From assembly GCF_000215085.1 (NCBI RefSeq), contig NC_015589.1:1302001-1366000 (forward strand): a stretch of 64,000 nt of DNA. The letters are read 5' to 3'. The translations under genes and the position numbers were made by a program. The notes below the pieces were generated by a model. That model had not been told where the DNA came from, searched no databases, and worked only from the letters and a program-made list of their open reading frames with translations. This DNA is from Desulforamulus ruminis DSM 2154 (GTDB lineage Bacteria; Bacillota; Desulfotomaculia; Desulfotomaculales; Desulfotomaculaceae). Shown one piece after another: positions 1 to 64,000 of the stretch. Position 1 is the first letter of the stretch; each line of letters starts with the position of its first letter.

Positions 1-245
1 GGTTCTAGCCTTTGGGGTAATTCTCAAGGGTTCTGTTGTTGGCCTCATAGGCACTGCTTTGGGGTCTAGTTGCTAGACTGATAAGTAGTGCTTTAGGGTC
101 CAGTTGTTAGCTTCATAAGCACCGGGGTAGAGGTGTCTTCTACAGGACCCATAAGCAGTACCCCCTGAGTCTAACAACTGGACACATAAGGATGTCCCCC
201 TAGTCAGGACCCCAAAGGAATACCCTTAAGTCTAAGAAACACTAA
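1..245. repeat. Composite palindromic leader repeat, copy 1 (upstream of purS)
   Basis: This non-coding stretch is full of short motifs in both orientations. GTCCAGTTGTTAG at 98-110 is the exact complement of CTAACAACTGGAC at 171-183, so the region can fold into a long hairpin. The same vocabulary (TTGCTAGACT at 70-79, AGTCTAACAACTGGACACA at 168-186, a GACCCCAAAGGAATACC-like block at 208-223) recurs at about 27655-27852 between gatC and gatA. It ends a few bases before the purS ribosome site. It may extend left of the window. I recognise no riboswitch or PurR box in it and could not place a confident promoter. Confidence 0.7.
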
Positions 246-267
246 ATATAAAAAAGGAGGGTTTCGG

Positions 268-516
268 ATGTATCAAGCCAAGATTTACGTAACCCTTAGG
301 AAAAGTGTGCTGGATCCCCAGGGAAGCGTGGTACGCAAGTCACTGTACGCTCTGGGCTGGAAAAACGTTCCTGAAGTTCGTATTGGCCGTTACATGGTTG
401 TGGATCTGGAAGTAGCCGATCGCAGCGAGGCTGAAAATCAGGTAAAGGACATGTGCGATAAATTGCTGGTGAACCCGGTGATTGAGGATTATACTTTTGA
501 ACTGGTGGAGGTGTAA
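268..516 (+). CDS. purS: Phosphoribosylformylglycinamidine synthase, PurS subunit
   Basis: Small 82-residue subunit of the three-part FGAM synthase (PurS-PurQ-PurL), step 4 of de novo purine synthesis in the cytoplasm. The N-terminus (YQAKIYVTLRKSVLDPQG) and the regular alpha/beta pattern ending in a VIEDYTFELVEV strand are typical of PurS, and the length matches the family. The ATG follows a strong AAGGAGG at 254-260. PurS docks PurQ on PurL and shuttles ammonia. It is the first gene of the operon visible here; in Bacillus the upstream genes would be purE, K, B and C, which may lie left of the window. The 5' leader is a palindromic repeat rather than a recognisable riboswitch. Confidence 0.96.
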   Translation: MYQAKIYVTLRKSVLDPQGSVVRKSLYALGWKNVPEVRIGRYMVVDLEVADRSEAENQVKDMCDKLLVNPVIEDYTFELVEV

Positions 517-519
517 AGG

Positions 520-1221
520 GTGAAATTTGGGGTGGTGGTTTTCCCCGGCTCCAATTGTGACGCCGATTGCCTTCACGCTGTCAAAACCGTAACCGGACAG
601 CCGGCGGAATATATTTGGCATAAGTCCGGCAGTGTGGAAGGTTTTGATTGCATTATCCTGCCCGGGGGTTTTTCCTACGGGGACTACTTAAGGTGCGGGG
701 CGGTGGCCCGGTTTTCTCCGGTGATGACTCCGGTGATCGAGTTCGCGAAAAAAGGCGGCCTGGTGATCGGTATTTGTAATGGTTTCCAGGTGCTAACCGA
801 GGCAGGACTGCTGCCCGGAGCTCTGCACAGAAATAAAGAGCTGCAGTTTTTGTGTCATGATGTTTTTCTGCGGGTGGAGAATGCCTCCCTTCCCTTTACC
901 TGTACGGCCAGGGAAGGAGAGGTAATCAAAGTTCCCATCGCTCACGGTGAGGGAAATTATTTTGCTGATGCCGAGACCTTGCAGCAGTTGGAAGAAAATA
1001 AACAGGTGGTTTTCCGCTACTGCGATGCCCAGGGAGAGGTAACACCGGAGGTCAATCCCAACGGTTCCGCCAATCACATTGCCGGCATCTGCAATCAACA
1101 GGGCAATGTTCTGGGCATGATGCCTCACCCGGAACGCTGTGCCGAAAAGGATTTGGGGAATACCGACGGCCAGTTGATTTTTAAATCCCTGCTGGATTTC
1201 TGGCAAAGGAGGTGCGGCTAG
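520..1221 (+). CDS. purQ: FGAM synthase, glutaminase subunit PurQ
   Basis: Class I glutamine amidotransferase of 233 residues that supplies ammonia to PurL. The nucleophile is Cys86 in the GICNGFQVL elbow, and the His/Glu pair of the triad lies in MMPHPE near residues 203-205. The GTG start lies three bases after the purS stop, preceded by a GGAGGTG overlapping the end of purS, which points to translational coupling. Length and motifs are standard for the stand-alone PurQ found with PurS and the small PurL. Confidence 0.96.
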
Positions 1222-3441
1222 ATGGACCCTAAAGTTTGGCGCGAAATGGGCCTCACCGAGGATGAATATGAAAAAATTAAACAAATACTGGGCCGGGAGC
1301 CCAACTATGTGGAAGTGGGTATTTTTGCGGTCATGTGGTCGGAGCACTGCAGTTATAAAACGTCCCGTCCGGCTTTAAAAACCCTGCCTACGGAAGGTAC
1401 GGCCATTTTACAGGGACCCGGCGAAAATGCCGGTGTTGTGGATATTGGCGATGGACAGGCGGTGGTTTTTAAAATTGAGAGCCATAACCACCCTTCGGCC
1501 ATTGAACCCTATCAAGGTGCCGCCACCGGCGTGGGAGGCATTTTGCGGGATATTTTCACCATGGGCGCCCGGCCGGTTGCCGTATTGGACAGTTTGCGCT
1601 TCGGCGAGCTGAACCATCCCCGGGTACGTTACCTGTTTGACGGCGTGGTATCCGGCATCAGCGGCTACGGCAACTGCATCGGCGTGCCCACGGTGGGCGG
1701 CGAGGTTTATTTTTCCGACAGTTATAAGGACAACTGCCTGGTCAATGTTATGTGTGTGGGTTTAATTGACCAGAAGGATATTAAAAGGGGCGTGGCTTCC
1801 GGTATCGGCAATCCGGTGATGGTAGTGGGCGCTAAAACCGGCCGGGACGGCATCCACGGGGCCACCTTTGCTTCCGAGGAATTATCCGCAGAAGCGGCGG
1901 AAAGACGCCCGGCGGTGCAGGTGGGAGATCCCTTTATGGAAAAGCTCTTGCTGGAGGCCTGCCTGGAGGTAATTAAAACCGGTTATGTGGTAGGCATCCA
2001 GGATATGGGAGCCGCGGGTCTCACCAGTTCCTCCTGCGAGATGGCCGGTCGGGCCGGTACCGGGCTGGAAATGGACCTGGCTTTGGTCCCCCGGCGGGAA
2101 GAGGGTATGACCCCCTACGAGTTAATGCTTTCCGAGTCCCAGGAACGGATGTTGTTGGTGGTAGAGAAGGGAACCGAAGAGAAGGTCAAGGAAATTTTCA
2201 GCAAGTGGGATTTGGATTCGGTGGTGGTTGGACAAGTCACCGACGACGGCATGCTTTGCCTGCGGGAAGGCCCGGAAGTGGTGGCCAGGATACCGGCCAA
2301 GGCCCTTACTGAGGAGGCCCCCGTTTATCACCGCCCCACCCAGACTCCAGCCTACCTGGAAGAGGTGCAGAATTACCCCCTGGATTCGTTGGTTATGCCC
2401 GATGATTACAATGAAGTGCTGTTGAAACTGCTGGCTTCCCCCAATATTGCCAGCAAGGAATACGCCTATCGTCAGTATGATCATATGGTGGGACTGAATA
2501 CAGTGGTAAGACCCGGCTCCGATGCTGCGGTTCTCAGGGTAAAAGGCACCCGCAAAGGAATTGCCATGACCACCGACTGCAACGGACGCTACTGCTATCT
2601 GGATCCCCAAACCGGGGCCGCCATTGCGGTGGCTGAAGCAGCCCGCAACCTGGTCTGCAGCGGGGCCAAGCCTCTGGCGGTTACCAACTGCCTGAACTTT
2701 GGCAATCCGGAAAAACCCGAGGTAATGTGGTCCATCTGGCGCTGCGTGGAAGGCATGGCCGAAGCCTGCCGGACGCTGGAAACACCGGTCACCGGCGGTA
2801 ACGTGAGCCTGTACAATGAAGCCAAAGGCCAGGCGGTTTATCCCACCCCCACCATCGGTATGATCGGGCTGGTGGAAGATTTGGATCAAGTCTGCACCCC
2901 GGATTTTAAACAAGAGGGAGACGCCATCTTCCTCATTGGGGAAAGCCTGCCGGAACTGGGCGGCAGCGAATATTTAAAGGTGCAGTTCAAACTGGAAACC
3001 GGAAAACCTCCTGAGCTTAATTTGGAGTTGGAAAAGAAGGTTCAGGATTTTGTCTTGCAGGAAATTCAGGGAGGTCTCATTAAGTCCGCCCACGACTGCT
3101 CCGAAGGAGGACTGGCCGTGGCCCTGGCCGAGAGCTGCATTTCCGGCGGCTTGGGCGCGGAAATTACGCTGGTCCGCAGATTCCGGGGCGATGCTCTGCT
3201 TTTTGGGGAAACTCAGTCCCGGATTATCATCACCATTGATGCCAACCGGGGCGTGGAATTGGTTAAAAAGCTGGTGGACGCAGGGGTGCCCTACTCGCAA
3301 CTGGGAAAAACCGGCGGCGATGCCCTGGTGATCAATGTGGTAAATCCCGGCTGCACCGGCTGCGGAGGAAATCTGGTAAACTTGCCCGTTGCACGTTTGG
3401 ATGAAGTATGGCGGGGGGCGATACCATGCTTAATGAAGTAA
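1222..3441 (+). CDS. purL: FGAM synthase, large subunit PurL (small-type)
   Basis: ATP-dependent synthase that converts FGAR plus ammonia to FGAM. At 739 residues it is the short PurL that needs separate PurS and PurQ, unlike the ~1300-residue fused enzyme of proteobacteria. Visible signatures are WSEHCSYK (39-46) and the [10 protein letters not shown] substrate/nucleotide loop (87-96), followed by two AIRS-like halves, with a second glycine-rich repeat [12 protein letters not shown] in the C-terminal half. The ATG follows AAAGGAGGTG directly and abuts the purQ stop. The 3' end overlaps purF by 16 bases. Confidence 0.97.
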
Positions 3442-4850
3442 GTTCCTTTGTACTGCCCGATAAGCCGGTGGAGGAATGCGGTGTATTTGGTATTTACACA
3501 CCGGGGCTGGAAGTGGCCAAAGTAACCTATTACGGTTTATACGCCCTGCAGCACCGGGGCCAGGAGAGCGCCGGCATTGCCGTGGCCGATGGCCGTCAGG
3601 TGCAGTTGCATAAAGGCATGGGGCTGGTGCCGGAGGTCTTCACCGGCAACAGTCTGGATCAATTGACCGGTCATGCGGCCATCGGCCATGTGCGCTACTC
3701 CACCACCGGCTCCAGCCAGCCCCTGAATGCTCAGCCGCTGGTTTTCCGTTATGCCAAAGGCATGATGGGACTGGCCCACAACGGCAATCTTACCAATATT
3801 ACGGAACTGAGGGCCCAGTTATGCGCCACCGGTTCAGTTTTCCAATCCTCCACCGACAGCGAGGTGCTGGTTAATTTAATTGCCCGCTACAATGCCAACA
3901 GCCTGGAAGAAGCCCTGATGAAATGCATGATCGACGTAAAAGGGGCCTACTCCCTGGTGATTATCAGCGAGGACTGTGTTTATGCGGCCCGGGACCCCCA
4001 CGGCTTCAGACCCCTCTGCCTGGGGCAGTTGGGTGAGGGCTATGTGGTGGCCTCGGAATCCTGTGCCCTGACAACGGTGGGCGCCACCTTTGTGAGAGAT
4101 GTGGCGCCCGGGGAAATCCTGCGCCTGGACCGCAAGGGAGTGACCTCCACTCAAGGGTTCCGGGCTCAAAATCCGGCCCATTGTATTTTTGAATATATTT
4201 ATTTTGCCCGGCCCGACAGCACCATGGACAGCTTCAACGTGAACCGGGTTCGCCGGGAGATGGGCCGCCAGTTGGCCCGGGAGTACCCGGTGGAGGCGGA
4301 TATTGTGATTCCCGTGCCGGACTCCGGTACCGCCGCGGCCCGGGGTTACGCCGAAGAGTCCGGTATCCCCTTTGAAGAGGGATTGATGAAAAACCGTTAT
4401 ATCGGCCGCACCTTTATTCAGCCCACCCAGCAGTTGCGGGAAATTGCCGTTCGCCTGAAGCTGAACCCGGTGCGGGAAGTACTGGAAGGAAAACGGGTGG
4501 TGATGGTGGACGATTCCATTGTCCGGGGTACCACCAGCCAGAAAATTGTAGCCATGCTGCGGGCTGCGGGAGCCAAGGAAGTTCACCTGTGCGTCAGTTC
4601 ACCGCCGGTGATGCGTTCCTGTTATTACGGCATTGATACCTCCGATGAAAAGGAATTGATTGCCGCCAAGCAGCCTTTGGAAGAAATCTGCAAAGCCATT
4701 AATGCCGACGGGCTTCATTATTTAAGCCTGGAGGGTCTGCTGGAGATTTTTAGTTCCAAGGGGGGGCATTTCTGCACCGCCTGCTTTGACGGCAGGTATC
4801 CGGTGGAAATTCCCAAACCCAGGGAAGCGGGAAAATTTAGTCTGGAATAA
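3426..4850 (+). CDS. purF: Amidophosphoribosyltransferase PurF
   Basis: First committed enzyme of purine synthesis: PRPP plus glutamine to phosphoribosylamine. It has an N-terminal Ntn glutaminase domain and a C-terminal type I phosphoribosyltransferase domain with the PRPP loop [14 protein letters not shown] (about 357-370). I place the start at the ATG at 3426, behind GGGGGG, not at the upstream in-frame ATG. This gives a 17-residue propeptide ending before the catalytic Cys18 (ECGVFG), as in Bacillus PurF. Cysteines near 253, 398, 449 and 452 (HCIFEY, RSCYYG, FCTAC) sit where the Bacillus enzyme holds its oxygen-labile [4Fe-4S] cluster. The Bacillus enzyme is feedback-inhibited by purine nucleotides. 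Confidence 0.96.
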
Positions 4851-4861
4851 GGAGTGTACCC

Positions 4862-5914
4862 ATGTCTGAGCATAAAAGCCAACCTTTAACCTATGCCGGC
4901 GCCGGGGTGGATATCCAGGCCGGCAACCGGGCGGTGGGTCTGATGAAGGAAGCGGTTCGCAGTACTTTTCGTCCGGGCGTGCTGACCGATATCGGCGGCT
5001 TCGGAGGATTGTTCGCCCTGGATACCGCCAAGTACCGGGAACCGGTTTTGATATCCGGCACCGACGGAGTGGGTACGAAGTTAAGGGTGGCCCATTTAAC
5101 CGGCGTCCATCACAGCATTGGCATCGACGCGGTGGCCATGTGTGTGAACGATATTTTGGTACAGGGAGCGGAACCCCTGTTCTTCCTGGATTATCTGGCG
5201 GTGGGCAAACTGGTGCCGGAGCGGGTGGCGGAGATCGTGAAGGGGGTGGCCGAGGGCTGCCGCCAGGCCGGCTGCGCCCTGATTGGCGGTGAGACGGCCG
5301 AAATGCCCGGCTTTTACGGCGAAGAGGAATACGACATTGCCGGCTTTGCCGTTGGCGTGGTGGACCGCAGCCGGATCATCAGCGGTTCCGGCATTCAGGC
5401 CGGAGATGTTGTGATCGGCCTGCCCTCCTCCGGCCTGCACAGCAACGGCTATTCCCTGGCCCGCAAGGCTCTGCTGGAGGTGGCCGGCTACCGGATGGAG
5501 GATCATCTGCCGGAGCTTGACCGCACCCTGGGGGAAGAGATGCTGATGCCCACACGGATTTATGTCAAACCGGTACTTTCCCTGATGGAAAAATACAACC
5601 TGAAGGGGTTGGCCCATATTACCGGCGGGGGTCTCACGGAAAATATCCCCCGGGTACTTCCCGAAGGCGTCAAAGTGGTGCTGGACCGCTCGGCCTGGCC
5701 GGTTCTCCCGGTGTTCAAGCTGATTCAAAGGATCGGGCGGGTGGCGGAGGAGGAAATGCTGCGCACCTTTAACATGGGCATTGGCATGGTGATGATGGTT
5801 TCGCCGCAGCAGGCTGAGGAACTAGTACGGGAATTGGCTGCCCAGGGAGAAACCGCTTATATTATCGGCAGGGTGGAAGCGGGCCAAAAGGCAGTGGAAT
5901 ATACCGGCCGGTAA
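4862..5914 (+). CDS. purM: Phosphoribosylformylglycinamidine cyclo-ligase (AIR synthase) PurM
   Basis: ATP-dependent ring closure of FGAM to AIR, step 5 of the pathway. The protein is 350 residues, normal length. Typical PurM stretches are [16 protein letters not shown] at the N-terminus, [33 protein letters not shown] and the [16 protein letters not shown] substrate loop. The ATG lies 12 bases after the purF stop behind AAGGAGTG. It is homologous to the AIRS-like domains of PurL encoded just upstream. Confidence 0.97.
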
Positions 5915-5925
5915 GGAGGTTGTAT

Positions 5926-6552
5926 ATGGAAAAGTTGCGTCTGGGAGTTTTGGCCTCCGGGCGGGGTTCCAATTTACAGGCCATCATGGATGCCTGCCGG
6001 GCCAATAAAATTCCGGCGGAGGTTGCGGTGGTCATCAGTGATAAAGCCGGAGCTTACGCTTTGCAACGGGCCGAATCCGCCGGTATCCCGGCCCATTTTT
6101 TGGACTACGCCTCCTTTGACGGCAAAGGGGCTTACGAGCAGGCGGCGGTGACCATCTTGAAAGAGAGCGGGGTTCAACTGGTTTGCCTGGCCGGGTATAT
6201 GCGTCTGGTGGGTGAAACCCTGCTGCGGACCTATGCCAATCATATTATCAATATTCATCCGGCCCTGCTGCCGTCCTTTCCCGGCCTCCACGGCCAGCGG
6301 GACGCGCTCAATTACGGGGTGAAGGTATCCGGCTGCACGGTCCATTTTGTGGATGAAGGAATGGATACCGGTCCCATCATTCTGCAGGCGGCGGTTCCGG
6401 TGGAGGAAGAGGATACGGAAGAAACCCTGGCCGCCCGGATATTGGAACAGGAACACAAGCTCTATCCGGAAGCCATCAAACTCTTTGCCCAGGGACGGCT
6501 TCGGGTGCAGGGAAGAAAAGTGATGATTCAAAGGCTTGCAAACCCACTTTAA
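5926..6552 (+). CDS. purN: Phosphoribosylglycinamide formyltransferase PurN
   Basis: Transfers formyl from 10-formyltetrahydrofolate to GAR. A 208-residue single-domain formyltransferase with LASGRGSNLQAI at the N-terminus and the catalytic Asn-His-Asp set in INIHPALLPSFPG and HFVDEGMDTGPI. The ATG at 5926 is six bases from AAGGAGG (5913-5919) and is preferred over a TTG at 5920 that overlaps that ribosome site. It follows purM with an 11-base gap in the same operon. Gene order S-Q-L-F-M-N-H-D is as in Bacillus subtilis. Confidence 0.95.
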   Translation: MEKLRLGVLASGRGSNLQAIMDACRANKIPAEVAVVISDKAGAYALQRAESAGIPAHFLDYASFDGKGAYEQAAVTILKESGVQLVCLAGYMRLVGETLLRTYANHIINIHPALLPSFPGLHGQRDALNYGVKVSGCTVHFVDEGMDTGPIILQAAVPVEEEDTEETLAARILEQEHKLYPEAIKLFAQGRLRVQGRKVMIQRLANPL

Positions 6553-6582
6553 AGGTTGAAATAAAAGAAAGGCGTGGTGTGT

Positions 6583-8127
6583 GTGAAGGTAAAACGCGCT
6601 TTAATCAGTGTTTCCGATAAAAGGGGACTGGTGGAATTTGCCCGGGGTTTGGCGGACCTGGGAGTGGAACTGGTTTCCACCGGAGGGACGGCAAAAGCTC
6701 TGCGTGAGGCCGGTGTGCCGGTGATTTACATTTCAGAGGTTACGGGCTTTCCGGAAATTTTAGGAGGCCGGGTTAAAACCCTGCATCCCAATGTCCACGG
6801 CGGCATCCTGGCCCTGCGCAGTGAAGAGCATTTAAACCAGTTAAAAGAACATCAGATTACCCCCATTGATCTGGTGGTGGTGAACCTCTACCCCTTCCGC
6901 CAGACCATCGCCAAACCGGAGGTTACCCTGGAGGAGGCCATTGAAAACATTGATATCGGCGGGCCCACCATGGTAAGGGCGGCGGCTAAAAACCACGCCT
7001 ACGTGGGAATTGTGGTGAATCCCGACCGTTACGGTCCGGTGCTGGAAACCCTGCGCCAGCAAGGGGAACTGCCCGGAGCCCTGCGGCTGGAACTGGCCCG
7101 GGAAGCCTTTGCCCATACGGCTGCCTACGATACGGCCATTGCCGGTTATCTTAACGGGGTTGTGGGGGGAGCGGAAGGATTCCAGCCCCTGTTTAGCTTG
7201 ACCCTGGAAAAGGCTCAGGATCTGCGCTACGGTGAAAACCCGCACCAGCAGGCGGCTTTTTACAGGGACCCGGCCATTACCGGCCCCTGCATTGCCAATG
7301 CCCGGCAGTTGCACGGCAAGGAGCTTTCCTATAATAATATTCTGGACGCCAACAGCGCCCTGGAATTGGTCCGGGAGTTTTCCCGGCCGGTGGCGGTCAT
7401 TATCAAACACAATAATCCCTGCGGCACAGCTACCGGGGAAAGCCTGACCGCTGCTTACAAAAAGGCCCTGGCAGCAGACCCGGTTTCCGCCTTTGGCGGC
7501 ATTGTGGCTGTCAACCGGGAAGTGGATGAGGGGACTGCGGCGGAAATGGCCCAAATCTTCCTGGAGGCTATTGTGGCACCGGATTTCACAGCCGGAGCCC
7601 TGGAGATCCTGACTAAGAAAGCTAATTTAAGGCTGCTTAAGACCGGCGATCTGACCGGTCAGACCCTGGATAAGCTGGAGGTGCGCAAGGTCAACGGCGG
7701 GCTGCTGGTGCAGCAGGCCGACCGGGTTGTGGCCAATCCCGAAGAATGCAAGGTCGTTACCGAACGGCAGCCCTCGGCAGAGGAGATGGAGGAACTGCTG
7801 TTGGCCATGACGGTGGTCAAACATGTGAAGTCCAATGCCATTGTACTGAGCAAAGAGGGCCAGATTATCGGGGTTGGAGCGGGGCAAATGAACCGGGTGG
7901 GCTCCGCCCGGATCGCCTTTGAGCAGGCCGGAGAAAAGGCCAGAGGCGCGGTGTTGGCCTCGGATGCCTTCTTTCCTTTCCGGGATACGGTGGATGAAGC
8001 GGCTAAGGCCGGCATTAAGGCCATTATTCAACCGGGGGGTTCCATCCGGGACGAGGAGTCCATTCAGGCCTGCAACCAGCATGGCATAGCCATGGTCTTT
8101 ACCGGCATCCGGCATTTTAAACACTAG
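6583..8127 (+). CDS. purH: Bifunctional AICAR transformylase / IMP cyclohydrolase PurH
   Basis: Last two steps to IMP. The N-terminal IMP cyclohydrolase part is an MGS-like fold starting [20 protein letters not shown] with the [14 protein letters not shown] loop; the C-terminal AICAR transformylase part carries [11 protein letters not shown] with the catalytic Lys-His pair. About 514 residues, as usual. Three in-frame GTG codons (6574, 6577, 6583) compete; I chose 6583 because the AAGAAAGG ribosome site ends about ten bases upstream and it gives the usual MKVKRAL start, but 6577 is also possible. Confidence 0.95.
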
Positions 8128-8170
8128 TGGACTGTAAGACGAAAACGGTATTTACAATGAAATAAAAAAC

Positions 8171-8332
8171 GAATAGAACGCGGATTGCACGGATTTTCGC
8201 GGATTTACACGGATTTTTTGGTCCTTCTTTTATATCGGCAAGCAGCATTAAGTTTGCATAAAAAACAGACTTTGTTCAGAGAAATTATATATCCGCGTAA
8301 AGCCGTAGCATCCGTTAAATCCGTGTTCTATA
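8171..8332. repeat. ACGGATTT-family palindromic repeat, copy A
   Basis: The left arm begins GAATAGAACGCGGATTGCAC and runs on as tandem CGGATTT units; the right arm ends in tandem AAATCCGT units and CCGTGTTCTAT. The arms are complementary, so the element can fold back on itself. It fills most of the purH-purD gap and ends about 18 bases before the purD start. Related copies lie near 23.9, 48.2, 59.9 and 63.9 kb. Any reading frame through it (for example 8185-8475) is a product of the repeat and not a gene. Confidence 0.85.
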
Positions 8333-8350
8333 TCTTATGGAGGAGCGTCC

Positions 8351-9619
8351 ATGAAAGTACTTGTGGTCGGCGGTGGCGGGCGGGAACATGCCATCGTGTG
8401 GAAACTGAAGCAAAGTCCCCGGGTGGCACAAATTTATTGCGCGCCGGGAAATGCGGGCATCGGGCAGATGGCTGAATGTGTCAATATCCAGGCCGGAGAT
8501 GTTTACGGTCTACTGAACTTTGCCCGGGAGAAAAGCATTGACCTTACGGTGGTGGGGCCGGAAATACCGCTTACCAACGGGATTGTGGATATTTTTGAAA
8601 AGGAAGGTTTGAAAATTTTTGGGCCTTCCCGGGCTGCCGCCGAGATTGAAGGCAGCAAAGCCCTGGCCAAGGAGATCATGGCCAAATATCATATTCCCAC
8701 CGCCCGTTACGCCACCTTTGACCATGCGGAGGAGGCCAGAGCCTATGTACAGAAGCACGGCGCTCCTTGCGTGGTGAAGGCCGACGGTCTGGCGGCGGGC
8801 AAAGGGGTAATTGTCGCCATGGATGATGAAACGGCCCTGGCGGCGGTAGATATTATCATGGCCCAGCGGGCCTTTGGACAGGCCGGCGACCGGGTTGTGA
8901 TCGAAGAATTTCTGCAGGGCGAGGAAGTCAGCGTGCTGGCCTTTATTGAAGGGGATACCATTATTCCCCTGGTGGCCTCCCAGGATCATAAGCGGGTGGG
9001 GGATAACGACACCGGTCCCAATACCGGGGGAATGGGAGCCTATGCCCCGGCGCCCCTGTACACCCCGGAACTGGCGGAACGGGTTGAACGGGAAATTTTA
9101 CGCCCCACGGTGCAGGCTCTGGCTGCCGAAGGGCGAACCTACCGGGGCGTTTTGTACGCCGGGCTGATGGTAACCGCCGACGGACCCAAAGTACTGGAAT
9201 TTAACGCCCGCTTCGGGGATCCTGAAACCCAGCCGGTCCTCAGTCTGCTGGAGACCGACCTGGTGGACATCATGGAATCCATCCTGGAGGGAAAACTGGC
9301 ACAACAGCCTGTTGCCTGGAAGGACGGAGCGGCGGTTTGCGTGGTGATGGCTGCGGGCGGCTACCCCGGCAAATATGGAAAGGGACAGGAAATTACCGGA
9401 CTGGCCGAGGTGCCCCCGGAAGTTCAGGTATTCCACGCAGGTACGGCACTGCGGGGGGGCAGAATTGTTTGCGACGGCGGGCGTGTGCTGGGCGTAACCG
9501 GCGTGGGCAGGAATATTCCCGAGGCTATTGACCGGGCCTATCAGGGAGTCCGGAGCATTGTCTTTGAGGGCGCTCATTACAGAACGGACATCGGCCGCAA
9601 GGCTCTGTCCAAAATATAG
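8351..9619 (+). CDS. purD: Phosphoribosylamine-glycine ligase (GAR synthetase) PurD
   Basis: ATP-grasp ligase joining phosphoribosylamine and glycine, step 2 of purine synthesis. A 422-residue protein with MKVLVVGGGGREHAIVWKL at the N-terminus, the ATP-grasp core VVKADGLAAGKGV, and the metal/active-site stretch LEFNARFGDPETQP. The ATG follows GGAGGAG closely. The 223-base gap from purH is mostly a palindromic repeat, so purD could be partly uncoupled from the operon. A hairpin terminator follows, making purD the last gene of the purine operon, as in Bacillus. Confidence 0.97.
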   Translation: MKVLVVGGGGREHAIVWKLKQSPRVAQIYCAPGNAGIGQMAECVNIQAGDVYGLLNFAREKSIDLTVVGPEIPLTNGIVDIFEKEGLKIFGPSRAAAEIEGSKALAKEIMAKYHIPTARYATFDHAEEARAYVQKHGAPCVVKADGLAAGKGVIVAMDDETALAAVDIIMAQRAFGQAGDRVVIEEFLQGEEVSVLAFIEGDTIIPLVASQDHKRVGDNDTGPNTGGMGAYAPAPLYTPELAERVEREILRPTVQALAAEGRTYRGVLYAGLMVTADGPKVLEFNARFGDPETQPVLSLLETDLVDIMESILEGKLAQQPVAWKDGAAVCVVMAAGGYPGKYGKGQEITGLAEVPPEVQVFHAGTALRGGRIVCDGGRVLGVTGVGRNIPEAIDRAYQGVRSIVFEGAHYRTDIGRKALSKI

Positions 9620-9630
9620 AGATATTTTCA

Positions 9631-9664
9631 ATGGCCATCCGTTTCAACCGGGTGGCCATTTTCT
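9631..9664 (+). terminator. Rho-independent terminator after purD
   Basis: An 11-bp stem (ATGGCCATCCG pairing with CGGGTGGCCAT, one G-T pair) with a 7-base loop, followed by TTTTCTATTTT. It closes the purine operon. Confidence 0.85.
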
Positions 9665-9775
9665 ATTTTAAAATAATACATACTTAAAGGATTTTAACCT
9701 TTTAACATCGAAAAGTACAAAAACAGATGAGGAAGGCTTTTCCTGGTCATAATAAAATACAAGGGAGGGATTTCC

Positions 9776-10099
9776 TTGGAGTATAGCGGAAAATTAAAGG
9801 ATACACTGAATGACCGCCTTTTTGAAGCCATTCTGACATTAAAGAATATTGACGAATGCTACAAATTTTTTGAGGATATTTGCACCGTGTCCGAATTACG
9901 GTCCCTGGCCCAGCGGCTGGAAGTAGCCAAAATGCTGGAGGCCAACCGGACCTACGGGGAAATTGCAGGTAAAACCGGCGCCAGCACCGCTACCATCAGC
10001 CGGGTCAAGCGCTGCCTTAATTACGGCGCCGACGGCTATAAGCTGGCCTTGTCCAGGCTGCCGGACCCCAGTCCGGTCCCAACAGTACATCAGGATTAG
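9776..10099 (+). CDS. YerC/YecD family TrpR-like DNA-binding protein
   Basis: A 107-residue helical protein of the TrpR-related YerC/YecD family. The helix-turn-helix is the segment TYGEIAGKTGASTATISRVK near residues 62-81, preceded by a TrpR-type helical bundle (SELRSLAQRLEVAKML). The family is a presumed transcription regulator; its ligand is not known to me. Start is a TTG behind GGGAGGG. In Bacillus yerC lies in the same purD-pcrA-ligA-gat neighbourhood, so position supports the call. Here it directly precedes hisZ (13-base gap), so it could be co-transcribed with, or regulate, histidine genes; that is inference. Confidence 0.88.
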   Translation: MEYSGKLKDTLNDRLFEAILTLKNIDECYKFFEDICTVSELRSLAQRLEVAKMLEANRTYGEIAGKTGASTATISRVKRCLNYGADGYKLALSRLPDPSPVPTVHQD

Positions 10100-10112
10100 T
10101 CGAGGTGAAGAT

Positions 10113-11318
10113 ATGACATCCAGTCGAATGGGCAGGCTGGCGCCGGGCGTAAAGGACCTTTTGCCCCCGGAAGCCTGCCGTATGCGTCAGTTGAAAGAAG
10201 AGTTTATCCGGTTGGTGCGGTTATGGGGTTATAAGGAGGTTGCCACCCCCACCTTCGAATATTTTGAAAACCTGGCTTCGGAAGAACTGGAAGAAGAGAA
10301 GTTTTTTAAGTTTTTGGACCGGCAAGGGCATTTAATGGTACTCCGGCCGGACATGACCCGGCCCATGGCCCGGTTGGTGGCCACCAGAATGAAGGGGGTA
10401 ACACCCCCCTTGCGTTTGTGTTACCTGGCCAATGTCTTTAGTTATGAGCAGCCCCAGGTAGGACGCCAGCGGGAGTTCTGCCAGGCCGGGGTGGAATTAA
10501 TGGGCTATTCCTCCCCGGAAGCGGATGCCGAAGCCGTTGCCCTGGTCATTGCCTATCTGGTAAAGACCGGCCTCACCGATTTCCAGATCAGTATCGGCAA
10601 TGTGGGAATTTTTCACGGTCTAGTGGAACAATTGGGCCTTTCCAGGGAAGAAGCCCAGGAGCTGAAAGAAGCCCTGGGCAATAAGGACTTTGTCCGGGTG
10701 GAAGAGGTTTTATCCAAAAACTCCGCCACCCCTGCGGAAGCCAGGCGGGCTTTGGACTTGATTGAACTGCGGGGTGGACCGGAAATTCTGGACCAGGCGG
10801 TGGAGTTGGCCCAGGGAGGGCTTGCTACCGGTGCCCTGGAGAATCTCAGGGAACTCTACGCAGTGCTTAAAAAATATGGAGTGGAAGGTTTTGTAACCCT
10901 GGACCTGGGCCTGCTCCGGGGATTGGATTATTATACCGGGCTGGTTTTTGAAGGTTATTCCGTAGCCATGGGTTTTCCCATTTGTGGCGGAGGCCGCTAT
11001 AATCAACTGCTGGCTCATTTTGGACATCCCCTGCCGGCTACCGGTTTTGCCGTAAACCTGGAACGGGTGCTGGTATCTTTGGATCGCCTGAAAGGCCCTC
11101 CGGGAGAACCGGAGCCCGACGTGCTGGTGGCCTGGGAAGAGGAAGGATTGGCCGGAGCCCTGGGGACAGCCAGGGAATTAAGAGCAAAGGGCTGCCGGGT
11201 GGTAACCGCCCTTGCCGGATATACCCCGGGAAAAGCCATGGCTGAAGGAAAAAGCCTGGGCGCGGCCAAAGTCATCTACTTTAAAAGCGACGGCACCTGT
11301 GAAGAATTCAAAATATAG
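10113..11318 (+). CDS. hisZ: ATP phosphoribosyltransferase regulatory subunit HisZ
   Basis: HisRS-like protein without tRNA-synthetase function that forms an octamer with the short HisG and is required for its activity and histidine feedback. Class II synthetase features are present: the N-terminal PGVKDLLPPEACRMRQLKEE, a motif-2-like VLRPDMTRPMARLVA, and a GGGRYNQLLAHFG motif-3-like segment. The length of 401 residues fits HisZ. I chose the ATG at 10113 with GAGGTGAAG just upstream; the longer in-frame reading overlaps the preceding gene and has no homologous look. The adjacent hisG is the short form, which confirms HisZ rather than HisS. Confidence 0.94.
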   Translation: MTSSRMGRLAPGVKDLLPPEACRMRQLKEEFIRLVRLWGYKEVATPTFEYFENLASEELEEEKFFKFLDRQGHLMVLRPDMTRPMARLVATRMKGVTPPLRLCYLANVFSYEQPQVGRQREFCQAGVELMGYSSPEADAEAVALVIAYLVKTGLTDFQISIGNVGIFHGLVEQLGLSREEAQELKEALGNKDFVRVEEVLSKNSATPAEARRALDLIELRGGPEILDQAVELAQGGLATGALENLRELYAVLKKYGVEGFVTLDLGLLRGLDYYTGLVFEGYSVAMGFPICGGGRYNQLLAHFGHPLPATGFAVNLERVLVSLDRLKGPPGEPEPDVLVAWEEEGLAGALGTARELRAKGCRVVTALAGYTPGKAMAEGKSLGAAKVIYFKSDGTCEEFKI

Positions 11319-11321
11319 ACC

Positions 11322-11354
11322 GAAGAACTCGCCGGAGGTTCCGGCGTTCTTTAT
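11322..11354 (+). terminator. Hairpin between hisZ and hisG
   Basis: GAAGAACTCGCCGGA and TCCGGCGTTCTT form a stem with one bulged T and a GGT loop, followed by TTATT. It may end part of the yerC-hisZ transcript; a good promoter follows before hisG, so hisG-IE need not depend on read-through. Confidence 0.6.
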
Positions 11355-11379
11355 TATGGTCAGACGTCATAAAAAACTA

Positions 11380-11408
11380 TTGACAGCAGCAAGATGCTAT
11401 TTTAACAT
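11380..11408 (+). promoter_or_regulatory. Sigma-A-type promoter for hisG operon
   Basis: TTGACA (11380-11385), 17-base spacer, TAACAT (11403-11408), then an A/T-rich stretch and the AAAGGAGGG ribosome site of hisG 28 bases further on. The -35 is a perfect match. No T-box or histidine leader peptide is visible in the short leader. Confidence 0.75.
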
Positions 11409-11450
11409 ATTATTATATTACTAATTTAATTAACTAAAGGAGGGACCGCC

Positions 11451-12113
11451 TTGGTTGCGGCCAGAGATATTTTAACAGTGGCTTTGCCCAAAGGGACCCT
11501 TTATGGTCCTTCCGTCAAACTCCTGGGTTGTGCCGGATTGGCAACCGGCTTTCTGGAAAATCCCGGACGTCAGTTGCTGCTTTACTCGGAAAAGGATGCG
11601 GTGCGCTTTATCATTTGCCGTCCTACGGACATCCCCACCTATGTGGAATACGGCGCGGCGGATATCGGTTTGGCGGGCAAGGATACCATTGTGGAACAAA
11701 ATAAAGACGTCTATGAACTGTTGGATTTAAAATACGGCGGCTGCCGGTTTGTGGTGGCGGTGCCTGAGGGGAAAGAGCAGCCCCTGCAGTATTGGAACCA
11801 AACCCGGGTTGCCACCAAGTTTCCGCGCATTGCCGAGGAATTCTTCCGGCAGCAGGGAATGCAGATGGAAATTATTAAACTGCATGGCAATATTGAACTG
11901 GCTCCCATTGTGGGACTGGCGGAAATGATTGTGGATCTGGTTTCCACCGGCCGTACCCTGAGGGAGAATAAACTGGTGCCGGTGGCGGATGTTCTGCGAT
12001 CCACCTCCCGTTTAATTGCCAACCGGGTGAGTCACCGTTTGAAAAACGAGCGCATTAATCCCCTGGTTGAACGGATTCGCCAGGTAGTAGAGGAAGGGGG
12101 CCTGGAAAAGTGA
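11451..12113 (+). CDS. hisG: ATP phosphoribosyltransferase, short catalytic subunit HisG
   Basis: First step of histidine synthesis: condenses ATP and PRPP. At 220 residues it is the HisG-S form, lacking the C-terminal ACT-like regulatory domain, and therefore needs HisZ. Visible are [18 protein letters not shown] at the N-terminus, the [17 protein letters not shown] stretch and the PRPP loop [16 protein letters not shown]. The TTG start at 11451 is six bases from AAAGGAGGG. The 3' end overlaps hisD by four bases. Confidence 0.96.
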
Positions 12114-13408
12114 TAAAAATTATAGAGGTATCCGATAGCGAAGGACTAAAGGCCTTATTGAAAGGACGTTCCGGGGGTCAGGAAGGAATTGCTTCCAGAG
12201 TGGCGGCCATTATGCAGGAAGTCCGGGAGCGGGGCGATATAGCCTTGTGCGGCTTTACCCGGCGTTTTGACGGCGCCAGCTTAACTCCGGAACAGCTTCG
12301 GGTAACCGATGAAGAAATAGATCAGGCTTATAGTATGGTGGATCAGGAGGTTCTGACTTCCTTAAAACTGGCCCGGGACCGTATTCGGAAGTATCATCAA
12401 AAACAACTGACCCGTTCCTGGTTTGACACCGAACCCAACGGCACCCTGCTGGGACAGTTGATTACACCCTTGGACCGGGTAGGTGTTTATGTTCCCGGAG
12501 GCACCGCCTCCTACCCCTCCTCGGTTTTGATGAACGCCGTGCCGGCCAAGGTGGCGGGAGTTTCCCAGGTGGTAATGGTGACTCCGCCCGGGGCCGACGG
12601 AAAATTAAATCCCTATACCCTGGTGGCCGCCAGAGAGGCCGGGGTGGACGAAATTTATAAAGCAGGGGGGGCCCAGGCCATTGCAGCCCTGGCTTACGGT
12701 ACGGAGACCATCGCACCGGTGGATAAAATTACCGGTCCGGGCAACATTTTTGTAACCCTGGCCAAGCGCATGGTGTACGGCCAGGTAGACATTGACATGC
12801 TGGCCGGGCCCAGTGAGGTTCTGGTGGTGGCGGATGCTTCGGCCAACCCGGAATATGCGGCAGCCGATATGCTTTCCCAGGCGGAGCATGATGTCCTGGC
12901 TTCGGCAGTATTATTGACCCACCACCGGGAGCTGGCGGAATGGGTGCGGCAGGAACTGGAAAAACAGGTGGCCCTGCTGCCTAGGCAGGACTTGGCCAGA
13001 GAAGCCCTGGCCAACCACAGTGCCCTGGTGATTACCGGCAGCCTGGAGGAATCCCTGGAACTGGCCAATGCCTTTGCGCCGGAACACTTGGAACTTCTGG
13101 TGGAAGAACCCTTCCGGTGGCTGAGCAGGATCCGGCATGCCGGCGCGGTTTTTCTGGGAGCCCATTCGCCGGAACCGGTGGGGGACTATCTGGCAGGACC
13201 CAATCATGTGCTTCCCACCGGCGGCACGGCCCGCTTTTATTCTCCTTTAAACGTAGACACCTTTATGAAAAAATCCAGCATCATTTCTTTTTCCAAAGAA
13301 AACTTAGAGCTTCTTGGACCGGATATTATCAGGCTGGCAGAGGTGGAAGGGCTGCAGGCCCATGCCAATGCCGTCAGAGTGAGGCTAAAAAGCCAGTCAA
13401 GGGAATAA
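12110..13408 (+). CDS. hisD: Histidinol dehydrogenase HisD
   Basis: Zinc enzyme that oxidises L-histidinol to histidine in two NAD-dependent steps, the last of the pathway. The 432-residue protein shows [19 protein letters not shown], the [15 protein letters not shown] nucleotide region, [13 protein letters not shown], and the catalytic/zinc FAPEHLELL segment. The GTG start overlaps the hisG stop (GTGA), a sign of coupling. Length is normal for the family. Confidence 0.96.
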
Positions 13409-13459
13409 GCCTATCGGCCGAAAAAGGTTAAAACAACCTGCTTAAAGGATGTGAGTGCA

Positions 13460-14545
13460 GTGCGAGAACCCTTTAGCCTGAAAAATCTGGTCCGGGCGGG
13501 ATTAGATAAACTGGTGCCTTACGAAGCGCACTTATACCCGGATGTGATCAAACTGGATGCCAACGAAAATCCCTACCCTTTTCCAGAGGAAGTGGCCCGG
13601 GAAATTGGGCAGTTGGCCTCCGGAGACCTGCTGAGCCGCTACCCGGATAGCGGAGCTGTAAAACTGCGGCAGGCCATCGCCGGTTACGCCGGTGTTCAGC
13701 CGGAACAAGTGATGGTGGGCAACGGTTCCGATGAACTAATTTTAAATATTTTACTGACCTTTGGTACCGGGGGAAGGGTGCTGATCACCAATCCCACCTT
13801 CTCTATGTATAAGATTCACGCCCTGGTGGCGGGAGCCAGACCCATACCGGTTCCCCGCCGGGCCGATTTCTTTGTTGACGTGCCGGCTCTGGTGACCTAT
13901 GCTCGGCAGCCGGAGTCCAAAGTGGTTTTTATTTGTTCGCCCAACAACCCTACCGGCAATGCCACCCGGCTGGGAGAGATTGAAAGCGTTCTTCATCAGG
14001 TCAACTGCCTGGTGGTGGTAGACCAGGCTTACCTGGAGTTCGGCGGGGAAGATTGCGTTCCTTTGTTAAACCAATATCCGAATCTGCTGATTCTCCGTAC
14101 CTTCTCCAAAGCTTTTTCCCTGGCGGGCTTAAGGGTGGGCTATCTGTTGGCCAACCCGGATGTGCTCCGGCAGATGCAGAAAGTGAAGCAGCCCTATAAC
14201 CTGAATGCCTTTTCTCAGGCGGCGGCAGCCGCCGTTCTGGAACACCGGGATATTTTCCGGGGGCAGATTGGGGCAATACTGGAACAGCGGGAAGTGCTCC
14301 GCCGGGGATTGGAGGCCATCGAAGGCGTAACGCCTTATCCATCGGCGGCCAACTATCTTTTGTTTCATACCAATTATGCCAGCAAAATGGTTTACCAGGC
14401 ACTGCTGGACCGGGGCATCCTGATTCGCAGACTGGGCGGTCCGGAGCTTCCCGGTTATTTAAGGGTATCGGTGGGAACCCCGGAGCAAAACAAGCAGTTT
14501 CTGAGTGTACTGACCGAAGTGATGGAACTGCTGGGGAGGGAGTAA
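13460..14545 (+). CDS. hisC: Histidinol-phosphate aminotransferase HisC
   Basis: PLP-dependent fold-type I aminotransferase converting imidazole-acetol phosphate to histidinol phosphate. Key segments are KLDANENPYPFP near the N-terminus, GNGSDELI, SPNNPTGNAT, and the PLP-lysine in RTFSKAFSLAGLRVGY (about Lys217). Two GTG codons are possible; I use 13460 because AAAGGATG lies about eight bases upstream, whereas the GTG at 13451 overlaps it. About 361 residues. The short 51-base gap from hisD keeps it in the operon. Confidence 0.95.
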   Translation: MREPFSLKNLVRAGLDKLVPYEAHLYPDVIKLDANENPYPFPEEVAREIGQLASGDLLSRYPDSGAVKLRQAIAGYAGVQPEQVMVGNGSDELILNILLTFGTGGRVLITNPTFSMYKIHALVAGARPIPVPRRADFFVDVPALVTYARQPESKVVFICSPNNPTGNATRLGEIESVLHQVNCLVVVDQAYLEFGGEDCVPLLNQYPNLLILRTFSKAFSLAGLRVGYLLANPDVLRQMQKVKQPYNLNAFSQAAAAAVLEHRDIFRGQIGAILEQREVLRRGLEAIEGVTPYPSAANYLLFHTNYASKMVYQALLDRGILIRRLGGPELPGYLRVSVGTPEQNKQFLSVLTEVMELLGRE

Positions 14546-14546
14546 C

Positions 14547-15143
14547 GTGCAATTGCAGCGGCAAGCCCAAATGGAACGGAAGACCGGCGAAACAGAGATT
14601 CAACTGTCCCTGTCCCTAGACGGTTCCGGGACTTATCAAATCGCCAGCGGTGTGGGATTTTTAGACCATATGCTGTGTTTATTGGCCAGGCATGGAGCCC
14701 TGGACCTGCAGTTATCGGCTCGAGGGGATCTTCATATTGATGATCACCATACGGTGGAGGATATCGGGATCACCCTGGGATTGGCTCTCCGGCAGGCCCT
14801 GGGCGATAAGGCGGGAATCCAGCGCTACGGCAATGCCCTGGTGCCCATGGACGAGGCTCTGGTGCTGGTGGCGCTGGATATCAGCGGTCGCGGCCACCTG
14901 GAACTGGATTTAACTCTGCCTGCGGCTAAAGTGGGAACCTTTGACACCGAACTGGTGGAAGAATTCTTAAGAGCCCTGGCCATCAATAGCGGAATCACCC
15001 TGCATGCCCGCATGCTCAACGGTCGCAATACCCATCACATTATTGAGGCGGTCTTCAAAGGACTGGGCCGGGCCCTGCGCCAGGCCGTGGCTGCGGATGA
15101 ACGTTTGCCGGGCGTACCGTCCACCAAGGGGGTATTGGTATGA
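14547..15143 (+). CDS. hisB: Imidazoleglycerol-phosphate dehydratase HisB (monofunctional)
   Basis: Manganese enzyme of 198 residues that dehydrates IGP. Metal-binding histidine clusters are visible in GVGFLDHMLCLLARHG, DDHHTVEDIGITLG and GRNTHHIIEAVFKG. It lacks the N-terminal histidinol-phosphatase domain of the enterobacterial enzyme, so that activity must come from elsewhere (PHP- or inositol-phosphatase-type). The GTG start lies one base after the hisC stop with GGGGAGGG upstream. It overlaps hisH by four bases. Confidence 0.96.
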   Translation: MQLQRQAQMERKTGETEIQLSLSLDGSGTYQIASGVGFLDHMLCLLARHGALDLQLSARGDLHIDDHHTVEDIGITLGLALRQALGDKAGIQRYGNALVPMDEALVLVALDISGRGHLELDLTLPAAKVGTFDTELVEEFLRALAINSGITLHARMLNGRNTHHIIEAVFKGLGRALRQAVAADERLPGVPSTKGVLV

Positions 15144-15751
15144 TCACCATTATCGACTACGGTATGGGAAATTTGCGCAGTGTGCAAAAGGGTTTTGCCC
15201 AGGTGGGCTGTCCGGCGGAGATTGTCCGGGACCCGGACCGGGTGGAAACCGCTGCGGCAGTGGTGCTGCCGGGAGTGGGCGCCTTTGCCGATGCCATGGA
15301 AAATCTACAGCAGGCCGGCATGATGGAGGCGATCCGGCGGGTGATTGCTGCGGGCAAACCCTTTCTGGGCATTTGCCTGGGACAGCAGCTTTTATTTGAA
15401 TCCAGTGAAGAATTTGGCAGCACCCGGGGGCTGGGAATCTTTCCCGGGTCCGTTAAAAGGTTCCCGGCGGGAGAACTGAAGGTGCCCCATATGGGCTGGA
15501 ATCAGGCGGAAATCCTCCAACCCAGCCCGCTGCTGGAAGGGATTCCGGACCAAGCGGCCTTTTATTTTGTTCATTCCTATTACGTTGCTCCGGCAGACCC
15601 GGAGCTGACCCTGGCCCGGACGGAATACGGCTTGAAATTTGCCTCCATCGTGGGCAGAGACCGGGTTTTCGGCATTCAGTTCCATCCGGAAAAAAGCAGT
15701 TTTCTGGGGTTAAAAATCCTTGAGAACTTTGGAAAGCAGGTGAAGATATGA
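15140..15751 (+). CDS. hisH: Imidazole glycerol phosphate synthase, glutaminase subunit HisH
   Basis: Class I glutamine amidotransferase that feeds ammonia through the HisF barrel. The nucleophile cysteine lies in FLGICLGQQLLFE and the His-Glu pair in FGIQFHPEKS. The 203-residue length is normal. The ATG overlaps the hisB stop (ATGA), and its own end overlaps hisA by four bases, so hisB-H-A form one tightly coupled block. Confidence 0.96.
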   Translation: MITIIDYGMGNLRSVQKGFAQVGCPAEIVRDPDRVETAAAVVLPGVGAFADAMENLQQAGMMEAIRRVIAAGKPFLGICLGQQLLFESSEEFGSTRGLGIFPGSVKRFPAGELKVPHMGWNQAEILQPSPLLEGIPDQAAFYFVHSYYVAPADPELTLARTEYGLKFASIVGRDRVFGIQFHPEKSSFLGLKILENFGKQVKI

Positions 15752-16479
15752 TTATTTTCCCTGCCATCGACCTGAAGGAAGGGCAGTGTGTCCGTTTGCT
15801 GGAAGGCCGGATGGACAGCGCCACCGTTTATTCCCGGGATCCGGGCGGCACCGCCCGGAACTGGCAGGAACAGGGCGCCTCCTTTATTCATGTGGTGGAT
15901 CTGGACGGAGCCTTTGCCGGCAAACCCCGCAACCGGGAGGCCATCCGGCAGATACTGGAGGCCGTGGAGGTTCCGGTTCAGGTAGGGGGCGGCATCCGGG
16001 ACCTGGAAACCATGGAAGAGCTGTTCTCTATGGGCGTTAACCGGGTGATTCTGGGCAGCGCAGCCATCCTGAAGCCGGAACTGGTGGCGGAGGCCGGCCG
16101 CCGGTATGGTGCCAAGGTGCTGGTGGGTATTGACGCCCGGGATGGCCGGGTGGCCATTCAAGGCTGGGGTGAGACCGTGTCCAAAACCGCTTTGCAACTG
16201 GCCCGGGAGGTTAAGGAGCTTGGCGTGCAAAGAATTGTCTTTACCGATATCCGGCGGGACGGCAGGCTGTCGGGACCCAACCTGGGAGCTACCGGGGAAC
16301 TGGCCCGGGACAGCGGTTTAAAGGTGATTGCTTCCGGAGGCGTTTCCTCCCTGGAGGACATCCGGGCGGTGAAGGCACTGGAAAAGGACGGCGTGGAGGG
16401 CGCCATTGTGGGCAAGGCCCTCTATACCGGTGCGGTGAAGCTTCCGGAGGCTCTGGCCCTGGCCCGGGGGGGGGTTTAA
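15748..16479 (+). CDS. hisA: ProFAR isomerase HisA
   Basis: TIM-barrel isomerase of 243 residues that opens the ribose ring of ProFAR (Amadori rearrangement). The catalytic aspartates sit in [15 protein letters not shown] at the start and in [13 protein letters not shown] in the second half; phosphate loops are [12 protein letters not shown] and [11 protein letters not shown]. The protein shows the usual half-barrel duplication shared with HisF. The ATG overlaps the hisH stop. A run of seven guanines lies just before the stop codon. Confidence 0.95.
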
Positions 16480-16481
16480 AG

Positions 16482-17240
16482 ATGCTGATGAAAAGAATTA
16501 TTCCCTGCCTGGATGTAACCGGCGGCAGGGTGGTGAAAGGCACCAACTTTGTAAACCTGAGAGACGCCGGAGACCCGGTGGAGCTGGCCGCCCTGTACGA
16601 CCGGGAAGGGGCCGACGAAGTGATCTTTCTGGATATCACCGCTTCCTCCGACGGGCGGGCCACCATGCTGGATGTGGTTCGGCGGACCGCGGAGGAGGTT
16701 TTCATTCCCTTTACAGTGGGCGGCGGGATTCGGACCGTAGAGGATATGCGGCTGATGCTGCAGGCCGGGGCGGACAAGATCGGCATTAATACCGCGGCCA
16801 TTAAAAATCCCCGGGTGATCTCCGAAGGGGCACTGAAGTTCGGCAGCCAGTGCGTGGTGGTGGCCATTGACGCCCGGCAGACCGGCCCGCGGAAATGGGA
16901 GGTCTACATCCACGGGGGCCGTACCCCCACCGGCATGGACGCGGTGGAATGGGCGGCGAAGGCCGAGGAACTGGGAGCCGGGGAAATCTTGCTCACCAGC
17001 ATGGACCGGGACGGCACCAAGGAGGGCTTTGATCTTGCCCTGACCCGGACCATCGCCCAAGCGGTTAAAATCCCGGTCATCGCCTCCGGAGGAGTGGGGA
17101 CTTTGGAACACATGGCCCAGGGACTCACCGAGGGCATGGCCGATGCAGCCCTGGCGGCTTCCATTTTTCACTTCGGTGAATATTCCGTCCGGCAGGCCAA
17201 GGAGTACCTCCGGGAGCGGGGCGTGCCGGTGCGTTTATAA
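16482..17240 (+). CDS. hisF: Imidazole glycerol phosphate synthase, cyclase subunit HisF
   Basis: TIM-barrel cyclase that makes IGP and AICAR; AICAR returns to PurH of the purine operon upstream. The 252-residue protein has the signature [16 protein letters not shown] with the catalytic Asp, [12 protein letters not shown] and [15 protein letters not shown] with the second catalytic Asp. The ATG at 16482 lies three bases after the hisA stop; an in-frame ATG at 16488 is an alternative. Confidence 0.95.
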
Positions 17241-17257
17241 TTTAGAGGTGAGACAAA

Positions 17258-17947
17258 ATGATATTTAAGGTGGACGACTTAAAATATAATGAGGCCGGGT
17301 TAATCCCCGCCATTGTTCAGGAGGTCCGCAGCCGGGAAGTGCTGATGATGGCCTGGATGAACCAAGAGGCGGTGGAAAAAACCCTGGCCACCGGAGAAAC
17401 CTGGTTTTACAGCCGGAGCCGGCAAGCAATGTGGAAAAAGGGCGAAACCTCCGGCCATGTGCAGAGGGTAAAAGGGCTGTATTACGATTGTGATGCCGAT
17501 ACCCTGCTGGTGCTGGCGGAACAGGAGGGAGGAGCGGCCTGCCATGAGGGCTATACCTCCTGCTTCCATAACCGGGTGAATCCGGACCGTTCGGTTAGCA
17601 TTGAGGGAGAAAAGAAGTTTGAGCCGGCTCAGGTGTATGGCGGGCAGGAAGCCCGGACCTCCGCAGACCCGGAAATCATCAATGATCTATTCCGGGTCAT
17701 ATTGAGCCGTAAGGCGGAACGGCCGGAAGGGGCCTATACCACCTACCTTTTTGATCAGGGCGTCGATAAGATCTGCAAAAAAGTAGGGGAAGAATGCGCC
17801 GAAGTCATCATCGGGGCCAAAAATAACAGCAAAGAAGAACTGACCTACGAGGCTGCGGATTTAATGTACCACCTGCTGGTGCTGCTGGCAAACCAGGGAA
17901 TATCCCCGGAGGAGATTTACCGGGAGTTGGCCAAACGAAGGAAATAA
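17258..17947 (+). CDS. hisI: Bifunctional phosphoribosyl-AMP cyclohydrolase / phosphoribosyl-ATP pyrophosphatase HisIE
   Basis: Fused steps 2 and 3 of histidine synthesis, 229 residues. The N-terminal HisI domain carries zinc/magnesium ligands in DCDADTLLVLAEQ and CHEGYTSCFHNR; the C-terminal HisE domain (from about residue 138) carries KVGEECAEVIIGAKN and YEAADLMYHLLVLLA, an all-helical MazG-like fold. The ATG is behind AGAGGTGAG. A terminator follows, so this gene closes the operon. Confidence 0.96.
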   Translation: MIFKVDDLKYNEAGLIPAIVQEVRSREVLMMAWMNQEAVEKTLATGETWFYSRSRQAMWKKGETSGHVQRVKGLYYDCDADTLLVLAEQEGGAACHEGYTSCFHNRVNPDRSVSIEGEKKFEPAQVYGGQEARTSADPEIINDLFRVILSRKAERPEGAYTTYLFDQGVDKICKKVGEECAEVIIGAKNNSKEELTYEAADLMYHLLVLLANQGISPEEIYRELAKRRK

Positions 17948-17988
17948 AGAATTGGGGAGGTGATAGACCCTTCCCAATTCTTTATTTT
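17946..17988 (+). terminator. Rho-independent terminator after hisIE
   Basis: AAAGAATTGGGGAGG pairs with CCTTCCCAATTCTTT (one G-T pair), an approximately 15-bp stem, followed by ATTTTTG. It begins at the hisIE stop codon. Confidence 0.88.
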
Positions 17989-18034
17989 TGAAGGATATGT
18001 GCTTGATAAACAAGTATAAATTTCCCCCGCCATA

Positions 18035-18043
18035 TGATACAAT
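18035..18043 (+). promoter_or_regulatory. Extended -10 promoter element for the 18.1-kb coiled-coil gene
   Basis: TGATACAAT, a TGn-extended -10, 62 bases upstream of the GTG start. No good -35 at the proper distance. Similar extended -10 boxes precede pcrA, gatC and bshB1. Confidence 0.4.
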
Positions 18044-18105
18044 CAGGAAAATGGTGGCAAAGCAAAGGGCTATAAAAACCCATTGGATCCGAAAGGAGTG
18101 GAACC

Positions 18106-18510
18106 GTGAGCGAGGGCTTATTGCAGGAAATTCTTCAGGAGCTTAAGGGAATGAGAACGGAACTGACGGATGTAAAGAGTGAAATGGTGAATGTAAAAAA
18201 TGAGATGACGGTCGTAAAAAGTGAAATGGCAGACATGAGAAGTGAAATGACGGGTATGAAAACTGAAATGACAAACGTGAAAAGCGAACTGGGTTCCCTG
18301 AATCAGCGTGTTGGCAGCCTTGAAGCCGGTCAGCAGAAACTGGCCATGAAGATTGAAAATGAAGTGATTGATAAAATCCGGGCCTTGTTTGACGACCGGG
18401 AAATGCAAAACCACCGGCTTGACCGTATTGACGTCAAATTGGAGAATATTATCGTAGATCTTAGCTATCTGGTAACCAAGGTCTCCCGATTGGAAAAAGT
18501 GGCTAAATAA
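18106..18510 (+). CDS. Heptad-repeat coiled-coil protein, function unknown
   Basis: A 134-residue protein with no recognisable enzyme domain. Residues about 19-67 are about seven successive 7-residue units of the form E-(M/L)-x-x-(V/M)-(K/R)-(S/N/T), for example EMVNVKN and EMTGMKT, a continuous coiled coil encoded by imperfect 21-base DNA repeats. A second, non-repetitive helical part (KIENEVIDKIRALFDDREMQ and LDRIDVKLENIIVDLSYLV) follows. There is no signal peptide or membrane segment. Start is GTG behind AAAGGAGTG. It is flanked by its own promoter and terminator. It resembles the 36.1-kb gene in plan (repeat coiled coil plus a short conserved-looking tail), so the two may be members of one family. 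A structural or assembly role is only a guess. Confidence 0.75.
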   Translation: MSEGLLQEILQELKGMRTELTDVKSEMVNVKNEMTVVKSEMADMRSEMTGMKTEMTNVKSELGSLNQRVGSLEAGQQKLAMKIENEVIDKIRALFDDREMQNHRLDRIDVKLENIIVDLSYLVTKVSRLEKVAK

Positions 18511-18556
18511 AAGTTGCGGCATAAAAGATAGAACCCGTCTCTTTAAGGGAATTTGG

Positions 18557-18597
18557 AAGAATGGGACCAGGATTATTCCTGCACATTCTTTTTTTCT
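18557..18597 (+). terminator. Rho-independent terminator before pcrA
   Basis: AAGAATG...CCAGGA and TCCTG..CATTCTT form an interrupted stem with a TTAT loop, followed by TTTTTTTCTTT. Confidence 0.75.
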
Positions 18598-18667
18598 TTC
18601 TAAAAGAAAATCCGCTAAGAAAATGCAAAGATTAAAGCACAAATCTAGAACCTCCAACATCAAGATA

Positions 18668-18676
18668 TGATATAAT
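18668..18676 (+). promoter_or_regulatory. Extended -10 promoter for pcrA
   Basis: TGATATAAT, a perfect extended -10, about 49 bases before the chosen pcrA start. The -35 region (around 18648) is poor, as expected for extended -10 promoters. Confidence 0.6.
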
Positions 18677-18724
18677 GAACAGTGTTTTTCTACTTTTAAC
18701 ATTACTTGCCATATGGAGGAAATG

Positions 18725-20884
18725 ATGGATATTCTGGCGAACCTGAATCCCGCCCAGGCCGAGGCGGTAAAACATACGGAGGGTCCATTGCTGGTGCTGG
18801 CCGGCGCCGGTTCGGGCAAGACCCGGGTGCTTACCTGCCGGGTGGCCCGGATATTGCAGCAGGGGGTTCCCCCTTATAACATTTTGGCCATTACCTTTAC
18901 CAACAAGGCGGCGGCGGAAATGAGAAACCGGGTGGAGCAACTGGTGCCCGAGGCCGCCAGGAACCTGTGGGTTACCACCTTCCACAGCGCCTGCCTGCGC
19001 ATTTTGCGGCGGGAAATCAAGGCATTGGGTTATGATTCGAACTTTTCTATTTACGATGATGCGGACCAGCAGACCGTGATCAAAGAGTGCCTGAAGGAAC
19101 TGGAGATTGATGAAAAGCGATTCCAGCCCAGGGGCATGCTTTCCGCCATTTCCGGAGCAAAGAATAAATTGCTGGATCCGAACCAATATGAACGTCAGGC
19201 CTATGAATATTTTGAGCAGGTGGTCGCCCGGGTCTACCGGTTGTATCAGGAAAAGCTGTTTAAAAATAATGCGGTGGACTTTGACGATTTGCTCGTGCTG
19301 ACGGTGAGGCTGTTCCGGGAACATCCTCATGTCCTGGGGTACTACCAAACCCGGTTTAAATACATTCTGGTGGATGAGTACCAGGATACCAACCATACCC
19401 AGTATGTCCTGGTGAATATGCTGGCTGAACGGCACCGCAATCTTTGCGTGGTGGGGGATCCCAACCAGTCCATTTATAAATGGCGGGGGGCGGATATTAA
19501 CAATATTCTCAGTTTTGAACGGGACTACCCCGAAGCCATGGTGGTAAAGCTGGAGCAAAATTACCGCTCCACCGGCAATATCCTGGAAGCGGCCAACGCC
19601 GTGATTAAAAACAACCTGGAAGCCAAGGAAATGCAGTTATGGACGGCCAAGGGAGCGGGAACCCGGATCCAAGTGTTCCGGGCGGAAAGTGAGCGCTTTG
19701 AGGCTCACTATATTGCCGACCGGGTCAAAGAACTGCGCCTTTCCGGGGATAGAAAATACCGGGAGATGGCGGTGCTTTACCGCACTCACGCCCAGTCAAG
19801 GGTATTTGAAGAAGTTTTTCTGCGTCTGGGAATTCCCTACACCATCTTCGGGGGGCAGAAATTCTATGAGCGGAAAGAAATTAAAGACTTGCTCTCTTAT
19901 CTGCGGGTCATTGTCAACCCGGTGGACGGTCAGAGTTTAAGCCGTATTATTAACGTACCCAAAAGGGGCATAGGGGCTTCCTCCCTGGAAAAAATAACGG
20001 TTTATGCCGCGGAAAGGGATCTCAGCCTGTTGGCTGCCTTGGATCAGGCGGAGGAAATACCGGGTCTGCCCGGAAAAGCCCGTAAACAGTGCGCCCTGCT
20101 GGCAGAACTGTTGTCCCAGTTTAGGCAGCAGGCCCAGTTTCTTTCAGTAACCGAAATGGTCCGGGAGGTTTTGGATAAAACCGGCTATAAGGCGGAGCTG
20201 GAGGCCGAGGACACTGTGGAGTCCCGCACCCGTTTGGAGAACTTGCAGGAATTTATGTCCGTAACCCAGGAATATGACCGGCAGCAGGGAGAGGAAGAAG
20301 GGGGCTTGGAAGACTTCCTTTCGACCATTTCCCTGGTGACCGACATGGACCGCCACGATCCCCAGTCGGACCAACTGGTTTTAATGACCCTGCACAGCGC
20401 CAAGGGACTGGAATACCCGGTGGTATTCCTGACCGGCATGGAAGAGGGGGTTTTCCCCCACAGCCGGGCTCTTTACGACCAGGAGGAGCTGGAGGAGGAA
20501 CGAAGGCTGGCCTATGTGGGCATTACCCGGGCTGAAGAACAGCTTTATTTAACCCACTGTTGGGAAAGAACCCTTTTCGGCCGCACCAACCTCAATCCCA
20601 AATCCCGTTTTCTAGAAGAAATCCCGGTGGAATTAACGGTGGGCCAGTCGGTGGCCAAAAAGACGGCCGGGCTTGGCAGCGCTGCGGGTAAAGGAACCGC
20701 TTCTCCGGCTGCCGGGGAAGTAAAATCCTATCTTCTGGGAGATAAGGTACGGCATCAGAAGTGGGGAGAAGGGGTTGTGGTCAAGGTGAAGGGGGAGGGG
20801 CCCTCTGCGGAATTATCCGTGGCCTTTCCCTCCCAGGGCATAAAAGTCCTGATCGCCGAATATGCGCCACTAGAAAAGCTATAA
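18725..20884 (+). CDS. pcrA: ATP-dependent DNA helicase PcrA (UvrD/Rep superfamily 1)
   Basis: 3'-5' helicase for replication restart, repair and removal of blocked RNA polymerase. About 719 residues. Motif Q and Walker A (LNPAQAEAV, LAGAGSGKTRVLTCR) are at the start; Walker B is ILVDEYQDTNHTQY; later motifs include GDPNQSIYKWRGA, QNYRST, TLHSAKGLEYPVVFL and VGITRAEEQLYL. The C-terminal Tudor-like domain (GDKVRHQKWGEGVVVKVKG), which binds RNA polymerase in Bacillus, is present. I place the start at the ATG at 18725, five bases from GGAGG at 18715-18719; the ATG at 18713 overlaps that site. Confidence 0.97.
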   Translation: MDILANLNPAQAEAVKHTEGPLLVLAGAGSGKTRVLTCRVARILQQGVPPYNILAITFTNKAAAEMRNRVEQLVPEAARNLWVTTFHSACLRILRREIKALGYDSNFSIYDDADQQTVIKECLKELEIDEKRFQPRGMLSAISGAKNKLLDPNQYERQAYEYFEQVVARVYRLYQEKLFKNNAVDFDDLLVLTVRLFREHPHVLGYYQTRFKYILVDEYQDTNHTQYVLVNMLAERHRNLCVVGDPNQSIYKWRGADINNILSFERDYPEAMVVKLEQNYRSTGNILEAANAVIKNNLEAKEMQLWTAKGAGTRIQVFRAESERFEAHYIADRVKELRLSGDRKYREMAVLYRTHAQSRVFEEVFLRLGIPYTIFGGQKFYERKEIKDLLSYLRVIVNPVDGQSLSRIINVPKRGIGASSLEKITVYAAERDLSLLAALDQAEEIPGLPGKARKQCALLAELLSQFRQQAQFLSVTEMVREVLDKTGYKAELEAEDTVESRTRLENLQEFMSVTQEYDRQQGEEEGGLEDFLSTISLVTDMDRHDPQSDQLVLMTLHSAKGLEYPVVFLTGMEEGVFPHSRALYDQEELEEERRLAYVGITRAEEQLYLTHCWERTLFGRTNLNPKSRFLEEIPVELTVGQSVAKKTAGLGSAAGKGTASPAAGEVKSYLLGDKVRHQKWGEGVVVKVKGEGPSAELSVAFPSQGIKVLIAEYAPLEKL

Positions 20885-20913
20885 ACCGGGAACACTAAAG
20901 GCGGAGGAAAAAT

Positions 20914-21792
20914 ATGGAACGCTTGCTTGCCGTGGTGGTTTTAACCGCCATTATCCATTTAATCAACACCCTCATTTATGCCGTGCGTCCTGCCGGGGTA
21001 ATAACCCGCCGGCTGGCCACCGCCTATTCGCTGTTTAACGTTATTTTTCTGGTGGCCCAGACAGCCAATATGCTCCAGGCCCCTTTGCTGGGATCCATCA
21101 TCGATCTGGCCGTCGGCCGGGGTGTTGAAGCTGCCGGTTCCGGGGTGAATCTGCTGAATACGCCGGTTTACCAGCAGGAACTGCTGATTCTGGACTACCA
21201 GTTCCGTACCATTATACTGGGGGCTACCGTGGGCACCCTTATCGGGGCCCTTTTTATCCCCATGTTTATTACCTTTTTTGTTAAAGGAATTGATGTGTTC
21301 GGTGAGGTCAAATCCATTCCCAAAATGCTGGGCATGATGATCTTTTCACCAGGCAAAATGGCCCGGATGGCCAAATCCGCGGTGAGAATTCCCAACCGGC
21401 AATTTTTTAAACAGGTCCTTTCAGAAAAAGTGACCATTCCCAAAAAGTTTTTGATACTGAATATTTTTATTACCGGTATTTTTACCACTTCGGTGCTTTC
21501 CTCCCTGTACGCCTGCGCCTTGTATCCCGAATTCCGGACCACCGCCTCCATGCTCTCGGGCATTATCAACGGCATAGCCACCATCTTGTTTGCCACGGTG
21601 GTGGATCCCACGGCAGCGGGCCTTACGGACCAGGCCCTGCGGGGAGAGCGTCCCGAGGCGGACATCAAACAAATGTCCTTTTATCTGGCTCTGACCCGGT
21701 TTCTGGGCACCATCCTGGCACAACTTTTCTTTGTGCCGGCGGCCTGGATCATCAAATATGTGGCGGAAATGATCGCCCGCGGAGGAATTTAA
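20914..21792 (+). CDS. amj: Lipid II flippase Amj (YdaH/DUF2837 family)
   Basis: An integral membrane protein of 292 residues matching the Amj family, the alternative flippase that moves the peptidoglycan precursor lipid II across the membrane and can replace MurJ in Bacillus. The N-terminus (LTAIIHLINTLIYAVRPAG, then RRLATAYSLFNVIFLVAQTANM) and the QAPLLGSIID loop are characteristic. About six hydrophobic segments can be seen; a basic cytoplasmic stretch (SAVRIPNRQFFKQVLSEKV) separates the halves. It sits between pcrA and ligA with gaps of under 40 bases, so probably co-transcribed. Identification rests on remembered family sequence, not a search. Confidence 0.82.
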   Translation: MERLLAVVVLTAIIHLINTLIYAVRPAGVITRRLATAYSLFNVIFLVAQTANMLQAPLLGSIIDLAVGRGVEAAGSGVNLLNTPVYQQELLILDYQFRTIILGATVGTLIGALFIPMFITFFVKGIDVFGEVKSIPKMLGMMIFSPGKMARMAKSAVRIPNRQFFKQVLSEKVTIPKKFLILNIFITGIFTTSVLSSLYACALYPEFRTTASMLSGIINGIATILFATVVDPTAAGLTDQALRGERPEADIKQMSFYLALTRFLGTILAQLFFVPAAWIIKYVAEMIARGGI

Positions 21793-21817
21793 TCCTGCTT
21801 ATACTCCTCAAATTTAG

Positions 21818-23848
<2,031 letters not shown>

Positions 23849-24157
23849 TGGAATGTGGCAACCAACTTATGAAGACCCCCCAATAATAGAATGCGGATTT
23901 AACGGATTATGCGGATTTGCGCGGATTTTATTTAGAATTAAAAATCCGTAAGAATCAATGGAAATCCGTAAATCCGTGTTCTATTATTTTAGGAAAAAAA
24001 CAGGTTGTGCGATAGGAATCATTCTGGGGTTCTTTTTGTATGGGCCTCATTTTTCTTAAAGGATTGAAAAGGGTGTCCGATAAATAAAAAGGAAATCATT
24101 GCTTGGGAAAGAATTCCTATTGTATAGGATGTTCATATGTAGGGAGGGCTGTAGAGC
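23849..24157. other. Intergenic region ligA to beta-propeller gene
   Basis: 309 bases without a gene. It holds the ACGGATTT-family repeat copy B (23884-23985) and, just after it, a stretch (CATTCTGGGGTTCTTTTTG near 24020-24038) that resembles sequence following repeat copy C at 48296-48313. The last 60 bases before the next start carry a possible weak promoter (TTGCTT near 24099, TATAGG near 24123) and a GGGAGGG ribosome site. Confidence 0.6.
23884..23985. repeat. ACGGATTT-family palindromic repeat, copy B
   Basis: Left arm AATAGAATGCGGATTTAACG followed by two more CGGATTT units; right arm GGAAATCCGTAAATCCGTG then TTCTATTA. About 100 bases, complementary arms around an A/T-rich centre. Confidence 0.85.
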
Positions 24158-25333
24158 ATGCGAATCATGAAATCTTTGCTGGTAATCACGTTACTGCTTT
24201 TAGTTCTGACCGGGCGGGCGGAGGCTGCCGGACGGTTTGACCCATACGGTGAACTGAAATGGATGCAGGAGAAATCCGGCAAGCTGTCGGCGGATCCGAC
24301 CCTGACGGATAACGGTTTATTGTACTGCCCGGTAGGCAACAAAATTTTATGCTATGATGTAAACCGGGGCGTCAAGCTGTGGGAAAGAAAAGCGGATGTG
24401 GGGGGTAAAATCACGGAACCTTTGCTGGTGCAGGAACAAACCATTTATGCCACCGGCACCGAAGGGATTCAACAAATGAAACCCAACGGGAGTTTAACCT
24501 GGGTTTACCGGGTTTACCCCAAACCTAAAGGAACCAAAAGCAGCGGCGTGGTTTCCACCGGGCCCGGTGAACTGATTTATTTTGGAGTGGCCGACGGGAT
24601 TTACGCTTTGGAGCCAAAGAAAAACTATCAGTGGCGTTACTCCGACGAGGATAACGTGGCGGCCTGCCTGGGGAACGACCGGTATGTCTATGTGAGCCTC
24701 AAGGATGCCGCCGGCACCTACAGTTTAAGCGCCCTGGACCCGGAAGGCGACCGGGTTTGGCACCAGGGGTGGGGCAAACTTAAAAACATTCGCCTGACTT
24801 TTGCCCCGGACGGCAATCTGCTGGTGGTCACCAACCCTGCCAGCTTGGGGGACAGGGACTATGGAAGGGTTCGCTGCCTGAACCCGGAAACCGGTAAGGA
24901 AATCTGGAATTACTCGGTGAAGGCCGACGACATTACGGCAGTCAGTTTTTCAACGGAAGGAAAGATATTCTTCACTGCCAACAGCCGTTTGTTTTGCCTG
25001 GATGATCAAACCGGCTTATTGGACTGGAATTTGCCCCTGCTGAACGTGTCTTCGGGAGCCGCCGTTGACGATAGCAAAAAGAGGATTTACGCCGGAAGCA
25101 CCGATGGAAGAATCTTTTGCGTCAGCTTTGCAGGAAGAGTCATTTGGGACAAAGAGGTGGACAAAACCGTCAGCCAGGAAATGCATAAGGACGGGGGTTT
25201 TATGGTGGATACCGGGAAAGACGACAAAGATTCTTTCTCCAGGGCGCCCATCCTGTTGAAAAACGGCGAGCTTTTAATTTACTCCGACAAGGGAACGATC
25301 TTTAAATTTGTGGATATTCATAAGGAGGGATAA
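24158..25333 (+). CDS. Exported PQQ-like beta-propeller repeat protein
   Basis: A 391-residue protein with a clear signal peptide (MRIMKSLLVITLLLLVLTG, cleavage probably near AEA-AGR) followed by repeated blades of the PQQ/WD-like type, such as LLYCPVGNKILCYDVNRG, IYALEPKKNYQWRY, LFCLDDQTGLLDWN and IYAGSTDGRIFCVSF. The repeats suggest a seven- or eight-blade propeller outside the membrane, usually a binding or assembly scaffold; no quinoprotein catalytic residues are evident. The SLH-domain gene follows with a one-base gap, so the two are probably made together and may work together at the cell surface. Confidence 0.8.
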   Translation: MRIMKSLLVITLLLLVLTGRAEAAGRFDPYGELKWMQEKSGKLSADPTLTDNGLLYCPVGNKILCYDVNRGVKLWERKADVGGKITEPLLVQEQTIYATGTEGIQQMKPNGSLTWVYRVYPKPKGTKSSGVVSTGPGELIYFGVADGIYALEPKKNYQWRYSDEDNVAACLGNDRYVYVSLKDAAGTYSLSALDPEGDRVWHQGWGKLKNIRLTFAPDGNLLVVTNPASLGDRDYGRVRCLNPETGKEIWNYSVKADDITAVSFSTEGKIFFTANSRLFCLDDQTGLLDWNLPLLNVSSGAAVDDSKKRIYAGSTDGRIFCVSFAGRVIWDKEVDKTVSQEMHKDGGFMVDTGKDDKDSFSRAPILLKNGELLIYSDKGTIFKFVDIHKEG

Positions 25334-25334
25334 G

Positions 25335-26696
25335 ATGCAATTTTCCTTTAAAAGGCTGCTCCTGCCTGTCCTGGTCCTGACTTTTTTCCTTCCGTCCTGC
25401 TGGGCCTACGGCGCGCCCGCCACCGGAGCCGCTGTGGATTTTACCGATCTCTCCGGCCACTGGGCCAAACAATCCATTGAAAAAATCTATGCCATTGGCT
25501 ATGTTACAGGTTTTCCGGACAACACCTACCGTCCCGATCAGCCGGTCAACTGTCTGGAAGCCCTTACCATGGTTTTGGACGGAGCCAATTACGGGGAACA
25601 GATCGCCAAGATGAAAAAGCAAAAAAATGCTTCCCCCAGCCTGTATCCGGTACCCTGGGGTCAGGATTACCTGGATTTTGCGGTGCAGCAAAAGTTTCTT
25701 CCGGAAGGCATGTTAAAAAACTTTCAATATGACCGCCCCATTACCCGGGCAGAACTGGCTTCTGTGCTGGCCAGAGCTTTTTATTTCACCGCTTCCGGAA
25801 GCCAAGGGACCTTTACGGATACGCAAAATATACCGGAAGATAATCGGACGGACGTGCAGGCGGTCAGTAAAAACGGCTTAATGTCGGGCTATAACGACGG
25901 CAGTTTCCGTCCTGCCGGGCGTGTTTCCCGGGGCGAAATGGCCGCCATTCTGGCCAAGCTTTATGATCAGGGCTGGATTCACCTAGACCCCAAACGCAAG
26001 CTCACCGGTTGGGTCTCCAAGGTTACAGCGGCTAAAAACGGACTGGAAATCGAATTGAATTCCTTGAACGGAATCCAGAAGGTTAACGCCAATGCCAACT
26101 GCAAGGGGTACTGGCAGGGAACGGCTATGGATCTGCAGCAAGCGGTCAACTACCGGGTGGAAATTCTTCTGGATACCAAGAAAAAAGCAGCCTATGTGGA
26201 ATTTTTGGAACGCAGGAATTTTACACCGGCCCAACAAGAGGTGTACGTCAGCTATCTTCGCCTGGCTGAAGGTGAACCGGTCATCATGACAGTAAAGAAC
26301 TCCATTAGTCAGGAAGTGGATTACCCCGTGGCCTGGGATGCCGAGGTTACCGATGATAAATCTAAAAGCAAAACTAAAAAGGATCTGCTGAAAAAATTAA
26401 AGGAAAACCAGTATCTTAAATTGGGACTAACTCCCGGAGGGACAGTAAAGTCCGTAAACATTCTGGATACTAAGACGATCACCGGTGAGATTAGTTCTCT
26501 AGATAGAAAACTCCAACTGGTAGGAAAAAGAAGCAGCAGTAAATATGTACCGGATCAATTCTACGGTTGGAGTTCGGGAAGATTGATTGATAAGGATGGA
26601 GACGAAATCAGCGATATTGATGTAGGCGATAAGGTGAAAATCACCTATATCGGAGAACCTTTTTACGAAAGGGTGCTGGAGATACAAAAGCTATAA
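25335..26696 (+). CDS. S-layer homology (SLH) domain protein
   Basis: A 453-residue exported protein. The signal peptide (MQFSFKRLLLPVLVLTFFLP) is followed by three SLH domains: about 35-85 (FTDLSGHWAKQSIEKIYAIG, TGFPDNTYRPDQPV), about 110-150 (RPITRAELASVLARAF) and about 155-210 (LMSGYNDGSFRPAGRVSRGE). SLH triplets bind pyruvylated secondary cell-wall polymer. The C-terminal 240 residues are lysine-rich beta-strand-like sequence I do not recognise. I chose the ATG at 25335 with AAGGAGGG upstream; an earlier in-frame start would overlap the propeller gene and precede the signal peptide. Confidence 0.88.
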   Translation: MQFSFKRLLLPVLVLTFFLPSCWAYGAPATGAAVDFTDLSGHWAKQSIEKIYAIGYVTGFPDNTYRPDQPVNCLEALTMVLDGANYGEQIAKMKKQKNASPSLYPVPWGQDYLDFAVQQKFLPEGMLKNFQYDRPITRAELASVLARAFYFTASGSQGTFTDTQNIPEDNRTDVQAVSKNGLMSGYNDGSFRPAGRVSRGEMAAILAKLYDQGWIHLDPKRKLTGWVSKVTAAKNGLEIELNSLNGIQKVNANANCKGYWQGTAMDLQQAVNYRVEILLDTKKKAAYVEFLERRNFTPAQQEVYVSYLRLAEGEPVIMTVKNSISQEVDYPVAWDAEVTDDKSKSKTKKDLLKKLKENQYLKLGLTPGGTVKSVNILDTKTITGEISSLDRKLQLVGKRSSSKYVPDQFYGWSSGRLIDKDGDEISDIDVGDKVKITYIGEPFYERVLEIQKL

Positions 26697-26701
26697 TGGG
26701 A

Positions 26702-26728
26702 GGACATGCCAACCGGCATGTCCTTTTA
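26702..26728 (+). terminator. Terminator after the SLH gene
   Basis: Perfect 9-bp stem GGACATGCC/GGCATGTCC with AACC loop and TTTT tail, between converging genes. Confidence 0.85.
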
Positions 26729-26736
26729 AGTAACAA

Positions 26737-27186
26737 CTATCTTTCTCCTCCACAACCGCAACCCCCGCCGGAAGAGGACCCTTGGCCGTGACCATGTCCG
26801 TGTCCTTGAGCTGCGATCACTTCAATTTCAATGCCCACATCCCGGGGCAGGCGGGATACCTCTACCAGGGAGCGGGCCGGGGCGGGGCAGGGAAAATATT
26901 CTCCGTAAACTTCATTAATTTTTTCAAAATCCTGCATGTCTTTCACAAAAACCGTGGCCTTCACCACCTGCTCCATGCCGATCCCGGCGGCCCCCAGAAT
27001 GGCCTTGACATTCTCCAGGCACTGACGGGCTTGAGCCTGAATGTTCCCGGTAACAATTTTTCCGGTGGCCGGGTCAATGGGAATTTGCCCCGAGGTAAAA
27101 AGCAAAGGGCCAAAACTGATGGCCTGGGAATAGGGACCGATGGCTGCAGGGGCCTGGTCGGTGCTGATGAATTTTTTTACATGCAT
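26737..27186 (-). CDS. ridA: RidA family enamine/imine deaminase with His/Gly/Cys-rich tail
   Basis: Core (residues 1-127) is a normal RidA/YjgF trimeric deaminase that clears reactive 2-aminoacrylate-type enamines: [21 protein letters not shown] at the N-terminus (shortened here), then [40 protein letters not shown] and the substrate-arginine region [15 protein letters not shown]. Unusual is a 22-residue C-terminal extension (128-149): GHGHGHGQG, then a Ser/Gly stretch and GCGCGG, which looks metal-binding. Start is the ATG with complement at 27184-27186, behind GGGAGG; upstream in-frame codons lack a ribosome site. Transcribed away from gatC. Confidence 0.92.
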
Positions 27187-27289
27187 GAGGTAACCTCCCT
27201 TTAAGACTAGAAAAATCCTATTTTTAGAATACCCGCAATGGGATGGAAAAATCAATTCCTTTAAGAAAAATGTTGAATAGGTGGTTAAC

Positions 27290-27319
27290 TTGCACGGTCT
27301 TAGAAAACTCTGGTATAAT
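27290..27319 (+). promoter_or_regulatory. Promoter for gatCAB
   Basis: TTGCAC (27290-27295), 18-base spacer ending in TGG, TATAAT (27314-27319): a good -35 with a perfect, TG-extended -10, 34 bases before the gatC start. Confidence 0.75.
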
Positions 27320-27353
27320 ATTGTCAGTTTTTGAATAAAGGCAGGTGTACCGG

Positions 27354-27635
27354 TTGATTAGCAAGCAAGATGTGGAACACGTGGCCCTTTTAGGCCGTTT
27401 GGAACTCACCGAAGAAGAAAAAGAGTTGTATACCCAACAGTTGAATAAAATACTGGATGCGGCCAAAGCCCTGCAGGAACTGGATACGGAAAATGTGCCC
27501 CCTACCGCCCATGTACTGTCCCTGCAAAATGTTTTCAGGGAAGACCGGGTTGGTGAGCACATAGATCCTGAGAAGGCGTTGAGCAACGCGCCGGACCGGG
27601 ATGAGAACTTCTTTAAAGTCCCGAAAATCGTTTAG
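27354..27635 (+). CDS. gatC: Asp-tRNA(Asn)/Glu-tRNA(Gln) amidotransferase subunit GatC
   Basis: Small 93-residue subunit that wraps GatA and GatB together in the tRNA-dependent amidotransferase used by bacteria without GlnRS and/or AsnRS. Typical stretches: [20 protein letters not shown] at the start and [12 protein letters not shown] with the C-terminal [17 protein letters not shown] chose the TTG at 27354 over the GTG at 27345 because it gives the family N-terminus and lies the right distance from AAAGGCAGG. The following gene gatA is 232 bases away, separated by a palindromic repeat. Confidence 0.93.
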
Positions 27636-27654
27636 TCCGCCTGTTGAATACTGC

Positions 27655-27852
27655 TTATAAGTCCTGTTGCTAGACTCCAAGGTATTGCTTTTGGGTCTAG
27701 TTGCTCGTTTTAGGGGTATTCTTCTTGGGTGCAGCTATTAAAGATTTTACATCGACTGGACCCCGGAGAATGCCCAAGAGTCTAACAACTGGACACAAAA
27801 GGAATACGGATAAGGTAACAACGAGACCCCAGAGGAATACCACTAAGACTAA
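27655..27852. repeat. Composite palindromic leader repeat, copy 2 (between gatC and gatA)
   Basis: Shares with the region upstream of purS: TTGCTAGACT (27667-27676), GGGTCTAGTTGCT (27693-27705), a 19-base identical AGTCTAACAACTGGACACA (27779-27797), and GACCCCAGAGGAATACC (27823-27839; one mismatch to copy 1). The left half carries the complements of right-half motifs, so it can fold back. It ends directly at the AGGAGGG ribosome site of gatA and splits what is normally a compact gatCAB operon. No reading frame in it looks coding. Confidence 0.75.
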
Positions 27853-27867
27853 CAGGAGGGAAAGGTT

Positions 27868-29325
27868 TTGGATCTCTGCCAGTTAACTGCCCACGAGCTT
27901 CATGATAAGCTGCAGAAAAAAGAAATATCCGCCGTTGAAATTGCCTCATCGGTGTTTAAACGGGTGGATCAGGTTGAAGAAAAAGTAAAATCCTATCTGA
28001 CCATTACCCGGGACCAGGCCATAGAAAAGGCGGAAGAAGTAGACCGCAAAATTGCCTCCGGGGAAAAGATCGGCCCCCTAGAGGGGATTCCCGTAGCCAT
28101 CAAAGATAATATGTGCACTGAAGGGGTCCGCACCACCTGCGCCTCCAAAATATTGTACAATTTTGTTCCCCCCTACACCGCCACGGTGGTGGAAAAGGTT
28201 CACCGTGCCGGTATGGTAATGGCAGGCAAGACCAACATGGATGAGTTTGCCATGGGTTCCTCCACGGAAAATTCCGGATTTCAACTGACCCGTAACCCCT
28301 GGGACCTGGAGCGGGTTCCCGGCGGTTCCAGCGGCGGGTCCGCCTCCGCCGTGGCCGCAGGGGAAGCCATTATCTCCCTGGGCTCAGATACCGGTGGTTC
28401 CATCCGGCAGCCGGCTTCCTTTTGCGGTGTGGTTGGTTTAAAGCCCACCTACGGCGCCGTTTCCCGTTACGGCTTGGTGGCTTTTGCCTCTTCTCTGGAT
28501 CAGATTGGTCCCTTTACCCGGGATGTAACGGATATGGCCCAGATGCTCAATGTGATTTGCGGCCACGATCCCATGGACAGCACCTCGGCCAATGTACAGC
28601 AGTCGGACTATACCCAATTTCTGGTTAACGATATTAAAGGACTGAAAATCGGCGTGCCCCGGGAATATATGGCCGACGGCATTGACCCCGGGGTAAAGGA
28701 ACGCATGAAGGAGGCCATGGGCAAACTAACGGAGTTGGGCGCCTGGGTGGAAGAAACCAGCATGCCCCACACCGATTACGCCATGCCGGCCTACTACCTG
28801 ATTGCCACCGCCGAGGCCAGTTCCAACCTGGCCCGTTATGACGGGGTTCGTTATGGTCTGCGGGTGGAGGATGCCGAGGATGTGGTGGACATGTTCATGC
28901 GCAGCCGCAGCCAGGGTTTTGGCACCGAAGTAAAGCGCCGGATTATGCTGGGGACCTACTCTTTGTCGGCGGGCTACTACGATGCCTATTACCTGAAAGC
29001 CCTCAAAGTACGCACCCTGATTAAGAGAGATTTTGACCGGGCCTTTGAAAAATACGATCTGCTGTTAAGTCCCGCCTCTCCCAGTACGGCCTTTAAAATT
29101 GGCGAGATGGTGAACGATCCCATCCAAATGTATTTACAGGACATTTGCACCATTCCTGTAAACCTGGCCGGCATTCCTGCCGTCTCCATCCCCTGCGGGC
29201 TGGTGAACAACCTGCCGGTGGGCCTGCAGTTCATGGGCCGGGCCTTTGATGAAGGAACGCTGCTTAGGGCAGCCTACACCCTGGAGCAAAATACCGGCTG
29301 GACCCGGATAGCACCGGAATTATAA
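27868..29325 (+). CDS. gatA: Aspartyl/glutamyl-tRNA amidotransferase subunit GatA
   Basis: Amidase-signature subunit of 485 residues that releases ammonia from glutamine for GatB. The Ser-cisSer-Lys triad is complete: Lys79 ([10 protein letters not shown]), Ser154 ([10 protein letters not shown]) and Ser178 ([10 protein letters not shown]), at the same numbers as the well-studied staphylococcal enzyme. Start is TTG behind AGGAGGGAAAGG. The leader immediately upstream is the palindromic repeat, which could affect translation of this subunit relative to gatC. Confidence 0.97.
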
Positions 29326-29339
29326 GGGGGGTGACGCGG

Positions 29340-30779
29340 ATGACACAATATGAAACCATTATCGGAATTGAAGTTCACGTAGAATTAAAAACCAATACAA
29401 AAATATTCTGCAACTCTACCACCGAGTTCGGAGGAGATCCCAATACCCATGTATGTCCCGTCTGCCTGGGACTTCCCGGAACCCTGCCGGTGTTGAATAA
29501 AAAGGTGGTGGAATATGCGGTGCGGGCCGGACTGGCCTTAAATTGCAGCATTGCCAACTTTTCTAAGTTTGACCGTAAAAATTACTACTATCCCGATCTG
29601 ACAAAAAACTACCAGATCTCCCAGTATGATTTGCCCATTGCCGAGCAGGGCTATTTGGATATTGAGGTCGACGGTCAGGAGAAACGCATTGGGATTACCC
29701 GGCTGCACATGGAAGAGGATGCGGGAAAACTGGTGCACCAGGGAAACATTATGACCACTCCTTATTCCCTGGTGGATTATAACCGTGCCGGGGTACCCTT
29801 AATTGAAATTGTGTCGGAACCGGACATGAGATCGCCGGAGGAAGCCCGGGCCTATGCTGAAAAACTGAGGGCCGTCATCCAGTACACCGGAGTTTCCGAC
29901 TGCCGCATGGAAGAGGGCAGCCTGCGTTGTGACGCCAACATTTCTGTCCGCCCGGTGGGACAAAAGGAGCTGGGTACCAAAAGCGAGATTAAAAACATGA
30001 ACTCTTTCCGCGCCCTGCAGAGGGCCCTGGCCTACGAAGTGGAGCGCCAAATCGGTGTTCTGGAATCCGGCGGCCAGGTGGTTCAGGAAACCCGGACCTG
30101 GGACGAAGCCAGGGGCATCACCTTATCTATGCGCAGCAAGGAACAGGCCCACGATTACCGCTATTTTCCGGACCCGGATCTGGTGCCCTTGGTGCTGGAT
30201 CCCCAATGGATCGATTTTATCCGGCAATCCCTGCCGGAGCTGCCGGACCAGCGCCGGGCCCGTTATGTACAGGAGTTTGGTCTGCCTGTCTACGATGCCG
30301 GCATTCTGACCTTAACCAAAGAAATGTCCGATTTCTTTGAGCAAACCATCCAGCAGTACGATAACCCCAAAGCGGTCAGCAACTGGATGATGGGTGAAAT
30401 GTCCCGTCTGCTGAATGCCGGGGGTATGGAAATCGTCCAGTGCAAAATTAAGCCGGCCCAATTGGCCAGCCTGCTTAAGTTAATCGATAAGGGAACCATT
30501 AGCGGAAAAATTGCCAAAACCGTTTTTGAAGAAATGTTTGCCTCCGGCAAGGACCCCGAGGCCGTTGTCCAGGAAAAGGGTCTGGTACAGATTTCCGATG
30601 AGGGAGCCATTGCGGCGGTAGTGGACGAGGTCATTGCCGCTAATCCCAAATCGGTGGAGGATTTCCGGGCGGGCAAGGAAAAGGCCATTGGCTTTCTGGT
30701 GGGGCAGGTGATGCGAGCCACCAAAGGTAAGGCCAACCCCGAACTGGTGAACAAGCTGCTCAAAGAAAAGCTCCAATAG
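29340..30779 (+). CDS. gatB: Aspartyl/glutamyl-tRNA amidotransferase subunit GatB
   Basis: Kinase/transamidase subunit of 479 residues that phosphorylates and amidates misacylated Glu-tRNA(Gln) or Asp-tRNA(Asn). N-terminal [57 protein letters not shown] and the [13 protein letters not shown] cradle motifs are clear; the C-terminal helical and YqeY-like tail domains ([17 protein letters not shown]) are intact. The ATG at 29340 is eight bases from AAGGGGGG; the GTG at 29331 overlaps it. GatC-A-B order is as in Bacillus. Confidence 0.97.
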
Positions 30780-30805
30780 CCATGAGAATAAGCTGAGACT
30801 TTATC

Positions 30806-30855
30806 AGGAGAATATTTCCATCTCATTGAGTGGAAATGTTCTCCTTTGAGTTTTT
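30806..30855 (+). terminator. Terminator after gatB
   Basis: A perfect 15-bp stem (AGGAGAATATTTCCA with TGGAAATGTTCTCCT, one T-G pair) and 10-base loop, followed by TTGAGTTTTT. Confidence 0.85.
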
Positions 30856-30987
30856 AAACAGCTCTTTCTCCATGTCATGAGTCAAAAGGCTTTAAAAAGA
30901 TATGACGAAGATTTTGTTTTAATAATAAGACATCGAAGAAACAAGTGTCCAAATAAGATGATGAACAATATTTGCTCAATATTGATT

Positions 30988-31017
30988 TTGAGATATAACG
31001 AGATATGTAGAGATAAT
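30988..31017 (+). promoter_or_regulatory. Candidate promoter for the citrate/2-oxoglutarate operon
   Basis: TTGAGA (30988-30993), 18-base spacer, GATAAT (31012-31017). The 278 bases between the gatB terminator and this operon's first gene are A/T-rich and otherwise empty: no T-box specifier-like structure, no leader peptide and no leucine-type attenuator that I can see. A CAATATT..AATATTG inverted repeat at 30965-30983 could be an operator. Confidence 0.45.
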
Positions 31018-31133
31018 TAACAAAATTAAGACTATAATCAAGTATACAGTATAAGGGCGGTTTATCCATGTAATCGAGCAGCAGAATGTGATAACATATA
31101 GAAGTATAGGTATTTGAACAAGGAGGTTCGGTT

Positions 31134-32267
31134 ATGGAGAAGAGAAAAATATGGATTGTGGATACAACCCTGCGTGATGGCGAACAAACCGCCGGCGTCG
31201 TGTTTGCCAACCGCGAGAAGGTTCGTATTGCAAGCTTTTTAGATGAAATGGGTGTCGATCAAATAGAAGCGGGCGTTCCTGTTATGGGTGGGGACGAACA
31301 GGAAGCCATTAAGCAAATATGCCAGTTGGGTTTAAAAGCCAGCGTCATGGGCTGGAACCGGCCTGTTTTAAAGGATATCGAGGCTTCCCTGAAATGTGGT
31401 GTGGATGCCGTGGCGATATCCATTTCTACTTCGGATATTCACATTAAGCACAAGTTAAAAACCAGCCGCGAATGGGTGGTTGAGCACATGGTCCGGGCAA
31501 CGGAATTTGCCAAAAAAGAAGGCATGTACATTTCCGTTAACGCCGAGGATGCCTCCAGAAGTGACATGAACTTTTTAATTGAGTTTGCCAAGGCGGCCAA
31601 GCAGGCCGGGGCGGACCGCTTGCGCTATTGCGATACCGTGGGAATTCTGGAACCCTTCACTACCTATGAGCGAATTAAGGCATTAAAAGAAGCGGTGGAT
31701 CTTGAAGTTGAAATGCATACCCACAACGATTTCGGCATGGCCACCGCCAATGCTCTGGCCGGTGTCCGGGCAGGGGCCAACTGGGTAGGCGTGACCATTA
31801 TGGGGCTGGGCGAACGGGCCGGAAACTCTCCTCTGGAAGAAGTAGTTATGGCCCTCAAGCACCTCTATGATATTGACCTGAGCTTTAAGACCGAGATCTT
31901 TCGTGAAGTGGCGGAGTATGTATCCAGGGCCTCCGGCCGGGAACTGCATTGCAGCAAAGCCATTGTGGGCTCCAATATGTTTGCCCATGAATCCGGTATT
32001 CATGCGGATGGCGCCATTAAAAACCCCAAAACTTATGAAGCCTTCCAGCCCGAAGAAGTAGGCTTGGAACGCCAGATCGTCATTGGCAAGCATTCCGGAA
32101 CCGCTTCCCTGCGGATGAAGTTTGCCGAATATGGCATTGATTTAGCCAAGGAGGAGGCTGAAGAACTGCTGCCCAAGATTCGTTCCGCGGCCGTGTCCCT
32201 GAAACGGTCCCTATTTGACAAGGAACTCGTTTACATCTATGAAGACCATTTTGGAAAGAGGGATTAA
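31134..32267 (+). CDS. Homocitrate-synthase (NifV)-type acyl-CoA lyase; possible Re-citrate synthase
   Basis: DRE-TIM metallolyase of 377 residues that condenses acetyl-CoA with a 2-oxoacid. Signatures: VDTTLRDGEQTAGVVF at the N-terminus, the metal-binding HTHNDFGMATANAL, and the FAHESGIHADGAIKNP lid. It ends without the C-terminal regulatory domain of 2-isopropylmalate synthase, as in NifV and in Re-citrate synthases (characterised in Clostridium kluyveri and Dehalococcoides). Next come aconitase-family subunits and an isocitrate-type dehydrogenase. There is no nif gene and no leuA/ilv gene here. I therefore favour oxaloacetate as substrate (citrate product), with homocitrate as alternative. 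ATG behind AAGGAGG. Confidence 0.8.
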   Translation: MEKRKIWIVDTTLRDGEQTAGVVFANREKVRIASFLDEMGVDQIEAGVPVMGGDEQEAIKQICQLGLKASVMGWNRPVLKDIEASLKCGVDAVAISISTSDIHIKHKLKTSREWVVEHMVRATEFAKKEGMYISVNAEDASRSDMNFLIEFAKAAKQAGADRLRYCDTVGILEPFTTYERIKALKEAVDLEVEMHTHNDFGMATANALAGVRAGANWVGVTIMGLGERAGNSPLEEVVMALKHLYDIDLSFKTEIFREVAEYVSRASGRELHCSKAIVGSNMFAHESGIHADGAIKNPKTYEAFQPEEVGLERQIVIGKHSGTASLRMKFAEYGIDLAKEEAEELLPKIRSAAVSLKRSLFDKELVYIYEDHFGKRD

Positions 32268-32268
32268 G

Positions 32269-33525
32269 TTGGGGAAGACCATCATCGAAAAAATACTCTC
32301 TGCCCATAGCGGGCAGGAATGCACGGCCGGCGACATTGTGGTGGCCCAGGTTGATTTCGTTATGGGTCAGGACGGCACCTCGCCCCTGGCCATACGGGCC
32401 TTTGAAAATATGGATGGTAAGGAACTCTTTAATCCGGACAAGGTGGCCCTGGTGATTGACCACAGTTCCCCCAGCCCTTTGGAAGGAGTCTCCGCCCTGC
32501 ATAAGCTTATGCGGGAATTTGCCAAAAGCAAAGGCTGCCGGATGTATGACATCGGAGAGGGTGTTTGTCACCAGTTAATTCCTGAAAGTGGTAAAGTAGG
32601 ACCCGGGAGCCTGGTTATCGGGGCCGACAGCCATACCTGCACCTACGGTGCCCTGAACGCTTTCTCCACCGGGGTAGGTTCAACAGACCTGGCCGGAGGG
32701 TTAATTTCCGGGAAAATGTGGTTCAAAGTTCCGGAAACAGTTAAATTTGTTTGCAACGGGACCCTGCCCAAAGGAATCTATGCCAAGGATCTGATTCTTT
32801 ATTTAATGGGGCAGGTTACCGCGGACGGCTGCACCTATATGGCCGCGGAATATACCGGCGAAGCCATCACTGATTTATCCATGGAAGGCCGTTTTACCGT
32901 GTCCAACATGGCCATTGAAATGGGTGCTAAAGCCGGTCTGATGGAAGCGGACCACAAAACCTTTGAGTGGCTAAAGCAGCATACCGACCGCCAATTCCAG
33001 GCGGTTGCCAGCGATCCGGACGCGCGTTATCAGCGGGTTCTGGAATTCGATGTTTCCCAACTGGAACCCCAGGTAGCCAAACCCCACCGGGTGGACAACG
33101 TGTCTCCCATTTCTGAAGTCCTGGGAACACCGGTGCAGCAGGCGGTGATCGGCACCTGTACTAACGGCCGTTTGGAAGACCTGCGCATCGCCGCTTCCAT
33201 CCTGGAAGGTAAAAAAATTCATTCTGATGTAAGGCTGATTGTAGCCCCGGCCTCCCGGAAGATTTATCTGGACGCCATGAACGAGGGCACCCTTCAGAAA
33301 TTGGTAGAGGCCGGAGCGGCCGTCGTAACTCCCGGCTGCGGGCCCTGTGTGGGTACCCATAACGGGGTTCCCTCGGACGGCGAAAAAGTTATTTCAACGG
33401 CCAACCGTAACTTTAAAGGACGGATGGGCAACAGCAATGCCGAGATTTATCTGGCTTCACCGGCTACGGTGGCTGCATCGGCACTAACCGGAGTCATAAC
33501 CGACCCCAGACAATTTGTAAAGTAG
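32269..33525 (+). CDS. Aconitase/homoaconitase-family large subunit (LeuC-like)
   Basis: A 418-residue [4Fe-4S] hydro-lyase large subunit of the homoaconitase/isopropylmalate-dehydratase type. The cluster cysteines are in GTCTNGRLEDLR and VVTPGCGPCVGTHNG; other motifs are VIGADSHTCTYGAL and VIDHSSPSP. It works with the small subunit encoded next, isomerising citrate, homocitrate or isopropylmalate; the flanking genes favour citrate/isocitrate. The TTG start at 32269, one base after the preceding stop and five bases from GAGGGA, gives a normal N-terminus; the longer in-frame reading runs into the upstream gene. Confidence 0.88.
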   Translation: MGKTIIEKILSAHSGQECTAGDIVVAQVDFVMGQDGTSPLAIRAFENMDGKELFNPDKVALVIDHSSPSPLEGVSALHKLMREFAKSKGCRMYDIGEGVCHQLIPESGKVGPGSLVIGADSHTCTYGALNAFSTGVGSTDLAGGLISGKMWFKVPETVKFVCNGTLPKGIYAKDLILYLMGQVTADGCTYMAAEYTGEAITDLSMEGRFTVSNMAIEMGAKAGLMEADHKTFEWLKQHTDRQFQAVASDPDARYQRVLEFDVSQLEPQVAKPHRVDNVSPISEVLGTPVQQAVIGTCTNGRLEDLRIAASILEGKKIHSDVRLIVAPASRKIYLDAMNEGTLQKLVEAGAAVVTPGCGPCVGTHNGVPSDGEKVISTANRNFKGRMGNSNAEIYLASPATVAASALTGVITDPRQFVK

Positions 33526-33534
33526 GTGAAGCCA

Positions 33535-34044
33535 ATGAAATATCAAGGGAAATGCCATAAATTTGGCAACGATGTGAATACCGACTACATTATTTCAGGG
33601 AAATATAAATTTAAAACCCTGGACATGAACGAACTGGCCAAACACGTGATGGAAGATCTGGACCCTGATTTTTACAGCAAAGTAACCCCCGGGGACTTCA
33701 TTGTTGCGGGCAGCAATTTCGGCTGCGGTTCCTCCAGGGAGCAGGCGCCCTTAGCTATTAAACACGCCAATATCGGCGCTGTTCTGGCCAAATCCTTTGC
33801 CCGTATATTTTACCGGAATGCCATCAACACCGGCCTGCCGGTCATCGAATGCGATACCGACCTGATTGACGCCGGGGACCTGCTGGATATTGACTTGGCC
33901 GGCGGCGTCATCATTAACAAAACCAAGGATATTAAAATTACCGTTAAGCCATTGCCTAAAGTAATGATTACCATTTTAAACGACGGCGGACTGGCTCCCC
34001 ATTTCCGTAAACACGGTGGTTTTAACTTTGACCAGGGGGTTTAG
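33535..34044 (+). CDS. Aconitase/homoaconitase-family small (swivel) subunit (LeuD-like)
   Basis: A 169-residue swivelling-domain subunit. The N-terminal KFGNDVNTDYIISGKYKF leads into the loop that discriminates substrates in this family, then SNFGCGSSREQAPLAI and FARIFYRNAINTGLPVIE complete the active site. The specificity loop reads YKFK, differing from the YLRT and YLV-type loops reported for homoaconitase and isopropylmalate isomerase, which is compatible with a different substrate. I chose ATG at 33535 behind AGGTGAA over the GTG at 33526. Confidence 0.88.
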   Translation: MKYQGKCHKFGNDVNTDYIISGKYKFKTLDMNELAKHVMEDLDPDFYSKVTPGDFIVAGSNFGCGSSREQAPLAIKHANIGAVLAKSFARIFYRNAINTGLPVIECDTDLIDAGDLLDIDLAGGVIINKTKDIKITVKPLPKVMITILNDGGLAPHFRKHGGFNFDQGV

Positions 34045-34047
34045 CCA

Positions 34048-35046
34048 ATGGCCCATACCATTACATTGATTCCCGGAGACGGCATTGGCCCGGAAATTAC
34101 CGAGGCCGCCCGACGGGTGATTGAAGCCGCCGGGGTTCCCATCACTTGGGAAACCGTGGAGGCAGGGGAAGCGGTCATTGAGAAATACGGCAAACCCCTA
34201 CCGGATTCCGTTTTGGAATCCATCCGTAAAAATAAAGTGGCTCTCAAGGGACCTATTACCACTCCAGTGGGGAAGGGTTTCCGCAGCGTCAATGTCACCC
34301 TGCGGCAGGAACTGGACCTCTATGCCAACCTGCGTCCGGCCCGCAATCTGCCCGGAATTAAAAGCCGCTACCAGGATACGGATTTATTGATTGTGCGGGA
34401 AAACACCGAGGACCTGTACGCCGGGGTGGAGCACCGGGTGGGCCGGGACGCCGCTGAAAGCATTAAAATTATCACCCGGGAGGCCTCCCGGCGCATTGCC
34501 CGCTTTGCTTTTGACATAGCCCAAAAGCAGGGCCGCAGCAAGGTGACGGCAGTGCATAAGGCCAATATTATGAAGCTGTCGGACGGTCTGTTTCTGGAAA
34601 GCGTCCGGACGGTGGCGGAAGAATATCCCCAGATAACTTACGAGGAGATCATTGTGGACGCCATGTGTATGAAACTGGTGCAGGAACCGGAGCAGTACGA
34701 CGTACTGGTGCTGCCCAATCTGTATGGCGATATCGTCTCGGATCTCTGTGCCGGCCTGGTAGGAGGTCTAGGTGTTGCGCCCGGGGCCAACATTGGTCTG
34801 GAATGTGCCGTATTCGAAGCGGTTCACGGCAGCGCCCCCCAGTTGGCGGGCCTAAATCAGGCCAATCCACTGGCCATTATTTTATCCGGCGTCATGATGC
34901 TGAAGCATTTGCAAGAATACAAGGCTGCTGCAAAGATAGAAGAAGCTTTGATCAAGGTTCTGGAGGAAGGAAAACACCGGACCTTTGATTTAGGCGGAAA
35001 AACCACCACCAGCGAGATGGCAACTGCCATTATTGATAAAATGTGA
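34048..35046 (+). CDS. NAD-dependent isocitrate dehydrogenase-type decarboxylating dehydrogenase
   Basis: Beta-decarboxylating dehydrogenase of 332 residues. The family is shared by isocitrate, isopropylmalate and homoisocitrate dehydrogenases; the substrate is read from the loop [18 protein letters not shown] (about 89-106). The Ser-x-Asn-x-x-x-Arg arrangement contacts the gamma-carboxylate of isocitrate and is found in isocitrate dehydrogenases, not in LeuB. Further motifs are [12 protein letters not shown], the [16 protein letters not shown] lysine region, and [17 protein letters not shown] with metal aspartates. Expected product is 2-oxoglutarate for glutamate synthesis. Last gene of the operon. 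Confidence 0.85.
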
Positions 35047-35078
35047 GATAAGAATAGGCATGTTTTGATTTATTTTAT

Positions 35079-35107
35079 GCTGAAGTCTAACGGACTTCAG
35101 CTTTTTT
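35079..35107 (+). terminator. Terminator of the citrate/2-oxoglutarate operon
   Basis: GCTGAAGTC / GACTTCAGC 9-bp stem with a short loop and TTTTTT tail. Confidence 0.9.
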
Positions 35108-35219
35108 GTTGCTTTTCTCGAAATTTGTGTTTTGTTGGTACATTTTTAGCATCGGGAGTTTGTACAAAAATTTATAAAAAGTAAAACCCTATTGTCCACT
35201 AAGCTAAAAAATGGTAAAC

Positions 35220-35248
35220 TTGCATAAAGTAATGATAATGATTATCAA
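35220..35248 (+). promoter_or_regulatory. Candidate promoter of the methyltransferase gene
   Basis: TTGCAT (35220-35225), 17-base spacer, TATCAA (35243-35248). The Fur-like palindrome covers the spacer and most of the -10, the expected layout for repression by occlusion. Confidence 0.55.
35233..35247. promoter_or_regulatory. Fur box (perfect 7-1-7 palindrome)
   Basis: TGATAATGATTATCA is an exact 7-1-7 inverted repeat identical to the Gram-positive Fur consensus core TGATAATNATTATCA. It predicts iron-dependent repression of the downstream gene. PerR and Zur boxes are similar in form, but this sequence fits Fur best. Confidence 0.82.
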
Positions 35249-35344
35249 TATTAATTTTGCATGATTTATATAAGAGTTATCTAGTAGAGACGGTTTAGGT
35301 TATTCATCTATGGATATATGGAGAATCACGGGGGGCGGGGTGAC

Positions 35345-35974
35345 ATGGTGACGGAAAAGGGAAGGAAGTTTAACGGAAGAATCGGTGGGGCTGCTTATGA
35401 TCGATGGGTTTCACTTATGCTTATGAGTCAGACCTATTATCAAAAAGCCATCGGAGATCTTCAGCTTCCGCCGGGGTCTAGGGTGCTGGAATTGGGTTGC
35501 GGGACGGGATCCTTAAGTATTGCCCTTGCTGAAAGGGCAGATCGTTCTTCTGTGTTCTATGGCGTTGATATAGCGGAAGATCAACTGAGTTATGCCCGGG
35601 TCAAGACCCAGGAAGTCCCGTGCACTTTTCAGTTTATCAATTGTTCCATGGATGAGCTTATTTTTGAGGATCAATACTTTGATGCGGTGATCACTTCCCT
35701 GGCCCTGCATGAAACACCGCCCGCCGTGAGGCGGGGTGCGATTCTGGAGACTGCCCGTGTCTTAAAACCGGAAGGGCAGTTTATTCTTGTGGACTGGAGC
35801 AAGCCGCGTTTTGGGCTAATGAGTGCCCTTTGGCTTCCGTTCCTGTTTATGGGAGCGTGGCGGGATAATTGGTACAATGAGTATCGCTTGCTGTGCGAAG
35901 CCGGTGGCTTGGTTCTGGTGGAGGACGAATATATCAATTCATTAATCCGACGGCAGCGGTTTATCAGAATTTGA
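35345..35974 (+). CDS. SAM-dependent class I methyltransferase, iron-regulated
   Basis: A 209-residue Rossmann methyltransferase. Motif I is VLELGCGTGSLSIALAE (about 39-55), followed by the acidic GVDIAEDQLSYA and the motif IV-like FDAVITSLALHETPP and RVLKPEGQFILVDW. A hydrophobic segment (FGLMSALWLPFLFMGAW) near the C-terminal third suggests membrane contact or a lipid-like substrate. The substrate is unknown to me; UbiE-like and arsenite/phospholipid methylases share this architecture. I use the ATG at 35345, behind a GGGGGGCGGGG purine run; ATG 35318 is an alternative. A perfect Fur box lies about 100 bases upstream. Confidence 0.8.
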   Translation: MVTEKGRKFNGRIGGAAYDRWVSLMLMSQTYYQKAIGDLQLPPGSRVLELGCGTGSLSIALAERADRSSVFYGVDIAEDQLSYARVKTQEVPCTFQFINCSMDELIFEDQYFDAVITSLALHETPPAVRRGAILETARVLKPEGQFILVDWSKPRFGLMSALWLPFLFMGAWRDNWYNEYRLLCEAGGLVLVEDEYINSLIRRQRFIRI

Positions 35975-36017
35975 GGCAGTTCTCCCTTTTATATGGAACG
36001 AATCCAACAAGGATTGT

Positions 36018-36034
36018 CATTTACATCATTTTTT
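36018..36034. repeat. 17-bp direct repeat, left copy (possible att-like site)
   Basis: CATTTACATCATTTTTT, identical to 47582-47598. The two copies bracket the second coiled-coil gene plus the entire phage-tail cluster (about 11.6 kb). The sequence is A/T-rich and short, and no integrase lies between them, so this is only a candidate boundary. Confidence 0.4.
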
Positions 36035-36090
36035 GTTCATGGTATTATTTGGGTATCAAATGGTTATCTCTTCGATGAAAGGAATTACCC

Positions 36091-36504
36091 ATGAACAATG
36101 AAGAAAAGATTTTACAGATCCTAACTCAAATGCAAGCTGACGTCTCTGGCTTAAAACAAGGGCAAGAGGAAATTAAAACCGATATTTCTGGATTAAAACA
36201 GAGTCAAGAAGAAATCAGAGTCGATATCTCTGGTTTGAAACAGAGTCAAGAAGAAATCAGAGTCGATATCTCTGGTTTGAAACAGAGTCAAGAAGAAATC
36301 AGAGTCGATATCTCTGGTTTGAAACAGAGTCAAGAAGAAATCAGAGCCGATATCTCTGGTTTGAACCAAAGTCAAGCGAAACTGGAACAAGGACAAGAGG
36401 AAATTAAAGCAGACATTCGGTTTATCAAGATGACATTAAACGAATTTGCTAAAGATATTGGCATGCTGGACAATCGCACGGAGAGTTTGAAAAAGGTTAA
36501 ATAG
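36091..36504 (+). CDS. Coiled-coil protein with 14-residue tandem repeats
   Basis: A 137-residue hydrophilic protein, function unknown. Residues about 17-100 are six 14-residue units of the form D-I-S-G-L-K-Q-S-Q-E-E-I-R-V, with near-identical 42-base DNA repeats. The register (two heptads per unit) predicts a long parallel coiled coil. The N-terminal NNEEKILQILTQMQADV and C-terminal IRFIKMTLNEFAKDIGML are outside the repeat. There is no signal peptide. Its general plan matches the 18.1-kb gene. It lies immediately upstream of the tail cluster, within the 17-bp direct repeats, but has its own terminator, so a link to the tail genes is unproven. Confidence 0.75.
   Translation: MNNEEKILQILTQMQADVSGLKQGQEEIKTDISGLKQSQEEIRVDISGLKQSQEEIRVDISGLKQSQEEIRVDISGLKQSQEEIRADISGLNQSQAKLEQGQEEIKADIRFIKMTLNEFAKDIGMLDNRTESLKKVK
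36139..36390 (+). repeat. 42-bp tandem repeat array inside the coiled-coil gene
   Basis: Six units starting at 36139, 36181, 36223, 36265, 36307 and 36349. Units at 36223 and 36265 are identical; the unit at 36307 differs only at its end (AGAGCC). The outer units have diverged, the pattern left by recent slippage or unequal exchange in the middle. Confidence 0.9.
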
Positions 36505-36609
36505 TCTATCCAAAGAAATGCGAAAAAGGAAAAGGAATTCACCTCATGTCCTTTTAATGTCCTGGTTTTTGAGCAGCAATAAGATAAAATGATATTAGTA
36601 AAAATATCA

Positions 36610-36632
36610 ACCGCCCCAGTGGCGGTTTTTTA
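36610..36632 (+). terminator. Terminator after the 36.1-kb coiled-coil gene
   Basis: ACCGCC / GGCGGT stem, CCAGT-type loop, T6 tail. It separates the coiled-coil gene from the tail cluster. Confidence 0.85.
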
Positions 36633-36790
36633 CTTCAAATGAACAAGTAAGGCAACTCGGCGGTGAATAAATAATCTTTTTGTTTTTCAAATGAAAGGAG
36701 GTGATAGAGACCGCTGGTATCAGGTAGAGCGAGAAGAATTTTTGCAGTTTAAGGAGGTCATGGTAGTAAGATACGGCAGGGGGAGGTTTT

Positions 36791-37216
36791 ATGCTCAATA
36801 AAATTGTAGATGCCATTGGGTTCAAACTAGGCCAGGCATTTGGTGATGAATTTACCATTTACAGCGATACGGAGGAACAAGGAGTGACAGCGCCTTGTTT
36901 TTTTATTGCTGTTTTAAGCCCTAGCCAACAACCGGTTATCGGAAGGAGATATTTTAAAAAGCATCCCTTTGACATTCATTATTACCCTCAAGGACCGGAC
37001 AAGCAAAGGGAAATCAATGATGTAGCCGACAGCTTAAAGGAAGTGCTGGCATACATCACGACGGATGGCCATCTGCTGGCCGGAACCAAAATGCACCATC
37101 AGGTGCTTGACGGAATATTGCATTTCTATGTGGAGTACAACCTGTTTGTTCTGAAACAAATGGAACCGGATGAAACAATGGGAGAATTAACAATCCATGG
37201 TACGGTGAAAGGGTGA
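36791..37216 (+). CDS. Phage tail terminator family protein (XkdJ-like, DUF6838)
   Basis: A 141-residue protein at the position of xkdJ in the Bacillus defective phage PBSX, first gene of the tail module. The N-terminal NKIVDAIGFKLGQAFGDEF and the FFIAVLSPSQQPVIGRRYFK and PFDIHYYPQ strands fit the tail terminator/completion fold. Such proteins cap the contractile tail tube. The start ATG follows GGGAGG. In PBSX the gene upstream would be a head-tail connector; here there is only a terminator and a 160-base leader, so the cluster begins headless. Confidence 0.72.
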   Translation: MLNKIVDAIGFKLGQAFGDEFTIYSDTEEQGVTAPCFFIAVLSPSQQPVIGRRYFKKHPFDIHYYPQGPDKQREINDVADSLKEVLAYITTDGHLLAGTKMHHQVLDGILHFYVEYNLFVLKQMEPDETMGELTIHGTVKG

Positions 37217-37220
37217 TTTG

Positions 37221-37412
37221 ATGATAGATCTAAAAATGACTGCCAACAAAGAGCTGGAAAAAAAGACGTTTACCAAGAAACAAATATTGCTCTGCCAGAA
37301 GTACACCGACAGAAAGGATTTAGTTCGTGTACTGTTGGAGGATGACACTCTCTACAGCTTGGAGCAAGTGGATGCATTGTTAAAAAAATTTATGGAAGGT
37401 AAGGTGAACTAA
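37221..37412 (+). CDS. Small XkzB-like tail-cluster protein
   Basis: A 63-residue basic, helical protein located between the terminator gene and the sheath gene, the place of xkzB in PBSX. Recognisable features are KKTFTKKQILLCQKYTDRKD and the acidic C-terminal YSLEQVDALLKKFMEGKVN. The ATG at 37221 with GAAAGGGTGA upstream is preferred to TTG 37218. Function in the family is not established. Confidence 0.65.
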   Translation: MIDLKMTANKELEKKTFTKKQILLCQKYTDRKDLVRVLLEDDTLYSLEQVDALLKKFMEGKVN

Positions 37413-37414
37413 CT

Positions 37415-38719
37415 ATGGCACTAGGTGGCGGGACTTTCCTAACCCAAAACAAAGTATTACCCGGAACCTATATCAACTTCGTCAGCGCTTCCAGAGCGTC
37501 GGCAACGCTGAGCGACAGGGGTTACGCGGCAATGGCCCTGGAACTGGACTGGGGGGTTGATGGTGAGATATTCACCGTGGAAGCAGGGGATTTTCAAAAG
37601 GAATCCCTAAAAATTTTTGGCTATGATTATAGCAGCGACAAGCTAAAAGGTTTGCGGGATTTATTTAAAAATATTCGTACCGGCCACTTTTACCGGCTGA
37701 ACTCCGGGGAAAAGGCATCCTGCGTTTACGCTACCGCCAAGTACAGCGGCACCCGGGGCAATGACCTTAAAATCATTATTCAGACCAATGTGGATGACCC
37801 CTCCCAATACGATGTCATTACCATGCTGGATACAACCCAGGTTGAGGTTCAGACCGTTGCGGCTGTCACGGAGTTAGTGGACAATGATTTTGTGCTTTGG
37901 AATGATTCGGCAGAACTGGCGCCAACGGCGGCAACACCGCTGACCGGGGGCAGCAATGCCGCTGAGGTAACCGGCGCAGAATACCAGACTTTTCTGGATA
38001 AAATCGAATCTTATACTTTTAACACCCTTGGCTGCTTATCTACAACTGCTACCGTGATAAATCTCTATCAGCAGTTTACTAAGCGCATGCGGGATGAAGT
38101 GGGCGTAAAGTTCCAGACCGTTGTTTATCGAGGGGCGGCTGATGATGAAGGCGTGATCAGCCTGCAGAACAAAGTGACGGACCATGCCAACCCGGCCTCT
38201 TTGGTTTACTGGGTGACCGGCATTGCCGCAGGATGCGAAGTCAACAAGAGCAATACCAACAAGGTATATGACGGGGAATTTGCGGTGGATGTGAATTACA
38301 AACAAAGTGAGCTGGAGGCAGGCATCAAGACCGGCAAATTTATGCTGCACAAAGTGGGCGACAAGATCCGGGTGCTGGAAGATATTAATACCTTTATATC
38401 CGTTACCCCGGATAAAAACAACGACTTCAGCAGCAATCAAACCGTGCGGGTGCTGGACCAAATTGCCAATGACATTGCGGTATTGTTCAACACAAAGTAC
38501 CTTGGCAACGTACCCAATAATCAGGCCGGAAGAATTTCTTTTTGGAATGATGTGGTTAGCTACCATAAGGAACTGGAAAGGATTCAGGCCATTGAGGATT
38601 TTGTCCCTGAAGACATCCTTGTTGAGAAGGGGAATGATAAAAAATCCGTGGTGGTTACCAATACCGTAACACCGGTCAATGCCATGACCAAACTTTATAT
38701 GACCGTGGTTGTCCAATAA
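37415..38719 (+). CDS. Contractile tail sheath protein (XkdK-like)
   Basis: A 434-residue protein with the sheath N-terminus (GGGTFLTQNKVLPGTYINF) and the C-terminal sheath fold (VRVLDQIANDIAVLFNTKYL, VTPVNAMTKLYMTVVVQ). Sheath subunits form the outer contracting cylinder of myophage tails and tailocins and interlock through their terminal arms. It is followed by the tube gene with a 16-base gap, as in PBSX. Presence of sheath makes this a contractile (R-type, not F-type) particle. Confidence 0.9.
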   Translation: MALGGGTFLTQNKVLPGTYINFVSASRASATLSDRGYAAMALELDWGVDGEIFTVEAGDFQKESLKIFGYDYSSDKLKGLRDLFKNIRTGHFYRLNSGEKASCVYATAKYSGTRGNDLKIIIQTNVDDPSQYDVITMLDTTQVEVQTVAAVTELVDNDFVLWNDSAELAPTAATPLTGGSNAAEVTGAEYQTFLDKIESYTFNTLGCLSTTATVINLYQQFTKRMRDEVGVKFQTVVYRGAADDEGVISLQNKVTDHANPASLVYWVTGIAAGCEVNKSNTNKVYDGEFAVDVNYKQSELEAGIKTGKFMLHKVGDKIRVLEDINTFISVTPDKNNDFSSNQTVRVLDQIANDIAVLFNTKYLGNVPNNQAGRISFWNDVVSYHKELERIQAIEDFVPEDILVEKGNDKKSVVVTNTVTPVNAMTKLYMTVVVQ

Positions 38720-38735
38720 CAAAGGAGGGTTACAC

Positions 38736-39203
38736 ATGCAAATGATGCACGCCAAAGACTCGGTCAGCGCATCGCTGGCGGAATGCTTTGTGACCATCGA
38801 AGGCAACAGATACAATTTTATGCAGGCCATCAATCTGGAGGCCAGCATTGAAAAAACCAAGAGCGAAGTACCTATTTTGGGTAAAACCGGCAAAGGCAAT
38901 AAAACCACCGGCTGGAAGGGAACCGGGTCCGCAACCTTTCATTACAATACCGCTATTTTCCGGGAGCTTTTATACCGGTATAAAAACACCGGAGAAGATT
39001 TTTATTTTGATATTCAGGTAACCAATGAAGACCCCACTTCCAGTGTGGGCAGGCAGACCATTATCCTAAAAGACTGCAATGCCAATGGGGGTATACTCAC
39101 CAAGTTTGACGCCGATGCGGAGTATCTGGATGAAACCATGGATTTCACCTTTGAAGATTGGGAAATGCCTGAAAAATTTAAAATGATTGCAGGTATGAAA
39201 TAA
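38736..39203 (+). CDS. Tail tube protein (XkdM-like)
   Basis: A 155-residue protein of the XkdM family that forms the inner tube. The N-terminus (MQMMHAKDSVSASLAECFVT) and the GTGSATFHYNTAIFRELLYRY and DETMDFTFEDWEMPEKF segments are typical. I chose the ATG at 38736 directly behind AAAGGAGGG; the longer in-frame reading overlaps the sheath stop and has no ribosome site. Confidence 0.9.
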   Translation: MQMMHAKDSVSASLAECFVTIEGNRYNFMQAINLEASIEKTKSEVPILGKTGKGNKTTGWKGTGSATFHYNTAIFRELLYRYKNTGEDFYFDIQVTNEDPTSSVGRQTIILKDCNANGGILTKFDADAEYLDETMDFTFEDWEMPEKFKMIAGMK

Positions 39204-39221
39204 AAGGTAAAGGGGATTGCA

Positions 39222-39650
39222 ATGAGTAAATTAAGCGCTTTCTTAAGGCAAAATGCCGTCCAGTCCGGCAACATGAAATATATTGCCTCCCAAAGATTTC
39301 TGGATGAAAATAAAAAGCCCATCGAATGGGAAATCTGCAGTATTACCTCAGAGGAAGACGAAGCCATCCGAAAAGCCTGCACCCGAAAAGTTCCGGTGCC
39401 GGGCAAAAGAAACATCTATACCCCGGAAACCGACTATAACCAATACCTTGGCAGGCTGGCGGCCCAATGCACAGTGTTTCCAAATTTAAATGACGCGGAA
39501 TTGCAGAACAGCTACGGTGTCATGGGGGCGGATACCCTTTTAAAAGCCATGCTTAAACCCGGTGAATACGCCGATTATCTAACTAAAATCCAGGAGATCA
39601 ACGGTTTTGAAGTTACCATGGAAGAGATGGTGGATGAAGCAAAAAACTAA
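39222..39650 (+). CDS. Tail assembly chaperone, short product (XkdN/gpG-like)
   Basis: A 142-residue chaperone that coats the tape measure during tail assembly. The sequence (VQSGNMKYIASQRFLDENKK, YTPETDYNQYLGRLAAQC, TLLKAMLKPGEYADYL) fits the XkdN family. The gene ends in GCA AAA AAC TAA. The heptamer A AAA AAC at 39641-39647 is in the correct phase for -1 slippage, which would fuse this product to the frame at 39647-39832. This mirrors the G/GT scheme of lambda and many long-tailed phages. Confidence 0.88.
   Translation: MSKLSAFLRQNAVQSGNMKYIASQRFLDENKKPIEWEICSITSEEDEAIRKACTRKVPVPGKRNIYTPETDYNQYLGRLAAQCTVFPNLNDAELQNSYGVMGADTLLKAMLKPGEYADYLTKIQEINGFEVTMEEMVDEAKN
39641..39647 (+). promoter_or_regulatory. 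Programmed -1 frameshift slippery heptamer
   Basis: A AAA AAC read in the zero frame as GCA AAA AAC, immediately before a TAA stop. This X XXY YYZ heptamer is among the most efficient bacterial -1 slippery sites. Shifting gives AAA AAA CTA ATC and opens 61 further codons with tail-chaperone-like sequence. Purine-rich sequence about ten bases upstream (GAAGAGATGGTGGA) could act as a Shine-Dalgarno-like stimulator. Confidence 0.82.
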
Positions 39651-39832
39651 TCCAGGAGGGCGATTATGAAGCCAATATGGCCTACTATTGCCTTCATAAG
39701 TTGCGCCTGCTGCCAAGTCAATATCTGGCTTTGGACAGACAGGAAAAAGCCTTTATTATTGCAGCCGTGCAAATCAAAACCGAAAAAGAAAAGAAAGAGG
39801 CGGAAAAAGCCGGAAGAACAAGGAAGCGATAA
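39647..39832 (+). CDS. Tail assembly chaperone, frameshift extension (T part of GT)
   Basis: 61 codons entered by -1 slippage; there is no ribosome site and start suited to this frame alone, although an ATG exists at 39677. The encoded sequence (EGDYEANMAYYCLHKL, then PSQYLALDRQEKAFIIAAVQ and a KEKKEAEKAGRTRKR charged helix) is characteristic of the T segment found after gpG-type chaperones in Gram-positive phages. The fusion product would be about 203 residues. A 66-codon frame starting at 39666 in another phase is rejected as a shadow. Confidence 0.8.
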   Translation, partial: LIQEGDYEANMAYYCLHKLRLLPSQYLALDRQEKAFIIAAVQIKTEKEKKEAEKAGRTRKR

Positions 39833-39879
39833 GGGGATGCTTTTTAACATCCCCTTTCTTCTATAAAGGTGGTGAAAAA

Positions 39880-41514
39880 ATGGCTACAATGAGAACGGCC
39901 ATGCAAATGACAGCCGGCATGTCACAGATGCTGAGAGCGGTGAACCAATCCGTAAATAAGACTATACGCTGCTTTGAGTCGCTGCAATCCGTCGTGCGCA
40001 CGGCGATGGATTCCGATAATATCCAAAGAGTGAGAGTGGATGTGACCGGAACAACAGCGGCATTTAATGAGCTGGGAGATGGGATCGGACAAGCAAAGGA
40101 AGCCCAAAGACTGCTAAACGAAGAGATTCAAAATGGTAGAAACGCCGCAGAGAGTTTACTGCAGAAATTTGCGCAAGCGGGAACCGTCCTTGGGGCAATG
40201 GCAGGCATGAAGAGGGCTATAAACTCCTCCCACCCGATGCTTCAAACAGGGGCAAGTCCTTTTATGAGTCATTCCCTGCCAACGATGGAACCAGCGGCAA
40301 CTGCATTGGATACGCAGATGAAAGAGGCCTTGGCCAACAATGCGGAACTGGCTGTTTTTGCCGGACAAATAAACACAATAGTAGATATGGCAGGTGAGTT
40401 AAGGTCCAATGTACAAAATATAGCCGGGTTTTTAGAAAAAATAGCTGGAATCAATGTATCCAAGCCCTTTTCTGAAATAGCAGGTGCAGCGGCAGGTTTT
40501 GCTGCGGATCACTGGCAAATCATTGAACCGGTTATATGGGGAGTTGTTGGGGCGGTAGCGGCATATAATCTGGTTGCTCAGATTACCAACGGAATACTGG
40601 CGGGACAGGCCTTTATGAAGGGCATTGCAACCTTGGCGTCAAAGGCCCATGAAGCGGCCCTTAAAATGGAGGCGGGAGCAACTTTTTTGGCCATGGTAGA
40701 ACAATACGGATTAAATGCCGCGTTGCTGGCCTGCCCAATTACCTGGATTATACTGGGGATTATCGCCTTGGTGGCCATTCTTTATGCCGTGGTTGCGGCA
40801 GTAAATCAATTTGCCGGCACAAGTATTTCCGCAACAGGCATTATTGCTGGAGTATTTGCAGCTTTAGGCTCCATTCTTTACAATATAATTGCCTATATCT
40901 GGAATGGATGGGCTGCTTTTATTGAGTTCTTTGCCAATGTTTTTACCGAACCGGTCTACAGCGTTCAAAGGTTATTTTTTAATTTAGCCAACAATGTGTT
41001 GACGCTTTTAAGTAAAATCGCCGAGGCTATGGACAAAGTATTTGGATCCAACCTGGCCGGATCAATCACCTCCCTGCAGGGAAAAATGAAGAGCTGGATT
41101 GGCGAGATGCCGGAGGGCTATAAGACCGTCCCGCGTATGGAAATGAGGTCTGTTGTGGATGATTTTAGCGCCGGCTATGATTGGGGGAAGGGCATGTCGG
41201 ATAGGTTTAATTTAGATGCCATTACAGGTGGCGGGGGGCTAAACAATGACAATTTACCGGAAAATATAGCCGCTACTGCCGTCAACACCGCGGCCATGAA
41301 GAATTCCATGGAAGTGGGCGAAGAAGACCTAAAATACATGCGCGACCTGGCGGAGCAAGAAGTCATCAACCGCTTTACCACAGCGGAAATCAAGGTAGAT
41401 ATGGTCAATAACAATACCATTAACAGTTCCATGGATATGGACGGCGTGGTTACCTATTTGACCGAAAAGGTGCAGGAAACCATGGAAATTGCGGCTGAGG
41501 GGGTGCATAGCTAA
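39880..41514 (+). CDS. Tail tape measure protein (short)
   Basis: A 544-residue protein located where tape measures lie, right after the chaperone pair. The N-terminal third is helical and methionine/glutamine-rich (MRTAMQMTAGMSQMLRAVNQ); the middle has hydrophobic helices (VIWGVVGAVAAYNLVAQI, WIILGIIALVAILYAVVAAV, IIAGVFAALGSILYNIIAYI), usual for the part released into the target membrane; the C-terminus is soluble. Since tape length sets tail length, this short tape predicts a short tail. The start ATG follows GGTGGTG. One-base overlap with the next gene. Confidence 0.82.
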   Translation: MATMRTAMQMTAGMSQMLRAVNQSVNKTIRCFESLQSVVRTAMDSDNIQRVRVDVTGTTAAFNELGDGIGQAKEAQRLLNEEIQNGRNAAESLLQKFAQAGTVLGAMAGMKRAINSSHPMLQTGASPFMSHSLPTMEPAATALDTQMKEALANNAELAVFAGQINTIVDMAGELRSNVQNIAGFLEKIAGINVSKPFSEIAGAAAGFAADHWQIIEPVIWGVVGAVAAYNLVAQITNGILAGQAFMKGIATLASKAHEAALKMEAGATFLAMVEQYGLNAALLACPITWIILGIIALVAILYAVVAAVNQFAGTSISATGIIAGVFAALGSILYNIIAYIWNGWAAFIEFFANVFTEPVYSVQRLFFNLANNVLTLLSKIAEAMDKVFGSNLAGSITSLQGKMKSWIGEMPEGYKTVPRMEMRSVVDDFSAGYDWGKGMSDRFNLDAITGGGGLNNDNLPENIAATAVNTAAMKNSMEVGEEDLKYMRDLAEQEVINRFTTAEIKVDMVNNNTINSSMDMDGVVTYLTEKVQETMEIAAEGVHS

Positions 41515-42164
41515 TGTATTCCTTTTACCTGGATAATATGCAACTGCCCATTACCCCCTCTAAACTGCAAATAAAGACACCCAGCCAAAATAAAACCATG
41601 AACCTGATCAATGACGGCGAAATTAACATTCTTAAGCTACCCGGTCTGAAGGAGATTAGCTTTGAAGCCATTATACCCCGGGTGCAATACCCCTTTGGGG
41701 CAAAACTTCAATCGGCCAATCTCTTTTTAAATAAGCTCTGGGAATTAAAAAACAAAAAACAATATTTTTCCTTTACCGTTTCCCGGTTAACGCCTGGCGG
41801 TAAAGCCCTCTTTATGGATGACATCAGCCTGCTGGTATCATTGGAAAGCTACAGCATGATTGAGGACGCTCAAAACGGCCTGGATTTGCTCGTAGGCATT
41901 GAACTGAAAGAGTATAAAAAATTTACCCCGAAGATTGCCACCTTCACGGAAACAGACGGTGGAGAAGTGCTGGTGACAACCGAAAACACCAGGGAAAGCC
42001 GGAAAGAACCGGCCAAAACCTACACCGTTCAATCCGGAGACACCCTGTGGGCGATTTGTAAAAAAGAGCTTGGGGATGGCGGGAAATATGTGGAAATCGC
42101 TAAACTAAACCAAATCAGCAATCCAAACCTGATTTATCCGGGGCAGGTGGTCGAGCTTGGCTAA
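41514..42164 (+). CDS. Baseplate/tube-associated LysM protein (XkdP-like)
   Basis: A 216-residue protein with an XkdP-type N-terminal domain (YSFYLDNMQLPITPSKLQIK) and a C-terminal LysM domain (about 168-216: YTVQSGDTLWAICKKELGDG, NPNLIYPGQVVELG). It corresponds to the gp53/XkdP tail protein that links tube and hub and may touch peptidoglycan. The ATG overlaps the tape-measure stop by one base. Confidence 0.88.
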   Translation: MYSFYLDNMQLPITPSKLQIKTPSQNKTMNLINDGEINILKLPGLKEISFEAIIPRVQYPFGAKLQSANLFLNKLWELKNKKQYFSFTVSRLTPGGKALFMDDISLLVSLESYSMIEDAQNGLDLLVGIELKEYKKFTPKIATFTETDGGEVLVTTENTRESRKEPAKTYTVQSGDTLWAICKKELGDGGKYVEIAKLNQISNPNLIYPGQVVELG

Positions 42165-43116
42165 TGTAGGGCTAACCATCCAAAATGGCAATATAGAATA
42201 CGCCCCGCTCATAGAAGAAGGCATCAACTGGGAGACAGCAAGAAAAGGCATGCCGGGGAAACTTACCTTTACGGTACTGAAAGAAGGACTCATCGATTTT
42301 CAAGAGGGAAATCTAGTCCGGCTGAGGGTGAATGGGGCCGATATTTTCCAAGGGTTTGTATTTGCCAAGAAGCGGGATAAAAGCAATACCATCCAGGTCA
42401 CGGCCTATGATCAGCTAAGATATTTGAAGAACAAAGACACCTACCAGTATACCGATACGGCCAGCGGTCTGATCAAGAGATTGGCCGCCGACTTTAGGCT
42501 GCAGGTGGGAACCATTGAAGATACCGGGTACACCATTGTTAACAGAATTGAAGAGAATAAAACCCTTTTTGACATCATCCAAAACGCCCTGGACTTAACC
42601 CTGCAAAACAAAAAGAAAATCTACGTGCTGTATGACGACTTTGGCAAATTGACTTTAAAAAATATGGAATCCATGAAGCTTGATCTTTTAATCGATCAAG
42701 AAACCGGTGAAAATTTCAGCTACCAATCCTCCATTGACGGCGAGACTTACAACAGGATTAAGCTTTCTTATGATAATGGGCAAACCGGTAGGCGGGATAT
42801 TTATATTGCCGAGCACGGAGAAAATATAAATCGCTGGGGAATGCTGCAGTACTTTGAAAATATCCGGGAGACCACCAACGCCAAGGCTAAAGCCAATGCC
42901 TTACTGGAGTTATATAACCGTAAAACCAGAACCCTGAGCATTGCCAACGCTTTGGGAGATGCGCGGGTTAGAGGAGGAACCGGTGTCGGCATCATTTTAA
43001 ATCTTGGGGATCAATTGGTTCAAAACTACATGCTGGTAGAAAAGGTAAAGCACGTTTTTTACGAAAATGAACACCGGATGGATTTGACCCTAAGGGGAGG
43101 GGATTTTATTGCCTAG
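42157..43116 (+). CDS. Tail hub protein (XkdQ/late control D-like)
   Basis: A 319-residue hub protein homologous in layout to P2 gpD and T4 gp27. Visible are the N-terminal LTIQNGNIEYAPLIEEGINW, the FQGFVFAKKRDKSNTIQVTA strand set, YLKNKDTYQYTDTASGLIKR and the C-terminal GVGIILNLGDQLVQNYMLVE. Start is TTG at 42157 behind GGGGCAGGTGG, overlapping the previous gene by eight bases. Confidence 0.88.
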   Translation: MANVGLTIQNGNIEYAPLIEEGINWETARKGMPGKLTFTVLKEGLIDFQEGNLVRLRVNGADIFQGFVFAKKRDKSNTIQVTAYDQLRYLKNKDTYQYTDTASGLIKRLAADFRLQVGTIEDTGYTIVNRIEENKTLFDIIQNALDLTLQNKKKIYVLYDDFGKLTLKNMESMKLDLLIDQETGENFSYQSSIDGETYNRIKLSYDNGQTGRRDIYIAEHGENINRWGMLQYFENIRETTNAKAKANALLELYNRKTRTLSIANALGDARVRGGTGVGIILNLGDQLVQNYMLVEKVKHVFYENEHRMDLTLRGGDFIA

Positions 43117-43516
43117 CATCGTAGAGCTCATGAAAAAAGCGGCCGTTGAGGCAGTCAACGAAACAAAACCAACGGGTGTTGTCTTTGGGACAGTGGTTGG
43201 AGTAACGCCGTTAAAAATTAATGTTGAGCAGAAGCTGACTCTGGAAGCGGCCCATTTGCTGTTGACGGATAATGTCAGGGACTACACGGTGGAAATGACC
43301 GTAGAACATTTCACTGAAGCGGACGATGACCTCAAAACCTCTCACAGTCACCCGGACGCGGGGGTAGCGTCTTTTGACAGCACACACCGGCACGCCTATC
43401 GGGGCAGAAAGAAATATACCGTACACAACGGGCTGAAAACAGGGGAAGAAGTCATTTTGCTGCAGTTGCCCGGTGGGCAGAAATACATTGTACTGGATCG
43501 GCTGGTGATGAGATGA
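43109..43516 (+). CDS. DUF2577 baseplate protein (XkdR-like)
   Basis: A 135-residue OB-fold-type protein of the DUF2577 family. It begins SIVELMKKAAVEAVNETKPT, has a VVGVTPLKINVEQKLTLEA barrel region, a His-rich insertion (SHPDAGVASFDSTHRHAY) and ends VILLQLPGGQKYIVLDRLV. TTG start overlaps xkdQ by eight bases. Probably a spike-adaptor or hub component. Confidence 0.82.
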   Translation: MPSIVELMKKAAVEAVNETKPTGVVFGTVVGVTPLKINVEQKLTLEAAHLLLTDNVRDYTVEMTVEHFTEADDDLKTSHSHPDAGVASFDSTHRHAYRGRKKYTVHNGLKTGEEVILLQLPGGQKYIVLDRLVMR

Positions 43517-43914
43517 TTCCAAAGATTGCAGATGATTTAAGGCAGGACTTTAAAATCCTGGAACAACCAACCAGAACGTACCGGTTCAATATCCAGAACC
43601 AGACCATTGCCGGGTTTACCGACGGACTGGAAGCCATGAAACAAGCTATCTATAAGATCTTAAACACCGAACGCTACGAGTATTTAATCTACTCCTGGCG
43701 CTACGGCATTGAAATAACCGATTTATTTGGTGAAGCCCCGGCCTATATTTACCCGGAATTAAAAAGACGAATCAGTGAAGCATTAACCCAGGATGATCGC
43801 ATCCAAAGTGTGGATGCTTTTTCTTTTGCGGTTGACAGAGGAACCGTACGGGTTACCTTTACGGTTCATACGCTGTTTGGGGATGTGGAAGCGGAAAAGG
43901 TGGTGAGAATGTAA
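43513..43914 (+). CDS. DUF2634 baseplate wedge protein (XkdS/gp25-like)
   Basis: A 133-residue protein of the W/gp25-like family that starts sheath polymerisation at the baseplate. The motif EAMKQAIYKILNTERYEYLI followed by WRYGIEITDLFG is diagnostic for DUF2634. The C-terminal half is beta-rich (DAFSFAVDRGTVRVTFTVH). Overlaps its neighbours by four bases and one base. Confidence 0.87.
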   Translation: MIPKIADDLRQDFKILEQPTRTYRFNIQNQTIAGFTDGLEAMKQAIYKILNTERYEYLIYSWRYGIEITDLFGEAPAYIYPELKRRISEALTQDDRIQSVDAFSFAVDRGTVRVTFTVHTLFGDVEAEKVVRM

Positions 43915-44969
43915 TGTATGAAAGCATGACCTATGAAAGCATTTTGCAAAGAATGCTGGGTAGGGTGCCCGGCAATGTGGATAAACGTGAGGGCAGCATC
44001 CTTTACGATGCCTTAGCCCCTGCAGCGGCAGAATTGACGCAAATGTATATTGAACTGGATGTAATCCTAAATGAAACCTTTGCCGATACAGCGGGCCGGC
44101 AATATTTAATTAAACGGGCAGCGGAGCGGGGAATCATACCCAGCGCTGCAACCAAAGCCATATTAAAGGCGGAATTTAATATCGACGTGCCCATCGGGTC
44201 AAGATTCAGCATGGACCATCTGAACTATACCGCCACAGAAAAAATCACCGACGGTGAATATAAAGTGCAATGTGAAAGCACCGGCAGTGAAGGGAACCGG
44301 CATTTCGGCACGCTGATACCCATTGACTATATTGACGGATTAAGCCGTGCCGAACTGACGGAGCTGCTAATCCCGGGAGAAGATGAAGAAGAGACCGAGC
44401 ATTTACGGGCTAGATATTATAACAGCCTCATGTCCCAGGCTTTTGGCGGCAACATTACAGACTATAAGGAAAAGGTGAACGCCATCGCCGGTATTGGCGG
44501 GGTAAAAGTCTACCCGGTTTGGGACGGCGGCGGCACCGTTAAACTGGTGCTGATCACTTCCGCCTATCAACAGCCAAGCCAGGAGCTAATTGATACCGTG
44601 CAGGCCGTCATTGACCCGCTGCCCAATCAGGGGCAGGGTTATGGCATTGTACCCATTGGACATAAGGTAACGGTGGTTGGTGCAGCAGCGGAAGCGGTTA
44701 AGATCCAAACGCAGATTACCTGCAACCAGGGCTGGTCCTGGGAGGATGTTCAACCCTACGCCGAGGCGGTCATAGACGATTACTTTTTAGAACTGGCCAA
44801 AACCTGGGCGGATAACAACAACCTGGTAGTCAGAATCAGCCAATTGGAAACCCGGCTGCTCGGTTTAGCCGGTATCCTGGATATTGCCCGGACCCGCATC
44901 AACGACCTGGAAGAAAACCTGATTTTAAAGGCAGACAGCATACCCGTAAGGGGTGAGTTGATTGTCTAG
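43914..44969 (+). CDS. Baseplate J-like protein (XkdT)
   Basis: A 351-residue baseplate wedge protein (P2 gpJ/T4 gp6 family). Landmarks are YESILQRMLGRVPGNVDKRE and GSILYDALAPAAAELTQMYI at the N-terminus, LIPGEDEETE-like acidic loop then LRARYYNSLMSQAFGGNITD, and GVKVYPVWDGGGTVKLVLIT. The ATG overlaps the previous stop by one base. Confidence 0.92.
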   Translation: MYESMTYESILQRMLGRVPGNVDKREGSILYDALAPAAAELTQMYIELDVILNETFADTAGRQYLIKRAAERGIIPSAATKAILKAEFNIDVPIGSRFSMDHLNYTATEKITDGEYKVQCESTGSEGNRHFGTLIPIDYIDGLSRAELTELLIPGEDEEETEHLRARYYNSLMSQAFGGNITDYKEKVNAIAGIGGVKVYPVWDGGGTVKLVLITSAYQQPSQELIDTVQAVIDPLPNQGQGYGIVPIGHKVTVVGAAAEAVKIQTQITCNQGWSWEDVQPYAEAVIDDYFLELAKTWADNNNLVVRISQLETRLLGLAGILDIARTRINDLEENLILKADSIPVRGELIV

Positions 44970-45510
44970 AGAAATTAACCTGTTAAACTACCTGCCCAAT
45001 ATCTTAAAAGAGGTCTGGCAGTTTAAAGCGCTGGCCGAGGCGGAAAACCCCGAATGCATTGCTTTATGGGATGCGCTGGCAAAGGCCATGGATGACCAGT
45101 TTGTCCATGATGCTACCGAAAACGGCGTTCAGAGATGGGAAAGCATCTTAAAGATTGTTCCCAAAGGAGCGGATACACTGGAAGTGCGGCGGTTTCGAAT
45201 TCTAGCCCGCTTAAACGAACAAATCCCCTATACTTACGGAACCCTGGCGCACCAGTTGAAAACCCTGTGTGGGGCGGATGGCTACACCATGGAATTGAAA
45301 AACGATCAATACACCCTGATTGTCCGGGTGGAACTGACGGTTAAGGGTAAATTTAGTGAAGTGGGTGAGCTGCTAAATAGGGTGGTGCCGGCGAATCTGG
45401 TAATTGATCTCAGCCTCAGGTACAACCAGCACCTGACCCTGGCACCCTATACTCATGAACAATTACAAGCCTATACCCATGACCAATTAAGAAACGAGGT
45501 GGTTAGCTAA
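44962..45510 (+). CDS. DUF2313/YmfQ-type baseplate protein (XkdU-like)
   Basis: A 182-residue gpI-like baseplate protein that anchors the tail fibre. N-terminal REINLLNYLPNILKEVWQFK, mid-part GADTLEVRRFRILARLNEQI and the conserved PYTYGTLAHQLKTLCG identify the family. The C-terminus has a duplicated YTHEQLQAYTHDQLRNE unit. TTG start overlapping xkdT by eight bases. Confidence 0.87.
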   Translation: MSREINLLNYLPNILKEVWQFKALAEAENPECIALWDALAKAMDDQFVHDATENGVQRWESILKIVPKGADTLEVRRFRILARLNEQIPYTYGTLAHQLKTLCGADGYTMELKNDQYTLIVRVELTVKGKFSEVGELLNRVVPANLVIDLSLRYNQHLTLAPYTHEQLQAYTHDQLRNEVVS

Positions 45511-45782
45511 TGATTGATAAAACAGCAAATTATAATCTTAGAAAACCGGGCCAGGAAGATTTTTATAACGTGGAAGACTTTAATGCCAACGCCGATATTA
45601 TAGACGTCCAACTAAAGGCTCTCAACGACAAAACCGAAGCCCAAGCCGGCAGCATAATGGCCCATACAGCTGCCGAGATGCCGCATATTATGACCGATGG
45701 TAGTGTGAGGTATCAATACGGCTTTAAGCCGGTCACGGTTAACGGAAGCAAAACCATCGCAATTGTATATGAGGTGATATAA
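45510..45782 (+). CDS. Short tail-fibre N-terminal-type protein
   Basis: A 90-residue protein whose start (DKTANYNLRKPGQEDFYNVE then DFNANADIIDVQLK) is the classic N-terminal baseplate-binding segment of PBSX-type tail fibres (XkdV). It stops after a short beta-rich region (GFKPVTVNGSKTIAIVYEVI). The Gly-rich fibre gene begins directly after its stop. This could be a deliberately split fibre or a fibre truncated when a new distal module was acquired. Confidence 0.75.
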   Translation: MIDKTANYNLRKPGQEDFYNVEDFNANADIIDVQLKALNDKTEAQAGSIMAHTAAEMPHIMTDGSVRYQYGFKPVTVNGSKTIAIVYEVI

Positions 45783-46865
45783 ATGGTAAACCAAATTAAT
45801 TTAGCGGATAAAGCCACCCTAGACAGTGTGAATAGCAAAGTGGACACCACAGTAAGCAGTCGTGCAAGTCAAACAACTGTGGATGCAGCTAATACAAACA
45901 TCAACACAGTCAACACAAAATTAGGCGCATCAACAGACGCAGCCAACAGTGGTGGTACGACATTATTTAGCTTGATTAAGTATGCAGTCAATATGTTTAC
46001 ATCCTATTGGACACCGATAAGGGCTGGAAATTTGGATAGATTGGACACGGCAATAAGCAGCAGGGCAACCCCTGCGGATGTTACTAGTGCAAGGGATAGT
46101 ATAAACATAAATATGAATGCAAAACATAGCGAAACTAGATCAATAATTTTAAATCAATTAAACGATGCGCATGGCTGCAAACATTTTACATCAAATGGAA
46201 ATTTTACAGTACCATCAGGTGTAACTAGTATATTTGTTACCGCTTGTGCCGCCGGCGCTAATGGGTTTGCTGGCTCAAATACTCCTGGTTTCGACCGTGG
46301 TGGTGGTGGTGGCGGTGCCGCCAGCGGTTATGGTTGTGGCGGTGGAGGCGGTGGTGGGCCTTTTGGCGGTGGTGGTTCTGGTGGTTCTGGTTGGTGTGGT
46401 GGTGGTGCCGGTGGTGGCAGTGGGCCTAGTGGTTATGCTAGTGGTGGTGGTGCCGGTGGGGCCGGTGGGGCATATGTAATTAATAAACAATATACAGTAG
46501 TCCCTGGCGAAGTATTAACTATAACAGTAGGTTATGGCAATACTACTATATACGGTACTCAAAGTGGAACTTTGCAAACGTTGATTAAAGGGACGGGAAC
46601 CTCTTTTAAATCAAATTTGGATAAGTTAATAGTATCTCCTGGTGGTGGCGGTGGCGGCGGTGGTTCTGGCAGTAATAGTAGCGGTGGTGCTGGCGGTGGC
46701 CCTGGCGGTGCTACTATTCATAATGGTGGTAACTGTGGTGAACCGGGTAAACCTGGTTCACCCGGTGAAAGTAGTATTTTTGGTGCCGGTGGAGTTGGTG
46801 GAGCTGCTGGTTTTGGTGGTGGTGGTGGCAGTGGTGGGCCGGGGATTGTAATAATAGAGTGGTAG
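45783..46865 (+). CDS. Glycine-rich tail fibre / receptor-binding protein
   Basis: A 360-residue putative distal fibre. Residues 1-125 are helical/coiled (SKVDTTVSSRASQTTVDAAN); from about 137 follows the pattern FTSNGNFTVPSGVTSIFVTA, then long glycine blocks (GGGGGGAASGYG, GGGGGGGPFGGGGSGGSG, GGGGGGGGSGSNSSGG) and a WW-less IVIIEW end. This matches the phage glycine-rich domain in which polyglycine strands pack into a sandwich and loops bind receptor, as in T4-type gp38 adhesins. The DNA is (GGT/GGC)n, a hot spot for length change. Base use in the first part and the following gene is A/T-richer than the rest of the cluster. Confidence 0.8.
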   Translation: MVNQINLADKATLDSVNSKVDTTVSSRASQTTVDAANTNINTVNTKLGASTDAANSGGTTLFSLIKYAVNMFTSYWTPIRAGNLDRLDTAISSRATPADVTSARDSININMNAKHSETRSIILNQLNDAHGCKHFTSNGNFTVPSGVTSIFVTACAAGANGFAGSNTPGFDRGGGGGGAASGYGCGGGGGGGPFGGGGSGGSGWCGGGAGGGSGPSGYASGGGAGGAGGAYVINKQYTVVPGEVLTITVGYGNTTIYGTQSGTLQTLIKGTGTSFKSNLDKLIVSPGGGGGGGGSGSNSSGGAGGGPGGATIHNGGNCGEPGKPGSPGESSIFGAGGVGGAAGFGGGGGSGGPGIVIIEW

Positions 46866-46878
46866 GAGATGAAGAATT

Positions 46879-47238
46879 ATGTCAACTTATATCCAAGTGA
46901 TAAATAATTTTGTAAATCTGATAGGTGGAGCAAAAGAGGGTTTGCCATTACCAAAAGAGTTTCTAGATCAAAATCACAATATAAAAAATTTAGAAGCAAA
47001 TAATTATATCGAATTACCTCAAATTAATGATTATTATGATGATATAAAAGACGAATTTATACCATATCAAGAGTGGTTAAAGACGCACCCGCCATCTGAA
47101 CCAGAAATACCCGACCAAGATGTTATCCAAGCCGAAATGCTACTAAATCAGGTTAAAATATTAGCTGCTTTAAACCGGCAAGATGAGTTTAATGCATTAA
47201 TGTTACTGCAAACTGTAGGAGGTGCGAGAGATGTATAA
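46879..47238 (+). CDS. Hypothetical fibre-associated protein (possible fibre chaperone)
   Basis: A 119-residue acidic protein immediately after the fibre gene. The middle is Asp/Tyr-rich (LPQINDYYDDIKDEFIPYQE), a proline hinge (HPPSEPEIPDQD) leads to a C-terminal helix (VIQAEMLLNQVKILAALNRQ). The C-terminal helix resembles segments seen in small tail proteins next to XkdX; the place is that of tail-fibre assembly chaperones. Strongly A/T-rich compared with the baseplate genes. Its stop overlaps the xkdX-like start by eight bases. Confidence 0.6.
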   Translation: MSTYIQVINNFVNLIGGAKEGLPLPKEFLDQNHNIKNLEANNYIELPQINDYYDDIKDEFIPYQEWLKTHPPSEPEIPDQDVIQAEMLLNQVKILAALNRQDEFNALMLLQTVGGARDV

Positions 47239-47362
47239 ATTTGTTAAACGATACTATGATATGGGTATTTACACCCAGGATAATGTCAAAACGTTTGTAA
47301 TCGCCAACAAGTTAACAGCAGAAGAATACGAACAAATAACAGGTGAGGCATACGCCAAGTAG
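47231..47362 (+). CDS. XkdX family small tail protein
   Basis: A 43-residue protein, too short for many gene callers. The sequence (YKFVKRYYDMGIYTQDNVKT, then FVIANKLTAEEYEQITGEAY) is a clear XkdX: aromatic Tyr-rich start, (Y/N)T-x-x-(D/E)-V-K, and the TAEEYEQITG end. In PBSX and relatives xkdX follows the fibre genes and precedes the lysis cassette (holin, amidase). Here nothing lysis-like follows. GTGCGAGAG lies just before the ATG as a weak ribosome site; translation is probably coupled to the preceding gene. Confidence 0.85.
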   Translation: MYKFVKRYYDMGIYTQDNVKTFVIANKLTAEEYEQITGEAYAK

Positions 47363-47384
47363 GTTATTTTTATGTCCCGATGAT

Positions 47385-47412
47385 GCCCCGGTAGTCAACC
47401 GACCACCGGGGC
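47385..47412 (+). terminator. Hairpin closing the tail cluster
   Basis: 12-bp stem with a single mismatch and AACC loop. The T-run is weak (CATTCTATATT), so it may be an mRNA end-protecting hairpin or imperfect terminator. Confidence 0.6.
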
Positions 47413-47581
47413 CATTCTATATTGACACACACAGGACGATCCTTTCTTGTTTTCTTGATTGCTTGAATTGAAATTTATTTTTCTGTGCTATTTCATTTTC
47501 AACTTTTTACTTCTACAGTTTCGAGCGTATTTTAAACAACATTCATGAAATTTTATAGGGGATGAATAGGCGTAGAATTCC

Positions 47582-47598
47582 CATTTACATCATTTTTT
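47582..47598. repeat. 17-bp direct repeat, right copy (possible att-like site)
   Basis: CATTTACATCATTTTTT, identical to 36018-36034. See left copy. Confidence 0.4.
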
Positions 47599-47699
47599 TG
47601 GATGAAACTCCCCAAAGCAAAAATATTTTCCTCCAATAAAGAACGAATCATCTTCAGATACTAAGATTGAAAGTATGGACTAATGAGGGAGGAAAATTT

Positions 47700-48089
47700 A
47701 TGTCTAACAGAACCAATTTCGGTGAACACACCATGGGTGCTTACCGTTTAAAAGACATGCACGACGCCCAATTTCCGGGCGGGGTGGTGGTGGACCCCAC
47801 ACCCATTACCGCCGGCGAGGAAGTGGTGGTCTTTTATAACGGTCTTCTGGCCCAAAGCGGAGCGGATCAGGTGTATCTGCACTGCGGCTTTGGGGATGCC
47901 CAAAATTGGAGAGCAGTTAAGGACGCCCGGATGGCCAAGACAGGATTTGGCTTTGTGAAAGTGCTGGAAATGCCGGATACCCATACCCAGTTCAACCTGT
48001 GCTTCCGTGACAGCGCCCAAAATTGGGACAACAACAACGGGATCAACTGGAGCTTCCAGGTTCACGACGGGACTATCAACGGCCATTAA
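47700..48089 (+). CDS. Stand-alone CBM25-like starch/glycogen-binding protein
   Basis: A 129-residue single-domain protein. The fold signature of carbohydrate-binding module family 25 is clear: EVVVFYNGLLAQSGADQVYL, then HCGFGDAQNW, MAKTGFGFVKVLEMPDTHTQ and the ligand loop NWDNNNGINWSFQVHDG. CBM25 binds alpha-1,4-glucan. It has no catalytic domain and no signal peptide, so an intracellular granule-binding role beside the nearby glucan-synthesis genes is likely. I use the ATG at 47700 behind GGGAGGAAAA. Monocistronic, with its own terminator. Confidence 0.85.
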   Translation: MSNRTNFGEHTMGAYRLKDMHDAQFPGGVVVDPTPITAGEEVVVFYNGLLAQSGADQVYLHCGFGDAQNWRAVKDARMAKTGFGFVKVLEMPDTHTQFNLCFRDSAQNWDNNNGINWSFQVHDGTINGH

Positions 48090-48096
48090 AAAGATA

Positions 48097-48146
48097 AAAA
48101 GATCCCTGCCGGGTCACTTTGCACCCCGGTAGGGATCTTTTTTTGT
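48097..48146 (+). terminator. Terminator after the CBM25 gene
   Basis: AAAAGATCCCTGCCGGG pairs with CCCGGTAGGGATCTTTT (one mismatch), loop of about 11 bases, long T tail. Confidence 0.9.
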
Positions 48147-48155
48147 ATTTAATTA

Positions 48156-48260
48156 AGAATAGAACATGGATTTAATGGATGACAAATTTGCGTAGATTTT
48201 AAATAAAGATTAAAAAATTCGTGAAAATCAGTGGAAATCCGTAAAATCCGTGTTCTATTA
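48156..48260. repeat. ACGGATTT-family palindromic repeat, copy C
   Basis: Left arm AAGAATAGAACATGGATTTA, degenerate inner units, right arm GGAAATCCGTAAAATCCGTG then TTCTATTA. More decayed in the left arm than the other copies. Confidence 0.8.
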
Positions 48261-48276
48261 TTTTTTTACAAAAGAA

Positions 48277-48322
48277 GGGCTGCTGCAAAACGAACCATTC
48301 TGTGTTCTTTTTGCAGCAGCCC
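48277..48322. other. Long hairpin following repeat copy C
   Basis: GGGCTGCTGCAAAA and TTTTGCAGCAGCCC are perfect complements (14 bp) around a loop containing CATTCTGTGTTC. Related loop sequence follows repeat copy B (near 24020), and related arm sequence (GGAGCTGCGCAAAAC) follows copy D (near 59949), so it seems to be part of a larger composite repeat. It could also act as a bidirectional terminator. Confidence 0.65.
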
Positions 48323-48393
48323 CTGCCGGAGTTTGAATTTTAAAACCGAACGGATATAATCAATGGGTTGTCCTTTTAATCTTGATAATTCAA

Positions 48394-48519
48394 TCACCGG
48401 ATATCATCGTAGGACATGACTAAAATTTTAGGAGTCTTTCTTTTTTCCTGCTCCTCCATACCGGTATTTTGTTCCACAGTTTCTTGGTTTTCGGATGGGA
48501 GAGAATCTTTTTTCAGCAT
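48394..48519 (-). CDS. Small hypothetical protein (41 residues)
   Basis: A short frame on the minus strand with a good GGAGGG six bases before its ATG. It is hydrophilic and acidic at first (LPSENQETVEQNTGMEEQEK) and ends KTPKILVMSYDDIR. The ribosome site and amino-acid balance suggest it is real, but no homologue is recognised. It stands alone between the repeat and glgA. Confidence 0.5.
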   Translation of the reverse strand: MLKKDSLPSENQETVEQNTGMEEQEKRKTPKILVMSYDDIR

Positions 48520-48594
48520 TAGTAGCCCTCCGTTCAATTTTTTCTAGTATTCCTGGCGAGGGAATCTTTATTCGCCTTTAAATCGGGAGCGGTA

Positions 48595-48634
48595 AACCGG
48601 ATCTCATTTTATAAATGATATCCGGTTCTTTTTC
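48595..48634 (+). terminator. Hairpin terminator upstream of glgA
   Basis: AACCGGAT..TCAT and ATGA.ATCCGGTT form a stem with an A/T loop, followed by CTTTTTC. It would stop plus-strand transcripts entering the glgA region. Confidence 0.7.
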
Positions 48635-48705
48635 AGTAATATTGAAGCTAAAAATGGTAAATACTAGCTTGGCGATGGAAAAGTTGCGTTTGGAGGGTGC
48701 GTGAA

Positions 48706-49935
48706 TTGAAGGTACTTGTTTTTTCTTGGGAGTATCCCCCCTTGAGTGTGGGGGGATTGGCTCAACATGTCTATGATCTTACCGCCGCCATGGCCAAACA
48801 GGGGGACGAACTGCATGTGATTACCCGGGGCAACCCGGACCTGCCGGAATACGAGAAGGTGCAGGGAGTGCATATTCACCGGGTTCACCCTTTCCGGGTG
48901 TCCTCAACGGATTTTGTAACCTGGGTAATGCAGTTGAACATGGCTATGATCGAGCGAGCCATCACGGTGATTGAAAAAATGACTCCGGTGGATGTGGTCC
49001 ATGCCCATGACTGGCTGGCCACTTATGCCGCCAAGGTATGCAAACATGCCTATCAACTGCCCTTAATTTCCACCATTCATGCCACCGAGTGGGGCCGGCA
49101 TAACGGGCTGCACAATGATGTACAGCGGCATATCAGCGATATTGAATGGTGGTTAACCTATGAATCCTGGCGGGTGATTTGCTGCAGCAACTATATGTAC
49201 GGGGAACTGCGGCATGTTTTCCAACTGCCCGAAGACAAAATCCGCATTATTCCCAACGGGGTTGATCCGGAGAATTTTAAACCCAAAGGGACAAAGAACA
49301 TTCGCCGGGAAAATTACGCTGCGCCCGGTGAAAAAATTGTTTATTACGTTGGCCGCCTGGTGCCGGAAAAGGGGGTACAGGTTTTATTGGAGGCGGTACC
49401 CAAGATTCTGCGCTACCACCCCAACACCAAGTTGGTGGTGGCCGGCAAGGGACCCTTTGAGGGGGAATTAAGGCAGCAGGCCGGACGGCTGGGCATCAGC
49501 AATAATGTTTATTTTACCGGATATGTCAATGACACTGCCCGCAACGATTTATACCGGTATGCGGACGTGGCGGTTTTCCCCAGCTTATACGAACCCTTCG
49601 GCATTGTGGCCCTGGAGGCCATGGCCGCGGGAACCCCGGTAGTTGTTTCCGATAACGGGGGCTTGGGGGAGATTGTTCATCACGGGGTAAACGGAATGAA
49701 GGCCTATACCGGAAATCCCAATTCCCTGGCGGACTGTATTCTGCACTGCTTAATGGACCCTGCGGCAGCCCGGGCAATGAAGGAAAGAGCCTCGGAAGAG
49801 GTGGTCACAAGATACAATTGGAGCCGTATCGCCGACGAAACCAGAAAGGTTTACCGGGAAGTCATTGAAGCCAATCGGAATGCAGTCTGGCAGAGAAGGC
49901 AGGACCCGTGTTTGCTGGGCAAGGTAAGCCATTGA
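48706..49935 (+). CDS. GT4-family glycogen-synthase-like glycosyltransferase
   Basis: A 409-residue GT-B retaining glycosyltransferase. The N-terminus (VLVFSWEYPPLSVGGLAQHV) has the donor/acceptor Gly-Gly loop of starch/glycogen synthases; VVHAHDWLATYAAKVCKH, the VYYVGRLVPEKGVQ-like switch (YYVGRLVPEKGVQVLLEA) and the E-x7-E motif EPFGIVALE complete it. Likely uses a nucleotide-glucose donor to extend alpha-1,4-glucan or make maltose 1-phosphate-type intermediates, as for actinobacterial GT4 GlgA/GlgM. I chose TTG 48706, nine bases from GGAGG; GTG 48697 touches the ribosome site. Neighbours support alpha-glucan metabolism. Confidence 0.82.
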   Translation: MKVLVFSWEYPPLSVGGLAQHVYDLTAAMAKQGDELHVITRGNPDLPEYEKVQGVHIHRVHPFRVSSTDFVTWVMQLNMAMIERAITVIEKMTPVDVVHAHDWLATYAAKVCKHAYQLPLISTIHATEWGRHNGLHNDVQRHISDIEWWLTYESWRVICCSNYMYGELRHVFQLPEDKIRIIPNGVDPENFKPKGTKNIRRENYAAPGEKIVYYVGRLVPEKGVQVLLEAVPKILRYHPNTKLVVAGKGPFEGELRQQAGRLGISNNVYFTGYVNDTARNDLYRYADVAVFPSLYEPFGIVALEAMAAGTPVVVSDNGGLGEIVHHGVNGMKAYTGNPNSLADCILHCLMDPAAARAMKERASEEVVTRYNWSRIADETRKVYREVIEANRNAVWQRRQDPCLLGKVSH

Positions 49936-50026
49936 AATGAACCAAGGTAAAATCCGTGGGGATCGATGAGCGATAGAACTCCCGGAAAAAGTTCATACTA
50001 AAAGAAGAACCAGCCGTGGAGGAGTG

Positions 50027-52510
50027 ATGGACGTGAAGGCAATTATCATGGCAGGGGGAGAAGGCACCCGGCTGCGGCCTCTGACCTGCGGGCTGCCCAA
50101 ACCCATGATGCCGGTGGTAAACAGGCCCATGATGGAACATATTGTGCATTTGTTGAAGAAGCACCAGATTACCGACATCGGCGTTACTTTGCAGTATCTT
50201 CCGGAGCATATCCGGGATTACTTCGGGAACGGATCGGAATTCGATGTTCATATGCGTTATTACCTGGAGGAGGTTCCCTTAGGCACTGCCGGCAGTGTGA
50301 AGAACGCCCAGGACTTTTTAGATGAAACCTTTGTGGTCATCAGCGGTGACGCCTTGACCGATCTGAATTTGACCCGGGCTATGGAATTTCACCGGCAAAA
50401 GGGAGCCATGGCCACCCTGGTCTTAACCCCGGTGGATTGTCCCCTGGAGTTCGGCGTGGTCATCACCGACCGGGAAGGACGGATCACACAGTTTTTGGAA
50501 AAGCCAGGTTGGGGAGAAGTATTCAGCGATACCGTCAATACAGGTATTTATATCCTGGAACCGGAGGTCCTGAATTACTTTGAGCCGGGTAAAAAATTTG
50601 ATTTCAGCAAGGATTTGTTTCCCCTTTTGTTAAGGGATAAACAGCCTCTTTTTGGCGTCAGCCTGTCGGGATATTGGTGCGACATCGGCAATTTGCAGCA
50701 GTATGTCCAGGCGCACCAGGACTGCCTAACGGGCCGGGTGGATGTAAGGATACCCGGCACCCAGGCCGCGCCGGGCATTTGGGTTGGCGAAAACACCCTG
50801 ATCGACGAAAGGGCAAAAATTAATGGTCCGGTCTTGATTGGCGATAACTGCCAAATTGGAGCGGAGGTGCTGCTGGATGCCTATTCCGTTATCGGAAAAG
50901 GCTGCCTCATCCAGGATCAGACCACCGTCAAGCGCAGTGTTTTGTGGGATAATGTGTATACCGGTTCCCGGTCCGCCGTCCGGGGGGCGGTGATTGGCAG
51001 CCGGGTAAAAATCCACGCCAATGTGTCCATCTACGAGGGCTCTGTGGTGGGCAGCGATTCCACCATCCGGGAAAGGGCGTTGCTAAAACCGGATGTAAAG
51101 CTGTGGCCCGGAAAAGTGGTAGGCATTGGCGCCACCGTAGAAAGCAGTATGGTATGGGGTACCGCCAAGGCCAAGAATTTATTTGGCATTGAGGGAATTA
51201 CGGGACTGACCAACCTGGACATTACGCCGGACTTTGCCTCTAAGATTGGAGCGGCCTGCGGGGCCAGCCTGGGCCTGGGGTCTAAAATTGGGATTTCCTG
51301 TGACAGTTTTGCCGCCTCCGGGATGATTAAAGAAGCCCTGGCCTGCGGTCTGCAGTCCGCCGGGGCGGAAGTTCTGGATTTCGGCAGCGGCATTACCCCC
51401 ATGCACCGCTTTGCCGTAAAGGCTTTTAACTGTCAGGGAGGAATTCATGTCCGGCTGTCTTCCCGTCACCGGGATAAAATCAATCTACTCTTTACCAATG
51501 GGCAGGGGGGTAATATTTCCCGGGATCAGGAGCGCAAGATTGAAAGCACCCTGGACCGGGAGGACGCCAGACGGGTGGAGGCCCGGCAGATTGTGCCTGT
51601 TACCAGGGTGAAGGGAGTGGCGGAGGCCTACATCTCCCATTTGATCGAAGATATCAATGTTGAAGCCCTCCGGGGCGCCCGTCCCCGTTTGAAAATGCTC
51701 TATAACCCGGCTAATCTGGATCCCTTTGTGGCCAGAACCATGGAAGCCCTGGGCATCGAAACAGAAAATTTAGAGAACCAGCAGAAGAGAACGGGTTATC
51801 AGGATTGGCAGTCCTACTGCACCGATTTGTCTGAATTGATCTCTTCAGTAAAGGGGAAGGGTTTTGCCGCCGGAGCGGTGCTGGACCCCAATGGAGATCA
51901 GTTAATCGTGGTGGACGACCAGGGCAATGTGATCGGTGAGGACCGCTTGACTGCGCTGCTGTCCCTGATCCTTTTAAAGGATCAGGCGGGCCCGGTGATT
52001 GTCCCGGTAACCGCTTCCAAAACCATTGATGAACTGGCCGGAAGGTATCGGGGCACCGTGGTGCGCACCAAGACTTCCCGGCAGGATTTTCTGGACAAGA
52101 TCCTGGCCCAGAACGCCCGGGAGGATGGACGGTTATCCAAATATCTAATGAATTTTGACGCCCTGGCCGCCCTTTTAAGAATTTTGGAGTACTGCGCCCG
52201 GGAAGGAATAACCCTGCAGCAGTTAATTGCCGAAATTCCCGATTTTTATATGGATAAAAAGGAGGTTCAAGTGCCCTGGGAAGCCAAGGGCAGGGTGATT
52301 CGCCGGCTGATCGAAGAACAGGGAGAGAAAATGGATCTGTTGGACGGAGTCAAGGTTTACCACCCGGAGGGCTGGGCTTTGGTCCTGCCGGACCCGGAGG
52401 AACCGGTCTGCCGCATTTTCAGTGAGGGGGCTTCCATGGAAGCCGCCGAGGAATTAACCACCTTTTATACTCATAAAATTCACGAAATAACAGGGGCCTA
52501 CGGAAGTTAG
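50027..52510 (+). CDS. Nucleotide-sugar pyrophosphorylase with beta-helix and degenerate phosphomutase domain
   Basis: An 827-residue fusion. Residues 1-235: nucleotidyltransferase ([39 protein letters not shown]-like, [11 protein letters not shown]), probably making GDP-mannose or NDP-glucose. About 250-370: left-handed beta-helix repeats. About 385-827: phosphoglucomutase/phosphomannomutase fold, but the catalytic motifs are altered: the phosphoserine TASHNP region reads RLSSRHRDK (about 476-484), the metal loop DPDGDR reads DPNGDQ (620-625), and the sugar-binding GExSGH region reads [10 protein letters not shown]. This part is probably not an active mutase. ATG 50027 behind GGAGG. Same strand and close to glgA. 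Confidence 0.82.
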
Positions 52511-52606
52511 GCCCTTTTTTAAAATAAAGGGATGTGCAAAAAAGGAGATTTTTCCTTACTGTCGAAAGATGCATGTAAGTTAGCTAGAGAGGGGGTTTGT
52601 ATCTGG

Positions 52607-53809
52607 TTGAAAGAAATGTATCATGAAGATCCCTATCTGTTACAATTTAATTCCAATGTCACCGGAATCATCTCGGAAAAGGGCAGAGTGGGCGTTTTAA
52701 CGGAAAACACTGTCTTTTATCCCGAGGGAGGCGGGCAACCTGCGGACCGGGGCACCCTGGTCTGCGCCCGCCGGACCTATGAAGTAGTCCAGGTGGAACA
52801 AAGGCCCGAGGGGATTGTGCACTGGATTGCCGGGTTAGCGGGACCATCCAAAGGCACCCGTTTATTGATGACCGTGGATGCTGAAAGAAGACGGGACCAT
52901 ATGCAGCAGCACCATGGACAGCATATTCTCTCCGCGGTTTTAGAACAACAGTATGGCTGGGAGACCATCGGTTTTCATTTGGGAGAGGAAACCAACAGCA
53001 TTGATTTAACCGTAAGAGAGCTGCCCCTGGAAAGTATGCAGCAGGCGGAAGCGGAAGCCAATCGGATTGTACTGGAAAATCTACCTGTTCAGAGTGAATT
53101 TTACTCCCGGGAGCAGCTTCCACCGGAGTTGCTCCGGAAACTTCCGCCCAATCAGGAAGAAGTGCGGCTGGTGGTGATCCCCGGCGTGGATGAAAATGCC
53201 TGCTGCGGCACACACCCGCGCTTTACCGGAGAAGCAGGACCCATCAAGCTGCTTAAAACGGAAAGTGTCCGGGGTCATACACGGCTTTATTTTATCTGCG
53301 GGCTGAGGACGGTGCACTGGATGTGGCAGACAGCAAGGTCCTTAAAAGAGTTGGAAGAGACCGTGGGTGCTGTTGGAACAGAGGCTGTCACCCGGCTGCA
53401 GAAACGGGAGGCGGAGTTTAAAAAGCTGCAAAAAGAGCATAAAGAGTTATTGCCCTTTAAATACCAGGCCATAGCCCAGGGATTAAAAGAAAAGTCCTTT
53501 TCCATCCAAGGCACCTCTTTTCTAGTAGAGCTTTTTCCCCAGGCGGACATGGATTTCCTCCGCGGCTTGGCGGCGGCCTGGTGCCGGGAACCCAAACGGA
53601 CGGCGCTGCTGGCCGGGGGCGACGGTCCCTATGCGGTGGTATTTGGCTGTAGCCCCGAAGGGGTCCTTGCGGCAGATCAACTGGCGGAATTCCTATGGCC
53701 CCTTCTGCAGGGCCAAGGCGGCGGCAATGCCGGTATGGTTCAGGGCAGAGCCCGGGAGTGGCCTCAGGAGAAGATCATCAATCAAATGAAACAGCACTTT
53801 TCCCCATAG
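52607..53809 (+). CDS. Alanyl-tRNA editing protein (AlaX-L type with DHHA1 domain)
   Basis: A free-standing trans-editing factor that hydrolyses mischarged Ser- or Gly-tRNA(Ala). About 400 residues. The N-terminal beta-barrel (ENTVFYPEGGGQPADRGTL) leads to the editing domain with zinc ligands HHGQHILSAVLEQ (HxxxH) and CCGTHPRFTG (CxxxH). A coiled linker (RLQKREAEFKKLQKEHKELL) and a C-terminal DHHA1 domain ending GQGGGNAGMVQGRA follow, as in the C-Ala part of AlaRS. The start is uncertain: TTG 52607 is preferred for its N-terminal fit; in-frame codons upstream to 52532 lack family-like sequence. Confidence 0.85.
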   Translation: MKEMYHEDPYLLQFNSNVTGIISEKGRVGVLTENTVFYPEGGGQPADRGTLVCARRTYEVVQVEQRPEGIVHWIAGLAGPSKGTRLLMTVDAERRRDHMQQHHGQHILSAVLEQQYGWETIGFHLGEETNSIDLTVRELPLESMQQAEAEANRIVLENLPVQSEFYSREQLPPELLRKLPPNQEEVRLVVIPGVDENACCGTHPRFTGEAGPIKLLKTESVRGHTRLYFICGLRTVHWMWQTARSLKELEETVGAVGTEAVTRLQKREAEFKKLQKEHKELLPFKYQAIAQGLKEKSFSIQGTSFLVELFPQADMDFLRGLAAAWCREPKRTALLAGGDGPYAVVFGCSPEGVLAADQLAEFLWPLLQGQGGGNAGMVQGRAREWPQEKIINQMKQHFSP

Positions 53810-53813
53810 ACAT

Positions 53814-53859
53814 CACAGATGAAATAACGCCTCCCGTCGGAGGCGTTATTTCATCTGTG
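53814..53859. terminator. Bidirectional terminator between alaX-like gene and trmL
   Basis: A perfect 21-bp inverted repeat (arms 53814-53834 and 53839-53859) with a CGTC loop. The trmL stop codon lies inside the right arm. A/T-rich outer stem gives U-rich 3' ends in both directions, serving both converging transcripts. Confidence 0.9.
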
Positions 53860-54304
53860 GAAACTCCAGTTGTCTTAAGGCTTCATACAAAACAACCGCA
53901 GCGGAGTTGGAAAGATTTAGGGATCGTACGGACTCCAGCATGGGAATGCGCAGGCAGTACTCCGGGTTTTGGGCCAGCAAGGCCTTGGGGAGTCCGGCTG
54001 TCTCCTTACCAAAAACCAGAAAATCATCCTCTTGATATTCTACCTGGTGATAGGACTTGGCGGCCTTGGTGCTGAGATACCAGAAGCGGCCGTCGGGGTA
54101 TTGCCGCCTCAAAGCGGAAAAATCCTCGTGATAGTGTAAATCAAGCTGATGCCAGTAATCCAGACCGGCCCGCTTCAGGTAGCGGTCATCGGTTGAAAAT
54201 CCCAGGGGCTTAACTAAATGCAGGCTGGCTCCGGTTACGGAACAGGTTCGGGCGATATTCCCTGTGTTGGCAGGAATTTCGGGCTCTACTAAAACGATGT
54301 GCAT
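53846..54304 (-). CDS. trmL: tRNA (cytidine/uridine-2'-O-)-methyltransferase TrmL
   Basis: SPOUT-class enzyme that 2'-O-methylates the wobble base of tRNA-Leu species. At 152 residues it is the minimal catalytic domain. Start MHIVLVEPEIPANTGNIART is diagnostic; the trefoil-knot SAM site is FLVFGKETAGLPKALL and IPMLESVRSLNLSNSAAVVL. The ATG (complement 54302-54304) overlaps the nth stop as TAATG, so the two are translationally coupled. Confidence 0.94.
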   Translation of the reverse strand: MHIVLVEPEIPANTGNIARTCSVTGASLHLVKPLGFSTDDRYLKRAGLDYWHQLDLHYHEDFSALRRQYPDGRFWYLSTKAAKSYHQVEYQEDDFLVFGKETAGLPKALLAQNPEYCLRIPMLESVRSLNLSNSAAVVLYEALRQLEFPQMK

Positions 54305-54978
54305 TAGGAATTTCCCTCCCCAGATCTCTTTGCCGAAGGGCAAAGATCATTGACACAGCAGTCCGGACACTTTGGTTTACGGGCGTCGCAGACCCGTCTG
54401 CCGTGATAGATCAATTGGTGATGGGCCCTTTGCCACTGTTCCGGGGGAATTAAGGCGCAAAGGTCCAGCTCGGTTTGCTCCGGGCTTTTTCCCGAAGAGA
54501 GGCCCAGCCGGTGAGCCAACCGGTGAACATGGGTATCCACCGGAAAGGTGGCCTGTCCAAAGACCACGCCTAAAACAACATTGGCCGTTTTACGACCCAC
54601 TCCGGGCAAAAGCATTAAACTTTCCCGGTCCTGGGGAACCTCGCCGCCGTATTGTTCAACCAGAATGCGACTGGTCTCCACCAAATGCTTGCTTTTATTT
54701 CTAAAAAGGCCGCAGCCCTTGATGTCATTGGCTAACTGGTCCGCTGTCAAAAGGGCAAATTCCTGGGGTGTGCGATATTTTTTAAAGAGCTTTTCGGTAA
54801 TTTTATTCACCTGCTGATCGGTGCTTTGGGCGGACAAAATGACGGCCACCAGCAGTTCAAAGGGCGTGGAATAACTTAAAGCCGTGACTGCATCCGGGTA
54901 GGCTTCCTCCAGGCGGGAAAAGATCTGGCCGGCCCGGCGCACAGCAGCGGAAGAAGGCTGGGGGTTTTTACGCTTCAT
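54304..54978 (-). CDS. nth: Endonuclease III Nth
   Basis: DNA glycosylase/AP lyase removing oxidised pyrimidines. About 224 residues. The helix-hairpin-helix with catalytic Lys is LPGVGRKTANVVLG and the catalytic Asp lies in FPVDTHVHRLAHRLGL. The [4Fe-4S] cluster motif Cys-x6-Cys-x2-Cys-x5-Cys is complete (CDARKPKCPDC, then CVNDLC). The ATG at complement 54976-54978 gives MKRKNPQP; an ATG 18 bases earlier is an alternative. It overlaps the end of the CoA-binding gene by eleven bases. Confidence 0.95.
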   Translation of the reverse strand: MKRKNPQPSSAAVRRAGQIFSRLEEAYPDAVTALSYSTPFELLVAVILSAQSTDQQVNKITEKLFKKYRTPQEFALLTADQLANDIKGCGLFRNKSKHLVETSRILVEQYGGEVPQDRESLMLLPGVGRKTANVVLGVVFGQATFPVDTHVHRLAHRLGLSSGKSPEQTELDLCALIPPEQWQRAHHQLIYHGRRVCDARKPKCPDCCVNDLCPSAKRSGEGNS

Positions 54979-55390
54979 TTTGCAACAACCTTGCATGGTC
55001 CACTTTAATGCAGCGGTCCTGGATATAAGGGATGCCTGACTCCGCAGCTAGGCGGCCCGCCTCTTCATTGGCAATCCCCAACTGCAGCCAGATGGCCTTG
55101 GGTTTAAGGGGCAAAGCCTGCCGCACCACCTCCGGGGTATCCTCACTTTTGCGGAAGACATTGACCATATCCACCGGTTCCGGAATTTCCGCCAGGGTGG
55201 GATAGACTCTCTCTCCCAGCACTTCCTTGATGCGCGGATGAACGGGAATAATGCGATAGCCCTGTTCCTGGAGATACTGGGCTACTTTAAAGCTGTCCCG
55301 GTGAGGTTTATCGGACAGCCCCACAATGGCGATGGTACGGCATTGTTCTAATAACGCTTTGATGTTTTCTTCACTGGCAACAGGATACAT
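54968..55390 (-). CDS. CoA-binding (YccU-like) Rossmann domain protein
   Basis: A 140-residue single-domain CoA_binding family protein. It shows IAIVGLSDKPHRDSFKVAQY with the nucleotide loop, the GYRIIPVHPRIKEVLGERVY strand-loop and KAIWLQLGIANEEAGRLAAE. The family resembles the N-terminal CoA-binding domain of succinyl-CoA synthetase alpha; its function is not settled. The ATG (complement 55388-55390) is six bases from GGAGG. It heads a three-gene minus-strand operon with nth and trmL. Confidence 0.9.
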   Translation of the reverse strand: MYPVASEENIKALLEQCRTIAIVGLSDKPHRDSFKVAQYLQEQGYRIIPVHPRIKEVLGERVYPTLAEIPEPVDMVNVFRKSEDTPEVVRQALPLKPKAIWLQLGIANEEAGRLAAESGIPYIQDRCIKVDHARLLQNEA

Positions 55391-55487
55391 GGTTGGCCTC
55401 CTTATCTTCATAATCCTTATTGACCACGGATTTTCAATCGTGCTAAAGTTATAAAGCATGGCAAAATATTTCAACGGGGGTGGAAGC

Positions 55488-55799
55488 ATGGGTACCGTGC
55501 TGTTGGCCGTCCTGCTGGGTATACTGGTGGGCCACTTTAAAATTTTACCCTGTAAACCTCAATTTGTCAGCCGGTTTACCACAGCCTGTCTTTTTATTAT
55601 GCTGGTGGCCATGGGGGCCCAGTTAGGCCTTAACCAAGAACTGATGAACAATCTCCACCGGTTGGGCGGGCAGGCGCTGGTATTGGCCCTGGGCAGTATT
55701 CTTGGCAGTGTTCTCCTGGTGCGGCTGGCTGAAAACTATATGAGTCAACAGCTCCGGAAGAGCAGGGAACAAGCCCAAAAGCCCTCCTCCGGGGTTTAA
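55488..55799 (+). CDS. LysO-type lysine exporter, N-terminal half (split gene)
   Basis: A 103-residue membrane protein with about three transmembrane helices (VLLAVLLGILVGHFK, FTTACLFIMLVAMGAQLGL, ALVLALGSILGSVLLVRLA). It corresponds to the first part of the LysO/YbjE (DUF340) exporter; the GAQLGLNQELMNNL stretch is characteristic. The C-terminal half is a separate gene 60 bases downstream, so the transporter is probably assembled from two chains. I prefer the ATG at 55488 with GGGGGTGGA upstream to the ATG at 55458. Divergent from the CoA-binding gene. Confidence 0.78.
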   Translation: MGTVLLAVLLGILVGHFKILPCKPQFVSRFTTACLFIMLVAMGAQLGLNQELMNNLHRLGGQALVLALGSILGSVLLVRLAENYMSQQLRKSREQAQKPSSGV

Positions 55800-55859
55800 C
55801 TTTTATGGCTGAAAACATTTTTGGTTGGGTTTATTCTATTTAGAAACGGGTGATTCTCA

Positions 55860-56462
55860 GTGACCTGGATGATCTTGGGCGCTGTAGCTGTCGGCATTGC
55901 CGCGGGCTATTGGCTGCTGCCGGAGGTGATGGGGCCGTATTTAAATCCCATTACCACCACTTCCCTCTATCTTTTGCTTTTTGGCATCGGCATTGATCTG
56001 GGCCGCCAGCGGGAGGTTTGGGGCAAACTCTGGTCCATGGGCTGGAAAGTGCTGCTGCTGCCGGTACTGGTAGCCCTGGGCAGTTTAGCCGGGGCTGCGG
56101 TATCCGGCTTGATTTTGGGGCTGCCCTTCAACGAGTCCACCGCCATTGGAGCCGGATTTGGCTGGTACAGCCTGTCGGGCGTATTGATTGCGGAGATCTA
56201 TCATGTTGAAACCGGCGCCCTGGCTTTTATGACCAATGTGGCCAGAGAATTGCTGACCTTTCTTTCCGTACCCCTGGTGGCCCGTTATATAGGCCGGTTT
56301 TCCGCCGTGGCTCCGGGAGGCGCCACCACCATGGACACCACCCTGCCCCTGATTACCAAGGCTACCGATGCGGATATGGCGGTGATCGCCTTTATTAACG
56401 GGTCGGTTTTATCCACCCTAGTTCCTCTGCTGGTGCCCTTTTTCATTCATTTAAAGTTTTAG
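55860..56462 (+). CDS. LysO-type lysine exporter, C-terminal half
   Basis: A 200-residue membrane protein with about six helices covering the rest of the LysO/DUF340 fold. Signature segments are SLYLLLFGIGIDLGRQ, the AIGAGFGWYSLSGVLIAEIY loop and FMTNVARELLTFLSVPLVAR, followed by GGATTMDTTLPLI. In E. coli LysO exports lysine and its toxic analogue. Start is GTG; the ribosome site is weak (GGGTGATT). Two-gene versions of this exporter occur in Firmicutes, so the split need not be damage. Confidence 0.85.
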   Translation: MTWMILGAVAVGIAAGYWLLPEVMGPYLNPITTTSLYLLLFGIGIDLGRQREVWGKLWSMGWKVLLLPVLVALGSLAGAAVSGLILGLPFNESTAIGAGFGWYSLSGVLIAEIYHVETGALAFMTNVARELLTFLSVPLVARYIGRFSAVAPGGATTMDTTLPLITKATDADMAVIAFINGSVLSTLVPLLVPFFIHLKF

Positions 56463-56535
56463 CCGGAAACCTCAAGATCTCATTGAAGGAAATCCTTCTA
56501 CGATATTACCATATTTTTCGACCCTTGTTCCAGAC

Positions 56536-57222
56536 TCAGGGAGACAAATTTGCCCAGTAGACCATTAAAAGCCGGGAACCGTTGACCAACCCATGGGCGA
56601 TAATGCCCGGCAGTAAAGAACCCGTGAGCTGATACAGTCCGGCCAAACCCGCTCCTACTACGGCAATTTGCAGAAACCAGACCCCGCTGAAGTGAACCAG
56701 GGCGAAGAACAGCGCACTAACCAGCACCCCCGGAAGAATGCCCCATTGACGGGCAAAGGCGGCATAGGCCATGCCCCGGTAATAGGCTTCCTCGGTCAAA
56801 GGCACCAAAAGGCTGCCAATGAGTAAAGGGGCCATCAGGGCAGAAAGAGTGCCGGCTCCGGCCGCCGCCTTCACCAGTGGATTGGTGCCTGCGTCCGCTG
56901 CCAAAAAAGCCACTAGAGCCCTTTGGGTTCCCTCTGCCAGACCGAAAAGGACCACGCCTCCCGCCAGGCCGTAAAGGACCTGCCGGCCCAGATTTTCAAA
57001 ACGAAAACCGAGATCCCTTAAAGTTCCTAGTCTCAGTGTAAAAAAAAGAGTCAAACCCAGCAGGATCGCCCGGTCCATAACCTCCACCCATCGGGGGGAC
57101 AATCCGGGCAGCAGAGGCAGCAGCCCTTTGCCTACTAGGTAGACCAAAAGGGCCCGCAGGGCCAAAACCCCCAAAACAGCCCCAATTCCCCAGATTCCCG
57201 CCCTTTGTTTTAATGGAGACAT
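56536..57222 (-). CDS. CPBP family intramembrane glutamic protease
   Basis: A 228-residue membrane protein of the Abi/CAAX-protease (CPBP) family. Conserved catalytic motifs are LTEEAYYRGMAYAAF (EExxxR), FFALVHFSG and IIAHGLVNGS. Six to seven hydrophobic helices are visible. Members cleave prenylated peptides or anti-sigma factors, or protect against bacteriocins; substrate unknown here. It stands alone on the minus strand between the exporter and the DUF4912 gene. Confidence 0.88.
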   Translation of the reverse strand: MSPLKQRAGIWGIGAVLGVLALRALLVYLVGKGLLPLLPGLSPRWVEVMDRAILLGLTLFFTLRLGTLRDLGFRFENLGRQVLYGLAGGVVLFGLAEGTQRALVAFLAADAGTNPLVKAAAGAGTLSALMAPLLIGSLLVPLTEEAYYRGMAYAAFARQWGILPGVLVSALFFALVHFSGVWFLQIAVVGAGLAGLYQLTGSLLPGIIAHGLVNGSRLLMVYWANLSP

Positions 57223-57458
57223 GTTTTACCCCCTTTTTTCCTTCATTTACCTTTTCATCTTCTTTTTATTCATTTCAATGTCTGCCGGATAATATTTTAC
57301 TACCTTCTGAAATCCTTTGACCGAAGCCTTATAAAGGCAAAATGCCTGGGCAATACTAAGAGGGTCATCTGAATCAAATCACTAAAAATATTCTCTCCCA
57401 TTTATCATAAAAAATTGGTTGGTTTTAAATTTTATATCCATAAGGAGGGGGAAATCAT

Positions 57459-58178
57459 ATGGAGTTCCTGTTGTCCTGGCTGCTGGTACTGGCAATACTG
57501 GGCTTTGTGGCAGCGGTGCTGCTGCCAAGGGTTCGCCAAAAGGCCACCCGGAAAATGGAAATCCCAAAGCCAGAAGAAGAATTTGCTGAAGAAATGATTT
57601 TGGATATTCCGGTTTCCCGAGAAAAAACCATAGAGCCAGAGAACCCTTATATCCCTCACCATTACGGGGTGGATCGACTGGTTCTTTGTGCCAAGGACCC
57701 CCGCTGGCTTTATGCCTACTGGGAAGTCTCCGCAGCCAAGCAGGAAGCGTTTATCCACCGCTACGGTGAAGAAAGCTGGCGGTGTTCGCGTCCGGCTTTG
57801 CGGGTTTTTGATGTTACCGGTTTGGCAGGAGATGCTTTCGGCTTCAGCCACAGCTTCCGGGAGTTTACTTTGGACCCCTGGGCGGACAACTGGTTCATCG
57901 AAATCGGACAACCGGACCGCAGTTTTTACGCTGAATGGGGGCGCATCCTGCCCAACGGAAGTTTTGTCCCCCTGCTCCGTTCCAACCGGGTGAGCACCCC
58001 CAGAGAATCCGTATCCGACAGGCTGGATGAACAATGGATGTGGATTGAAGGAATTTACCAGGCCATTGGCAAGGTATCTTACGGTTTCAGTTCTGCGGAA
58101 TGGGCGGAACAACATATTGTCGAAGGGGTGCGGGAGGCGGTGCCCCTGGGTATTGGTTCCCCCGGCTTTGAAAAATAA
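57459..58178 (+). CDS. DUF4912 domain protein, membrane-anchored
   Basis: A 239-residue protein: one N-terminal transmembrane helix (LLSWLLVLAILGFVAAVLLP), a short charged linker, and a DUF4912 domain (HHYGVDRLVLCAKDPRWLYA, YWEVSAAKQEA, NWFIEIGQPDRSFYAEWG). DUF4912 proteins are regularly encoded next to GH57 enzymes and have a beta-sandwich that may bind carbohydrate. The GH57 gene follows 19 bases later, so the two are probably co-expressed, with this protein placing the enzyme or glucan at the membrane (inference). ATG behind AAGGAGGGG. Confidence 0.85.
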   Translation: MEFLLSWLLVLAILGFVAAVLLPRVRQKATRKMEIPKPEEEFAEEMILDIPVSREKTIEPENPYIPHHYGVDRLVLCAKDPRWLYAYWEVSAAKQEAFIHRYGEESWRCSRPALRVFDVTGLAGDAFGFSHSFREFTLDPWADNWFIEIGQPDRSFYAEWGRILPNGSFVPLLRSNRVSTPRESVSDRLDEQWMWIEGIYQAIGKVSYGFSSAEWAEQHIVEGVREAVPLGIGSPGFEK

Positions 58179-58197
58179 GTGAGAGGATGAAGAACAG

Positions 58198-59814
58198 TTG
58201 GCCAAAGGATACCTGGCAATGGTGATGCATGCCCACCTGCCCTATGTAAGACATCCTGAAACGGAACATTTTCTGGAAGAAAAATGGTTTTACGAGGCGC
58301 TGACGGAAACCTATATTCCCATGCTGGACGTATTTGAGGGACTGGTCCGGGACAATGTGCCCTTCCGCCTGACTTTTTCTATTTCCCCGCCCCTTTTATC
58401 CATGTTAACGGATCCTTTGCTGCAGCAAAGATATATCCGGCATCTGGAAAAACTAATGGAGCTGGCCCATAAAGAAGAAGGAAAGACCTATGGTTCTCCC
58501 TACCACCAAGCGGCTCTGATGTATAAACAGAAATTTCAGCGGGCCTATGAAATCTTTGTGCACCACTACCAGGGCAATCTGGTCCAGGCTTTTAAAAGAC
58601 TGCAGGATTTAAACCGCCTGGAGATTACTACCTGTGCCGCCACCCATGGCTTTTTACCTCTGATGATTCATAATAAGGAGGCGGTACGGGCGCAAATTGA
58701 AATTGCCGTAAACCTGCACCGGCAGCATTTTGGTTGTTCGCCCCGGGGCATTTGGCTGCCCGAGTGCGGGTATGCCGAGGGGGTGGATGAGATTTTAAAA
58801 GAATTTGGCCTGCAGTTCTTTTTCACCGATAGTCACGGCCTTTTGTTTGCCGCCCACCGGCCCAGGTACGGCGTTTATGCTCCCCTCTACTGCCCTTCGG
58901 GAGTAGCTGCCTTCGGACGGGACCTGGAAAGCTCCAAACAGGTTTGGAGCGCCCAGGAAGGGTATCCCGGAGATGTGGATTACCGTGAATTTTACCGGGA
59001 TATTGGTTATGACCGGGAATACGAATACATTAAGGACTACATCCACCCGGACGGAATTCGCATTCATACGGGCATGAAGTATTATCGCGTGACCGGGAAA
59101 GTAGACCTGGCCGACAAACAACCCTACCATCCTGAATGGGCTCGCAATAAAGCGGATACTCATGCGGGCAATTTTATGTTTAACCGGGAAAAACAGATAG
59201 AGTTTTTAGCCTCACTCATGGACCGGCCTCCGGTGATTGTGGCTCCCTATGATGCCGAGCTTTTTGGACACTGGTGGTACGAGGGGCCCATGTGGCTGGA
59301 TTTCTTAATCCGCAAAATCGCTTATGACCAGGACACCATTGAAATGATTACTCCTTCCGATTATCTGCAAAAACATAAGTGCAACCAGGTGACCCGTCCC
59401 TGTCCTTCCACCTGGGGCTCCTCCGGCTACAATGAGGTCTGGCTGAATGAGAAGAACCAATGGATCTACAGGCACCTGCATATGGCCGCGGACCGCATGC
59501 GGGAACTGGCGGATTTGTTTCCCCAGGCCGAAGGGAACCTGCTGCGGGCGCTGAATCAGGCCGGACGGGAACTGCTCCTGGCTCAAAGCAGCGATTGGGC
59601 CTTTATTATTTCCACCGGAACCATGGTGCCCTATGCGGAGAGACGAACCAAGCAGCATCTGGCCAATTTCCTAAGGCTGTATCATGAAATTAAATATTGC
59701 CGGATTGACGAGAACTTTATTGCCCATTTAGAATGGCAAAACAATATTTTCCCCGATCTTCATTACCGTTCCTGGCGAACCAGAAACACTCCGGCTTTAA
59801 GCGCCATTTCCTAG
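58198..59814 (+). CDS. GH57 1,4-alpha-glucan branching enzyme
   Basis: A 538-residue GH57 enzyme with C-terminal DUF1957 region, the TK1436-type branching enzyme. N-terminal YLAMVMHAHLPYVRHPE is the first conserved region; the nucleophile Glu is in GIWLPECGYAEG (about Glu189) and the acid/base Asp in YDAELFGHWWYEGP (about Asp352). Tryptophans of the acceptor cleft (STWGSSGYNEVW) are present. It forms alpha-1,6 branches in glycogen. Start is TTG behind GAGAGGATGAAG. It completes an alpha-glucan set with the GT4 synthase, CBM25 protein and nucleotidyltransferase. Confidence 0.92.
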   Translation: MAKGYLAMVMHAHLPYVRHPETEHFLEEKWFYEALTETYIPMLDVFEGLVRDNVPFRLTFSISPPLLSMLTDPLLQQRYIRHLEKLMELAHKEEGKTYGSPYHQAALMYKQKFQRAYEIFVHHYQGNLVQAFKRLQDLNRLEITTCAATHGFLPLMIHNKEAVRAQIEIAVNLHRQHFGCSPRGIWLPECGYAEGVDEILKEFGLQFFFTDSHGLLFAAHRPRYGVYAPLYCPSGVAAFGRDLESSKQVWSAQEGYPGDVDYREFYRDIGYDREYEYIKDYIHPDGIRIHTGMKYYRVTGKVDLADKQPYHPEWARNKADTHAGNFMFNREKQIEFLASLMDRPPVIVAPYDAELFGHWWYEGPMWLDFLIRKIAYDQDTIEMITPSDYLQKHKCNQVTRPCPSTWGSSGYNEVWLNEKNQWIYRHLHMAADRMRELADLFPQAEGNLLRALNQAGRELLLAQSSDWAFIISTGTMVPYAERRTKQHLANFLRLYHEIKYCRIDENFIAHLEWQNNIFPDLHYRSWRTRNTPALSAIS

Positions 59815-59825
59815 TACAGGCTAAT

Positions 59826-59931
59826 AAGAATAGGACACGGATTTTACGGATTTCCACTGATTTACGCGGATTTTAAATCTTTATTTTAAATCCGCGTAAA
59901 TCCGTATGATCCGTTCAATCCGTGTTCTATT
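59826..59931. repeat. ACGGATTT-family palindromic repeat, copy D
   Basis: The cleanest copy. Left arm AAGAATAGAACACGGATTTT, then ACGGATTT and ACGCGGATTT units; right arm AAATCCGCGTAAATCCG, TATGATCCGTTCAATCCG, TGTTCTATTT. Arms are nearly perfect complements. Together with flanking sequence it fills the 295-base gap between the GH57 gene and bshB1. Confidence 0.88.
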
Positions 59932-60073
59932 TAATTTTTTAGAAAAAAGGAGCTGCGCAAAACCAATCATTGTGAATTGGTAATAACAGCCTTAAAAATT
60001 GCAGAAAGGACACCTCTTCACGGCCTCGCCGGATAAAAGGGACGGGTCCTTTATTTAAACCGGTTTTATAAAT

Positions 60074-60082
60074 TGCTATAAT
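60074..60082 (+). promoter_or_regulatory. Extended -10 promoter for bshB1
   Basis: TGCTATAAT, a perfect TGn-extended -10, 27 bases before the start; the -35 (TTTAAA near 60054) is poor. Confidence 0.55.
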
Positions 60083-60109
60083 GAAGAAAAAATCACAGGG
60101 GATGAAATA

Positions 60110-60829
60110 ATGGATAAAGTGGATGTTCTGGCGGTGGGGGCCCACCCGGATGACGTAGAGGTGGGGGCCGGCGGGGTACTGGCCAAAATGATCCGTTTGG
60201 GAGCCGCCGCAGGCATTGTGGATCTGACGGCCGGGGAAATGGCCTCCAACGGGACGGTGGCCGAGCGGCGCCGGGAATCGGTAGAAGCGGCGGATCATTT
60301 GGGATTAAGCTGGCGCAAATGTCTTGGTTTGCCGGACAGAGGAATCGAAGTAAACCAAGAAAACGTGGCGGCGCTGGTTGAACTGATACGGGAAGCAAGG
60401 CCGCAATTAGTCCTATGCCCTTACTGGGAGGACCGTCATCCCGATCATGTGCAGGCCTGCCGTCTGGTGCAGGAGGCTTGTTTTGACGCCGGGCTGTCCC
60501 AAAGGACGACTTCCTTTCCGCCCTTTCGGCCCCAGGCAGTGTGGCATTACTTCTTATCCCGTTCGCCGGAACCTAAATTTATTGTGGATATTAGCGAGGT
60601 GTACGAAATCAAAAAAGCAGCTCTGTTGGCCCACGACAGCCAATTTGGCGCCGGCAGGAAACGGACCGGAACCTTCCTGAATTCCGGCGCCGGGAATCTG
60701 CCGGCTTTGATTGAAAGCCGGGACCGCTACTATGGAGCCTTAATCGGCGCCCATTACGGGGAGGGTTTTACCCTGGGCACGCCGCTGGCGGTTTACAACC
60801 CCCTGGCCCTGCTGGAGGTGAGGAATTGA
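60110..60829 (+). CDS. bshB1: Bacillithiol biosynthesis deacetylase BshB1
   Basis: Zinc-dependent PIG-L/LmbE-type deacetylase, 239 residues, that removes acetate from GlcNAc-malate. Metal-binding motifs are VGAHPDDVEVGAGG (about 11-24) and the distal HPDHVQA (about 110-116); DLTAGEMASNGTVAERRRES is also typical of BshB1. It overlaps bshA by four bases, which strongly supports the pathway assignment. Other PIG-L deacetylases share the zinc motifs, but the pairing with BshA is decisive. Confidence 0.9.
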   Translation: MDKVDVLAVGAHPDDVEVGAGGVLAKMIRLGAAAGIVDLTAGEMASNGTVAERRRESVEAADHLGLSWRKCLGLPDRGIEVNQENVAALVELIREARPQLVLCPYWEDRHPDHVQACRLVQEACFDAGLSQRTTSFPPFRPQAVWHYFLSRSPEPKFIVDISEVYEIKKAALLAHDSQFGAGRKRTGTFLNSGAGNLPALIESRDRYYGALIGAHYGEGFTLGTPLAVYNPLALLEVRN

Positions 60830-61938
60830 AAATTGGCATCCTGTGTCATTCCACCTACGGTGGCAGCGGTGTGGTGGCCGCAGAGCTAGGCAAAAAATTG
60901 GCCCAAAGGGGGCATCAGATCCATTTTGTAACGGTGGGACGCCCCTTTCGTCTGCCCAGCTACCAGCCCAATGTTTTTGTGCATGAGGTGGATGCCTTTC
61001 ATCATCCGCTGTTTGAAGTTCCTCCTTATTTTCTCAGCCAGGTGGGTAAAACCGTGGAAGTGGCCCGCTGCTACGGGTTGGATTTACTCCATGCTCATTA
61101 CGCCATGCCCCATGCCATTGGGGCCCATTTAGCCCGGGAAATTTTAGGCCGGGAACTGCCGGTGATCACCACCCTGCACGGCACCGATACCTCCCTGGTG
61201 GGGGCGCATGCGGGGTTTTATGAAATTACCCGTCATGGCCTGGAAAAGAGTGATGTGGTTACGGTTGTATCCAATTTTTTAGCGCAGCAAACCAGAGATA
61301 CCTTTCACTTTCAGGGCAGTCTGCCGGTAGTCTATAATTTTGTGGATTTAGAGGTCTTTAAGCCCCGGCAGGATTCCATCCGCAGCACCCTGGCCGGAGA
61401 GAATGAAGCGCTGCTGGTGCATGTGTCCAATTTCCGGCCCCTGAAGAGGGTATTGGACGTGATCGAAACCTTCCATTTGGTTCGTCAAAAAAGACCGGCC
61501 CGCTTGGTACTGGTGGGAGACGGTCCCGACATGCCCCTGGCTCAGTCCAAAGCCATTGAGCTGGGGCTAATCGGCGACATTGTCTTTTTAGGGCGTCAGG
61601 ATGCGGTGGCCCCGGTCATTGCCGCGTCCGACGTGATGCTGCTGCCTTCCTGCTGCGAAAGCTTCGGCCTGGCGGCACTGGAAGCGCTGGCCTGCGGAGT
61701 GCCGGTGGTGGCAACCGCCTCCTGCGGTATCCCCGAGGTGGTGGAAAAAGACCGGGTGGGCTTTTTGACGGCTGTGGGAGATGTGCCGGCCATGGCTCGG
61801 TACACCCTGAAACTGTTGGAAGATAAGGCGCTGCACCAAACCATGTCGGCCCGGGCCAGAGAATATGCGGTAACCAGGTTTAATGCAGACCACTGGGTGG
61901 AAAAATATGAAGAGATTTATCAATCTGTCATGGGTTAG
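60826..61938 (+). CDS. bshA: N-acetyl-alpha-D-glucosaminyl L-malate synthase BshA
   Basis: GT4 glycosyltransferase of 370 residues that joins UDP-GlcNAc and L-malate, first step of bacillithiol synthesis. Family traits: [68 protein letters not shown] and the [19 protein letters not shown]-x7-E motif. Start is TTG overlapping the bshB1 stop (TTGA). BshC, the cysteine-adding enzyme, is not in the window. Confidence 0.93.
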
Positions 61939-61949
61939 GGGGATCTTTT

Positions 61950-62273
61950 TTGAAAGCCATTACCTTTGGAATATTGGAGTCCAAGGACGGAAGCGAAGAA
62001 GCTTTAATCAAGCTGATTCATGAACACATGGACGCAGTTAAACAACAGCCCGGTTTAAAGGAAGGGTATGTGGCCAGGGCCAAAGGAAGCCCCAATAAAT
62101 TTTTAGTGGCTTCGGTTTGGGAAAACGAAGAGGCTCAACAGGCGGCCATGGTGAAATTAAGCGGCGAGCCGGGGGCGGCCAGAAACTTTTTGGAGATGAT
62201 GCAGGTACTGAAGGGGCAGCCGGACTTCGGCAACTATTTGGTGGAAAGCATATCCAAAACGCCAAGCGAATAG
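61950..62273 (+). CDS. Antibiotic biosynthesis monooxygenase-like (ABM fold) protein
   Basis: A 107-residue single-domain ferredoxin-like protein of the ABM/dimeric alpha-beta barrel type: LIKLIHEHMDAVKQQPGLKE, GYVARAKGSPNKFLVASVWE, NEEAQQAAMVKLSG. Function cannot be told from sequence; relatives include quinol monooxygenases and heme-degrading enzymes, but no heme ligand is evident. TTG start behind AGGGGGATC, 11 bases after bshA, so probably co-transcribed with the thiol-synthesis genes. Confidence 0.7.
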   Translation: MKAITFGILESKDGSEEALIKLIHEHMDAVKQQPGLKEGYVARAKGSPNKFLVASVWENEEAQQAAMVKLSGEPGAARNFLEMMQVLKGQPDFGNYLVESISKTPSE

Positions 62274-62307
62274 TGTTAACATAGAAGAGCAAAGAAGGAG
62301 TGGTCCC

Positions 62308-63111
62308 ATGCCTGATTTGCGTGAAATAGAAGCAGGCACCTTTGTTCTCACAGCCGCAGCGGTGGCGGACGTGCGGGAGCAGCCGGAGGAAGGGGTTCCG
62401 CTGGTGACCCAGTTGTTGATGGGGTGGCCTGCTCAGGTGTTGGGAATGGAAGGCCAATGGCTTCATATTCAAGCGGTGGACGGCTCGCCGGGCTGGACCC
62501 CGGTGGACTGTTTCTGCCTGCCTGCCTGGCCTGAAGAAAATCCTGTAGTCCAAGTTGTCCGGGCTACGGCAGGCCTTTATTCCCGTGAGCAGGCAAATAC
62601 CTGTTGCGGTACGCTGTTTTTGGGGAGCCGCCTCCGTCTGCTGGAGGAAAAAGAAAAAAATCTCCGGGTTTCTTTGCCCGGAGGAAAGTCTGCTTATCTT
62701 TTAAAAGAAGATGTCAAGGTGATTCATTCTAATCAATTAGTTAAAAACCGGGATGTTCTGGCCGCCGCCTACCTTTTTGCAGGGGCGCCCTATCTTTGGG
62801 GAGGGATGACCACCCGGGGCGTCGATTGCTCGGGGCTAACCTATATGGCCTATTTTGTCAATGGCTACCAGCTTCCCAGGGACGCTCAGGATCAATTTAA
62901 GGCCGGGGCTCCGGTGGAAAGGGACCAGTTGCATGCCGGGGACCTGGTATTCTTCTCCACCATTGACCCCGGGCCTTCCCATGTGGGCATTTATCAGGGG
63001 GAGGGCATGTTTTTTAATGCCCGGACCAAAGAAGGCGTAACCGTCACTTCCCTGCAGGATGACTTTTTTAAACATCGTTATCTGGGAGCCCGGAGATACA
63101 TCGGTTTTTGA
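62308..63111 (+). CDS. NlpC/P60 endopeptidase with two SH3-like domains
   Basis: A 267-residue cysteine peptidase similar to gamma-D-glutamyl-diamino acid endopeptidase YkfC. Residues about 12-70 and 76-130 are SH3b-like domains (VREQPEEGVPLVTQLLMGWP; RATAGLYSREQANTCCG). The C-terminal NlpC/P60 domain has catalytic Cys174 in GVDCSGLTYMAY and His225 in PSHVGIYQGEG. There is no signal peptide, so it acts inside the cell, probably on recycled muropeptides, as for YkfC. ATG behind AAGGAGTGG. Confidence 0.9.
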   Translation: MPDLREIEAGTFVLTAAAVADVREQPEEGVPLVTQLLMGWPAQVLGMEGQWLHIQAVDGSPGWTPVDCFCLPAWPEENPVVQVVRATAGLYSREQANTCCGTLFLGSRLRLLEEKEKNLRVSLPGGKSAYLLKEDVKVIHSNQLVKNRDVLAAAYLFAGAPYLWGGMTTRGVDCSGLTYMAYFVNGYQLPRDAQDQFKAGAPVERDQLHAGDLVFFSTIDPGPSHVGIYQGEGMFFNARTKEGVTVTSLQDDFFKHRYLGARRYIGF

Positions 63112-63150
63112 ACTTGAGAATTCATTAAGGAATTTCTCTCCTTTTTATAG

Positions 63151-63156
63151 TATAAT
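63151..63156 (+). promoter_or_regulatory. Candidate -10 element for the DUF2225 gene
   Basis: TATAAT 42 bases before the start; no convincing -35 at 16-18 bases (TTAAGG lies 20 bases upstream). Confidence 0.35.
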
Positions 63157-63197
63157 GAGGGCAAGTTTAAGATTACATCGATTGGGAGCGGTAAAGC

Positions 63198-63890
63198 ATG
63201 CAAGTTACCGAAGAAATGATTTTTTTTGCCAAATGTACATGCCCTAACTGCGGAAAGGAATTTGAGCATCCGGAAGTGCGCAGCAAGTTTGTCAGCCTGG
63301 AAAAGCAGGACAGTGATTTTTGCGGGTATTACAACAACATTAACCCGGTTTATTATCAGGTTGCCGTTTGTAAACATTGCGGCTACGCCTATACCAAAAG
63401 CTCCAGTTCGCCTCTGGGGGAATATGAAAAGGCGGCGGTCCACTCCATCCTTTCCAACTGGCACAGAGACAGCCACCAGTATGGCGGCTTGCGAACCCTG
63501 GAGCAGGCGGTTAAAAGCTATAAATTGGCCATCCTCTGCCAGGAGCTTAGAAAAGCCAAGGATTCGGTCATGGGTTCCCTTTACCTGAGCCTGGCCTGGT
63601 TATATCGCTACCAGTGCCGGCAGGAAGAGGAAACGCAGGCCCTGCAGCGGGCCTTTGAATTTATGAAGCGGGCCTATGAAAGGGAAACCGCTTCAGAACT
63701 AAAACAGGAATTAAAGCTGATGTATGTTTTAGGCGACCTGGCCTACCGGCTGGGCAACAATAACGAGGCAGTTCAATGGTTCTATGCCGTAACCACCCAT
63801 GAAGGGGCCGACCAATATCCCGTATTTTCCCGTATGGCCAGAAGCCGCTGGCAAGAGATCCGGGAGGAAATCAAGCAGAATAGGGAATAG
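63198..63890 (+). CDS. DUF2225 family protein
   Basis: A 230-residue cytoplasmic protein of the DUF2225 family common in Firmicutes. The N-terminus has two Cys-x2-Cys pairs, CTCPNCGKEFEHPEV and CKHCGYAYTKSS, which should bind one zinc. The C-terminal two thirds are TPR-like helical repeats (AVKSYKLAILCQELRKAKDS, SLYLSLAWLYRYQCRQEEET, LGDLAYRLGNNNEAVQWFYA). Function is unknown; the architecture suggests a protein-interaction scaffold. ATG at 63198 with GGGAGCGG upstream. Confidence 0.88.
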   Translation: MQVTEEMIFFAKCTCPNCGKEFEHPEVRSKFVSLEKQDSDFCGYYNNINPVYYQVAVCKHCGYAYTKSSSSPLGEYEKAAVHSILSNWHRDSHQYGGLRTLEQAVKSYKLAILCQELRKAKDSVMGSLYLSLAWLYRYQCRQEEETQALQRAFEFMKRAYERETASELKQELKLMYVLGDLAYRLGNNNEAVQWFYAVTTHEGADQYPVFSRMARSRWQEIREEIKQNRE

Positions 63891-63941
63891 GGGAAAAGGC
63901 AAAAAGAGTCATACAGCGGAACAGGCCGATAACCGGCCGCT

Positions 63942-64000
63942 AAGAATAGAACACGGATGGAACGGATGATAGGATTTACACGGATAGGAAACATCGCAAA
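63942..64000. repeat. ACGGATTT-family palindromic repeat, copy E (cut by window end)
   Basis: The left arm AAGAATAGAACACGGATGG is followed by AACGGATG and TTTACACGGATAGG units. Only the first half lies in the window. Confidence 0.75.

Follow-up and report, generated by a model that had tools for sequence, protein, structure and literature searches.

Diffocin, the R-type tailocin of Clostridioides difficile, has its own lysis and switch genes. PBSX-like defective prophages are defined by head genes together with the packaging of host DNA, and extracellular contractile injection systems (Afp/PVC/MAC) by genes for an AAA+ ATPase and effector cargo. Headless tail clusters which carry neither lysis nor regulatory genes are easily dismissed as phage debris. 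In PMC8609362, the R and F pyocins of Pseudomonas aeruginosa are described with two tail types under one repressor-activator pair (PrtR/PrtN/P-box) and one lysis pair (holin/lysin); in PMC7969949, the AlpA antiterminator of the same species has a promoter-proximal site and an intrinsic terminator ahead of each of two operons. Both pyocin tails lie in one locus and the AlpA target operons comprise lysis and other genes, whereas the two tail sets of Desulforamulus ruminis are unlinked, their regulator belongs to another family and the promoters described here precede tail genes.

The locus analysed here lies on the + strand of a 64,000-nt stretch of the D. ruminis DSM 2154 genome, the window, to whose positions all coordinates refer. 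New is the promoter link between its headless cluster and an unlinked second cluster. We propose, with moderate confidence and judging from sequence, that the window cluster encodes the structural components of an R-type tailocin and is a satellite which would be switched on and released by the unlinked master cluster.

Gene content of the window cluster

ORF analysis together with Pfam and PHROG matches revealed that window 36791-47362 codes for a complete, uninterrupted PBSX/XkdK-type contractile tail (Table 1) and so, as in R-type tailocins, for a full set of contractile tail genes; PBSX gene order without a broken gene, as originally predicted, was thereby confirmed. Exactly this stretch is already catalogued as a viral fragment in IMG/VR (UViG 650716033_000002). 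Disrupted frames in other strains had been named beforehand as evidence against the prediction; in the 10.6 kb of the copy in this one strain none was seen. Junctions range from -11 to +18 nt, and the one exception is a spacing of 229 nt that separates the chaperone gene from the tape measure gene. Inside this gap lies the -1 extension of the chaperone, with the heptamer AAAAAAC at 39641-39647 followed by 61 more codons. The -1 frame is also open and similar in sequence in all eight relatives compared (one ends at a contig edge). The 360-aa fibre protein shares 33% identity along an 87-aa stretch with a fibre protein of the second D. ruminis tail cluster, and no fibre relatives were found among phages or solved structures (PDB). 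The 43-aa ORF is taken by us to be XkdX from its position and a resemblance. Downstream of it a hairpin is visible at 47386-47411, and a scan of 47100-48700 listed no intrinsic terminator.

Table 1. Features of the tail cluster and its flanks in the window.
Feature	Position	Strand	Evidence or remark
17-bp direct repeat CATTTACATCATTTTTT, left copy	36018-36034	+	att-like or target duplication
137-aa coiled-coil repeat ORF	36091-36504	+	passenger inside the bracketed stretch
Late promoter	36547-36591	+	TGTCC repeats spaced 11 bp apart, then 20 nt and TAAAATG
Leader hairpin with trailing T-run	36609-36627	+	terminator-like; kept in 5/6 such promoters
Tail terminator (XkdJ-type)	36791-37216	+	Phage_tail_terminator_8, PF20765, E 3e-36
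XkzB-like small protein	37218-37412	+	phrog_966, E 9e-18
Contractile tail sheath (XkdK-type)	37415-38719	+	four Pfam domains: PF04984, PF17482, PF17481, PF22671
Tail tube (XkdM-type, DUF2001)	38709-39203	+	PF09393, E 2e-53; true start possibly further downstream
Tail assembly chaperone (XkdN-like) with -1 frameshift product	39222-39650, extended to 39832	+	PF08890; heptamer and extension
Tape measure protein, 544 aa	39880-41514	+	phrog_1068, E 7e-110
LysM hub protein (XkdP-type)	41514-42164	+	PF01476, phrog_380
XkdQ/YqbQ-type hub	42157-43116	+	PF24032, E 2e-113
DUF2577 (XkdR-type)	43109-43516	+	PF10844
Sheath initiator (DUF2634, XkdS-type)	43513-43914	+	PF10934
Baseplate J (XkdT-type)	43914-44969	+	PF04865
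DUF2313/Mu gp48-like (XkdU-type)	44962-45510	+	PF10076
Short fibre protein, 90 aa	45510-45782	+	N-terminus recurs in fibre proteins at many related loci
Glycine-rich fibre protein, 360 aa	45783-46865	+	phrog_863, E 3e-7
119-aa ORF, possibly XkdW-like	46879-47238	+	named from position only; no Pfam/PHROG family match
XkdX-like ORF, 43 aa	47231-47362	+	read from sequence
17-bp direct repeat CATTTACATCATTTTTT, right copy	47582-47598	+	

As predicted, no head, integrase, repressor or lysis genes were found in 35047-48690 with Pfam and with head-gene, regulator and lysis queries; the head-gene queries detect head genes of this phage family and recovered only one head gene in an unrelated Mu-like check prophage. 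The locus thus lacks head and packaging genes like an R-type tailocin, differs by its missing head genes from PBSX-like defective prophages and, with no AAA+ ATPase or effector cargo match (Pfam, PHROG), from Afp/PVC/MAC systems. Lysis genes in the same locus, common among R-type tailocins and not treated here as strictly defining, are absent; an amidase is encoded in the unlinked second cluster instead. The regulator and lysis queries yielded a single match in this interval, which is of the coiled-coil type and links the 36091 ORF with an XhlA-like protein (E 9e-4). This ORF also has a weak coiled-coil match to a PHROG named 'minor head protein' (9e-8), and distant relatives occur in 5 of 21 genomes, its own counted.

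The cluster start had been placed at 36691. None of the retrieved loci contains a homologue of the 36-aa ORF located there, whose resemblance to head proteins is no better than that of shuffled sequence; this ORF is therefore probably leader, and the real 5' features are the promoter, the hairpin and the left repeat. A head-gene remnant upstream of the cluster was likewise rejected: in comparisons with the head and connector proteins of relatives, neither three frames of 36505-36801 nor the 36-aa ORF outscored shuffled sequences.

Relatives and insertion site

Homologous tail modules occur in head-bearing prophages as well as in headless clusters, the closest seen being about 70% identical over concatenated proteins. 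Adjacent head genes, which in close relatives the original prediction had regarded as a sign of recent deletion, do exist in many relatives; as they accompany only such distant modules, they point to phage ancestry and not to a recent deletion. By sequence, the module is derived from a phage tail of the XkdK/phiC2 type: in C. difficile phage phiC2 the gene order is the same and the sheath is 64% identical, but terminase, portal and head genes lie directly upstream. Headless XkdK-type clusters of Clostridia (e.g., L120, L010, L210, L225, L134), which are probable R-type tailocins, agree with the window cluster in tail gene content and order and have no head; in the headless clusters compared, identity reaches 82% for the tube and 66% for baseplate J. 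Among 21 headless-labelled loci, adjoining stretches counted, 18 have a regulator match and 11 a lysis match, whereas the window cluster has neither. Sheath CD1363, tube CD1364 and baseplate CD1371 of diffocin are homologous but distant (E 1e-9, 7e-6 and 5e-23), and the diffocin sheath chain has 354 aa compared to 434.

A first tree of 31 loci placed the window cluster beside headless loci (0.956), but a tree of 92 loci did not resolve its place (0.307, 0.672). A 27-row IQ-TREE analysis puts it, without a firm position, inside a group of 21 (SH-aLRT 96) in which headless and head-bearing loci are mixed. A single headless ancestry was dropped on these grounds.

In D. ruminis the cluster occupies the site between leuB and the CBM53-glycosyltransferase genes. 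The related-genome check of position proposed earlier showed that in all six congeners examined the leu genes adjoin the CBM53-glycosyltransferase without a cluster. Because this site is empty there and a 17-bp repeat flanks the cluster, the window cluster is, on sequence grounds, an insertion; a close homologue is absent from 8/8 congeners. With up to one mismatch the repeat has only its two copies in the 3.97-Mb genome, and its length was matched neither in 3000 Markov simulations (maximum 16) nor in 1000 real control flanks (maximum 12). A methyltransferase ORF (35318-35974) was not assigned to the element: the repeats do not enclose it, and at E 1e-20 none of 59 other genomes contains a relative. 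The codon-use distance of the cluster is 0.22 to D. ruminis and 0.39-0.85 to nine relatives. Host-like codons and intact frames fit a long residence; alternatively, the cluster could have come recently from a host of similar composition.

The late promoter and the second tail cluster

The promoter motif was first spotted by eye in a comparison of the upstream regions of the two clusters; a generic sigma-70 scan did not list it. In 3.97 Mb, TGTCCYTTTNNTGTCCTG is matched exactly at just two sites, one ahead of each D. ruminis tail cluster, and the sole exact counterpart of promoter plus hairpin (36547-36627) in the genome precedes the second, unlinked headless cluster. With up to one mismatch, the 45-nt composite promoter was found at six sites, five of them exact, in 4 of 60 genomes (own included), compared to two sites for the reversed-pattern control and 1.8e-5 exact matches per genome expected from base composition. 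When three mismatches are allowed, the 18-mer motif occurs at 94 sites and its reversed control at 97, so that only exact matches carry weight. All six promoters sit ahead of tail genes, namely those of the type-2 clusters of D. ruminis, G005 and G002, the window cluster, the late operon of the G027 prophage, which bears head genes, and an F-type tail set in G002. In five of them the hairpin lies 62 nt from the TGTCC repeat; the type-2 copy in G002 carries one mismatch, and the 3' half of its hairpin is missing. A LexA-type box (consensus CGAACNNNNGTTCG) was rejected, as no site with up to two mismatches lies upstream of either cluster.

The second D. ruminis cluster (type-2, 3.536-3.554 Mb), whose sheath protein has 483 aa next to 434 aa in the window cluster, is self-sufficient. 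It carries an S24/HTH repressor, a 179-aa sigma-region-4-like regulator and an amidase, besides a 105-aa putative holin, a small hydrophobic protein without Pfam match. The lysis genes elsewhere that had been suggested earlier would be those for this amidase and the putative holin. The regulator has no Pfam match either; its likeness to sigma region 4 derives from a 3-sequence model (mean pLDDT 79.6) with weak Foldseek E-values (best 0.02). Its profile finds a single copy in each of 6 genomes out of 60; strong copies (E 1.9e-97 or better) are present in exactly the four that have the promoter, a co-occurrence over only four genomes, three of one genus. The homologues in G038 (5e-33) and G058 (1e-14) are not accompanied by such a promoter. 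D. ruminis and its congener G002 each have one regulator and two promoters. From this co-occurrence we infer that the regulator binds the TGTCC-repeat promoters. As expected of a satellite, the window cluster carries the regulator's promoter and not its gene.

Possible modes of expression and release

Since both tail clusters share a promoter, one switch may fire both. DNA damage would lead to inactivation of the master cluster's repressor, and the regulator would bind the phased TGTCC repeats ahead of both tail clusters and, as activator or antiterminator, carry RNA polymerase past the leader hairpin. Tails of both clusters would assemble, cells would be lysed by the master's amidase and small hydrophobic protein, and the released particles would puncture bacteria chosen by their fibres. 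Among the three options originally offered, a tailocin with lysis genes elsewhere fits best, given the second cluster and the shared promoter, neither of which had been noticed at that time, nor had the bracketing repeat and the empty site.

It is possible, though distinctly less probable, that the cluster is silent: after integration at the 17-bp site, a prophage or tailocin would have been stripped of its integrase gene and of the genes for switch, head and lysis, the intact tail would reflect recent loss and nothing would be made. A repeat flanking the cluster without an integrase, the presence of the tail module in head-bearing prophages, the lack of a close homologue in all eight congeners and the absence of the regulator and lysis genes found in most headless relatives agree with such a history. 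However, judged by the arrangement in the G027 prophage, such a history requires the loss of a regulator gene ahead of the precise regulatory sequence and of head genes behind it, with that sequence itself kept; no head-gene trace is left in the 300 nt upstream or in 35047-48690, and no frame is broken across 10.6 kb.

Control by an unrecognised local regulator, e.g., the coiled-coil ORF, with release independent of the second cluster, appears unlikely. That ORF does lie inside the repeats and weakly matches a lysis-cassette protein, but the match is of the coiled-coil type, inspection of its sequence by eye revealed no membrane segment, Pfam and PHROG yielded no DNA-binding domain and the shared promoter comes after it. 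For a non-lytic, cell-bound contractile machine (T6SS/tCIS-like), which we regard as highly improbable, the absent lysis genes are the sole point in favour; Pfam and PHROG matches in the cluster include no AAA+ ATPase, no membrane anchor and no effector, and its fibre genes, its XkdX-like ORF and its relatives are of the type known from particles that are released.

If the window cluster is indeed a satellite tailocin, one DNA-damage signal would fire two particles with different fibres, which would widen the target range at the cost of one lysis, and a route for adding tail modules without a second suicide switch would become apparent. The shared promoter would offer a sequence-level means of telling a satellite weapon from a remnant. 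We see about an even chance that this extends to a tailocin regulon, in which one self-sufficient master with switch and lysis genes is joined by structurally unrelated naked tail modules at unlinked housekeeping loci. Entry could be gained merely by the master's late promoter and leader hairpin, with an R-type module in D. ruminis and an F-type module in the congener. The latter, the headless non-contractile tail set of G002, had no regulator or lysis match and a longest word shared by its flanks of 9 nt; it lies between rplJ and rpoB. In IMG/VR, two viral contigs carry an exact promoter match, both in type-2 clusters.

Two unlinked tail clusters and their shared promoter

Besides the sheath gene of the window cluster, the D. 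ruminis genome contains two further sheath genes. One belongs to a Mu-like prophage (L005) with terminase-like and portal-like genes, according to ORF reading and one head match; directly 3' of this sheath gene, sequence reading revealed a ferredoxin-like ORF. The other is part of the second cluster (L004 and L055), which is contractile, headless and self-sufficient. This cluster also encodes a protein with a peptidase S24/S26-like start and an Ig-like match, which is odd for a tail fibre. Three congeners (G005, G002 and G007) also carry clusters of this type (type 2); that of G007, a genome 72% complete, has a split sheath ORF.

Comparison of both upstream regions yielded a shared element consisting of TGTCC repeats with a spacing of 11 bp, then 20 nt and TAWAATG, followed at a fixed 62 nt by a hairpin (AACCGCC-loop-GGCGGTT) with a T-run. 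The promoter 18-mer has two exact matches in the D. ruminis genome, one per tail cluster, approximately 1.75 Mb apart on the shorter way round the circular chromosome. With up to one mismatch allowed, the 45-nt composite was detected at six sites in four of 60 genomes (reversed control: two sites). The profile of the second cluster's regulator gave strong, single-copy matches (E 1.9e-97 or better) in exactly these four genomes and weak ones in two further genomes, both without the promoter. The promoter lies directly 3' of the regulator gene in type 2 of D. ruminis, in G005 and in the head-bearing prophage of G027, a genome of the same order; the type 2 cluster of G002 is similar. Within IMG/VR the exact pattern was found on two contigs, both carrying type-2 clusters.

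Only two promoters lack an adjoining regulator gene, namely that of the window cluster and one in G002 (L280), located on another contig than the type 2 cluster of this genome. The L280 promoter is positioned between rplJ and rpoB, ahead of a headless F-type tail set in which no head, regulator, lysis or tail terminator genes were recognised. L280 represents an independent and structurally different case of the window cluster's arrangement, a promoter with no regulator beside it.

Features of the tail loci and their coordinates
Feature	Location	Size	Match or content
17-bp repeat, left copy	window 36018-36034	17 bp	
17-bp repeat, right copy	window 47582-47598	17 bp	
Coiled-coil ORF	window 36091-36504		14-residue (42-nt) repeats
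IMG/VR entry	window 36791-47362		viral fragment
Mu-like prophage	L005, genome 1.769-1.789 Mb		
Ferredoxin-like ORF	L005:9309-9533	74 aa	
Second cluster	genome 3.536-3.554 Mb		
Switch	second cluster		divergent HTH/S24 repressor
Regulator	second cluster	179 aa	
Fibres	second cluster		Mtd N-terminal domains
Amidase	second cluster		Amidase_3
Hydrophobic protein	second cluster	105 aa	no Pfam match
S24/S26- and Ig-like protein	L055:11977-14049	690 aa	
F-type tail set	L280:4539-12992		
Major tail protein	L280		phrog_88
Tape measure	L280		phrog_58
Dit	L280		PF05709, PF22768
Tal-like protein	L280	1026 aa	PF06605

The regulator matches the PHROG transcription regulators phrog_36 and phrog_248, and its predicted C-terminal helices superpose on sigma region 4 (e.g., 3vfz, with a TM of 0.86 by target and an rmsd of 1.2 across 59 columns; Foldseek E 0.02 or worse). 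It may bind the promoter and then act by antitermination, the switch may be induced by the SOS response, and particles could be assembled, released and kill. A site upstream of the -10 and a hairpin a few tens of nucleotides downstream resemble the promoters on which antiterminators such as AlpA act, as described in excerpts of PMC7969949. One switch and one lysis pair for two tails are reminiscent of PrtR/PrtN and the R/F pyocins (PMC8609362, in part).

R-type tail cassettes in Clostridia are known and well described (PMC10538166, in part), and the window cluster as such is already catalogued, since IMG/VR holds exactly this stretch. D. ruminis is listed as a poly-lysogen in a section of PMC8146710; phage, prophage and bacteriocin are unmentioned in the portions considered of the D. 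ruminis DL genome paper (PMC3569383). No account of an unlinked tail module placed under the promoter of another tailocin was found in the tailocin literature (Desulfotomaculum; without lysis genes; unlinked, orphan, satellite), judged from listings covering few subscription journals.

Insertion and state of the window cluster

None of eight congeners contains a close homologue of the window sheath; three of them have only weak matches (about 25-29%), all to sheaths of the type found in the second cluster. Among 60 genomes, D. ruminis included, only G027 harbors a close homologue (58%). All six congeners examined of the eight have an empty site, in which CBM53, glycosyltransferase and nucleotidyltransferase genes follow the leu genes after 159-3101 nt without tail genes; in G006 the leu gene next to the CBM53 side is leuD, not leuB. 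In D. ruminis the cluster is bracketed by a perfect 17-bp repeat with no further copy in the genome at up to one mismatch and none in the six empty sites. The longest repeats reached 16 nt in 3000 Markov simulations of both flanks and 12 nt in 1000 real control flanks. Because no integrase was found inside the brackets, the repeat may be either att-like or a target duplication. A coiled-coil ORF built of short repeats also lies within the bracketed element.

The tail genes match those listed in the original prediction, with unbroken frames, and the chaperone frameshift is present; it is kept in all eight relatives compared, one of them truncated. Frames intact over 10.6 kb with the preserved frameshift, the conserved regulatory element and a codon use close to the host count for a live cluster. 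The GC3 of the window cluster, 0.54, lies between the values of 18 relatives (0.18-0.44) and of nearby housekeeping genes (0.63). A weak kinship of its fibres to those of the second cluster (33% over 87 aa) was counted on the same side. Against a live cluster, these signs come from one strain, and a cluster newly acquired from a similar host would show them too.

Relatives and the origin of headlessness

Related loci were drawn from genome and viral collections. Head or connector genes occur in 90 of 138 sheath/tube loci, while 25 (21 after removal of duplicates) were labelled headless, lacking such genes in 1.5 kb or more of upstream sequence; another 22 were too short for classification and one is the window itself. 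These labels rest on the head families of this phage group, and a check on an unrelated Mu-like prophage recovered only one of its head genes. In trees of six concatenated proteins, comprising 92 and 27 loci, the window cluster groups with several prophages and with two headless clades that are well supported, its exact place not being fixed. The locus most similar to it (70% identity) carries head genes. Headlessness has therefore arisen more than once in this group; it requires three changes on the tree, at least two of them forced by well supported branches.

A regulator match was present in 18 of the 21 headless-labelled loci, once far downstream, and absent in L093, L158 and L192; lysis matches were obtained in nine, or 11 with adjoining stretches, whereby some of the 21 also served as queries and several contigs stop downstream of the fibre genes. 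The same search gave neither match for the window cluster. Gene order is rearranged in the related cluster L011, with the tube gene before terminator and sheath and with terminase and portal after the sheath. In the lineage of L097, L099, L101, L102 and L103, the XkdQ, LysM and DUF2577 homologues are found beside the portal, upstream of the sheath and not downstream.
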